This document shows positions 1-32,350 of a stretch of DNA of 32,350 nt, piece after piece; positions within the stretch are counted from its first letter, which is position 1, and each line of letters starts with the position of its first letter. Both the position numbers and the translations under genes were made by a program. The stretch comes from Planctomycetota bacterium (lineage in GTDB: Bacteria > Planctomycetota > Planctomycetia > Pirellulales > UBA1268): assembly GCA_016872925.1 (NCBI GenBank), contig VGYR01000013.1, positions 1-32,350 on the forward strand, given 5' to 3'. The notes below the pieces were generated by a model. It saw nothing but the letters and a program-made list of their open reading frames with translations. It made no database searches and had not been told where the DNA came from.

Positions 1-535
1 ATCTTCTTCATCTTGGCAGGACCGTCTCCGACGCCCTCAGAAAGACCCGGGGCGAGCAGCGGCTTCTCCGTTCCTTCTTCCGTCAGGCTGAACTCGACCT
101 GTAGTCACTTGAAAGAACTATTCAAAGCTCAATAACGTCTTAACTTCCTGCCATTCGATGCTGCCTACGCTTCGCCACGGGCACCGAGCCGCCTCAGGCG
201 GCTTGGTCGGCTGCGCTCGGCGGCATACGCCGGCTCCCGGGGCACGGGCAGCCCCGGCCTGCCGTCCCGTGATGCTGTGCACCGTGGGCCCTGCCCGTCG
301 GAGCGCGGGTTTTCAACCCGCGTTCTCCCTGCCGTCGCCCTGGCCTTATCCCGCGGCCTCTCGTCGGAGCGCGGGTTTCCAACCCGCGTGGGCCACTCGC
401 CGCCGGCCTCCGGAAGCCCCGATCGCGTGAGCGATGGGGACCGACCGTTCATCGGCATCGAGGACACCCATGCCTGGTCGTAGGAAGCAAAAAACGGAGC
501 CCCGTGGCTACAATGCCCTCTCAAGGCACTCCTCG
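1..535. other. Left flank without a confident gene; repeat-rich
   Basis: No convincing complete gene is seen here. On the minus strand a frame is open from about 104 to the left edge, with its only ATG at 11-9; it could be the start of a gene lying mostly outside the window, but the piece is too short to judge. From about 158 to 440 the DNA is palindrome-rich and holds the REP-like units described separately. A palindrome AGCCGCCT-C-AGGCGGCT lies at 187-203. A possible -10 hexamer TACAAT at 509-514 precedes the antitoxin start by about 22 bases, without a good -35. Confidence 0.5.
304..439. repeat. REP-like composite repeat, copy 1
   Basis: Two copies of the palindrome CGCGGGTT-N3-AACCCGCG lie at 304-322 and 370-388. 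A second kind of hairpin follows at 417-439, with stem halves CCCCGATCGC and GCGATGGGG around a GTGA loop. The pair palindrome-28 nt-hairpin is repeated almost exactly at 12523-12593. Dispersed intergenic palindromes of this kind resemble REP sequences mobilised by RAYT-type (IS200-like) transposases, but no transposase is seen here, so that link is inference. Confidence 0.75.
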
Positions 536-766
536 ATGTTCCCCCGGGATGTTCTCGCCGTGGCTGCCGTCAATCCCCGTTTTCTGGTCGATGCCCGTCA
601 GACGCCCATCGATGTTGTGGTCACCATCGAAGAGTGGCGGAGCATCGTCGAGGAACTCGAGGAACTCGAGGACATTCGCGCATACGATGCGGCTGTGGCT
701 GAGAAGCAAAAGTCCACGCCGCTTGAGAGGGTGGCTGCAGAGATTCGCGAGAGGCGTGAGCCTTGA
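536..766 (+). CDS. Type II toxin-antitoxin system antitoxin (Phd/YefM-like)
   Basis: This is a 76-aa acidic protein placed directly before a RelE/ParE-type toxin gene. Residues about 14-45 read as a short beta strand followed by a Glu-rich helix (VTIEEWRSIVEELEELEDI), and the C-terminal half (KSTPLERVAAEIRERREP) looks like the flexible toxin-wrapping tail of this antitoxin class. The frame is open back to 434, but the ATG at 536 gives the size normal for the family. The stop shares one base with the toxin start (TGATG), implying translational coupling. Known antitoxins of this kind bind and neutralise the toxin and repress their own operon. The exact antitoxin family is uncertain; assignment rests on position, size and composition. 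Confidence 0.75.
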   Translation: MFPRDVLAVAAVNPRFLVDARQTPIDVVVTIEEWRSIVEELEELEDIRAYDAAVAEKQKSTPLERVAAEIRERREP

Positions 767-1017
767 TGTATGCCGTCGAGGTTGCGGGTGGCGCACAGAA
801 ACAGCTGGAACGCGTGCCAGCCGAAGTGCAGTCGCGAATCCTGGTCGCGCTGGAGGGGCTTGCGGAGGCACCGCGTCCGGATGGCTGCTCAAAACTGGCT
901 GGCCGCGAAGCATGGCGGATCAGAGTGGGCGATTATCGAATCCTGTATGAGATTGATGACAACGGGCAACGCGTGCCTGTCGTGGTGATTCGTCATCGTA
1001 AGGACGCCTACCGGTAG
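766..1017 (+). CDS. RelE/ParE family toxin
   Basis: This 83-aa basic protein has the typical order of the RelE/ParE fold: an N-terminal strand (YAVEVAGGAQKQLERVP), two helices, then the signature W-R-I-R-V-G-D-Y-R-I-L-Y-E-I followed by a strand ending in VVVIRHRKDAYR. The central (L)xGxxxWRIRVGDYRILYEI block and the C-terminal HRKDxYR are the most conserved parts of the RelE-type plasmid stabilisation family. RelE members cleave mRNA on the ribosome, whereas ParE members inhibit gyrase. The C-terminal HRKD.Y pattern favours the RelE side, but this is inference. A TTG lies one codon earlier; the ATG at 766, overlapping the antitoxin stop, is the better start. Confidence 0.9.
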   Translation: MYAVEVAGGAQKQLERVPAEVQSRILVALEGLAEAPRPDGCSKLAGREAWRIRVGDYRILYEIDDNGQRVPVVVIRHRKDAYR

Positions 1018-1049
1018 CGGTGCGTCGCGGCCTCCGTGGCACCCGCCCC

Positions 1050-1940
1050 ATGCCCACGCTCGATCGGATCACGATCTACCCCGTCAAGAGCCTCGACGGC
1101 GTCGACGTCGCCGCAGCCCGTGTGCTGCCCTCCGGCGGCCTGGAGCACGACCGCCGCTGGCAGCTCACCGACATGGACGGCCGCGTGCTCAATGCCAAGC
1201 GGACGCCGCTGTTTCACGCGATTCGCGCCGAGTTCGACCTGGGCGAGGGAAACGTCGTCCATCTTTCGGTCGATCCTCTGGCCCTCGAAGCCCGGGCGAT
1301 TCCGGGGATCGATCGCGCGGCTGCGCTCGGCCCAGACTCATTTCCGCTCGTGCCCGGGCCGGCGGGGCCATGCGATTGGTTCGCTGAGGCGTTCAGTCAG
1401 CCGGTGCTGCTCGTCGAGCGGGTCGACGGCGGATTTCCCGACGACCGCGATGCGGCCGGGCCGACGCTCGTTTCGACGGCCACATTAGAGGCCGTCGCGG
1501 GCTGGTTTCGGTTCAGCGTCGATGAGTGCCGCCGGCGGTTCCGGGAAAACCTCGAGATCGGCGGCTGCGAGGCCTTCTGGGAGGACGCTCTGGCGAGCCC
1601 GGCGCGGCCGCTCCTCCAGCCGCCGCTGGGCGAACTCGATGCGGGCCTCCCGGCCGACCCCTACGCCGACCCACCGCCGCCGGAGCCGCGTTCCTTCATG
1701 ATCGGTGACGTCCGGTTTCAGGCCACGAACGTCTGCCGGCGGTGTGTGGTGCCGACCCGCGATAGCCGCACGGGAACCGTCACGGAACAGTCCCGCGAGG
1801 TCTTCGAGGCCTGGCGTCGGCGGACCCTGCCCGCCGACGTCGATGCTTCATCCTGGAGCCATCTCTACCGGCTGGCAGTCAACACCCGCTCGGAGGTGGC
1901 GGGCGCTGTCCACGTCGGTGCCGGGATCGCCGCGGCGTGA
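1050..1940 (+). CDS. MOSC domain-containing protein (YcbX/mARC-like)
   Basis: This 296-aa cytoplasmic protein is probably a molybdenum-cofactor-binding reductase. Residues 1-110 match the MOSC N-terminal beta-barrel (LDRITIYPVKSLDGVDV, then GLEHDRRWQLTDMDGR). The C-terminal MOSC domain has RFRENLEIGG (about 164-172) and TNVCRRCVVPTRDSRTG (about 226-242). The CxxC at 229/232 matches the place where YcbX and mARC proteins carry the Mo-ligating cysteine. Relatives reduce N-hydroxylated bases and amidoximes. No ferredoxin domain is fused at the C-terminus, unlike E. coli YcbX, so a separate electron donor would be needed. The frame opens at a GTG at 1020, but the ATG at 1050 starts at the conserved domain. 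It ends 25 bp from the convergent protease gene. Confidence 0.88.
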   Translation: MPTLDRITIYPVKSLDGVDVAAARVLPSGGLEHDRRWQLTDMDGRVLNAKRTPLFHAIRAEFDLGEGNVVHLSVDPLALEARAIPGIDRAAALGPDSFPLVPGPAGPCDWFAEAFSQPVLLVERVDGGFPDDRDAAGPTLVSTATLEAVAGWFRFSVDECRRRFRENLEIGGCEAFWEDALASPARPLLQPPLGELDAGLPADPYADPPPPEPRSFMIGDVRFQATNVCRRCVVPTRDSRTGTVTEQSREVFEAWRRRTLPADVDASSWSHLYRLAVNTRSEVAGAVHVGAGIAAA

Positions 1941-1965
1941 GACCGCGATCCGGCAGTTCGGCCGA

Positions 1966-3864
1966 TCAGGCGGATTGCAGAGCCGCGAATGCCCGGGCCG
2001 TTTTCGTGCGGGGCTGCTGGCCCGCTTCAAGGGCCGACGCCATCGCGGCCATGGTGATGGCCGGCGGCTGCTGCGCCGTGCTGAAGAGGGCGTTCACGAT
2101 GCGGTCGCGGACGCCCGGGGTTCTGGGGTTCGGCACGGCACTGAGCGCAAGGGCGACGACGCCGGCGACGTGCGGCGCGGCCATCGACGTGCCATCGAGG
2201 GCCACGAAACTGCCGGCCGCCGATGCGGATGCGCCCGGGTAATTCCTTGGCACTGTGGAGACCACCTGCACGCCGGGGGCGGTGACGTATCGTAGGGCGT
2301 TTGATGTTCCGGCACGGTTCGAGAAGGGCGCCACTGTTCGCGTGCCATCGACCGCACCGACGGCGATCACCCCGGGGACCGTGGCGAGCGACGCCGGAAA
2401 ATCGGCTTGCGGGCGGCCATCGTTGCCGGACGCGACCACGACGATCGAACCCAGGGACGTCGCGAAGCGGATCGCGTCGGTAACGGTGAGACTCGGGGGA
2501 ACACCGAGACTCAGGTTGATGACGTGCGCTCCATTGTTGGCGGCGTACAAAATCGATGAAGCAAGGTAGTTGTCGTCCCGGATCTGATTCGATAGCCGGA
2601 CGGCCATGACCTTGGCATCAAACGCGACTCCACGAGGCCGATCCGTCGATGCCGCGGCGGAAATCGTGCCGGCCACATGGGTGCCATGGCCCCCAGACCC
2701 GTCGAGGTAACCGATGTCATCCATCGGATCGTTGTCATTGCCGAAGAAATCCCATCCGCGGACATCATCGATGAATCCGTTGTTGTCGTTGTCGATTCCG
2801 TCGTTCGCGATCTCGCGCGGATTGACCCAGATGCTGTTCACGAGGCTGGGATGGGTGTAGTCGACACCCGTGTCGACGACCGCGACCACGATTCCGTTAC
2901 CCGTATAGCCCCGGGCCCAGGCCTCGGGGGCGCGCACGATGTCGTTGCCCCAGTTGACTCCTCCCAGGTTGGCGACCTCGGGCAAGGCCGTCGTGCCACC
3001 GAGCATCTTCCCGACCGCCGCCGCGGCGTTGACCACGCCCCACCCATAGTCGTGCGTGAAGGTTGCTGGAAGGATCGGCGGGCCACCGGGGGGCACCGCG
3101 GTGCCGTTGCCGGCGATTGTGACCGTCACAGGCAAGACCGCGGGCACGTCTTTGGCTCGAGAACTGACTGTCACGACAAATGAGCGGTCGAATCCCGCAC
3201 TCCCGGCCGGACGTGTCGCGATGCGAAAGTGCTTCGCCTGCTGGCCAGGTGAAAAAGTGACCGGCAAATTTCGCAAGGGTGCGTAATCAGACGACGATGA
3301 GGCCGTGCGATCTTCGGTGTTTACGTAGAACGTCTCGTTCCGCGTGGCGGGCGACGACAACTGTATGGTGAATCGTGACGTCGTGTTGGCTTGGACCCGT
3401 GCCGGACCAGTGACGGACGCCGTGTAGTTGTCGTCGTCGATGATGGAGCACACGGCGGTCTTGGTCCCGAGCGTGTGCCCGCGTACCGCGGCGAGGCTGA
3501 ATCGAACGTCCTCGTTTCCTTCGCGGATCGTGTCGCCAATCGGCGTGAAGGCGATCGGCAACCACGTCGTGCCAGGCTTGAAGATGAGCGTGCCGCTTGG
3601 GGCCGGCAGTCCTCCTGTGCCAAGCGCCAGCCGGTAGTCCTGGCGGGCCGTCGCGGTTCCCGAGATGAAGTAGCTCACTTCAACGGGCCGAGTTTGCGGG
3701 GCGGAAAGAGTGGCCGTGAAGGTGACCGGTTGCCCAGCTTCCGTCACCTCGGTCGGCCCCGAAATACTCACCACGGCAGGACAGTCCCGCCGCTCCAGTC
3801 GCTCGACTCCCCGGCTCGTCGCCCCCCGCCACGGAGGACTCCTCCTTGCCCGAGTTCCAGCCAT
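1966..3864 (-). CDS. Secreted subtilisin-like (S8) serine protease with Calx-beta domain
   Basis: This is a 632-aa predicted extracellular protease. The N-terminus carries the VERLERRDCPAV-type motif (about 20-31) seen at the start of many planctomycete exported proteins; there is no classical hydrophobic signal. A Calx-beta domain spans about 32-145 (ending SIIDDDNY), and a second beta-sandwich about 148-252. The S8 catalytic domain follows from about 300: Asp331 (VVDTGVDYTHP), His393 (GGHGTHVAGT), oxyanion-hole Asn481 (ASGNDG) and Ser560 (DGTSMAAPHVAG). The Asp/Asn-rich insert NDGIDNDNNGFIDD at about 354-367 is a likely calcium site. GGAG lies 8 nt before the ATG. It follows two surface-protein genes on the same strand, so it may process cell-surface proteins; that role is inferred from context only. 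Confidence 0.9.
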   Translation of the reverse strand: MAGTRARRSPPWRGATSRGVERLERRDCPAVVSISGPTEVTEAGQPVTFTATLSAPQTRPVEVSYFISGTATARQDYRLALGTGGLPAPSGTLIFKPGTTWLPIAFTPIGDTIREGNEDVRFSLAAVRGHTLGTKTAVCSIIDDDNYTASVTGPARVQANTTSRFTIQLSSPATRNETFYVNTEDRTASSSSDYAPLRNLPVTFSPGQQAKHFRIATRPAGSAGFDRSFVVTVSSRAKDVPAVLPVTVTIAGNGTAVPPGGPPILPATFTHDYGWGVVNAAAAVGKMLGGTTALPEVANLGGVNWGNDIVRAPEAWARGYTGNGIVVAVVDTGVDYTHPSLVNSIWVNPREIANDGIDNDNNGFIDDVRGWDFFGNDNDPMDDIGYLDGSGGHGTHVAGTISAAASTDRPRGVAFDAKVMAVRLSNQIRDDNYLASSILYAANNGAHVINLSLGVPPSLTVTDAIRFATSLGSIVVVASGNDGRPQADFPASLATVPGVIAVGAVDGTRTVAPFSNRAGTSNALRYVTAPGVQVVSTVPRNYPGASASAAGSFVALDGTSMAAPHVAGVVALALSAVPNPRTPGVRDRIVNALFSTAQQPPAITMAAMASALEAGQQPRTKTARAFAALQSA

Positions 3865-4033
3865 CGATCAAACTCCGCAGCCCGTGGGATCCCCGCGTGA
3901 AAGGGCGGACCTTCGGGAGGATCGTAAAGCGGAGTCCGTCGCAGTGCAAAGAACCGGTCGATCCGTCTGCGGGTCGTGCCGGTTTTTCCGCCGCGCCCAG
4001 GCCCGATGCGACCGACGGTGCGTGACGGAGAGC

Positions 4034-6241
4034 CTATGGCAGCGTCACGGTCACGCCGGTGGAGTTGCTCACGTTGGCATTCGTTCCGGGGGCGGGAATC
4101 GTGGCGGGGGGCGGGCTCGGATTACCGGTTTCCACCAGAAAAGAGTCGGAGATCGAGAAATCACCAGCCGAGGCGCCCTGCAATCTGATGGCGGGCGTCG
4201 GTGCGACCGTCTTCGATGCGACCGACAGCAGCGAGACTATGAGATTCGCGTCGTCGTTGCTCGCAAATGCGGGGGCCGCGGTTGACTGGGACGAGAGATC
4301 GCTTCGGCCCTGAATACTCACGAGCGACAGGTTGTCGTTGGACTGCGTCAAGAAGGCTTCGGCCACGGCGTCACTGATCGAAAGATCGAAGAAGGCGATC
4401 GTCGAGTCAGTGTTACCCTGCACGGCCACTCCCTGTTGTGTGGGTTGGCTGACGTCGGTTGGGCCGATGCCGACGACGGCGGAGGTGTTGTTCGCGACCT
4501 GAATCGCCGCCGGCGCAGTCGATCCCTGGTCCTGAACGATGAAGAGCGCCGTCGAGACCGTCGACTCGTTCTTGGCCACCCCCGTGGACAGGGTGTCAGT
4601 GGTCCGATTCACCATCACGGAGCCACCGGTCAGTCCCTCGACGAGAACGCTCTCTTCGGCGGATGCATCGGTCGCGATTCGACCCTGAAACCGAACGTCG
4701 GGGGCGCCCTGGGTCACGTACAGGCCGCGACCGCCGTTCGTGATGTTCATGTTTGTGAAGTTCGCCGTTCCTGAAGCCGCTTGCACGAGCACCCCGGTGT
4801 TCCCAGCTCCGGTTGCGATTCGTACGTCGTTGACGTTGGCGCTGCCGGTGAGCGACGCGTCGGTGAGGATTCCCACCGGCGCGTTCTGGATCGAGAAGTG
4901 GTCCACGATCGCGCCGTTGCGGAGCGTGACGGCGTTCCCTCCACTCGCGAGAACCGGATACGCGGTGCTCGTTCCAGTGGCGAAGAACTGGCGGAAGCCG
5001 CAGGTCGCCGTGTTGAGCGCCAGCGTCGACCCTTGACCGACGAGGATCTGGTTGTCCGCCTGGAACTGCCACGTGGCCTCGTATGGGCTGGCCGCGCTCG
5101 AGCCCGTGTGCACGAAGACCACGTCGTACGGATTGATGGCCGCCGTCTGCGCCTGGGCAAGCGTCCGGAACGGTGACTCGACGGTGCCATTGCCGCCAAT
5201 CGTGGCGACGGTGTCGTCGACGTGGATCACGTTCCATGCCAGGCCGGTGGCCGGATTGACCGCGGCGATCGGCGTCTGGTGGGCGCGGACGATGTGCTCG
5301 TTGCGCATCATCGGCTGCTCCATCTGGTCGGGCACGTTCCGCCGCCGGCTGCCTCCCATGCGGTACGTGAGTCGGGCGAAGCCGGTCCAGTCGAAATAGC
5401 TGTCGTTGTTGGCCTGCAGCGAGAAGTCCCAGTTCTCCAGGAAGGTCATGTCGAGTCGCGTGTAGACACCGCCGAACCACGGCACGACGTCGCGACCGTC
5501 CTGCGGACCGGACGACCAGTCGTAGCGGGCGTTGCCCAGGGCGTAGCCCCCCACGCTGATCATGCCGGCCCAGTCGTTGAGGCCCGGAATGTAGGCGCCG
5601 ACTTCCAGGTCGGCGCCCGACAGGGCCGTGTCGAGCCCGTAGTCGCAAAGGATGTTGCTGCCGTAGAAGGGCGAGCCGGGGGCTCCGATCGTGTAGGCGG
5701 TCGTGCCCACCGGGATGTAGCCGTTGCTCCGCAGGTTGCCGAAGTCGGTGAGCCACTCGCCGCTCACACCGACCTGGTTGTACGAGTGGCCGAACTGGCC
5801 CCACTGAGAGCCGAGCACGCCTGCGGCGGGGTACTGGTTCTGATCGCCGTCGTAGTCCCAGTAGACGCCGATGCCCAACAGCGTGCCGCCCAGGAACTGT
5901 TTCCGGACCGCGCCGACGTTCGAGAAGAAGCCGCCGTTCACGGACAGGTGGCTGCGGAGGTCTGCCGCCCAGAGGCCGCCGAGACCGTCCTCGGAGTAGG
6001 GGATGTAGCCGCCAAGCGTCATGTAGCTGCCGTAGTAGCCGAGGCCTCGATCGGCCGCGTTGATGCCGTAGTACATCCAGCCGGGGCCGTTCTGATTGAG
6101 GCCCGCGAATCCGGCCGCAGCCCGGTTCGCCAGCCCGGACGCCGGAGCCATGGGCACCTGGCCGACCTGCGCCGCTGCGCTCCCGCACACGAGCATGGCC
6201 GCGAGGGCCGTTCGAGTCGTGAACCAGGAGGCTTGTCGCAT
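4034..6241 (-). CDS. Inverse autotransporter-like beta-barrel with C-terminal beta-helix passenger (shorter paralog)
   Basis: This 735-aa exported protein has a clear signal peptide (ALAAMLVCGSAAA, cut near residue 24). Residues about 55-296 are rich in alternating aromatic/glycine beta strands (YYGINAADRGLGYYGSYMTLGGYIP; GEWLTDFGNLRSNGYIPVGTT) and resemble the barrel of intimin/invasin-type inverse autotransporters. A conserved linker (RRRNVPDQMEQPMMRNEHI, about 299-317) leads to a Ser/Thr/Asn-rich repeat region of about 340-735 that reads as a right-handed parallel beta-helix. The expected location is the outer membrane with the helix exposed; its ligand is unknown. It lies 65 bp downstream of a longer paralog on the same strand, probably in one operon. 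Family assignment rests on pattern recognition. Confidence 0.75.
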   Translation of the reverse strand: MRQASWFTTRTALAAMLVCGSAAAQVGQVPMAPASGLANRAAAGFAGLNQNGPGWMYYGINAADRGLGYYGSYMTLGGYIPYSEDGLGGLWAADLRSHLSVNGGFFSNVGAVRKQFLGGTLLGIGVYWDYDGDQNQYPAAGVLGSQWGQFGHSYNQVGVSGEWLTDFGNLRSNGYIPVGTTAYTIGAPGSPFYGSNILCDYGLDTALSGADLEVGAYIPGLNDWAGMISVGGYALGNARYDWSSGPQDGRDVVPWFGGVYTRLDMTFLENWDFSLQANNDSYFDWTGFARLTYRMGGSRRRNVPDQMEQPMMRNEHIVRAHQTPIAAVNPATGLAWNVIHVDDTVATIGGNGTVESPFRTLAQAQTAAINPYDVVFVHTGSSAASPYEATWQFQADNQILVGQGSTLALNTATCGFRQFFATGTSTAYPVLASGGNAVTLRNGAIVDHFSIQNAPVGILTDASLTGSANVNDVRIATGAGNTGVLVQAASGTANFTNMNITNGGRGLYVTQGAPDVRFQGRIATDASAEESVLVEGLTGGSVMVNRTTDTLSTGVAKNESTVSTALFIVQDQGSTAPAAIQVANNTSAVVGIGPTDVSQPTQQGVAVQGNTDSTIAFFDLSISDAVAEAFLTQSNDNLSLVSIQGRSDLSSQSTAAPAFASNDDANLIVSLLSVASKTVAPTPAIRLQGASAGDFSISDSFLVETGNPSPPPATIPAPGTNANVSNSTGVTVTLP

Positions 6242-6306
6242 GGCTGGATGATGAAGCGAACGAGGACGGGGCGGATCTCGTGACTGATCGTGCTATGCAA
6301 TCCCGG

Positions 6307-9300
6307 TCAGGGGGCCTCGACCGGCGGCAGCTCCGGTGGACGAGCCGGAAGGTTTCCGTCGAAGTGGACGGCGTTCCAGTCGATCAGGCTTCCCTGCGGG
6401 GGGTCGGTGTTGAGGTCTGGCGCCGGGTCTTCCAGCACGCCGACGCCAAAGTTGCGGGCCTTGAGTTCCGCTGCATCGCTGGCATCGTTGATGCTGATTG
6501 CCCTCAGTGCCACTGGCAGGCCTTCCGACGGGTCCGGCGGATCGAGCGTGATGAGTGTGATGCCCGTGCTTCCCGAGACCGTGATGCGGTTCGACAACAC
6601 TTGGGCGTGGACGCGAGCAGGCGGAATGGAGGGAGTTGGGGGATCGACGGACGTATCGGGTGGGATACCCGCGACGCCTGAAATCGCGATCCCGGTTCCC
6701 GATCCCGACACCGAAATCGTGTTGCTGTTGGCCGTCAGATTCAGCACTGTGCTACGAGTCGTGTTCACGGCACTGATACCGGTGGGCACGCTCGAGATCG
6801 ATGTCCTCGTGACTGCGACGGTCGAAAGGTTACGGACTTGAATGCCGTATATGCCCGTGTTGGTGATGCTGGTCTGGGCGCCGTTGGCGACCGTTGGATC
6901 GGGGGCGACATCGACGTTGCTGTTCAACGCGGAGACGCCTGCAACTTGCGCGCCGCTTATCCGCGTCCCGTAAACCTGGACGACGGACCCGGTGCCACTC
7001 ACGTCTGCCACGGCGACTCCCGTGTTCGCCGACTGCAGGATGGACGAGCGGAGCAGCGTGGCCTGGATGCGGGTGGGCGACGATGTGCCCGTCACGCTCA
7101 CCCCGTCATTGCCGGAGTTGCGCACGGTCGAGTCCTGCACGAGCAGCGTCGCAGTCGATCCGCGAATCCGGATGCCGTCACCTTTGGCATTTCTGATCTC
7201 CGACGTGCCAGTGACGTACAGAGCGGCTCCGGAGCCGGAGACGAGTGCGCCGTTGCCCCCGATGCGGTCCAATTTCGAAGCGTTGAGGGTCGCGGAGGCG
7301 TTCGGCCCGGAAACGACCAGGCCGTCGCTGATGGTCGAGGTGATCGCGGAGCCATCGATCGTGGCCTTCGCCCCGGAGCCTGAGACGACGACGCCGCGGT
7401 CCGTGAGCAGTGAGCCGGAGGTGACGAGGGGCGAGCTTCCAATCGTCGAGGTCGTGAGTTTCACGCTAGCGGCCGCACCGGTCACTGCCACGCCGACGCC
7501 CTTCGTGTCGGTGATCGTCGCACTTGTCAGCACGATGGACGACCCGCCTCCTTCGGCTGCCACCGCAGTGCCGCTCACGTCCGCGATCACCGTGTTCGTG
7601 ATCGTCGCCCGGGAGTTGCTGCCCGAAGCGACGAACGCCTTGCCCTGGACTCCCCTGAACGCCGAGTTGCTGACCGACACGTTTCCAGAGTCGGCCGACA
7701 GCACGAAACCGTCGTTGGTGAGGTTTTTCAGTTGGAGCCGGTCGAAGTCGAAGCGGCCCTTCGAATTGGAGATCTCGACGCCGCGCTGCCCGGGGCCTGA
7801 ACCCTCGATGATCACGTCGGAGACCGTGGCCACGCCGCCGAATGGCAGGCCTCCGCCGTCCGTGATCCCGACCGTGGTGTTGACGATCTGGAAGTGGCTG
7901 ACGTCGGTGCCCGGCTGGTCGATGACGATCGCCGGTCCCAGCGGGCTGCTCAGCACGGGGTAGCCGGCGCTGCCGTCGCCGGCAAAGAACGACCTCGGGC
8001 CGCAGCTGACCGTCGGGATCGCGAGGCTGCTGCCCTCGCCGACCAGGTACTGGTTCTCAGCCTGGAACGAGTAGCCCGACGTGGGCGTCAGGTAGGGATT
8101 CGCCACGCTGCTGGTGCCCCGATGCACGTAGACGATGTCGTAGGCTTCCTTCGCAGCGTCTTGTGCGGACGAGAGAGACGTGAACGGCGAACCGGCCGAT
8201 CCGGTGCCCGGGGACTGTGCGGCGTTGTCCACGTGGAACACCCGCCACGGGGCGAGCGTTTCCGGGTTGATCGCCACGACCGGTTCCTGATGAGCCCGCA
8301 CGATGTGCTCGTTGCGCATCATCGGCTGCTCCATCTGGTCGGGCACGTTCCGCCGCCGGCTGCCTCCCATGCGGTAGGTGAGTCGGGCGAAGCCGGTGGA
8401 GTCGAAGTAGCTGTCGTTGTTGTACTGCAGGGAGAAGTCCCAGTTCTCCAGGAAGGTCATGTCGAGGCGGGTGTAGACACCGCCGAACCAGGGAACCACG
8501 TCCTGGCCGTCGGGGAAGTCGTAACGGGCGTTGCCGTAGGCGTAGCCGCCCACGCTGATCATGCCCGCCCAGTCGTTGAGCCCCGGAATGTAGGCGCCGA
8601 CTTCCAGGTCGGTGCCGGCCAGGCCCGCGTTGACGCCGTTCTGGCAGAGCACGACGTTCTGGACGAAGGGTCCCACGTATTCGGCCGTGGTGCCGACGGG
8701 AATGTATCCGTTGGAGCGGAGGTTTCCCCAGTCGGTCAGCCACTCGCCCGAGACGCCGACCTGGTTGTAGACCTGGCCGCCCGCGAACGTGGAGGTCGTT
8801 CCCGGGATCGTGATGGGCGAATATTGGTTGAGATCGCCGTCATAGTCCCAGTAGACGCCGATGCCCAGCAGCGATCCGCCGAGAAACTGCTTGCGGACGG
8901 CGCCGACGTTGGAGAAGAAGCCGCCGTAGACGGAGAGGTGGCTGCGGAGGTCGGCCGCCCACAGTCCCCCGAGGTCGTCCTCGAAGCCGGGGATGTAGCC
9001 GCCGAGCGTCATGTAACTGCCGACGTATCCGAGCCCCCGGTCGGCGGCGTTGATGCCGTAATAGAGGATGCCGGGGCCGTTGGCGTTGAGATTCTGGAAA
9101 CCCTGCACCGCGCGATTCACGACGCCGGCCCCAGGTGCCATGGCGGTCTGGCCCAGTTGCCCGCGGGCTGAGATCGGAGCCCCGGCAGCCAACGCGGTGA
9201 TCATCGTCGCCACCACGGCGTGCCTGCCGCGCTTGGCAACCCGGTTTCCATGACGACGGAAGCGCGGGGCACGTGCGGTCTGCCACCACCCGTGTGCTTC

Positions 9301-9447
9301 CGCTGGATTCCGCATCGGAGTCGTATCCATCTCGTGGACCGATCGTGGAGACCGGGCGGGCCCGGGCCGAAAAACCGGCATGATCGTCAGGAGTGATCGA
9401 CTCGCCTCGACCGCTTCCATGAGCATTTCCGCCACCTTTGCCGTCAT
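6307..9447 (-). CDS. Inverse autotransporter-like beta-barrel with long beta-helix passenger (longer paralog)
   Basis: This 1046-aa paralog of the preceding gene has the same barrel (about 129-365) and the same RRRNVPDQMEQPMMRNEHI linker. Its passenger (about 410-960) is longer and consists of short degenerate repeats such as GVVVSGSGAKATIDGSAI and DGLVVSGPNASATLNAS, typical of parallel beta-helix coils. The signal-peptide core (AVVATMITALAAGAPISA) lies at residues 77-94, so a start at 9447 leaves a long charged N-region. ATGs at 9330 and 9315 would give a shorter leader, so the start is not settled. DNA is nearly identical to the paralog across the linker (77 identical bases). The divergent ATPase gene starts about 100 bp away. 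Likely a surface adhesin or stalk-like protein; function unknown. Confidence 0.75.
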   Translation of the reverse strand: MTAKVAEMLMEAVEASRSLLTIMPVFRPGPARSPRSVHEMDTTPMRNPAEAHGWWQTARAPRFRRHGNRVAKRGRHAVVATMITALAAGAPISARGQLGQTAMAPGAGVVNRAVQGFQNLNANGPGILYYGINAADRGLGYVGSYMTLGGYIPGFEDDLGGLWAADLRSHLSVYGGFFSNVGAVRKQFLGGSLLGIGVYWDYDGDLNQYSPITIPGTTSTFAGGQVYNQVGVSGEWLTDWGNLRSNGYIPVGTTAEYVGPFVQNVVLCQNGVNAGLAGTDLEVGAYIPGLNDWAGMISVGGYAYGNARYDFPDGQDVVPWFGGVYTRLDMTFLENWDFSLQYNNDSYFDSTGFARLTYRMGGSRRRNVPDQMEQPMMRNEHIVRAHQEPVVAINPETLAPWRVFHVDNAAQSPGTGSAGSPFTSLSSAQDAAKEAYDIVYVHRGTSSVANPYLTPTSGYSFQAENQYLVGEGSSLAIPTVSCGPRSFFAGDGSAGYPVLSSPLGPAIVIDQPGTDVSHFQIVNTTVGITDGGGLPFGGVATVSDVIIEGSGPGQRGVEISNSKGRFDFDRLQLKNLTNDGFVLSADSGNVSVSNSAFRGVQGKAFVASGSNSRATITNTVIADVSGTAVAAEGGGSSIVLTSATITDTKGVGVAVTGAAASVKLTTSTIGSSPLVTSGSLLTDRGVVVSGSGAKATIDGSAITSTISDGLVVSGPNASATLNASKLDRIGGNGALVSGSGAALYVTGTSEIRNAKGDGIRIRGSTATLLVQDSTVRNSGNDGVSVTGTSSPTRIQATLLRSSILQSANTGVAVADVSGTGSVVQVYGTRISGAQVAGVSALNSNVDVAPDPTVANGAQTSITNTGIYGIQVRNLSTVAVTRTSISSVPTGISAVNTTRSTVLNLTANSNTISVSGSGTGIAISGVAGIPPDTSVDPPTPSIPPARVHAQVLSNRITVSGSTGITLITLDPPDPSEGLPVALRAISINDASDAAELKARNFGVGVLEDPAPDLNTDPPQGSLIDWNAVHFDGNLPARPPELPPVEAP

Positions 9448-9549
9448 TTCCCCCAGCCTGCCCCCGGGTGCCCGTTTCGCCCGTTTGCACGGTTGCCCGA
9501 AATCACCAAGATTGGGTCTCGTTCACGCCGGGGTTAGGCGTCCTCATTC

Positions 9550-11199
9550 ATGTCACTCGAATCTGTTCTGCCACCGAGCGGTTTCGCGTGGAGAGCCGCC
9601 GGCTGGCTGTTCGTCGTGGTGGGCTGGGCGGCCGCCACAGTCTGGATCGACCGCGACGCCCGGCAGCGGTTTGGCCGCTCTCAACCCTGGCTCCAGCTGC
9701 TCGTCGGCCTCGGCTGCTGCCTCGCATGGGGCAGCGCCATGTGGGGCATCTGGGCGGGCGAGGCGATCGGCTGGCTGATGGCGATGTTCGTCGCGTCGTA
9801 CGCCGCGATGCGAACCGCCATGTCCCGGGAGTGGCAGCAGGGCCCGCTCGCGGCCGCCATGCAGGTGCTCAAGGATGCCGCTCACGTCATCGGGATGCAT
9901 CCCGATGACGTGGGCCGGCGTCCCCTGGTCAACGTCGGCGGTGCCGGCCGGACGATCGTCCTGCTCAAGAAGGACGGCAGCGTCTACGGCGGCCGGGAGG
10001 TCAAGAGACTCGACAAGACGTCGTCCCGTGCGGTCGCCTGCGTGAAGGAAGTCATCGGCGATGCCATCGCCTGCGGGGCCACCGACATCCACATGGAGCC
10101 GCGGTCGACCGAGGTGAACTTTCGGTTTCGGGTCGACGGCCTCCTCCAGCAGGACCGCGCGATCGATCCCAACGAGGGCAAGGCGGTCGTCTCGACGATC
10201 AAGGTGCTCTCCGACATGGACATCGCGGAGCGCAGGCTCCCCCAGGACGGCACCTTCAGCGTGGTCCGCGGGAGCGAGCGGTACGAGCTCCGCGTCAACT
10301 CCACGCCGGGCAAGTTCGGCGAGAAGCTGGCCATCCGGCTGCTCGATCCTGGTGGCAGAGTGCTCAAGGACGGCCTGGGCGGTCTTGGGTTCAGGGACAC
10401 AACGCTCACCAAGATCCGGGAGTTGGTGCATCGTCCCTACGGCATGGTCGTGGTCTGTGGGCCGACCGGGAGCGGCAAGACCACGACCTCGTGCGCCGCC
10501 ATCAGCGAAATGGACGGCCTCACGCGCAACATCATCACGATCGAGGATCCGATCGAGTACCAGCTCGACAATGTGACGCAGATCGCGGTCAACACGGCCG
10601 CCGGCCTGACCTTCGCGAGCATCCTCCGCTCCGTGCTCCGCCAGGATCCCGACGTGATCCTCGTCGGCGAGATCCGCGACCAGGAGACGGCCGAGATCGC
10701 GATGCAGGCCGCCCTCACCGGGCACCTCGTGATCACCACGCTGCACGCCAACGACGCCCCCACCACGATCGCGCGGCTCATCGAGATCGGGATCGACGCC
10801 ACCCTGATGCAGTCGGCCCTCACGGCCGTCGTCGCCCAGCGGCTGCTGCGGGCCCTGTGTTCGGACTGCAAGGTCAAGTACAAGCCTTCCCCGGAGGAAC
10901 TCAATCGGTATGGACTCCCTGCGAACAAGGTCCAGAGGCTGTATCGCGCCAATCCGCAGGGGTGCAGCGAGTGCGGCGGCCGCGGGTATCGTGGGCGCTC
11001 GGGGGTTTATGAGTTGATGGTCATGGATGCCGAACTCCGGCAGCTGCTCGTGGGCCGGCCCTCTGAGGCGATGATCCGAGAGGTCGCGGAGCGACAGGGC
11101 ATGAAAACGCTCTATCGCGAGGCTCTCTACAAGGCGGTTGCGGGGATCACGAGCCTCGAAGAGGTCGACCGGTCCGTCGGCGGAGGCGGAGCGGGATGA
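9550..11199 (+). CDS. GspE/PulE/PilB-type secretion ATPase with N-terminal membrane domain
   Basis: This 549-aa protein is an AAA-like hexameric ATPase of the type II secretion/type IV pilus family. Seen motifs: RFRVDG (192-197), Walker A GPTGSGKT (304-311), Asp box IITIEDPIEY (328-337), Walker B DVILVGEIRD (368-377), His box GHLVITTLHAND (391-402), and a zinc site formed by C437/C440 and C472/C475. Instead of the usual MshEN/T2SSE N-domain, residues 12-90 contain about three hydrophobic segments, so the protein is probably anchored in the inner membrane. Its stop overlaps the next start by 4 bases (ATGA), so the two are coupled. No pilin or GspF/GspD gene lies nearby. Whether it powers secretion or pilus assembly is unknown. 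Confidence 0.9.
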   Translation: MSLESVLPPSGFAWRAAGWLFVVVGWAAATVWIDRDARQRFGRSQPWLQLLVGLGCCLAWGSAMWGIWAGEAIGWLMAMFVASYAAMRTAMSREWQQGPLAAAMQVLKDAAHVIGMHPDDVGRRPLVNVGGAGRTIVLLKKDGSVYGGREVKRLDKTSSRAVACVKEVIGDAIACGATDIHMEPRSTEVNFRFRVDGLLQQDRAIDPNEGKAVVSTIKVLSDMDIAERRLPQDGTFSVVRGSERYELRVNSTPGKFGEKLAIRLLDPGGRVLKDGLGGLGFRDTTLTKIRELVHRPYGMVVVCGPTGSGKTTTSCAAISEMDGLTRNIITIEDPIEYQLDNVTQIAVNTAAGLTFASILRSVLRQDPDVILVGEIRDQETAEIAMQAALTGHLVITTLHANDAPTTIARLIEIGIDATLMQSALTAVVAQRLLRALCSDCKVKYKPSPEELNRYGLPANKVQRLYRANPQGCSECGGRGYRGRSGVYELMVMDAELRQLLVGRPSEAMIREVAERQGMKTLYREALYKAVAGITSLEEVDRSVGGGGAG

Positions 11200-12308
11200 G
11201 CATGCAGCTGCTTGCGGAATCGGGACTCGCGGACATGGGGCCATGGGGGATCACCCTCGGCCTGGTGGCGGCCCTGGGTTTCGTCGGCTACCGGAGTGGC
11301 CTCTTCCTCGCGCTGGTGGCCGCGTTGGCGATCATGACCGCTTTCTGCGGGGCGCTGGGGCTGGCGCCGGACCTGGCAAAATACTTCGAAACCCTGCGCT
11401 GGCTGCCGGCCATCGTGCTGCCGCTGGCGTATTTCCTGATCTTCGTCGGCGTGCTCCTGGCGGCAACTGCCGGAGTGACCTCCTGCATCACGGAAGACGA
11501 CGCCTGGCTGAGCCCGAAGATCGATCGGATCGGCGGCGGCATCGCCGGCGCTTTTGCCGGCTGGCTTCTGGCCGGAGCCTTGCTGGTGGGGTGGTCGATG
11601 ATCGAACTCCCGGTGGGCGTTCGCCCCCCTGTGCCGAGCCAGACGAGAGACGCCGGAACGTGGGTTCTCGAGATGTTCACGCGGCTGTGCGAGCCCAAGA
11701 CGGTGAAGCGGGAGCGGCTCCTCGAAGGGGATGCCGTCCGCGACAAGGGTGCAGCCGGAGGTGATGTGGTCCAGGCCACCGAACCTTTCGACGACGTGGA
11801 CCTCGACGGACGGCGTGGCGATGGCGAGCCATTCATCGATAAGGACCGAAGTAGCTCGTTCACCATCAGGCAGGCGGTCACCGATCATGCGACCGACGTC
11901 AACGGCGTCCGCGACGTGGGCCTGCTCGATCGCTACTGGCTGTCGGCCTGGCGACGCATGAAGGTCCTTCACCCTCCGCAGATCTCGTCCGTGGCGCTCG
12001 ACGTGACGTCCCAGGTGGCCGCCAAAGGAGAAACCGTCTACACCGCGACCGTCAAAGACGCTGATCCGAACCATGAATCCCAGCTGAAGTATGCCCTGAA
12101 AGCCGGCCGGGAGGACGATGCGGCGTTGCTGACGGTCGAGCCTGCCACGGGCATCGTCAAGTTCCGGGATGACGTGGAGATCGATGGAACCCTCCGCAAG
12201 GTGCACTTTACCCTGATCGTCGAGGATCCTGCCGGTCTCATGGACGAGAAGGATCTCGAGATCAAGCTCCGGGCTCCTCAGAAGCAAGCGGAGCCTTCGC
12301 GGGAATAG
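11196..12308 (+). CDS. CvpA-like membrane protein with cadherin-like C-terminal domain
   Basis: This 370-aa protein overlaps the ATPase gene by 4 bases. The N-terminal 140 residues contain about four hydrophobic segments (about 15-55, 68-93, 112-138) with GYRSGLFLALVAAL and IDRIGGGIAGAFAGWLLAGALL, which fit the CvpA/colicin V production family. Residues 140-255 are polar and unassigned. Residues about 262-358 (PPQISSVALDV...DADPNHESQLKYAL...VEPATGIVKF...FTLIVEDPAGLMDEKDLEIKL) read as one cadherin-like beta-sandwich, probably periplasmic. The coupling suggests a partner or regulator of the membrane ATPase. The CvpA call is fold-level; the cadherin-like call is fairly clear. Confidence 0.7.
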   Translation: MSMQLLAESGLADMGPWGITLGLVAALGFVGYRSGLFLALVAALAIMTAFCGALGLAPDLAKYFETLRWLPAIVLPLAYFLIFVGVLLAATAGVTSCITEDDAWLSPKIDRIGGGIAGAFAGWLLAGALLVGWSMIELPVGVRPPVPSQTRDAGTWVLEMFTRLCEPKTVKRERLLEGDAVRDKGAAGGDVVQATEPFDDVDLDGRRGDGEPFIDKDRSSSFTIRQAVTDHATDVNGVRDVGLLDRYWLSAWRRMKVLHPPQISSVALDVTSQVAAKGETVYTATVKDADPNHESQLKYALKAGREDDAALLTVEPATGIVKFRDDVEIDGTLRKVHFTLIVEDPAGLMDEKDLEIKLRAPQKQAEPSRE

Positions 12309-12522
12309 AGGAGAGGCATCGGGACCTCCCAGACGGGTCACACGTGAGCCCCGGGCGTCGCTTCAGCACCGCCGCCGGCCGGAGGCATGCTCGGCGCCGG
12401 CGGGACGTGTGAGTGCCCGGCTCCCAGGCTGCGGCAGACTCCCGCGAGGCACACGTCTCACCGGCGTCTGCGCGTGCCCCCGGCAACCCGCGGCGGCTCG
12501 GGGCTGTCCGAGCCTGGGAGAG

Positions 12523-12593
12523 CGCGGGTTTCCAACCCGCGGCGTACCCCCCCGGACCCCGCATCGGAAGCCCCAATCGCGTGAGCGATGGGG
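12523..12593. repeat. REP-like composite repeat, copy 2
   Basis: The 19-bp palindrome CGCGGGTTTCCAACCCGCG at 12523-12541 is identical to the copy at 370-388. It is followed after 29 nt by the hairpin at 12571-12593, which differs by one base (CCCCAATCGC for CCCCGATCGC) from the copy at 417-439. The same order and spacing at two loci 12 kb apart marks one composite unit. Confidence 0.75.
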
Positions 12594-12748
12594 ACTGGGT
12601 CACGAGTGGCTTTCGCTCGGGGTCGCCCGTGCCCCCTCGCTGGACGCTCGCCTCGGGCATCCCGCCCCCGGCTCACTGCGTGTCCGCGGCGCTTCGGCAT
12701 CCTGCCTGCGCTTGCTCCCCCAGCCCGCTCGAGGGCACGGACAGCCCC

Positions 12749-12772
12749 GAGCCTCGCGAACGCGCGAGGCTC
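12749..12772 (-). terminator. Strong hairpin after the chemoreceptor gene
   Basis: GAGCCTCGCG-AACG-CGCGAGGCTC is a perfect 10-bp stem with a 4-nt loop starting 13 bases downstream of the chemoreceptor stop. No U-tract follows on the minus strand, so it is not a canonical intrinsic terminator. It may protect the mRNA 3' end or assist termination, and it also faces the end of the convergent operon. Confidence 0.4.
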
Positions 12773-12785
12773 ACGGTGACCCGTA

Positions 12786-14930
12786 TCAGTCCTCGACCCT
12801 GAACCGGCTCACCGAGTCGGCCATGCCCTCGGCCGATCGGACCATGTGCTGGGAGGCCTCCTTGAACTCCCGGAGGGCCTCCGCGGCCGCCCGCGAGCCC
12901 TCGTTGAGGTTCACCAGGGCGTCGTTGATCTGCTGGGCCCCCGAGGCCTGGGCCTGCATGCCCTGCTTCACGGCCTCGAACCGGCCGCTCAGGCCCTGCA
13001 CCTTGTCGATCACGGTGGCGAACTGGCCGCTGATCCCGGCCACCCGCTCCACCCCGGTCTTCACCTCCTCCGCAAACCGCGCCATGTCGTCGACGCCCGC
13101 ATTCACCGCGGCCTGCATCTGCTCCACGAGCCGCTCGATGTCGAGCGTGGCCACGGCGGTCTGGTCGGCGAGCCGGCGGATCTCCCGGGCCACCACGATG
13201 AAGCCCTGGCCGTATTCCCCGGCCTTCTCCGCCTCGATCGCGGCGTTGATCGACAGCAGGTTGGTCTGGTCGGCCACCTTCGTGATCGTGGTGATCACCA
13301 TGTTGATGTCCTCGGCCCGCTGGCGGATCGTCGCCAGCCGGCCGGCGATGTCGGCGGTGGAGCCTTCGAGGTGGCTCATCGTCGTGCCCACCTCGGCGAG
13401 GTTCTCGCGGCCGGCCCCCGCCACGCTGGCCGTGTCGGCGGCCACCCCGGCGACGTCGTGCATCGTGTCGAGCAGTTCGCGGCCCGTGACGGCGATCTCC
13501 CGGCTGGCCACGGCCGCCTCGCTGGTGCTGGCCCCGAGCGAGGCGATCGCCGACTCCTGCTGGGCCCCGGCGGCCGAGAGCTGACGGGCGGTGGCGTTGA
13601 GGTCGATGCTCGACCGCTTCACCTGGGAGACGATCGCCTTGAGGTTGGCCGTCATCGCCGCCACGTCGCGGAGCAGCTGCCCCGTCTCGTCGCCGCCCCG
13701 CATGTCGATCGAGCCGCCGAGGTCGCCCTGGGCGACGCGGCGGGAGGCGGCCACGGCCGTCGAGATCCGCCGGATGATCGAGTTGGTCAGCCAGCCCATC
13801 AGGCCGAGCACCCCCGCCATGCCGGCGGCGGCGATGGCGGCCGAGGTGAGCAGCGGCCCCTGCACCCGGCCGACGAGGTCGGATCGCGGCGTCTGCATCA
13901 CGAGCGTCCAGCCGCCCGTGGGCACCTTGGCGGCCGCGAAGATGCTCTCCTCGCCGGTGAGCGGATCGACGGCCACGACCGGCCGGTCGCTGGTGACGGC
14001 CGCATGGAGGTCGCCGAGGATGGCGGCGTAGGGCGTCTCTGCAATGTTCTTGGTCCGCAGGTCGCGGGTGCGAAGGGTCGAGGCGATGACCCGCGGGCCC
14101 TTCTTCCCCGAGGCTTCCTCGCCGCGGCTGACCAGGAAGATCTCGTGGTGCCAGCCCGAGGCGGCCTGGGACTGCTTGATGCGGTCCAGATCGGCCGTGA
14201 TCTGGTCGAGCGTGCGGTCGACACCCGCCACGCCCGCGAAGCGGCCCCCCTTCACGATCGGGTAGGTCTGCTCCACCATCAGCTGCCCCTCGTAGTTGTA
14301 GGGCTCCGTGACCATGCCCTTGTCGATCTCGCGGGGATCGAGGAACCGCCGCCGGCAGCCCTCGTAATAGAGGCCTTCCATCTCCGCCAGCGGCTTGAGG
14401 AGGATGCGCGACGAGTCGAGGCGGTCGCGAAACCAGTAGGGTATGAACCGCCCGTCCGCCGCGAGCGCCTCGGCAGGGACATCGGCGAGTTCCTCGGCGG
14501 CGGATCGGCCCGGCTTGGGCGACGGCAGCGTCACGGGCTGCGACGCGGTGCCCGAGCCCAGCACCCGGGCGTTCGCGGCGTCGAGGCCGTCGGCGTCGGG
14601 CTCGTAGCCCAAGTAGGCGGCGGTGAAGGCCGGGTTGGTGTCGAGCACGTGCCGCGTGAACCGCAGCGCGTCGAGCCGGCTCTCCATCAGCCCGTTCTCG
14701 GCGGCCAGCGCCATCACCCGAGCCGTGGTGACCGCCGCGCGGGTGTCGCGGTCGATCGTGGCGGCCACGGCCCGCACCCGGTCGAGGAGGATCTCGCGGC
14801 CGAACTCCAGCATCAGCGACCGCATCCGCAGGAAGTTGAGCCCCAGCACGGTGGCGAGGATCGCCGCCGCGGGCACGATCGCCAGCAGGAGCAGTCGGGC
14901 GCGGAGGCCGAGGGCCGGGAGTGAGATCAT
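12786..14930 (-). CDS. Methyl-accepting chemotaxis protein (Cache-HAMP-MCP signal)
   Basis: This is a 714-aa transmembrane chemoreceptor. From the ATG at 14930: TM1 (RLLLLAIVPAAAILATVLGL, about 12-32); a periplasmic double-Cache-like sensor of about 330 residues (YWFRDR..., TEPYNYEGQLMVEQTYPIVKG...FAGVAGVDRTL); TM2 (about 360-382); HAMP (about 384-434); then a long coiled-coil signalling domain with the tip NLLSINAAIEAEKAGEYGQGF and VVAREIRRLADQ at about 557-590, where CheA and CheW bind. The sensor resembles those that bind amino acids or other small organic ligands, but the ligand cannot be told. The frame continues upstream to TTG/GTG codons at 14960/14957; the ATG places TM1 properly. No che gene lies nearby. 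Confidence 0.92.
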   Translation of the reverse strand: MISLPALGLRARLLLLAIVPAAAILATVLGLNFLRMRSLMLEFGREILLDRVRAVAATIDRDTRAAVTTARVMALAAENGLMESRLDALRFTRHVLDTNPAFTAAYLGYEPDADGLDAANARVLGSGTASQPVTLPSPKPGRSAAEELADVPAEALAADGRFIPYWFRDRLDSSRILLKPLAEMEGLYYEGCRRRFLDPREIDKGMVTEPYNYEGQLMVEQTYPIVKGGRFAGVAGVDRTLDQITADLDRIKQSQAASGWHHEIFLVSRGEEASGKKGPRVIASTLRTRDLRTKNIAETPYAAILGDLHAAVTSDRPVVAVDPLTGEESIFAAAKVPTGGWTLVMQTPRSDLVGRVQGPLLTSAAIAAAGMAGVLGLMGWLTNSIIRRISTAVAASRRVAQGDLGGSIDMRGGDETGQLLRDVAAMTANLKAIVSQVKRSSIDLNATARQLSAAGAQQESAIASLGASTSEAAVASREIAVTGRELLDTMHDVAGVAADTASVAGAGRENLAEVGTTMSHLEGSTADIAGRLATIRQRAEDINMVITTITKVADQTNLLSINAAIEAEKAGEYGQGFIVVAREIRRLADQTAVATLDIERLVEQMQAAVNAGVDDMARFAEEVKTGVERVAGISGQFATVIDKVQGLSGRFEAVKQGMQAQASGAQQINDALVNLNEGSRAAAEALREFKEASQHMVRSAEGMADSVSRFRVED

Positions 14931-15062
14931 GGTCGCGTGCGGGGGGCGGTGCGGCACCAAAACCCTAGGTTACTTTCGGGGTTGCCCCTCCCGCTCCCGA
15001 CCCCGAAAATCCGGTTCCTCCCTCACAGCCGGCCCTGCCCGGCCCCCTCCGGAACCTCGGCC

Positions 15063-15662
15063 ATGTGGCCCCACCCGGCCGTCGACGCGATCCTCTTCGA
15101 CTGCGACGGCACGCTCGCCGACACGATGCCGGCCCACTACCGGGCGTGGCTCGAGATCACGCGGGCCCACGGCCTGGCCTTCGACGAAGACCGGTTCTAT
15201 TCGCTCGGCGGTCGCCCGACGCGGGACATCATCGCCACGCTCGCCGGCGAGGCGGGCGTGGCCGTGGACGTCGACCAGGCGGCCCGGGCGAAGGAGCACG
15301 CCTTCCTGGATCAGCTCGCCCGGATCGAGGCGATCGGTCCCGTCGTCGACGTCGTGCGCCGGCTGCGGGGCCGAGTGCCGTTGGCCGTGGTGACGGGGGG
15401 CTATCAGGAGGTCTGCCGCCGCGTCCTCGCCCACATCGGACTCAGCGATGCCTTCGACACGATCGTCGCCAGCGAAGACACCCCCCGCCACAAGCCCGAC
15501 CCGGATCCCTTTCTCGAGGCCGCCCGCCGGCTGGGAGCGCGTCCGGAGCGGTGCGTGGTGTGGGAAGACAGCGATCTTGGACTCGAGGCGGCCCGACGCG
15601 GCGGCATGCAATGGATCGACGTCCGCGCCTTCCATCTCCCCACCCGGGTGAGCGGGGCATGA
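15063..15662 (+). CDS. HAD superfamily phosphatase/phosphoglucomutase-like hydrolase
   Basis: This 199-aa cytoplasmic HAD hydrolase has all four motifs: motif I FDCDGTLAD with nucleophile Asp13 and acid/base Asp15; motif II VVTGG (Thr111); motif III Lys144 (RHKPDPDPF); motif IV WEDSDLG (Asp169). The alpha-helical cap after motif I (HYRAWLEITRAHGL...YSLGGRPTRDII) resembles the beta-phosphoglucomutase/sugar phosphatase group. The likely substrate is a small sugar phosphate, not resolved further. The frame is open to 14937, but the ATG at 15063 lies just before the fold. The stop overlaps the next start (ATGA at 15659-15662), so it is translationally coupled to threonine dehydratase, although no metabolic link is obvious. 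Confidence 0.92.
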   Translation: MWPHPAVDAILFDCDGTLADTMPAHYRAWLEITRAHGLAFDEDRFYSLGGRPTRDIIATLAGEAGVAVDVDQAARAKEHAFLDQLARIEAIGPVVDVVRRLRGRVPLAVVTGGYQEVCRRVLAHIGLSDAFDTIVASEDTPRHKPDPDPFLEAARRLGARPERCVVWEDSDLGLEAARRGGMQWIDVRAFHLPTRVSGA

Positions 15663-16876
15663 CCGCGACCGTCACGCCCGCCGACGGCCGTGCAGCCCGG
15701 GACCGCATTCGGGGCCGCGTGCTCCACTCCCCGTGCCCGCGGAGCATCCCGCTTTCGGAACTCGTGGGCGCGGAGATCTTCTGCAAGCTCGACCTCTTGC
15801 AGCGAACCGGGAGCTTCAAGGAGCGGGGGGCCTGCAACGCGCTCCTGCAACTCGACCCTGCGACCCGGGAGCGGGGCGTGGTGGCGGCGTCGGCGGGCAA
15901 CCATGCCCTCGGGCTCGCCTACCATGGCCGCCTGCTCGGCATCCCGGTGACGGTCGTGATGCCGCGATTCGCGCCCCTGGTGAAGGTCGCCACCTGCCGG
16001 CGGCTGGGAGCCCGCGTGATCCTCGAAGGAGAGACGTTCGACGACGCCCGCCGGCTGGCCGGGGAGATCGCTGCCCGCGACGGCCTCGATCGCATCCACG
16101 GGTTCGACGACCCGCGGGTGATCGCGGGCCAGGGGACGATGGGCCTCGAGATCCTCGAGGATGTTCCCGACGTGGAGGCCCTGGTCGTGCCGACGGGGGG
16201 CGCGGGCCTGCTCGCGGGCGTGGCCCTCGCGGTCAAGTCCTCGAGGCCGCAGATCCGGGTCGTGGCCGTGGAGACCGCCGCCGCACCGAGCTTCGGCGCG
16301 TCTTTGGCCGCAGGCCATCCCGTGACGGTGCCGATCCGGCCCACCCTGGCCGACGGCTTGGCGGTGGGTCGCGTCGGCGACCTATCCTTCGCGCTGGCCG
16401 CGCCGCTCGTGGACCGTGTGGTGACCGTCGACGAGGCCGACCTCTCGCTTGCGGTGCTGCGGCTCTTGGAACTCGAGAAGACGGTGGTCGAGGGGGCCGC
16501 GGCGTCGGCGCTGGCGGCGGTGATGGGGGGCCGCTGCCCGGAACTTGCCGGGCTGAAGGTGGCGCTCTTGCTCTGTGGTGGCAACATCGATCTCTCGATC
16601 CTCGACCGCGTGATCGACAAGGGGCTCGTGGCCGACGGCCGCCGCTGGCGGTTCGCGGCGCGGATCAGCGATCGTCCGGGGGGCATCGCCCGACTGACGG
16701 CGGTGATCGCGGCCGCCGGCGCGAATGTCCGCGAGGTGGTGCACGACCGGGCCTTCTCCGGGGCCGACGTGTTTTCGACGGCCGTGGAGGTGACGGTCGA
16801 GACGGCCGGCCACGAGCACGTGGCCGCCCTGGAAGCGGCGCTTGCCGCCGAGGGCTTCGAGGTGCGGCCGGCTTAG
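15659..16876 (+). CDS. Threonine dehydratase (threonine ammonia-lyase) with ACT domain
   Basis: This 405-aa PLP enzyme converts L-threonine to 2-oxobutanoate and ammonia, feeding isoleucine synthesis or threonine catabolism. PLP lysine: Lys54 in GSFKERGA. Phosphate/substrate loop: SAGNHALG (about 78-85). PLP-phosphate glycine loop: VPTGGAGLLAG (about 177-187). The C-terminal ACT-like domain spans about 331-405 (RFAARISDRPGGIARLTAVIAAAGANVREVVHDR), and one ACT domain plus this length match the short TdcB/IlvA2-like class rather than the ~510-aa biosynthetic IlvA. The ACT domain suggests allosteric control by an amino acid. Serine could be an alternative substrate. It is coupled to the upstream HAD gene. 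Confidence 0.93.
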   Translation: MTATVTPADGRAARDRIRGRVLHSPCPRSIPLSELVGAEIFCKLDLLQRTGSFKERGACNALLQLDPATRERGVVAASAGNHALGLAYHGRLLGIPVTVVMPRFAPLVKVATCRRLGARVILEGETFDDARRLAGEIAARDGLDRIHGFDDPRVIAGQGTMGLEILEDVPDVEALVVPTGGAGLLAGVALAVKSSRPQIRVVAVETAAAPSFGASLAAGHPVTVPIRPTLADGLAVGRVGDLSFALAAPLVDRVVTVDEADLSLAVLRLLELEKTVVEGAAASALAAVMGGRCPELAGLKVALLLCGGNIDLSILDRVIDKGLVADGRRWRFAARISDRPGGIARLTAVIAAAGANVREVVHDRAFSGADVFSTAVEVTVETAGHEHVAALEAALAAEGFEVRPA

Positions 16877-17008
16877 CCGGTGGCAGACCCTGCGGGATCT
16901 GCCGGTCGTGCGGCGGGGGTGGTTTTCGGCGAAGCGGCTTCAGCGCTTCGGTCGATCCTCCCGAATGCGGATCTGGCCGGGATCCGCGCGACGACAGGAG
17001 CGTCGGTC

Positions 17009-17170
17009 ATGATCATCCAGCACTACGGCCTGCTCGCCCGTTCGGGCCGAGCAGATGGATCCGCGTCTGCCGAGAGGATCCGCGAGCGGGAGCGGCTGCG
17101 GCGCGAACTTCTCCGCCGCATCCTCGACCGGGAAATGCGCCGCCAGGCTCTGCGGGGCGCGAGGTCCTGA
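17009..17170 (+). CDS. Small basic hypothetical protein
   Basis: This 53-aa protein begins MIIQHYGLLARSG and continues as a highly charged helix (SAERIRERERLRRELLRRILDREMRRQALRG), probably a short coiled coil. The ATG is preceded by GGAG with a 9-nt gap, one of the better ribosome sites in the core region, which favours this start over the in-frame GTG at 16880 (96 aa). It lies between threonine dehydratase and the trypsin-like protease on the same strand. I do not recognise a family. Confidence 0.5.
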   Translation: MIIQHYGLLARSGRADGSASAERIRERERLRRELLRRILDREMRRQALRGARS

Positions 17171-17199
17171 CGCCGGGCCACCCGGGAATGAAGGCTCCC

Positions 17200-18360
17200 A
17201 TGCGACACAGCAGCGGCGGCCAGAACCCGAACCTCGGCAGCACGAGCGGCCGGACGCGGCGGGGCCGCGGGCCGGGCGGCGTCGAGGCCACGCGGGTCCG
17301 ACTGATGGCGGCGCTCGTCGTGCAGGCGGCCATGGCGGTCGCCTGCAGCGGCGAGGCGTTGGCGCAGGGAGCGTGGTGGAACTGGTGGGCCGCGGCGGGC
17401 CCGACCGCCCCCCTGTCGACCGAGCACCTGGCCGACTATCTCTACACCGGCCAGCAGCCGCATCCCGCCGTGGCCCGGATCATCGCCCCGGAGTCGGCGG
17501 GCACGTCGATGGGCACGGGAGTGCTGGTCGACGTGAACCAGGCGCAGGGCCTGGTCGTCACCAACTGGCACGTGGTCCGCGACAGCCGCTCGCCCGTGCT
17601 CGTGCAGTTTGCCGACGGCTTTCAGTCGGCCGGCACGGTGGTCCGCTGGGACGAGGCCTGGGACCTGGCCGCGATCGTGATCTGGAAGCCGACGGCCATG
17701 CCGCTCGAGGTGGCGGGTGATCCGCCGCAGCCGGGCGAACCGCTCACCATCGCCGGCTTCGGTCGCGGTGTGTATCGCGAGGAGACCGGGGAGTGCACGG
17801 AGTATCTCTCCCCGGGCAGCGGCTACCCGAAGGAGTTCGTCGAACTCAAGGCGACCGCGCGGCAGGGGGACTCCGGCGGGCCGATCTTCAACTCGCGGCG
17901 GCAGCTCGCCGGAGTGCTCTTCGGTCAGAACGAGGGCCGGACGATCGGCAGCTGCTCGACCCGGGTGAGGGCATTCCTGGCGGCGGTCGGCTCGACCGGC
18001 TTCAAGCCGGCGGCCGGTGGCTTGGCTGCAGGGCAGGGGGGGGGCGGCACCGCCGGCGAGACGTCGGCCGATCGGATCGCCGCGCTGCCGGTGGCGGCGG
18101 TGGAGCAGCGGTCGAGCCACTCACCGACGCCGCTGGTGGCGCAGGCGCTGCCCGCGCCGCCGCCCGTGCTGCAGCCGGGCGCACCGTGGCCCGGCGTTCC
18201 GGCGCAGCCCGTCGCCGAGGCGTCGCCGCTGGCGGGCCTCGATCTGCCCGCGTGGCTGCCCGATCCCTATGTGCACCGCACGTCCCTGCTCTCGGCGGCC
18301 GGCGGACTGGCGCTGGTGATCTTCGGACTCAAGACGGTCTTCGGCGGCCGGCGGCAGTGA
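17200..18360 (+). CDS. Trypsin-like (S1/HtrA-type) serine protease with signal peptide and C-terminal anchor
   Basis: This 386-aa exported protein has a basic N-region, then a hydrophobic signal (MAALVVQAAMAVACSGEALAQG, about 36-57). The protease domain spans about 80-265: His124 (VVTNWHVV), Asp155 (DEAWDLAAIVI) and Ser225 (ARQGDSGGPIF). A long Ala/Pro/Gly-rich linker (265-355) leads to a hydrophobic helix (SLLSAAGGLALVIFGLKTVF, about 362-381) and a short basic tail, which would anchor it in a membrane. There is no PDZ domain, unlike DegP/HtrA. Another in-frame ATG lies at 17188; the one at 17200 has GAAGG 5 nt upstream and is preferred. Substrate unknown. It ends 15 bp from the convergent cyclophilin gene. 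Confidence 0.88.
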   Translation: MRHSSGGQNPNLGSTSGRTRRGRGPGGVEATRVRLMAALVVQAAMAVACSGEALAQGAWWNWWAAAGPTAPLSTEHLADYLYTGQQPHPAVARIIAPESAGTSMGTGVLVDVNQAQGLVVTNWHVVRDSRSPVLVQFADGFQSAGTVVRWDEAWDLAAIVIWKPTAMPLEVAGDPPQPGEPLTIAGFGRGVYREETGECTEYLSPGSGYPKEFVELKATARQGDSGGPIFNSRRQLAGVLFGQNEGRTIGSCSTRVRAFLAAVGSTGFKPAAGGLAAGQGGGGTAGETSADRIAALPVAAVEQRSSHSPTPLVAQALPAPPPVLQPGAPWPGVPAQPVAEASPLAGLDLPAWLPDPYVHRTSLLSAAGGLALVIFGLKTVFGGRRQ

Positions 18361-18375
18361 CCTGCCCCCCGCTCA

Positions 18376-18912
18376 CTACTTGGGCGTCTTGACGACCGTC
18401 ACCGTGTTGATCGTGACCCGGTCCACGGGCCGGTCGCTGGCGGCGGTGCGGACGCTGCCGATCGCCTTGACGACGTCGAGGCTCGCCGCGTCGGCCGTGC
18501 GGCCGAAGGCCGTGTACTGCTTGTCGAGGTGCGGGACCCGCTCGAGGCAGATGAAGAACTGGCTGCCCGCGGAGTTCGGGTCATTGGTGCGGGCCATCGA
18601 CAGCACGCCCGGCTCGTGCGGGGTGGCGTTGAACTCGGCCGGGATCTTGTAGCCGGGGCCGCCGGTGCCGGTGCCTTCGGGGCAGCCCCCCTGGATCATG
18701 AAGCCCTTGATGATGCGGTGGAAGCAGCCGCCGTCGTAGTACCCGCTCTCGGCCAGTGCGACCATGTTGCGGACGTGGCCGGGAGCCACGGTGGAATCGA
18801 GATTGAGGCGGATCGTGCCGAGCGAGGTGTCGAGGACGACCTGATAATCGAACCCCGCGAGGTCGAGGGCCTTGGCGGCGGCTTGCAGTTCGGCAGGCGA
18901 GGACTTGGGCAT
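18376..18912 (-). CDS. Cyclophilin-type peptidyl-prolyl cis-trans isomerase
   Basis: This 178-aa protein catalyses isomerisation of X-Pro bonds during folding. It has the cyclophilin signature: FHRIIKGFMIQGG with catalytic Arg66 and Gln74, then GSQFFICL (about 116-123) and the YTAFGRT loop (about 133-139). From the chosen ATG no signal peptide is seen, so it is probably cytoplasmic. The frame continues upstream to ATGs at 18993 and 19014, which would add a low-complexity Pro/Ser extension overlapping the divergent promoter region. The start at 18912 has GGAAA upstream and begins just before the fold. The kinase gene diverges 86 bp away. Confidence 0.93.
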   Translation of the reverse strand: MPKSSPAELQAAAKALDLAGFDYQVVLDTSLGTIRLNLDSTVAPGHVRNMVALAESGYYDGGCFHRIIKGFMIQGGCPEGTGTGGPGYKIPAEFNATPHEPGVLSMARTNDPNSAGSQFFICLERVPHLDKQYTAFGRTADAASLDVVKAIGSVRTAASDRPVDRVTINTVTVVKTPK

Positions 18913-18998
18913 GGAGGTTTCCAGGGATGCAGGGGGCGGGGAGGGAATCGCGGCCGACGGTTTGCCGGTCCGCTGCGTCCCGTCGATACTCATTCCCG

Positions 18999-20165
18999 AT
19001 GAGTCAGCATCCACCAGGACGCGTCGTCGACCAGGATCTTTCCGGGCGCAGCCTGGGAGGATACCGGCTCGTGCGGCGGCTGGGTAGTGGCGGGATGGCG
19101 GATGTGTATCTCGCGGAGCAGACGTCGCTCGGCCGCCACGTGGCAGTCAAAGTGCTCCGGCCCGACACGGCCCGCCACGCTGCCGCCGTGGAGCGTTTTG
19201 AGCAGGAGGCGCGGGCGGCGGCGGCACTGGTCCATGGCCACATCGTGCAGATCCACGAGGTGGCCTGCATCGACGGGATCCACTTTCTCGCCGAAGAATA
19301 CGTGGCGGGGCCCTCGCTGAAGGCATGGCTGCAGGCCCGCGGTCCGCTCGACGCCTCACAGGCGATCTGCGTGCTGCGGCAGGTGGGCTCGGCCCTGGCC
19401 CGCGCGGCGGAGCAGGGAGTGGTTCACCGCGACATCAAGCCCGAGAACCTCTTGCTCACGCCAGCGGGCGACGTCAAGGTGGCCGACTTCGGCCTGGCCC
19501 GCGTCCTGTCGGAGAATCTCGATCTCACGCAGGAGGGGATGACGCTCGGGACGCCGCTCTACATGAGCCCCGAGCAGGGCGAAGGCCGTGCGGTCGACGC
19601 CCGCAGCGATCTCTACTCGCTGGGCGCCACGCTGCACCATCTGCTCGCAGGACGGCCGCCGTATTCGGCGCCGTCGGCGGTGGCCGTGGTGATGGCGCAC
19701 ATCAAGCAGCCGCCGGTGCCGCTGGCCTCGCGTCGGCCAGACGTGCCGGCGGGGCTGTGCGACATCGTCGATCGCCTGCTAGCGAAGGATCCGGCCGACC
19801 GGTTCGAGTCGCCGCAGGCGCTGCTCGTGGCGGTGGACGAACTGCAGGCGGCGCTCCCTTCCCCTCCGATCGGCACCGCATCGCCGCTGGCCTGGCCGGA
19901 GGACGCCCCCCCCTGGCGCGAGTCGTCGGAGGCCGTGTCGGCGCCCGTTTTTGCCAGCGGGCCCGGTGGCCGTGTGACGAGTTCCCGGCTCCGCGACGCG
20001 ACGCTGCATCTCCGAGCCGTGACCGAGCGGGTCGAGCTCCAGCGCGCGGAGCAGCGTCGGCGGTGGCTGGCAGTCGCCGGCCTGTCGCTCCTGGCTCTCG
20101 CTCTGGGGTTTGCGATCGGCAGGATGCGGTCGCGGCGATCCCGCGTGTTTGGGCCGCAGCGGTAA
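18999..20165 (+). CDS. Membrane-anchored Hanks-type Ser/Thr protein kinase (PknB-like)
   Basis: This 388-aa kinase has a complete catalytic domain at residues 22-285: Gly loop LGSGGMADVYLA (28-39), Lys51 (VAVKVL), Glu70 in helix C, HRDIKPEN (143-150, catalytic Asp145), DFG (163-165), activation segment to GTPLYMSPEQ (184-193) and DLYSLGATLHHLL (about 204-216). After a Pro/Ser-rich linker comes a single hydrophobic helix (LAVAGLSLLALALGFAIG, about 358-375) and a basic tail. No PASTA or other sensor domain follows, so almost the whole protein is on the cytoplasmic side. Planctomycetes typically encode many such kinases. The ATG at 18999 is chosen over upstream codons because the kinase fold begins soon after. 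Substrates are unknown. Confidence 0.93.
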   Translation: MSQHPPGRVVDQDLSGRSLGGYRLVRRLGSGGMADVYLAEQTSLGRHVAVKVLRPDTARHAAAVERFEQEARAAAALVHGHIVQIHEVACIDGIHFLAEEYVAGPSLKAWLQARGPLDASQAICVLRQVGSALARAAEQGVVHRDIKPENLLLTPAGDVKVADFGLARVLSENLDLTQEGMTLGTPLYMSPEQGEGRAVDARSDLYSLGATLHHLLAGRPPYSAPSAVAVVMAHIKQPPVPLASRRPDVPAGLCDIVDRLLAKDPADRFESPQALLVAVDELQAALPSPPIGTASPLAWPEDAPPWRESSEAVSAPVFASGPGGRVTSSRLRDATLHLRAVTERVELQRAEQRRRWLAVAGLSLLALALGFAIGRMRSRRSRVFGPQR

Positions 20166-20205
20166 CAAGGCCTGCGCCGCCCGAATCCGCTCCGCTGAAG
20201 GCTGC

Positions 20206-20233
20206 TTGACTCGTCTGCCGACAGTGCTAGAAC
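20206..20233 (+). promoter_or_regulatory. Sigma-70-like promoter for tRNA-Glu
   Basis: TTGACT (20206-20211) and TAGAAC (20228-20233) are separated by 16 nt, and the tRNA begins 13 nt after the -10. This is close to the bacterial consensus and fits a stable-RNA promoter. Confidence 0.6.
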
Positions 20234-20246
20234 GGCAGTGAAACCC

Positions 20247-20319
20247 GCCCCCATCGTCTAGTGGCCCAGGACGTCGGGTTCTCAGTCCGAAAACCGGGGT
20301 TCGACTCCCCGTGGGGGTA
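20247..20319 (+). tRNA. tRNA-Glu (anticodon CTC)
   Basis: The cloverleaf is complete. Acceptor GCCCCCA pairs with TGGGGGT, the D arm is GTC...GAC, the anticodon stem is TCGGG/TCCGA with loop TTCTCAG (anticodon CTC at 20281-20283), and the T arm is CGGGG-TTCGACT-CCCCG. Discriminator A is at 20319. The 3' CCA is not encoded. The gene reads GAG codons and is the integration site of the downstream island: the integrase gene ends on the opposite strand inside it, with the integrase stop overlapping the anticodon. Confidence 0.95.
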
Positions 20320-21547
20320 CTTGAACGGTCGCGTCATTCGCAAAAGCGAGTGGCGCGGCCGTTTCGCTTTCGTCGTGCGAGTCGGTGCGGCTCCCTGCGT
20401 GCACTGACTGTGCCGGATTCTGTGCCGCTTTTTGGGCGGCCGCTTTGGCGAAGTGGTCGTCGGTCACCGTGAAGTAGTGCTTCCGGGCCACGTCGGGGCT
20501 GTTGCCGATCCACTCGCACACGACGTGGATCGGGAACTCGTCGGCGAGCTCCGTTTCCCGCGACGCCCGGAGGTTGTGGAACAGCTTCGGCCAGGCCGGG
20601 ATCTTGGCGGCCTCGAGGATCCGTGTGAACTGCGTCCGGAGGTTGGAGTTGGGGCCGCGGGCTCGGCAGATCACATGCACCGTCCCGGGCTCGGCCCGCT
20701 CGAACTGTTCTTCGAGGTAGGGGCGCAGCTCGGGGAACAAGGGGATCGTGCGCGAGGCCCCGCCCTTGAGGTGCTCGGTCTTGGGGCTGCGGACGTGGAT
20801 TCGGTCGTGCTCCCAGTCGATGTCGTTCCAGGTGAGCGCCAGATGCTCCGACGGGCACCGCAGGCCACCGAACCGACTCAGGGCGAAGATCAGCCGCCAT
20901 TCGTTGTCCGGGCAGGCGTCGAGCACTGCCTGCGCCGTCTGGCGCGTCACGAAGAAGTCACGGTCGGAGTTGGCCTGGCTCTCGGCCTTCACGTCGGCGA
21001 ACGGGTTTGCATCGACGAGCTTCGCCCGCAGGGCCGCCTTGAAATACTGCCGTGCCCGCTTGATCTCCCTCGAGACGGTCGCCGGCGAATAGCCGTCGTG
21101 CAGGAGTTTTTCGCGGTAGCCGTCGGCGTCGCCCTCGGAGATGCCGCGCAGCTCGCGCTGCGCCCCGAAATGGTCCGTCAGCAGCCTCCTCGTCTGCTCG
21201 AGGTTTCTGGTGGTGTTCGGTTTGAGTTTGGCGCGGCTCTTGATGTAGCCGTCGAGGAACGCGTCGAGTTTGGCTGGGGCCGTCGTGGCGCTCGTGCGTC
21301 GCGGGGCGAGCTCGGCGCGGGCGAGGCGGTCGTGGAGCCGGTCGTCGATCTCGGCGAGCCAGGCGGCCGTCTCGCGGTCAACAGGTTGGTGCGCCACCTT
21401 CGCGGCCAGGAGCGACTCGACCTTGAGCAGGATCGTCTGGGCGATCCGCTCCGAGACCTTGCCGAGGCGGATCGTGTGACGCTTGCCGGCCGGGCCGACG
21501 AACAGGATGCGCCGGCGGCCGCCGGGGTCATTTCCGATGGTGGCCAT
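20282..21547 (-). CDS. int: Tyrosine recombinase/integrase
   Basis: This 421-aa site-specific recombinase integrates and excises the island. A core-binding SAM-like domain spans about 92-175 (KLDAFLDGYIKSRAKLKPNTTRNLEQT). The catalytic domain follows: Arg230 (SRFGGLRCPSE), a lysine in the beta-hairpin (about 256), His324-x-x-Arg327 (FHNLRASRETEL), Trp346 at the second His/Trp position (CEWIGNS) and nucleophile Tyr358 (ARKHYFTV). The final residues (VPPRGVEPRFSD) are encoded inside the tRNA-Glu gene across attL, with the stop overlapping the anticodon. This is typical for integrases that read through their att site. GAGG lies 5 nt before the ATG. It is the last gene of the alpA-primase operon, 60 bp after the primase. 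Confidence 0.95.
   Translation of the reverse strand: MATIGNDPGGRRRILFVGPAGKRHTIRLGKVSERIAQTILLKVESLLAAKVAHQPVDRETAAWLAEIDDRLHDRLARAELAPRRTSATTAPAKLDAFLDGYIKSRAKLKPNTTRNLEQTRRLLTDHFGAQRELRGISEGDADGYREKLLHDGYSPATVSREIKRARQYFKAALRAKLVDANPFADVKAESQANSDRDFFVTRQTAQAVLDACPDNEWRLIFALSRFGGLRCPSEHLALTWNDIDWEHDRIHVRSPKTEHLKGGASRTIPLFPELRPYLEEQFERAEPGTVHVICRARGPNSNLRTQFTRILEAAKIPAWPKLFHNLRASRETELADEFPIHVVCEWIGNSPDVARKHYFTVTDDHFAKAAAQKAAQNPAQSVHAGSRTDSHDESETAAPLAFANDATVQVPPRGVEPRFSD
20301..20319 (+). repeat. Attachment site attL (tRNA-Glu 3' end)
   Basis: TCGACTCCCCGTGGGGGTA here is the T-loop to discriminator end of tRNA-Glu and recurs exactly at 31581-31599. A 3'-tRNA segment next to a tyrosine integrase is the usual crossover site. 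The tRNA remains intact after integration. Confidence 0.88.
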
Positions 21548-21607
21548 CGCTACCTCGTCCTTGCGGCAGTCGTGTGAATGGGATGAGCAACGGAACAGAT
21601 GGATAGT

Positions 21608-23914
21608 TCATCGGGGCTTCGCTCGCCAAGCCCCCGCCTCGAGATTCTGGTCGGCCGTTGCTCCTGCCAGCACGAATCGGCGCGTCGGCTTACCGGGCGT
21701 GCCGGCGGGAGTCGGAACCCAAGAACCCGCGCCGGCCTTCACCAGCTGGTCGAGCGCGGCTTCGGCCGCGCCGGGGCGTTTGAGCCAGCGGCAGTTTGTC
21801 TGAGCGTCGCGGGCGGTTGTCGCCCCGCCGCGGCGCTCGATCCAGTGAACGAGCCGGTCTCGGTCGCGGCGCAGAGCGCGGTCGATGTCGTTCTCGGCCA
21901 GGATCGCGTAGACGCGTTGCGTTTCATGCTTGAACCACTCGATCAGCCGGATGGCGGCCGCCATCGTGACGGCATCGACCCGGTCGGGATCGGGAACGGC
22001 GGAGACGTTCGCGGCGATCCGCACCTCATGGATCAGCAGAGCGAGCCGGGCCGTGATCTCCTCGAGCTTGCTCCAGGCGGCGGCGAGGTCGCCGATGTGT
22101 TCGGCCGTCTCGGTGTTGTGGGCGTCGTAGAACTCGATCCAGAGCCGCTTGGCGTCCGGGTCGAGGGAGAGCAGGGCGGGGCGCGGCGCACCGGTGTCAT
22201 CGGTGTCCGGCTGCAGGTCGTAGAGGCGGTCGAGCACGCGGTGCAGCTGGTCCCGCGTCAGCGGCGAGATCGAAGTCTCGCGCCACTGTTTCGGGCGCGG
22301 CGGGGGCGATGTGAGCAGGAGCCTCGCTAGCAGCCCGCTCTCGCGGCGCTCCTGCCCGAGCGCCCGCTGCAGGACGGCAGGCTGGATGCCGCCGGTCACG
22401 CAGACGGCCGCGGTGGGCACGTAGATCGACTTCCGGTTGCCCGTGCGCCGGTCAACCGTCACGGGCTCGGCGTTGAAGCTGGAGAGCCAGAAGGCCTCGT
22501 CTGCGCCTTTGCCCTGGGCATAGCGGTCGAGCGAGCCGAGCCAGCCGGCGAGCTCGTCGCGGGTGACGAGGATCCCGCGCTGGTTGTCGGCCAGGATCAC
22601 AGCGAGCGCCTCGACTGTCGTGTCGGAGACGTAGGCCCGCTCAGCGGGCGTAGGGGTCGGCGCGATCGGAGCCGGTCCGGCACTGGTGCTGCGCCGCCAG
22701 AGGGCGACGGCCTTTTCATGCTCGAGCAGTTTAGCGTCGTAGTCCTGCTCCACAGCCCGGTGCGCCTCGAACAGCCGGGATTGCCGCTCGCGGACGTGCT
22801 CGAGCACGGCCTTGAGGGCGGGCGTCTTGCTGGTGCCGCTCTCGCCCACGATCACCGTCCAGAGGATCGCGGGGACGGCGAATCCCGGCTTGAGCTCCAG
22901 GCGGCGGGTGGTGCCGATGGCGGCCGCCACGCAGGCCAGGAGGGGCAGGGCGACGTAGCTGGCGTCGCAGCCGATGGCGGCCTCGGCCTCGGTCACGAAC
23001 GAGGCCAAGGGCTCCGGCAGGGCGTCGGCCGGGAACGGCCGATAGGCCTCCGGCGGGTCGCTCTGCGTCCTCTCTGCGGTGGGCGCTGCGCCCAGGGGCG
23101 TGCGGCGCGTCCTCCAGGCGTTGGCGATCTGGCGCGGGCAGTCCGCGAGTTCGTCGGCCGGGAGGCCGACCGTCTGCATCCGCTCCATGATCGCGGTCGT
23201 GGCGTCGTCGACCGTCCAGCCGCGGGCTGCGAGGTCGCAGGCCACAGTGAACATCGTCTGCCGCCGGCCCGCCGGTAGGACTCGCCCGCTCTCGAGAAAC
23301 TCCCTCGAGAGATCGCCCATGGCAGCACTCGCGAGCGCGGGGCGCGGCGCGAGTTCGTCGAACGAGTAGACGCGGGCCGGGTCAACGTCGAGCAGCTCGG
23401 CTACCGGCTTCGTGTCGTACTTCCAGTTGATGAAGCCCGGAAGTCGCATGATCCTCGGCCAGTCATGGATCGACTGGTCGGAACCGAGCGCCGCGGCGAG
23501 GGCCTTCATGCGGCGCGACCAGGCCGCGGCGTCTTCGGTCGGCGCGTCGAGTCGCCACCAGGCGTGAATGCCGCCGCCACTGTTGAGCACGGCGGTGGGC
23601 ATCGGGAGGCCGGCCGCCTTGATGCGGCTCATGGCATCCTCGTAGAGCGTGCCGCCGTCGAAGTCGGCGAACAGGCATCGGGCGAGGCGCACACCCGCGG
23701 CGTCGGAACAGTTCACTCCGCGGCGCGGATTCGCCCCGAAGTAGATCTGGCGCTGGCGGGCATTGATGCTCGTCAGCCACGACACGACCGCGGGCAGCTC
23801 CGCGAGCGTGGCCCACTTGTTGCCAGGCGGGTTGAGCGGCCGGAACTCGATCACGTCCTCGTCGTCGAAGATCGCGGTCAGGAAGTCGCAGCACTGGTCG
23901 AGGGCCGGTCTCAT
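21608..23914 (-). CDS. Replication protein: AEP-type primase fused to DUF3987 (YfjI-like) ATPase
   Basis: This 768-aa protein probably starts replication of the excised element. The N-terminal primase-like domain (about 1-190) has ADFDGG with Asp84/Asp86, GGGIHAWWRL with His117, and RIMRLPGFINWK (about 154-165), the arrangement of archaeo-eukaryotic primase-like proteins. The middle (about 200-275) is helical and may be a PriCT-like linker. The C-terminal DUF3987 part starts near 295, with Walker A GESGTSKT (357-364) and a conserved LVTRDELAGWLGSLDRYAQGKGADEAFW block. The start at 23914 is fixed by a near-perfect AAGGAGGTG 6-7 nt upstream and a 4-base overlap with the preceding gene; the longer open frame to 24037 is not used. 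Confidence 0.85.
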   Translation of the reverse strand: MRPALDQCCDFLTAIFDDEDVIEFRPLNPPGNKWATLAELPAVVSWLTSINARQRQIYFGANPRRGVNCSDAAGVRLARCLFADFDGGTLYEDAMSRIKAAGLPMPTAVLNSGGGIHAWWRLDAPTEDAAAWSRRMKALAAALGSDQSIHDWPRIMRLPGFINWKYDTKPVAELLDVDPARVYSFDELAPRPALASAAMGDLSREFLESGRVLPAGRRQTMFTVACDLAARGWTVDDATTAIMERMQTVGLPADELADCPRQIANAWRTRRTPLGAAPTAERTQSDPPEAYRPFPADALPEPLASFVTEAEAAIGCDASYVALPLLACVAAAIGTTRRLELKPGFAVPAILWTVIVGESGTSKTPALKAVLEHVRERQSRLFEAHRAVEQDYDAKLLEHEKAVALWRRSTSAGPAPIAPTPTPAERAYVSDTTVEALAVILADNQRGILVTRDELAGWLGSLDRYAQGKGADEAFWLSSFNAEPVTVDRRTGNRKSIYVPTAAVCVTGGIQPAVLQRALGQERRESGLLARLLLTSPPPRPKQWRETSISPLTRDQLHRVLDRLYDLQPDTDDTGAPRPALLSLDPDAKRLWIEFYDAHNTETAEHIGDLAAAWSKLEEITARLALLIHEVRIAANVSAVPDPDRVDAVTMAAAIRLIEWFKHETQRVYAILAENDIDRALRRDRDRLVHWIERRGGATTARDAQTNCRWLKRPGAAEAALDQLVKAGAGSWVPTPAGTPGKPTRRFVLAGATADQNLEAGAWRAKPR

Positions 23915-24114
23915 TCGCCCACCTCCTTGTCCTTGTCGGCGCGGCGCGCGAGCCAGTCTTCGAGCGCCGCGACGGGGTAAAGCGTCACGCGGTCGAGCTT
24001 GACGTGCGGCACGTCGCCGGCCTGGGTCAGGCTCCACAGCTTGCGTTCACTGATGCCGAGCGCGGCTGCGGCCTCGCGGGGCCGCAGAGCGAGCGGGGAC
24101 GGGCGAGGCGTCAT
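23911..24114 (-). CDS. AlpA/excisionase-like helix-turn-helix protein (67 aa)
   Basis: This small DNA-binding protein has the winged-helix pattern of AlpA/Xis-type proteins: PREAAAALGISERKLWSLTQAGDVPHVKLDRVTLYPVAALEDWLARR (about 12-58). It overlaps both its upstream neighbour (another AlpA-like gene) and the primase by 4 bases, so the three are translationally coupled. Likely roles are excision accessory factor or regulator of the primase-int operon; the sequence does not separate them. Confidence 0.85.
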   Translation of the reverse strand: MTPRPSPLALRPREAAAALGISERKLWSLTQAGDVPHVKLDRVTLYPVAALEDWLARRADKDKEVGE

Positions 24115-24332
24115 ACGTCACCTCCCTTCCGGATCGTCCGCACGGGCTTGCAGCCGCCCGCGATCCAGTCGGAGAGTTCGGTACGACGCCACCGGACGGA
24201 GCCACCGAGCCGGATCGGCGCGGGGGCGCGGCCAGACGAGACGAGTCGCCACCAGGTTCTCTTGGCGACACCGCAGAGATGGGCCGCCTCCGCGGCCCGG
24301 ATCAGTTCACTTTCGAACGTCGGTTCTGACAT
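24111..24332 (-). CDS. AlpA-family transcriptional regulator/excisionase (73 aa)
   Basis: The helix-turn-helix region IRAAEAAHLCGVAKRTWWRLVSSGRAPAPIRLGGSVRWRRTELSDWIAGG (about 11-60) matches phage AlpA-type regulators. The chosen ATG at 24332 has GAGGA 6 nt upstream; the open frame continues to 24416 but has no such site. It is the first gene of the alpA-alpA-primase-int operon and lies next to the inverted repeats at 24420-24530, which are therefore good candidates for its binding sites. In P4-like islands AlpA turns on integrase and excision; the role here is by analogy. Confidence 0.85.
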   Translation of the reverse strand: MSEPTFESELIRAAEAAHLCGVAKRTWWRLVSSGRAPAPIRLGGSVRWRRTELSDWIAGGCKPVRTIRKGGDV

Positions 24333-24419
24333 TGGATGTCCTCGGGATGTTCCGCCGCGGCAGCGTCCTGCTGCTCGGCTGAAATCCACGATGACGTATC
24401 CGCCGCCTGAGTCCATGCG

Positions 24420-24530
24420 TCGCGTGACACGGGAAATCGCGTGTCACGCGAGTTCTGCCGGCCGAGGCCTGTAAATGCCCGACTGGACCGTAGCGAGGAC
24501 TTCTCGCGTGACACGGTCATGTCACGCGAG
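24420..24530. promoter_or_regulatory. Two inverted repeats with four TCGCGTGACA half-sites
   Basis: TCGCGTGACACG (24420-24431) is mirrored at 24440-24451, and CTCGCGTGAC (24503-24512) is mirrored at 24521-24530; each pair has an 8-nt spacer. Both left arms share TCGCGTGACACGG. The sites lie 90-200 bp upstream of the alpA operon start and abut the stop of the 424-aa gene. They could be operators for the AlpA-like proteins, excisionase sites, or iterons of a replication origin. Confidence 0.75.
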
Positions 24531-24532
24531 TT

Positions 24533-25807
24533 TCAACGTCGCTTGGGGGTTTTTCGCCTCGCGCGGGACCTCCGCTGGCGGCCGTTTTCAATGGCCTTCT
24601 CGACGCCGGAGAGGGTGAGGTCCGTCCGGCCTTTGAGTTCAGCCTCGTAGAAGTCGAGGATGACGACACGGTCCTCATTGACGCCCTGCCGAGCCTTGAA
24701 TGCTTCCCACTGTGCGAGGAGCTCGTCGTCCGGGTGCCGCCGTGGTTTTCTGTTGGACGGCTTCCGAGGTATTGCAGACGCAGACGCTCCGTCGTCGAGT
24801 TGTGGATCGGCTGCGGCGGTAGTCGCAGGTGCGGGGCCGGAGAAAGGGGTAAGGCGGTCGAATGCGTTACACCAACTCTCAAACGCCGTTGCCCAGTCAT
24901 GTATTGAGCGTGTTGAATCCCTGGCCACAGACATCATTGCCTGGGTTGCATCCCAGAGGGCTCGCACATGGCTTTCGATGGCTGGGGCCATCGAGCCCCA
25001 CAATAGAGCCTCACGCGCGGCGTTGTTTCGCAGCTTGAGGAGAGGGCCGACGGTGGGCTCGCATTCGAGAAGTACGGATCGCTCGCCGTCCGGGCACCAA
25101 GCCACCGAGTTCTTTCCGGCGGGAATGTCGGGCATTGGCGTCGGTGGGATGTGCCGAGCTTTTTCGCAGAGTTCATATGTCGCCCGGGTCGCTTCCATGA
25201 ATCGTGCAATCTGCAGGCGATCGGGAGTCGTGGGTGTGTTCCGTTGCTCAAACGGGCGCAGTTTTTCGATTGCGTCCTGTGCAGCGCGATAGATTGGCGA
25301 CCACTGCTTCTGGTCGAGGTCTGATGGCAAGGCAGCTATCGCCCTGATCTGGTCAACCACGGCGTCGATCCGCTCGATCACAAGCGGCATCGACGTGTTC
25401 CAGGTCTTCGTCTCGTGCACGGCGGCATGATGAAGGCCGCGTAGGCGCGAGGGGTTGATGAGCCGCTCGCGGTCGAGGAGCAAGTTGGCGTAGGCGCGGA
25501 AGGCGATGGGAGCCAGGTTTACGCCCTCGCCGTGGCGCAGGCCCGTCCTGCCGCAAAAGCGGATCGTGTCATTGATGGCGCACTCCATTGCGCCCCGGCA
25601 CGGCCATCGTTCGGCAGCGGCGATCTGGGCTGGGCCGATGCCATCGGCACACGGGCCGTATGGGCCTGGTGAGATGTATTCTCGGAGGGCATCGCTGAGG
25701 ACGACCGTTGCCCGCGGGTCGGGCGAGTCGGCGACAGGGCCGAGGAACCTGTGCAACAGGTTCACGGCTTCCGCTGCGGCGTCCGTGAGAGCGCGGATGG
25801 AGGACAT
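24533..25807 (-). CDS. Hypothetical protein of the island (424 aa)
   Basis: I do not recognise this protein. It is mostly helical with scattered Cys/His/Trp, including CADGIGPAQIAAAERWPCRGAM (about 53-74) and repeated amphipathic helices. The C-terminal 90 residues are basic (RKPSNRKPRRHPDDELLAQWEAFKARQ, ending GRQRRSRARRKTPKRR), suggesting nucleic-acid binding. The ATG at 25807 has no clear ribosome site; a TTG at 25855 would add 16 residues. It lies upstream of the operator-like repeats and the alpA-primase operon on the same strand, so it may belong to the replication/regulation module. No membrane segment is seen. Confidence 0.65.
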   Translation of the reverse strand: MSSIRALTDAAAEAVNLLHRFLGPVADSPDPRATVVLSDALREYISPGPYGPCADGIGPAQIAAAERWPCRGAMECAINDTIRFCGRTGLRHGEGVNLAPIAFRAYANLLLDRERLINPSRLRGLHHAAVHETKTWNTSMPLVIERIDAVVDQIRAIAALPSDLDQKQWSPIYRAAQDAIEKLRPFEQRNTPTTPDRLQIARFMEATRATYELCEKARHIPPTPMPDIPAGKNSVAWCPDGERSVLLECEPTVGPLLKLRNNAAREALLWGSMAPAIESHVRALWDATQAMMSVARDSTRSIHDWATAFESWCNAFDRLTPFSGPAPATTAAADPQLDDGASASAIPRKPSNRKPRRHPDDELLAQWEAFKARQGVNEDRVVILDFYEAELKGRTDLTLSGVEKAIENGRQRRSRARRKTPKRR

Positions 25808-25884
25808 CGTCTTATTGAGGGGGTGCCCCCGATTGTGCCGGGATTGGTTTGCCAATCAATGCCCCAGGACGCCGGGGATCGCAG

Positions 25885-25905
25885 GGGCCGGCAGGATGCC
25901 GGCCC
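25885..25905. repeat. Hairpin GGGCCGGCA-GGA-TGCCGGCCC
   Basis: A perfect 9-bp stem with a GGA loop. Its core CCGGCAGGATGCCGGC is identical to that of the hairpin at 26441-26457, and a degraded copy (CCGGCAGGATGCCG) lies at about 26188-26201. Confidence 0.7.
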
Positions 25906-26162
25906 GGGCCGCAAGGCGGAGAAGGGGCCGAGATGCAAAGGCGGGGCGGGGGCGTGGACGAGCGGAGGCCGCTCGCGGCGAGTGGCCCCTCGCGCAGGCC
26001 GGCGAGCCGCCGCGGCCGGAGCGGAGCTGCTATACGCGAAGCGGCCCGCATGGACGCGGTGTCCGGCGGCGTAGCCGTAACCGTGCACTGAGAAGGGAAT
26101 ACGTTAGGCGCGAATCAACGCTGCGCGAGTATCGCCCCGGCGCATCGGCTCGGGCTCGACAC

Positions 26163-26225
26163 GGCGGCATGGATGCCGCCGCTGAATCCGGCAGGATGCC
26201 GTCTGGCGGCCGAAGGATCGGCCGC
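26163..26225. repeat. Two neighbouring hairpins with GGA-containing loops
   Basis: GGCGGCA-TGGA-TGCCGCC lies at 26163-26180 and GCGGCCGA-AGGA-TCGGCCGC at 26206-26225. A partial GGCAGGATGCC copy lies between them. The shared GGAT loop with differing stems shows paired changes, which suggests selection on structure rather than on sequence. Confidence 0.6.
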
Positions 26226-26438
26226 ACCGATAGCCGCGCCAGCGGCCCACAGCGGCGGGGATGCCCTCGATTCCGCACTCAGGGGAGGGGGAAGCCGGGG
26301 GCGCGGCGCATGCCGCATCGCGGGGGGCGGCGAGGGGGAGGGGGGCGAGTCGATGCCGGATGCGGAGACGAGCCCCCTTCCCCCTGATGAGCCCCCCGCA
26401 GAGACCATCATCGAGGGCTAGCCGCTGCTCAGAACAGT

Positions 26439-26460
26439 AAGCCGGCAGGATGCCGGCTTT
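26439..26460 (-). terminator. Hairpin downstream of the restriction-modification operon
   Basis: AAGCCGGCA-GGA-TGCCGGCTT forms a 9-bp stem about 25 bases after the stop of the last gene of the minus-strand operon. The following minus-strand bases (ACTGTTCT) are only weakly U-rich, so termination is possible but not certain. It is also one of the GGA-loop repeats of this gap. Confidence 0.4.
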
Positions 26461-26484
26461 CCGCTGTGTTTGGAAGCAGCTGAC

Positions 26485-26673
26485 TTACGTCGCGCGGCGG
26501 ATCAGCGCGGGTCGATGAAGCGGTCGCACAGCCGCGGCGTTGGCAACGGCGACATGCGCGCGGTGGTCAACCTGCGCCACGGCCGTTGTCATTAGCCGCG
26601 GTTGAATCTCGGAAACCTTGACCTCAAAGGCAACAGACGGCTTTTGCTGCGACAGGTTCGTTTCGTTTGTCAT
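26485..26673 (-). CDS. Small protein of unknown function (62 aa), end of R-M operon
   Basis: This short protein (MTNETNLSQQKPSVAFEVKVSEIQPRL...) has no recognised domain. The case for a real gene is its 4-base ATGA overlap with the DUF6941 gene and its position as the last frame of a continuous operon. The middle segment FEVKVSEIQP looks like a beta strand; the C-terminus is Ala/His/Arg-rich. Confidence 0.5.
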   Translation of the reverse strand: MTNETNLSQQKPSVAFEVKVSEIQPRLMTTAVAQVDHRAHVAVANAAAVRPLHRPALIRRAT

Positions 26674-27089
26674 TGGATACCCTCCGGGGGTGTGCCGTCG
26701 ACGACCGGAAGTCGCCGCTCAATTAGGGGCGTAATACCATTCCATAACGCCTGTAAAACGTACATCCCCGGGCGAGGGAAGGCAACGTTTTCGACCTTAG
26801 CGATGATTTCGGCCACAACGAGCGGATTGTTTAGCTCGACTGGGCAAGACACTGCCAAGACGGGCTCAGTCTCGTCATTTATTTCGACGATTCTGAAGTC
26901 CACGCTCCCGGCGGATCTGCCATCAGTGATCGCAAGGTAGAACGCCATTCGACCGTGAATAGCCGGAAACTGGTTGGAAAGCAGCCCGGAAAAAGTGCCG
27001 AGAACGGTTCGCTTTCCCGTTGTCGGGTCCGTCCAGATCTCGTCCGCGACCATCAAGGCTAGAGGTACGGGAGTCGTGTGGTCAGTCAT
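26670..27089 (-). CDS. DUF6941-like conserved hypothetical protein
   Basis: This 139-aa protein has the pattern I associate with DUF6941: MVADEIWTDPTTGKRTVLGTFSGL near the start (about 13-36), FPAIHGRMAFYLAITDGRSAG (about 41-61), then beta strands and a closing PRPGMYVLQALWNGITPLIERRLPV (about 106-129). It looks like a small all-beta protein with no catalytic motif. A TTG two codons earlier is possible; the ATG at 27089 is preferred. It begins 24 bp after the nuclease stop and overlaps the small downstream gene. Being inside the operon suggests a role linked to restriction-modification or other defence, which is inference. Confidence 0.7.
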   Translation of the reverse strand: MTDHTTPVPLALMVADEIWTDPTTGKRTVLGTFSGLLSNQFPAIHGRMAFYLAITDGRSAGSVDFRIVEINDETEPVLAVSCPVELNNPLVVAEIIAKVENVAFPRPGMYVLQALWNGITPLIERRLPVVDGTPPEGIQ

Positions 27090-27113
27090 TTGCAATTCTT
27101 CTTGGATGCGTCG

Positions 27114-28013
27114 CTATTCGTCGTCGCTGCTGTCGTCCTCTGACACAGCATCGATGTCTGGAATTGTGGCGTCAGTCGGAGTTTCGTCAGCCCAACGGAT
27201 GTACGTGCGGTTGCGTATGCCGTACTCGCGAACGATCTCCGCGATCACCTGGTCGAGCGTTAGCAATCGATCGCCGCGTGTCGGGTCGGGGCTCTCTGTA
27301 GGCCAGGGCGGCCGGCCGCGTCGGGGGGGTGGTGTGAGCACGTCGAAGAAACCGACGTGCGTGCCGGACGAATCGTTTGTGTCATAGAGTCCGACGAAGA
27401 ACCGCTCGAACTTGGCGGCCGGGTCGCTGGTGTCGGCTCGTCCGGCGCGAGGGCGGAACGTCATCACGGCGTGCGCGAACGACGATTTGTCCGTTGTCCC
27501 GTCGTCGCATGCGTCGATCGGAATGAAGAAGACGCCGATCAAGACGGCATAAGGAAACCGCTCGTGGTGATCCATGGCCTCGGCGCGGAGTTCATGGTCG
27601 TTACGGACCATGTTCTTCGTGTATCGCCCGATGGTCAGCCGGCCCGTAGCTCGATCCTTCTTCGCATCACGGAAGTTCAGGGTCTTGATCGAAACAAGGA
27701 GCTCAAGGCCTGTGTCGGAGGTGGCGTAACGCACGTCGGTCTTTTTGATCTTCTTGTTCGACCCGCTCGCACTGCCGGTTTCGCGGCCCGACCCGTCGGG
27801 CATTGGAAGAATGGAATCGAATCGCCCGGTAGCTCGCAGCTTGGACGCAAGCAGCACGGCAATCGAGTTCGAGAGACGTTCGGAGTAGTTCTTCTTGAGA
27901 TCGCGATCTGCGCCGTCGGCGGGACGCGGGCCGGCATGGCGCAAAGCGTCCTCAAACGTCTGGATAGACGGCGCGGGAGTCGTGGCTTTCGCTTTGGGTT
28001 TCTTCTTCGCCAT
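27114..28013 (-). CDS. Candidate type II restriction endonuclease partner of the C5-methyltransferase
   Basis: This 299-aa protein has no family I can name with certainty. It starts 15 bp after the methyltransferase stop, where a restriction enzyme is expected. A Lys-rich N-terminus is followed by TDVRYATSDTGLELLVSIKTLNFRD (about 92-116): Asp93 followed by a beta-hairpin with Ser-Ile-Lys110 fits a PD-(D/E)xK-like core with Glu104 or Ser108 at the variable site. Then come YTKNMVRNDHELRAEAMDHHERFPYAVLIGVFFIP (about 131-165) and FERFFVGLYDT (about 202-212). The C-terminus is very acidic (DAVSEDDSSDDE). The alternative is an accessory protein of unknown role. The nuclease call rests on position plus one weak motif. 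Confidence 0.6.
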   Translation of the reverse strand: MAKKKPKAKATTPAPSIQTFEDALRHAGPRPADGADRDLKKNYSERLSNSIAVLLASKLRATGRFDSILPMPDGSGRETGSASGSNKKIKKTDVRYATSDTGLELLVSIKTLNFRDAKKDRATGRLTIGRYTKNMVRNDHELRAEAMDHHERFPYAVLIGVFFIPIDACDDGTTDKSSFAHAVMTFRPRAGRADTSDPAAKFERFFVGLYDTNDSSGTHVGFFDVLTPPPRRGRPPWPTESPDPTRGDRLLTLDQVIAEIVREYGIRNRTYIRWADETPTDATIPDIDAVSEDDSSDDE

Positions 28014-28028
28014 GAGCTTAGCTGCGGC

Positions 28029-29234
28029 TCAACGGAGCACTCGGGTCGATGATCGCGCCGTGGTGCGGCGCTTCAACTTTGGTCGGGGCGCGTCGGCTGG
28101 GGCCGCCGCAATCGCTCGCTGAAGATCCCGGTCAAAGGCTGCGGGGCGTTTGAGATTGCCTCGTGAAAGCCGCGACAAAAAGCCCTGGAGGGCGCGGTGG
28201 GAAAGTGGCTTCGTCGGGAACTTCAAGAAGTCTTGGATAGACTTTGCGGGCTTTGAGACCGGCCAAGTGGAAACGTCGACGGTCCATGCGTCGCCGTCGT
28301 CGCTGAATGCGGCGCGCGGCCAGGCACTTCGCCGGTCGAACGGAACCGGTAGCAAGGGCTTCCACGTCGTCGTGGCACTGAGGCGGCTGCCGACCCACTC
28401 CGCGACCGGAACGGACACCGCGTTACCGACCAGCTTCCAGCGGTGGCTGTTGCGAGCGACCTCGGCGGCCGGGAGGGACCAGTCCGGGTCGAAACCTTGG
28501 AGGCGTTCCGCGTCGCGGATGTCCGGCGTCACGAACTGCCCATCGGGCATCCAGATCGCAGGCGGGGACGGGATTCCGATGGTCGAGCCGCCCTTCAGCG
28601 TCGGGACTGCGTCCACAGCCCAACCGAGGCCCCGAAGGCCTTCGGTCCAGAAGAAGCCGCAGGCTACGTCCTTGGCGGCTATGGGATCGCGGGGCTGGCG
28701 GCTGGCCTCGAGCAGCAGTGGGGCGGGCGACTTCTCCTTGGACGCCACGATGAAGACTCGCTCGCGGCGCTGCGGCAAGCCAAAAGCCCGCGTGTCGAGA
28801 ACGCGATACGCCCAGTGATAACCGAGGCGTTCGAGTTCGCTCGTCACATGCCTGATCGCGTTTCCGCGGCCGAGCTGAAGCATGAACGGCACATTTTCAA
28901 GAACCACCCAGGGTACGTCAGACGCACGAAGCAGGCGGAAGACGTGATCGACGAGGCTCGATTGCTGGCCGCGAAGCCCCTTCGTCAGACCGGCCTGAGA
29001 CAGGTCCTGGCAAGGAAAGCCGGCGACGACGAGGTTCACGGCGCGTGGGAGCCGTTTCAGCGTCGTGACATCTTCGTGAACCGGAACCTTCGGAAATCTG
29101 TTCCGGAGAACCGCAACGGCTCCGGGCTCAATCTCGCAGAGCAGCTCGGTGTGGTGGCCGGCGCGAGCCAGGCCGAGTTCAAGACCGCCGATCCCGGCGA
29201 ACAGGCCGGCGACGTGAAGGGATGAGTTTGCCAT
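28029..29234 (-). CDS. DNA (cytosine-5)-methyltransferase
   Basis: This 401-aa enzyme transfers a methyl group from S-adenosylmethionine to C5 of cytosine in a specific site. Motif I GLFAGIGGLELGL (about 10-22), motif IV with catalytic Cys75 (GFPCQDLSQAG), motif VI ENVPF (113-117), motif VIII QRRERVFIVAS (155-165), and motifs IX/X with RWKLVGNAVSVPVAEW (265-280). The target-recognition region (about 190-255) is short, and a further 110-residue C-terminal extension of unknown role ends in a basic tail. The recognition site cannot be read from sequence. The Vsr partner suggests that deamination of 5-methylcytosine is a real cost here. The start lies within the end of vsr (56-bp overlap). Confidence 0.95.
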   Translation of the reverse strand: MANSSLHVAGLFAGIGGLELGLARAGHHTELLCEIEPGAVAVLRNRFPKVPVHEDVTTLKRLPRAVNLVVAGFPCQDLSQAGLTKGLRGQQSSLVDHVFRLLRASDVPWVVLENVPFMLQLGRGNAIRHVTSELERLGYHWAYRVLDTRAFGLPQRRERVFIVASKEKSPAPLLLEASRQPRDPIAAKDVACGFFWTEGLRGLGWAVDAVPTLKGGSTIGIPSPPAIWMPDGQFVTPDIRDAERLQGFDPDWSLPAAEVARNSHRWKLVGNAVSVPVAEWVGSRLSATTTWKPLLPVPFDRRSAWPRAAFSDDGDAWTVDVSTWPVSKPAKSIQDFLKFPTKPLSHRALQGFLSRLSRGNLKRPAAFDRDLQRAIAAAPADAPRPKLKRRTTARSSTRVLR

Positions 29235-29706
29235 GAGCGCCGTCCTTTGTCCTTGCTCTCCGCTCGGACTCGGTGCAGGCCGTGAAGAAGGCGGTCAGCT
29301 TTCTCTCGAGGCGCACGGCGTTCTTCACGTCGCACTCCCACACGGTCAACACCCGATATCCGAGGCGGCGTAACTCCTGCGCCTTCCTGGCGTCGCGGGT
29401 CCGATTGGTCGAAATCTTTTCTTCCCAAAACGTTTTGTTTGCGACCGGGATTCTACCGGCTTCCCCCCCTTTCGTTCTGCGGCAGTTCCGGTGGCCGTGC
29501 CAAAAACAGCCGTGGACGAAAATGGCCCACTTCTTCCGCTGGTTCGAGAGGTCGGGGCGGCCGGGGAGGGAAGCTGCGTTCGCCCGGGAATGGTGGCCCA
29601 GGCGGGTTACGGCGCGGCGCACGGCGATCTCGATGTCGGTGCCGTGGCGGCGCACGGCCTGCATCATTCGGCGGCGCTTGGCGGGGCTCACAATGTCGGC
29701 GCTCAT
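29179..29706 (-). CDS. vsr: Very short patch repair endonuclease
   Basis: This 175-aa nuclease nicks DNA at T:G mismatches made by deamination of 5-methylcytosine. It has the Vsr hallmarks: SPAKRRRMMQAVRRHGTDIEIAVRRAV at the start, catalytic LPGRPDL (Asp52), IFVHGCFWHGH (about 62-72), FWEEKISTNRTRD (about 93-105) and GYRVLTVWECDV (about 116-127). E. coli Vsr is 156 aa; the extra C-terminal residues are Arg-rich and overlap the methyltransferase start by 56 bp. It is first in the operon vsr-dcm-nuclease-DUF6941-small ORF, the reverse of the E. coli dcm-vsr order. Confidence 0.93.
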   Translation of the reverse strand: MSADIVSPAKRRRMMQAVRRHGTDIEIAVRRAVTRLGHHSRANAASLPGRPDLSNQRKKWAIFVHGCFWHGHRNCRRTKGGEAGRIPVANKTFWEEKISTNRTRDARKAQELRRLGYRVLTVWECDVKNAVRLERKLTAFFTACTESERRARTKDGAHGKLIPSRRRPVRRDRRS

Positions 29707-29951
29707 TTGCGTAACCTTGACCCAAGTTTAGGCGAGGGCGGCAGCCCGTCGGCGTCAGCAAAAAGTCGCCTCACATCGCAGTTGCGGCGGTTTTGCAGAC
29801 ATCGGCGATTCAAGCGGCGGCGCACTACTGCGGAACGTGCGCTGTGGCGCGACGTAGGGGATGGTTGCAGACCCCCCCGTAAGCATGGTAAGACGCCACG
29901 GTGCGTGCTGGCCGGAGATCAGCGTTTCTTGATGCTTGGAGGAGCGAGCCG
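29707..29951. other. Divergent intergenic region of the cargo genes
   Basis: 245 bp between the start of vsr (leftward) and the HIRAN-GYF gene (rightward), presumably holding both promoters. A weak candidate for the rightward gene is TTGCAG (29865-29870) with TAAGAC (29889-29894), spacer 18. I see no clear operator. Confidence 0.4.
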
Positions 29952-31382
29952 ATGCCTTCTGTGCCTGGCGGGGTTGCAATCGACGAGATTCCTCGCCCCG
30001 ATCTTTCGCTTACAAGCGTCCGATGGATGACCGAGATTCCAGACTCGGAAGATTCATCCATCGTCGAGGCCGTCGAAATGTTCACGGTCGTAGGAGAGCA
30101 ATACAGGCTGGACAGTGTTGAAGCAGCTGTGAGAGCCATTGAAGAGGAGGTCAGCTTTCTGCCTCCCCGCTTCTGGCTTGTTCCGGATAACAACAACTCT
30201 TTTGATCCGCTAGCAGTAGCCGTGTACGCCGTTTCTGGTGGGAACGGTTATCACGTCGGCTTTCTTCCGAAGGATCAAGCGAGGCATTTTCGCGACAGCA
30301 TGGAGCAGCTCTCGCGCGGTGGGCAGTCGCTGGAAGTTCTGGGCTGCATCACTCAAGGAAAATCGTCCCCGCATCCCAATGGCAGGATTTACCTACCGGT
30401 AGAGTTTGCGGCGCTTTGCGCCAGTGGCTATTCGAGCCAGGAAGAGAACCGCATTTCATGGGTCGAGGATGCCACGCCGGTAACACCTCGCGCCGCCACG
30501 GGTAGTCCCGGCGATGTGTTCACGTTCGAAGAGTTGTGCAAGATCTACTGTTGGTACGCCAGAAAGAGGCGGTGGTTTTGCTTTCCGCATGACTGCGAAG
30601 CTAAAGCTGAAGGGATTCGGTCTGCAGGCATAGGCCTTCCCGTGGCAGATTTCCAGCCATTTATGACGGTGCAGTCAGTTCCAGCGGGGAAGGCGAGCGC
30701 TCCCGCGGAGCGGCAGAGCCGGGCGGAGGCTGCATCGCAGTGGTTTTACGCAAAGAACGGGCGGGAGTACGGGCCGTTTGATGCTGTCGGATTACGGGAC
30801 GCCGCCCGATCAGGCCAGCTGCTGCCAACGGATCAGGTGCGCCGCGGCGATCTCACCCAGTGGGCTTCGGCAAGTCGGGTGAAGGGACTGTTTTCCGAAG
30901 CTGCCGTCGCTCCGAGTGCCAAGCCCGTCGAGTCATCGCTTGAGGCGTTGTTGTTCCAGCAAGATGATCTTCCAACTGAGTGGAGCGTGGGGCCGTTCGA
31001 GGCGTCTGCGCCCCAAATGTTCGAGAAGATAAAGAACGCCAAAATGCAAGGCAGTTATCCACTCCTGTTCAACGGCAGTCGGAAGGGCGGTGTGACGGGG
31101 CTCGTGTTTGAAAATCCTGGGGATGCAAGGCGGTGTTACGACGAGGTGCGTTCTACATTCGGCAAGAATGTGGGCATTGTGGCGCGACTCGGAGATGCAG
31201 CTCGGTTTTCGTACATGCACATGGAAATGCCGCCGCAGCTAAAGCTGCCTCCGACAGAGAACACTGATCTGGTGTTCGTCCACGGCAGAGTGGTTGTTCA
31301 TATTCGAATGGGGGATTGCCAGCCCGAGCCTGTGGTGGAATTCGCCGTAAAAATCGATTCGAGGGCGCGTTCGTTCGGTTAG
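29952..31382 (+). CDS. HIRAN and GYF_2 domain protein, novel architecture
   Basis: This 476-aa protein is the only rightward gene of the island. The N-terminal domain at about 43-130 (FTVVGEQYRLDS...FWLVPDNNNSFDPLAVAVYAVSGGNGYHVGFLPKDQARHF) matches HIRAN, a domain known to bind single-stranded 3' DNA ends in Rad5/HLTF. A Cys/Trp-rich middle (about 188-235, LCKIYCWYARKRRWFCFPHDC) is unassigned. A GYF_2 domain follows at about 263-313 (QWFYAKNGREYGPFDAVGLRDAARSGQLLPTDQVRRGDLTQWASAS). The C-terminal 150 residues form an unknown alpha/beta domain. No nuclease or helicase motif is seen. The start is fixed by GGAGGAG 7 nt before the ATG. Its stop lies about 200 bp inside attR, and the base composition looks less GC-rich than the core. 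Confidence 0.75.
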   Translation: MPSVPGGVAIDEIPRPDLSLTSVRWMTEIPDSEDSSIVEAVEMFTVVGEQYRLDSVEAAVRAIEEEVSFLPPRFWLVPDNNNSFDPLAVAVYAVSGGNGYHVGFLPKDQARHFRDSMEQLSRGGQSLEVLGCITQGKSSPHPNGRIYLPVEFAALCASGYSSQEENRISWVEDATPVTPRAATGSPGDVFTFEELCKIYCWYARKRRWFCFPHDCEAKAEGIRSAGIGLPVADFQPFMTVQSVPAGKASAPAERQSRAEAASQWFYAKNGREYGPFDAVGLRDAARSGQLLPTDQVRRGDLTQWASASRVKGLFSEAAVAPSAKPVESSLEALLFQQDDLPTEWSVGPFEASAPQMFEKIKNAKMQGSYPLLFNGSRKGGVTGLVFENPGDARRCYDEVRSTFGKNVGIVARLGDAARFSYMHMEMPPQLKLPPTENTDLVFVHGRVVVHIRMGDCQPEPVVEFAVKIDSRARSFG

Positions 31383-31939
31383 GAAGTCGGCGCGTCGGGG
31401 CTCCTCTCGGATTGACCGGCGGCGAGGCGTCGAGCGAGAGCCGCGAGGACGGCGATTGAGTAAGGCGGCAGCGACGGCAAAATGGCCAAAAGCTCAATGA
31501 GCCGGTCCGCCGCCGGTGTGCCGGATTCTGTGCCGGGTGCTGGCGGATTTCGCGTCTCGCGGCCAGAATCCGCTGGTTGCTCGACTCCCCGTGGGGGTAT
31601 ATGAACAGCCGTACAGTCCGCAAACGCGGGCGGTGCGGCTGTTTCTTTTTCCGTCTGCTGCCGTTTGCTGCCGTCTGCGTGCATGTGCGACGTCGGATTT
31701 GACGTCGCTTTTTGGAAGTGTTCCTCGGTCACTTGCAGGTAGTGCTTCCGGGCGACTTCCTCGCTGTTGCCGATCCACTCGCAGACCACGTGGATGGGGA
31801 ACGCATTGGCGAGCTCCGTTTCCCGCGACGCCCGGAGGTTGTGGAATAGCCTCGGCCACGAAGGCACCGACGCCTTCGAGAGTATCCGGAGCAGCTGGGT
31901 TCGCAGGTTGGCGTTCTTGGAGCGGTAACGCTGGATGAC
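31379..31939 (-). pseudogene. C-terminal remnant of a second integrase
   Basis: Codons in 31600-31939 match the last third of the island integrase: VIQRYRSKNANLRTQ, LFHNLRASRETELANAFP (HxxR pair), VVCEWIGNSEEVARKHYLQV with the nucleophile Tyr, and PPRGVEQ. The N-terminal two thirds, including the first catalytic Arg, are missing; upstream sequence is unrelated. Reading leftward through attR, the frame runs on into the island and stops at 31379 with an added tail that includes DRLIELLAILPSLPPYSIAV. It is not functional as it stands, and marks an older element in the same att site. Confidence 0.85.
31581..31599 (+). repeat. Attachment site attR
   Basis: TCGACTCCCCGTGGGGGTA is an exact copy of the tRNA-Glu 3' end (20301-20319) without the rest of the tRNA. 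It bounds the island on the right. Followed after two bases by TGAAC, also found just after attL. Confidence 0.88.
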
Positions 31940-32023
31940 GGCGGTCGAAAACGGCGGCGCGGGGACCGTGTCGCGGCGGTCCAAAATGGCGGCGCACAAC
32001 CGTGCAGGTCTCTGGGCGGGGAA

Positions 32024-32045
32024 GATCGGGGCGACAGCCCCGATC
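32024..32045. other. Perfect hairpin near the integrase/IS junction
   Basis: GATCGGGGC-GACA-GCCCCGATC forms a 9-bp stem with a 4-nt loop between the broken integrase and the istB fragment. It has no U-tract on either strand. It may be a relic of a transposon end. Confidence 0.4.
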
Positions 32046-32073
32046 TCCTGCGGAGCAAGGCGAAGCACTCGGG

Positions 32074-32255
32074 CAGTATCTCGACCGCCGCGAGAACATC
32101 CTTCGGCCCATCAGGCACGGGGAAGACGCATCTGGCAACGGCCTTCGGGATGGCCGCCTGCTCCCAGGGGCGCAAGGTCCGGTTCTTCCGGGTCACGGAA
32201 CTCGTCACGCTGCTGCTCGAGGCCAAGGAGGAGCGGCATCTGCTGCGCATGCGTG
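32074..32255 (+). pseudogene. istB: IS21-type istB ATPase fragment, frameshifted and truncated
   Basis: QYLDRRENI (32074-32100) continues, after a frame change at 32101, as FGPSGTGKTHLATAFGMAAC and then QGRKVRFFRVTELVTLLLEAKEERHLLRMR. This is the Walker A region and following helix of IstB, the ATP-dependent helper of IS21-family transposases. After about 32255 the similarity stops, with no Walker B segment (normally ...DLLIVDELG), and the frame ends at 32299. The IstB start and any istA are not visible, so only an internal piece remains. Confidence 0.75.
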
Positions 32256-32350
32256 TGCGCACAGCACAACCACCCCTGGCCGCCGGCGTGACGCCGTAGC
32301 GGAGCCGATCCGGGGCTACTTCCGCGTTCCTCGGCGCCGGGCCCGCTTGG

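What the first reader, a model, noticed from the sequence alone, without database searches (positions are those of the whole stretch)
20247..31599. 11.3-kb integrative island in tRNA-Glu with exact 19-bp att repeats
Seen: complete tRNA-Glu, adjacent tyrosine integrase, and an exact 19-bp copy of the tRNA 3' end at 31581-31599. The module (int, two AlpA-like, AEP primase-DUF3987) lacks structural and transfer genes, so the island is satellite-like. Such elements are little described in planctomycetes.
Basis: partly seen in the sequence, partly recalled or inferred. Interest (0 to 1): 0.68.

Follow-up and report, generated by a model that had tools for sequence, protein, structure and literature searches.

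The report
Mobile tRNA island carrying restriction genes
An 11-kb piece of mobile DNA sits in a glutamate-tRNA gene of an uncultured bacterium, brings a restriction-modification system, and copies itself with an enzyme whose front half looks like that of a group of viruses.

Summary
A 19-bp tRNA-Glu 3' end recurs exactly at 20301 and 31581 and, with one mismatch allowed, nowhere else in the 4.5-Mb genome. Joining the two flanks gives a sequence that lies uninterrupted in a congener (G013), so 20320-31599 is an insertion. Another congener (G007) carries the island's left end at 323/332 nt although the neighbouring kinase is only 67% identical in protein: recent transfer. (1) The right att abuts an older integrase fossil, itself broken by an IS21-type element. 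(2) The cargo is a restriction-modification cassette (C5 methyltransferase, Vsr, probable endonuclease), found again together in a Gemmatimonadaceae genome. (3) The replication protein is a mosaic: its DUF3987 helicase half matches other islands of the order, its AEP primase half is 57-64% identical to 39 viral contigs and at most about 47% to any cellular copy seen. The gene set (integrase, two AlpA-type regulators, DUF3987 primase) is that of the PICMI satellite model, but PICMI's hallmark fis site is not met. A phage-satellite life is likely, not shown. A palindrome-rich noncoding repeat beside the cassette flanks unrelated defence genes elsewhere. New variant of a known kind.

The parts
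18927..20165 (+). Ser/Thr protein kinase, chromosomal left flank
   Evidence: Pfam Pkinase E=5e-44; followed by tRNA-Glu(CTC) in 12 of the 14 relatives' loci scanned, the other two ending too soon
20247..20320 (+). tRNA-Glu (CTC), integration target
   Evidence: ARAGORN; Rfam
20301..20319 (+). left att, 19 bp, the tRNA 3' end
20282..21547 (-). tyrosine integrase, 421 aa; its last codons run through att antisense to the tRNA
   Evidence: Pfam Phage_integrase 2.9e-11, PHROG integrase 2.1e-34
21608..23914 (-). primase-helicase, 768 aa: AEP (RepB_primase) half about 23060-23914, DUF3987 half about 21608-23059
   Evidence: RepB_primase 9.5e-08, DUF3987 1.1e-71; halves have different relatives
23911..24114 (-). 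AlpA/Xis-like HTH protein 2, 4-bp overlap with the primase start
   Evidence: HTH_17 2.7e-10; phrog_66 excisionase and regulator
24111..24332 (-). AlpA/Xis-like HTH protein 1
   Evidence: HTH_17 3.7e-10, Phage_AlpA 4.5e-4, just under its cut-off
24533..25807 (-). unknown protein, 424 aa
   Evidence: no family; 24% over its first 160 aa to an ORF beside AlpA and int in G008:C137 (E=4.7e-10)
25885..26470 (+). palindrome-rich noncoding repeat; conserved core 26162-26470, left palindrome at 25890 (full copies elsewhere about 650 bp)
26670..27095 (-). DUF6941 protein, cargo
   Evidence: Pfam 2.3e-15
27114..28013 (-). probable type II restriction endonuclease, 299 aa
   Evidence: weak PADLOC REase_II (E=0.0069); relatives abut N-6 methylase genes on three plasmids and lie with MTase and Vsr in a Gemmatimonadaceae MAG
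28029..29234 (-). C5-cytosine DNA methyltransferase
   Evidence: PADLOC MTase_II 3e-136; Pfam DNA_methylase 9.4e-47
29179..29706 (-). Vsr mismatch endonuclease, overlapping the methyltransferase start
   Evidence: NCBIfam TIGR00632 6.1e-36
29901..31382 (+). GYF_2 protein with a sub-threshold HIRAN match, cargo
   Evidence: Pfam GYF_2 1.1e-11; HIRAN 0.0082, below cut-off
31581..31599 (+). right att, 19 bp
31600..31935 (-). older integrase C-terminal fossil and its tRNA-side terminator-like stretch, outside the island
   Evidence: 61% aa to the island integrase; shared with G013 at 261/327 nt directly after its tRNA-Glu
31936..32350 (.). IS21-type insertion element, cut by the contig end
   Evidence: multi-copy pieces in congeners, the first 110 bp mostly at 94-96%; IstB_IS21 2.1e-13 at 32081-32254 +

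Best explanation
An 11,280-bp integrative mobile island. Its tyrosine integrase inserted a circular form at the 3' end of tRNA-Glu(CTC), restoring the tRNA and leaving 19-bp direct repeats (shown by sequence and by an uninterrupted site in a congener). Most likely working, inferred: one or both AlpA-type proteins act as excisionase and switch; the excised circle is copied by the AEP-DUF3987 primase-helicase; it spreads by hitching a ride on a phage, since it has no transfer or virion genes; and it pays its host with a type II restriction-modification cassette (C5 methyltransferase, Vsr, probable endonuclease). It entered a tRNA that already carried the fossil of an earlier island, at a site used repeatedly in this order of bacteria. 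Its replication protein is a mosaic: the helicase half belongs to the islands, the primase half to a phage-type AEP-DnaB lineage, which points to that phage group as partner or gene source.
For: Exact att pair, unique in the genome. Flanks joined at one att align to an uninterrupted G013 locus (375 of 443 aligned columns; right flank alone 261/327). G007: same tRNA, island left end 323/332 nt against 67% aa in the adjacent kinase. Site reuse: integrase or integrase C-terminus after this tRNA in 8 of 12 relatives' loci, plus G008 on a second contig; tRNA-to-next-conserved-gene distance from 0.9 kb (G020) to about 24 kb (G012). Integrase and DUF3987 matches lie within 1.6 kb of each other at 16 places in 14 other genomes (listed rows; 34 of 116 genomes have any primase match). 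Cassette; same three genes in a Gemmatimonadaceae MAG (58%, 53%, 43%). Mosaic: AEP half 57-64% to 39 viral contigs; within 392 phylum genomes only the window's own genome at E<=1e-25; DUF3987 half best 56%, to the G031 island, and nothing in viral contigs; sister islands carry Toprim, Zn-ribbon or Prim-Pol N-termini instead. Tree: window with the viral rows, 95/90.
Against: No reads, no circle, no helper: terminase family in the own genome only E=3.7e-4. The endonuclease is assigned by context and a weak match; its model was poor (pLDDT 54) and phmmer found no solved relative. The AEP is not exclusive to viruses: G054:C99 has an int-AlpA island with a phage-type AEP-DnaB protein, 46-47% to the window's AEP. 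In the tree the window row is long-branched, unresolved at the base of the viral rows, and a cellular pair (L269, L154) also falls inside, so direction of transfer is open. The viral scan uses exact octapeptides of the query and favours close kin. Only up to 17 kb of each viral contig was read; no virion gene was seen there.
Confidence: 0.62

Rival explanations
1. A mobilisable or self-replicating integrative element that moves by conjugative help, transformation or vesicles, not by phage; the AEP-DUF3987 protein only serves plasmid-like replication.
For: AEP primases with DUF3987 helicase domains are described for diverse integrated elements (PMC5862659, passages read). No packaging or capsid-remodelling gene was recognised. 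No helper found.
Against: No relaxase among the 10 proteins. The AEP half is nearer to phage proteins than to any cellular protein seen. Same tRNA used by a phage contig.
Confidence: 0.28
2. A decayed, no longer mobile island: site-specific insertion in the past, now held for its restriction-modification genes.
For: Many related sites hold only integrase C-terminal fossils (G015, G018, G012, G013, G021; G021's contig ends early). G018 has a fossil with a piece of the same endonuclease gene next to the same repeat.
Against: The integrase, both AlpA genes and the primase-helicase are full-length and open; the att pair is exact; near-identical left end in another species.
Confidence: 0.2
3. Defective prophage rather than satellite.
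For: Phage-type AEP domain; integrase; AlpA.
Against: No head, tail, portal, lysis or large-terminase gene.
Confidence: 0.05
4. Chance repeat: the 19-bp copy at 31581 is unrelated to the integrase and the region is ordinary chromosome.
For: None found.
Against: Unique exact pair and the uninterrupted G013 site.
Confidence: 0.01

Closest known systems
PICMI, phage-inducible chromosomal minimalist islands (PMC10803314)
   Same: Integrase PF00589 + AlpA-type PF12728 + DUF3987 primase together, no capsid genes; AlpA next to the primase; site-specific insertion
   Different: tRNA-Glu instead of fis; 11.3 kb against an average of 6.7 kb in Vibrionaceae; two AlpA genes; restriction-modification cargo; phage-type AEP half; no helper known
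AEP-encoding integrated elements (PrimPol-PV1 supergroup, PMC5862659)
   Same: AEP fused to a putative DUF3987 helicase; integrase; many inserted in tRNA genes with direct repeats
   Different: The main text has no occurrence of 'Planctomycet'; assignment to one of its families was not tested here
P4-like satellites and PLE (recalled; PMC9122126 and PMC7145576 seen as search listings with abstracts' beginnings only)
   Same: Small integrated element with own replication start; defence cargo hotspot (P4)
   Different: No capsid-sizing or other P4/PLE gene recognised; not tested by their own models
Restriction-modification cluster of Gemmatimonadaceae MAG contig CANGXD010000039.1 (L175)
   Same: Endonuclease 58%, C5 methyltransferase 53%, Vsr 43% in one cluster
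   Different: There the endonuclease and methyltransferase genes converge, with another ORF between them and large ORFs beside them

Membership tests
PICMI | Integrase (PF00589) | tested here: met
   E=2.9e-11, above cut-off
PICMI | AlpA (PF05930 or PF12728) | tested here: met
   two HTH_17 proteins, 40.3 and 40.8 bits, cut-off 27
PICMI | Primase with DUF3987 (PF13148) | tested here: met
   242.4 bits
PICMI | Integration next to fis, called a hallmark (PMC10803314 section 10) | tested here: not met
   att is in tRNA-Glu
PICMI | Induced and packaged by a helper phage | not testable with these tools
   needs phage and host; no helper found in the genome
Integrative mobile island | Site-specific insertion with att repeats and an empty counterpart | tested here: met
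Integrative mobile island | Excision to a circle | not testable with these tools
   no reads
ICE/IME | Relaxase | tested here: not met
   none in 10 proteins, four libraries
Prophage | Virion and packaging genes | tested here: not met
   none convincing; one weak terminase-small hit of an HTH protein, E=4.9e-4
Type II restriction-modification | DNA methyltransferase | tested here: met
   PADLOC MTase_II 3e-136
Type II restriction-modification | Cognate endonuclease | tested here: inconclusive
   weak model match; gene neighbourhood in plasmids and a Gemmatimonadaceae MAG; one plasmid relative without an annotated methylase

The most novel reading that the evidence does not exclude
Islands of this order are modular satellites that swap their primase domain with the temperate phages they ride (here a phage AEP grafted onto an island DUF3987 helicase), so the primase domain names the helper; and they swap their restriction cassettes at a conserved about 650-bp palindrome-rich noncoding sequence that lies between island core and defence cargo in the same orientation in unrelated cassettes.
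Probability: 0.2. Interest if true: 0.78.

Novelty: new variant of a known kind. Interest (0 to 1): 0.5.

Why it matters
It extends the int-AlpA-DUF3987 satellite plan, best known from Vibrionaceae, to what is probably a planctomycete lineage, where no satellite was found in the literature searched. It shows one tRNA gene taken again and again across an order, with fossils, a near-identical left end in another species and an empty counterpart. The mosaic replication protein offers a sequence-based guess at the partner phage, which is usually the missing piece for satellites of uncultured bacteria, and the repeat beside unrelated restriction systems offers a testable idea of how defence cargo is exchanged.

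Tried and rejected
Helper prophage in the same genome: PHROG large terminase over 22 congeneric genomes gave one clear match (G013:C157, E=4e-36); the own genome only E=3.7e-4; left open because the genome is 93% complete in 503 contigs. Endonuclease structure: AlphaFold on two sequences gave mean pLDDT 54, so no fold search was made; phmmer against solved structures, 0 matches. Endonuclease in viral contigs: 48 pattern matches, none a relative. Unknown 424-aa protein in viral contigs: none. Noncoding repeat as an RNA: Rfam nothing near a threshold, fold z-score -7.7 on the + strand and -5.1 on the - strand, but only 4 of 91 predicted pairs have a change on both sides and the covariation term is +1.16, i.e. 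unfavourable, so an RNA structure is not supported. The repeat in plasmids and phages: no match. AEP-type phages' own att: 18-mers of the tRNAs held (18 kinds by anticodon, not the full set) matched none of the 39 viral loci, only L265 and L266. Relation of phage L266 to the AEP phages: only its integrase is alike, about 27-29%, in 14 of 39 loci, so L266 is not shown to belong to them. Right chromosomal flank of the own genome: found on another contig (C38), not joined to the window. The idea that int2 is a second intact element was dropped: it is cut off by an IS21-type element and shared as a fossil with G013.
Full report
Observation. The window is one entire contig (G000:C13) of a 4.5-Mb, 503-contig genome. 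A complete tRNA-Glu(CTC) lies at 20247-20320. Its last 19 bases before position 20320 recur exactly at 31581-31599. In the whole genome, with up to one mismatch, there are two forward copies, no reverse copy and none of the reversed control.

Insertion shown by comparison. The kinase gene before the tRNA has orthologues followed by the same tRNA-Glu(CTC) in 12 of 14 relatives' loci scanned; the other two end too soon. In G013 the tRNA is followed at once by the sequence that in the window lies right of the second att: with the island taken out, window flanks and G013 share 375 of 443 aligned columns, and the right flank alone 261 of 327. In G007 the same tRNA is followed by the island's left end, 323 of 332 nt identical, although the kinase beside it is only 67% identical in protein; that contig ends about 1 kb on and no relative of the primase was found in that genome, so how much of the island G007 has is unknown. 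The G007 result points to recent horizontal transfer, the G013 result to an unoccupied site.

Beyond the right att. Homology between the two ends runs on past the att: 31600-31935 is the C-terminal end of a second integrase, 61% identical to the first, also present after the tRNA in G013. It is an older fossil. At 31936 an IS21-type element begins (multi-copy; IstB), and the contig breaks there. Integrase or an integrase C-terminus follows this tRNA in 8 of 12 relatives' loci (not in G020, G024, G008's first contig, and only a 25% integrase further on in G011), in G008 on a second contig, and a full or near-full integrase sits between tRNA-Glu(CTC) and this kinase also in G054, G059, G079, G105 and G036. 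The next conserved chromosomal gene lies 0.9 kb from the tRNA in G020 and about 24 kb away in G012. The site is a hotspot.

Genes. All on the minus strand unless noted: integrase; AEP-DUF3987 primase-helicase; two AlpA-type HTH proteins, each overlapping the next gene by 4 bp; a 424-aa unknown; DUF6941; a 299-aa probable endonuclease; a C5 methyltransferase; Vsr; and, on plus, a GYF_2 protein with a sub-threshold HIRAN match. The endonuclease call rests on context. Relatives on three plasmids start at the 3' end of N-6 methylase genes; a fourth has no annotated methylase beside it, and two more plasmid hits were not opened. A Gemmatimonadaceae MAG has endonuclease (58%), methyltransferase (53%) and Vsr (43%) together. 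In 116 relatives the endonuclease was found in 3 genomes including the own one.

The mosaic replication protein. Residues 4-299 match 39 IMG/VR contigs at 57-64% (43 stretches matched a pattern, 39 were relatives); contigs up to 49 kb. The two such proteins scanned go on as DnaB helicase, and the stretches scanned hold a sliding clamp, RusA, a Sak4-like protein, ParB-like proteins and in L260 an integrase. In 392 genomes of the phylum only the own genome has a match at E<=1e-25 (two further own copies at 42% and 37%). Among 116 nearer relatives the best cellular AEP is in G054:C99, 46-47%, in an island with integrase, AlpA and a phage-type AEP-DnaB protein. The DUF3987 half behaves in the opposite way: best 56% in the G031 island, no viral contig when searched alone. 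In sister islands the same DUF3987 domain has other N-termini: Toprim (G031, G022, G054, G013), Zn_Ribbon_Prim (G027), Prim-Pol (G100), or none recognised (G018, G087) (several of the Toprim matches are below cut-off). In the tree the window's AEP joins the viral rows with 95/90, but on a long branch at an unresolved base, and one cellular pair also falls inside (first tree 91/88; L105 and L106 and duplicate sequences were left out of the second tree, their loci L269 and L270 taking their place). So the primase domain has been exchanged; the direction is not settled.

A phage at the same site. An exact scan of IMG/VR for the 19-mer gave two contigs. One is a tRNA array on a 184-kb contig. The other, a 53-kb contig (L266), has the 19-mer, part of a longer match to the tRNA-Glu 3' end, 60 bp from an integrase gene and without a tRNA: most simply an attP. 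Its host is unknown and it is not shown to belong to the AEP phages.

A repeat beside the cassette. The noncoding stretch 26162-26470 has relatives in 8 of 116 genomes (at most six candidates scored per genome): 12 places, window included, counting the two split or partial G045 copies once each. Full copies are about 650 bp with sharp ends. It contains a palindrome GGCA(N1-2)GATGCC up to five times; the window has it at 25890, 26166, 26190 and 26444 in this region, against 4 in 137,635 bp of other relatives' DNA. In 10 of the 12 places the neighbouring gene is a restriction or defence gene: type IIG enzymes (G008:C2, G012:C100, G045:C164, G001:C413, G018:C4, G008:C137), GmrSD-type (G000:C8 and, by a 599-aa ORF in a stretch 95% identical in DNA, G045:C131), the window's cassette, and a fragment of the same endonuclease in G018:C9; in two (G079:C42, G010:C221) it is a protein of no known family. 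Some places share the same cassette, so the independent number is smaller, and no random-locus control was made. Where an integrase is on the same contig within about 10 kb (window, G000:C8, G008:C137, G045:C131) the order integrase, repeat, defence gene and the orientation of integrase to repeat agree, except that in G008:C137 the defence genes stand on the other side of the repeat. It may be a recombination landmark, a cis-acting replication or packaging site, or a small transposable element; covariation gives no support to an RNA.

Mechanism. Shown: site-specific insertion with att repeats, open recombination and replication genes, recent transfer of at least the left end, restriction-modification cargo. 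Inferred: AlpA-driven excision (by analogy to PICMI115, where int, alpA and prim were needed, PMC10803314), replication of the circle by the primase-helicase, spread by a phage. The phage step is the weakest; the alternative is help from a conjugative element or uptake of free DNA.

Known kin. The gene model int + AlpA + DUF3987 primase is that of PICMI, but PICMI was said never to occur without fis; here the site is tRNA-Glu, so it is not filed as PICMI. The same study reports 135 PICMI-like elements in complete genomes, 67 of them in Vibrionaceae; the rest were not examined here. I rate it a new variant of a known kind.

Noticed in passing
window 25885-26470; relatives in L208-L216, L137, L138: A palindrome-rich noncoding repeat (about 650 bp in full copies) next to unrelated restriction or defence genes at 10 of 12 places in 8 genomes; function unknown, not in Rfam, plasmids or phages searched.
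   Followed up: partly
L266:9952-10963: A 53-kb IMG/VR contig has an integrase 60 bp from an exact copy of the tRNA-Glu(CTC) 3' end without a tRNA: a probable phage attP for the same site.
   Followed up: partly
L268:862-5831: G054:C99 carries an int-AlpA island whose primase is a phage-type AEP-DnaB protein, 41% over 590 aa to phage L234.
   Followed up: partly
L137:1363-13656: The own genome has a second integrase-AlpA island on contig C8 with the same repeat and a GmrSD-type protein.
   Followed up: partly
L216 (G018:C9:28500-38500): At the same tRNA-Glu, G018 has a decayed relative: integrase C-terminus, the repeat, and a 3' piece of the endonuclease gene at 72-80% aa.
   Followed up: yes
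L175:2337-13737: Gemmatimonadaceae MAG: beside the related restriction-modification genes stand a 2040-aa helicase-like ORF and an Mrr-like ORF (names by eye, no search), perhaps a larger defence cluster.
   Followed up: no
L265: A 7.8-kb IMG/VR contig has an integrase (49%) and AlpA (46%) next to tRNA-Val: probably a similar island filed as a virus.
   Followed up: no
window 294-388: Tandem array, 33-base unit, 2.9 copies, G+C-rich and partly palindromic.
   Followed up: no

Follow-up and report, generated by a model that had tools for sequence, protein, structure and literature searches.

A predicted Type II restriction-modification operon with a Vsr gene as cargo of a tRNA-Glu integrative element in a planctomycete

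The 32,350-nucleotide stretch analyzed here (the window; Planctomycetota bacterium, GCA_016872925.1, contig VGYR01000013.1, positions 1-32,350) contains a gene cluster at 26485-29706 which, at a probability that we put at roughly 85%, encodes a Type II restriction-modification (R-M) system composed of a Vsr protein, a C5-cytosine methyltransferase (MTase), and a restriction endonuclease, the whole being cargo of an integrative element at tRNA-Glu. The evidence comes from the gene order, the families to which the MTase and Vsr belong, the recurrent linkage of the putative endonuclease to MTases, its conserved residues and tree, and the ends of the element. In the proposed system, the MTase would place m5C within a short DNA site, the 299-amino-acid (aa) protein would cut that site if unmethylated, and Vsr would nick the T:G mismatches arising from m5C deamination, removing the mutational cost of the mark.

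The operon lies within an element of ~11.3 kb delimited by two identical 19-bp direct repeats, the left one inside the tRNA-Glu gene (Table 1). The DUF3987 protein of the element is of the replication type and is encoded outside the R-M operon. The element at tRNA-Glu had not been described in the earlier note on this DNA.

Table 1. Features of the integrative element and of the R-M operon (window coordinates)
Feature	Position	Strand	Evidence or remark
tRNA-Glu (CTC), integration site	20247..20320	+	
19-bp direct repeat, element left end	20301..20319	+	att-like core TCGACTCCCCGTGGGGGTA
19-bp direct repeat, element right end	31581..31599	+	identical to left repeat
Tyrosine integrase, 421 aa	20282..21547	-	PF00589 2.9e-11; phrog_1 integrase 2e-34
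DUF3987/RepB-primase replication protein, 809 aa	21608..24037	-	PF13148 1e-71; PF16793 1e-7; PHROG helicase and primase
Dispersed non-coding segment	26162..26465	-	copies at G000:C8 and G018
GC-rich hairpin after 62-aa ORF, possible transcript end	26435..26470	-	GCCGGCATCCTGCCGGC; no clear T tract
62-aa ORF, probable passenger	26485..26673	-	no family match
DUF6941 protein, probable passenger	26670..27095	-	PF22091 2.3e-15; start TTG 27095 or ATG 27089
Predicted restriction endonuclease, 299 aa	27114..28013	-	homologues adjoin DNA MTase; conserved residues
C5-cytosine DNA MTase (dcm), 401 aa, modification enzyme	28029..29234	-	PF00145 9.4e-47; PADLOC MTase_II PDLC03324 452 bits
vsr, very-short-patch repair endonuclease, 175 aa	29179..29706	-	TIGR00632 6.1e-36; PF03852 7.8e-24

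The genes follow one another in the order vsr, dcm, the 299-aa gene, the DUF6941 gene, and the 62-aa ORF. vsr and dcm overlap by 56 bp, 15 bp separate dcm from the 299-aa gene, and the next gap measures 18 or 24 bp, depending on whether DUF6941 starts at the TTG or the ATG codon; the DUF6941 gene and the 62-aa ORF share a 4-bp ATGA overlap, with a GGAGG Shine-Dalgarno-like sequence upstream of the latter. The five same-strand frames described in the earlier note, with their overlaps and gaps, are thus borne out by the coordinates, and also by a gene-like codon-position GC in all five. Family assignments were well above the cut-offs for Vsr (TIGR00632, 123.3 bits versus a curated 97.85), the MTase (PF00145, 160.4 versus 22), and DUF6941 (PF22091, 57.5 versus 27), and an alignment showed the MTase motifs PC/PCQ, ENV, QRRER, and RLQGF to be retained. 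The 62-aa protein had no significant match in Pfam or NCBIfam.

It had been proposed in the earlier note that the DUF6941 and 62-aa proteins are functional members of the cassette; the five genes would then act as one unit in which these two proteins regulate, inhibit, or assist the endonuclease. The tight spacing, the ATGA overlap, and the GGAGG site do suggest co-translation, and a hairpin follows the 62-aa ORF, although a terminator scan did not call it. Against such a unit, a protein search found DUF6941 at no other nuclease locus, and in all seven of the 12 nuclease-bearing genomes tested in which the Pfam model detected it, it was encoded on another contig; nor was a 62-aa-like ORF found behind DUF6941 elsewhere. 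In the congener G018, the 3' end of a nuclease remnant is followed directly by the non-coding segment found past the 62-aa ORF in the window (91% identity), and the DUF6941/62-aa stretch is absent; another copy (84%) follows a DUF262-like gene at G000:C8. A literature search on DUF6941 found no publication. Since DUF6941 is unlinked elsewhere and the stretch is missing behind the G018 remnant, membership of the two genes in the cassette is unsupported, and we regard the five-gene unit as unlikely: its vsr-dcm-nuclease part recurs, but the two downstream genes do not and are most likely co-transcribed passengers.

We then turn to the 299-aa protein, which showed no significant match to any Pfam, NCBIfam, or PHROG model; PADLOC REase_II PDLC03558 matched members of its family only weakly (best 2.2e-4). 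Twenty-six complete homologues were gathered by the nuclease sequence alone, with their neighbors disregarded, and none was found in viral contigs or phage records. In 25 of the 26 (shared ancestry ignored), a DNA MTase directly adjoined the nuclease gene; it belonged to the same C5 clade in 7 loci, the window included, and was an Eco57I-like N6-adenine MTase in 18, while the remaining homologue (L007) had no MTase nearby. In the N6-paired loci the nuclease lies directly downstream of the MTase, in many cases with a gene overlap of 11-14 bp. Of the 392 genomes sampled from the phylum, 6 carried both the nuclease and the C5-MTase clade, adjacent every time (P = 4e-8, kinship ignored), so the arrangement is not due to chance. 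As is typical of Type II systems, the MTase gene is adjacent to the endonuclease gene, and neither the 299-aa protein nor the operon contains a helicase/ATPase domain that would point to an ATPase or translocase subunit. Because its homologues adjoin MTases of two classes, the 299-aa protein in all likelihood supplies the endonuclease of a Type II R-M operon. Its earlier description as a new or poorly described nuclease agrees with the absence of the family from the three databases and with its linkage to MTases.

The C5-MTase and Vsr could instead form a solitary modification-repair pair, with the 299-aa protein being an unrelated neighbor or an accessory rather than the cognate endonuclease. 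Several plasmids and five of the sampled genomes do carry members of the MTase clade with Vsr but without a nuclease of the 299-aa type. However, a homologue set collected blind to its neighbors still fell beside MTases, and of two chemical classes, the co-occurrence of nuclease and MTase was far above chance, and the nuclease-like residues are conserved, which makes a solitary pair quite improbable.

The putative catalytic core of the predicted endonuclease reads D93...S108-x-K110...E141/E145, with K110 placed 17 residues after D93, and the weak D...SIK motif pointed out previously proved to be the conserved core of the family. Among the 26 aligned homologues, P70, D93, K110, N134, P154, and R192 were invariant, S108 was present in 25, and an acidic residue occupied position 141 in all and position 145 in 25. 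The canonical D...(D/E)-x-K motif is thus missing from the window protein, D-x-K being found only in the divergent homologues L032 (at 108-110, with F at 145) and L105, while the residues of the family fit a permuted PD-(D/E)xK variant with a conserved acid downstream of the lysine. In such a site, S108 would stand at the usual acid position, two residues before K110, and an acid of the following helix, E145 or E141, may take over. As proof of permutation, a strict exchange between S108D and E145 loses force because L105 combines D at 108 with a retained E at 145. The nuclease activity, a target site common with the MTase, and the roles of individual residues are what we infer from these sequences. 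That the protein is a degenerate, inactive endonuclease, as the replacement of (D/E)-x-K by S108-x-K110 might imply, is very improbable, given that the serine is kept in 25 of the 26 homologues across distant clades alongside an acidic helix residue, that the frame is intact with a gene-like codon bias, and that the permuted PD...K...D/E site of the CCGG family, with its acid downstream of the lysine, is active (PMC6344858).

Neither phmmer nor profile searches of PDB sequences matched a solved endonuclease. Two AlphaFold models were weak (mean pLDDT, 57 and 44), with an order of elements compatible with an alpha-beta-beta-beta-alpha-beta core; one of them, itself of low confidence, had the core order alpha-beta-beta-alpha-beta and placed D93 and K110 on neighboring strands. 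Foldseek with the predicted structure returned no significant match. The VIA rows, all with Z below 8, included Kpn2I, BstEII, PaqCI, EcoT38I, XisH, a Holliday resolvase, EndoMS, and Shedu; they were given no weight, since the restriction-type rows were tied with unrelated proteins such as acetyl-CoA carboxylase. The CCGG family (Cfr10I, NgoMIV, Kpn2I, and PfoI), suggested by the permuted site, has the catalytic order PD...K...D/E in common with the window protein but no sequence similarity to it, and Kpn2I, which ranked fairly well in the VIA list (Z 6.7, with an rmsd of 4.9 over 180 residues), was itself tied with an unrelated enzyme. The assignment was rejected, as the R-(D/E)R recognition motif that follows the lysine in that family is absent from both the window protein (K110-TLNFRDAKKDR) and clade A5 (K116-GVTGAFRNLTNR).

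Vsr acts in the nicking and repair of T:G mismatches that arise from deaminated m5C, and the Vsr of the window probably serves the C5-MTase of the same operon. The gene was present in 5 of the 7 C5-paired nuclease loci (the exceptions being L025 and L028) versus none of the 18 N6-paired ones (Fisher P = 4e-4, shared ancestry ignored). Of the recurrent neighborhood that the earlier note proposed to survey, the nuclease-MTase pair and, in the C5 loci, Vsr were thus recovered, but DUF6941 was not. In the nuclease tree, the C5-paired nucleases form one clade (support, 87/92) beside the N6-paired ones, a pattern consistent with a single swap of the MTase partner; the family is otherwise partnered with N6-adenine MTases, and this branch seems to have switched once. 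The two nuclease clades are homologous (hhalign, 98%). We tentatively suggest, at somewhat less than even odds, that this serine-permuted family went from an N6-adenine to a C5-cytosine MTase a single time without a change of target site, and that Vsr was gained to compensate for the mutations that m5C brings; in that case the site would include both A and C. A literature search for a swap of MTase class within one endonuclease family found nothing relevant.

REBASE has an established prefix, V., for the Vsr endonucleases that go with R-M systems (PMC4081073). The window operon resembles Type II systems with such a Vsr in combining an MTase, an endonuclease, and Vsr within one operon, but differs in that its endonuclease family has no model in the databases searched. 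The plasmid-borne pairs of an Eco57I-like N6-MTase and a small "hypothetical protein" (PADLOC MTase_II PDLC03301/PDLC03267) carry a homologous nuclease directly downstream, but their MTase is of the m6A type and Vsr is lacking. The C5-MTase clade is elsewhere partnered with another nuclease-like gene or found near a Druantia helicase. The former belongs to a neighboring nuclease-like family whose motif is the canonical E-A-K and whose profile match was weak (hhalign, 62%), and one locus (L024) has both nuclease types. As for Druantia-type loci (DruE/DruK helicase-nuclease), the same MTase-Vsr pair stands beside DruE-like helicases on some plasmids and adjoins DruE in L002, L045, and L047. A Druantia assignment for the window was rejected, since a PADLOC scan of ten window proteins gave no match to DruE and the element has no DruE, DruK, or similar helicase.

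Plasmid- or island-borne "hypothetical" proteins of this kind can now be placed in a sequence family marked by a conserved motif and by its natural partners, and therefore become recognizable as probable restriction enzymes. Within one endonuclease family, the branches paired with m6A and with m5C offer a natural comparison, in which the presence of Vsr tracks the chemistry of methylation, and the idea that m5C carries a mutational cost therefore becomes testable.

The five minus-strand frames of the operon were present, with their overlaps and gaps, as the earlier note had described them; all five showed gene-like codon-position GC, and profile matches were unambiguous for Vsr, the C5-methyltransferase, and DUF6941. 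The 299-aa and 62-aa proteins had no significant match in Pfam, NCBIfam, or PHROGs; the 62-aa ORF has an ATGA overlap and a GGAGG ribosome site. The architecture is that of an ordinary type II restriction-modification (R-M) system.

Homologues of the 299-aa protein, gathered by sequence alone, comprised one copy in a Gemmatimonadaceae MAG (58% identity), six plasmid matches from five lineages (31 to 38% identity), eleven genomes of the same phylum (window genome counted), further MAGs, and a second, divergent plasmid/MAG clade homologous to the first by profile comparison (hhalign probability, 98%). Among the 26 complete copies, 7 (window and loci L002 and L024 to L028) adjoin a C5-methyltransferase of one clade, 18 adjoin an Eco57I-like N6-methyltransferase, the genes often overlapping by 11 to 14 bp, and one (L007) had no methyltransferase within the stretch read. 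That the gene so regularly neighbours a methyltransferase, of either chemical class, would be hard to explain unless the 299-aa protein is, as predicted, the restriction endonuclease. The order deviates in L002, where the nuclease is followed by an Mrr-like gene and convergent vsr and dcm. As a side observation, DruE and DruK precede the R-M and Mrr-like genes there, and in L002, L045, L047, and L099 the C5-methyltransferase and Vsr adjoin Druantia DruE-like helicases.

The D...SIK core flagged earlier proved to be a conserved pattern: P70, D93, K110, N134, P154, and R192 are invariant in the 26-sequence alignment, S108 is kept in 25, and an acidic residue occupies position 141 in 26/26 and position 145 in 25/26. 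The family pattern is D-x14-S-x-K, and the helix that follows carries a pair of acids spaced by four residues; divergent L032 has D-x-K with F at 145, and L105 has D-x-K with E at 145 retained. A second nuclease-like family with a canonical D...E-A-K core, likely an alternative restriction enzyme, stands beside the same C5-methyltransferase clade; it matched the 299-aa family weakly (hhalign, 62%), one member scanned had no Pfam or PADLOC match, and both families occur in L024. Taken together, these residues fit a predicted PD-(D/E)xK nuclease whose acid is permuted, as in the CCGG family (consensus PD...K...D/E; PMC6344858). The order of elements in structure models was compatible with this fold at low confidence (pLDDT, 57 and 44); in fold searches, Foldseek gave nothing significant, and VIA ranked restriction enzymes such as Kpn2I level with unrelated proteins. 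The proposal of a new or poorly described nuclease is supported by the lack of a library family, the linkage, and the core.

The earlier note also took DUF6941 and the 62-aa protein for possible functional members of the cassette, which the survey did not bear out. Protein searches found DUF6941 near no other nuclease; by the Pfam model, it is encoded in 7/12 nuclease-bearing genomes, each time on a contig other than the nuclease's. Another DUF6941 copy is present elsewhere in the window genome, and no 62-aa-like ORF follows DUF6941 at other sites. In a congener (G018), the nuclease's last 68 codons are followed, after a ~22-bp gap, by sequence starting beyond the 62-aa ORF in the window, which would reflect a gain of the two genes in the window or their loss in G018. 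Passengers are the better reading, although not proven.

The operon lies in an integrative element holding a tyrosine integrase that ends within the tRNA gene, a DUF3987/RepB-primase protein, a 440-aa ORF, and a GYF/HIRAN-like protein. An eroded remnant occupies the same tRNA in G018. Beyond the right repeat, near the contig end, a 354-bp imperfect repeat that includes a second integrase C terminus suggests a second element in tandem. A search of 59 other related genomes found the methyltransferase in none of them, so the operon was acquired recently or sporadically. Separately, a GC-rich, hairpin-rich noncoding segment of ~300 bp, possibly a cassette boundary, follows three features in their own orientation: the R-M operon, a DUF262/GmrSD-like gene on a different contig of the genome, and the G018 nuclease remnant.

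Coordinates of the features in the window and compared loci
Feature	Location	Strand	Remarks
Integrative element, ~11.3 kb	20301-31599		tRNA-Glu; exact 19-bp direct repeat at ends
Left repeat	20301-20319		19-bp 3' end of tRNA-Glu
Right repeat	31581-31599		exact copy of left
493-aa ORF	29901-31382	+	GYF_2 domain, weak HIRAN similarity; divergent from R-M operon, inside element
E-A-K family	L024 8753-9553; L046 6560-7402; L047 6554-7396; L097 8450-9307		
~300-bp segment	26162-26465; L083 1501-1805; L010 7436-7703		
HicA/HicB-like pair (by eye)	L010 ~6700-7413 (G018)		just upstream of truncated nuclease remnant, same tRNA-Glu
DruE-like helicase locus	L002 337-11737		

In the maximum-likelihood tree, the seven C5-paired nucleases form one clade (87/92), and a single C5/N6 partner change suffices; three long branches leave the deeper order uncertain, and the direction of change is inferred on an unrooted tree. 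Vsr was found in 5/7 C5 loci versus 0/18 N6 loci (Fisher P = 4e-4, or 3e-3 when close neighbours alone are counted, both uncorrected for ancestry); in L026 it lies ~2.6 kb away, adjoining a second C5-methyltransferase. This distribution matches the known role of Vsr, the correction of mismatches that arise from deaminated 5-methylcytosine (PMC6116569), a putative role here. Across loci, the vsr-dcm-nuclease part of the operon recurred; DUF6941 and the 62-aa ORF did not.

Conversely, among 392 genomes of the phylum, the nuclease and this methyltransferase clade each occurred in 11 and together in 6, every time adjacent (P = 4e-8). The five methyltransferase-only loci had Vsr, the E-A-K family, a second C5-methyltransferase, or a DruE-like helicase instead, and several plasmids likewise carry the methyltransferase with those other partners. 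The methyltransferase-Vsr pair is thus a module predicted to work with more than one nuclease. The 299-aa protein is a predicted nuclease with a permuted active site; its endonuclease family, for which the searched libraries (Pfam, NCBIfam, and PHROGs) have no entry, has probably changed its class of methyltransferase.
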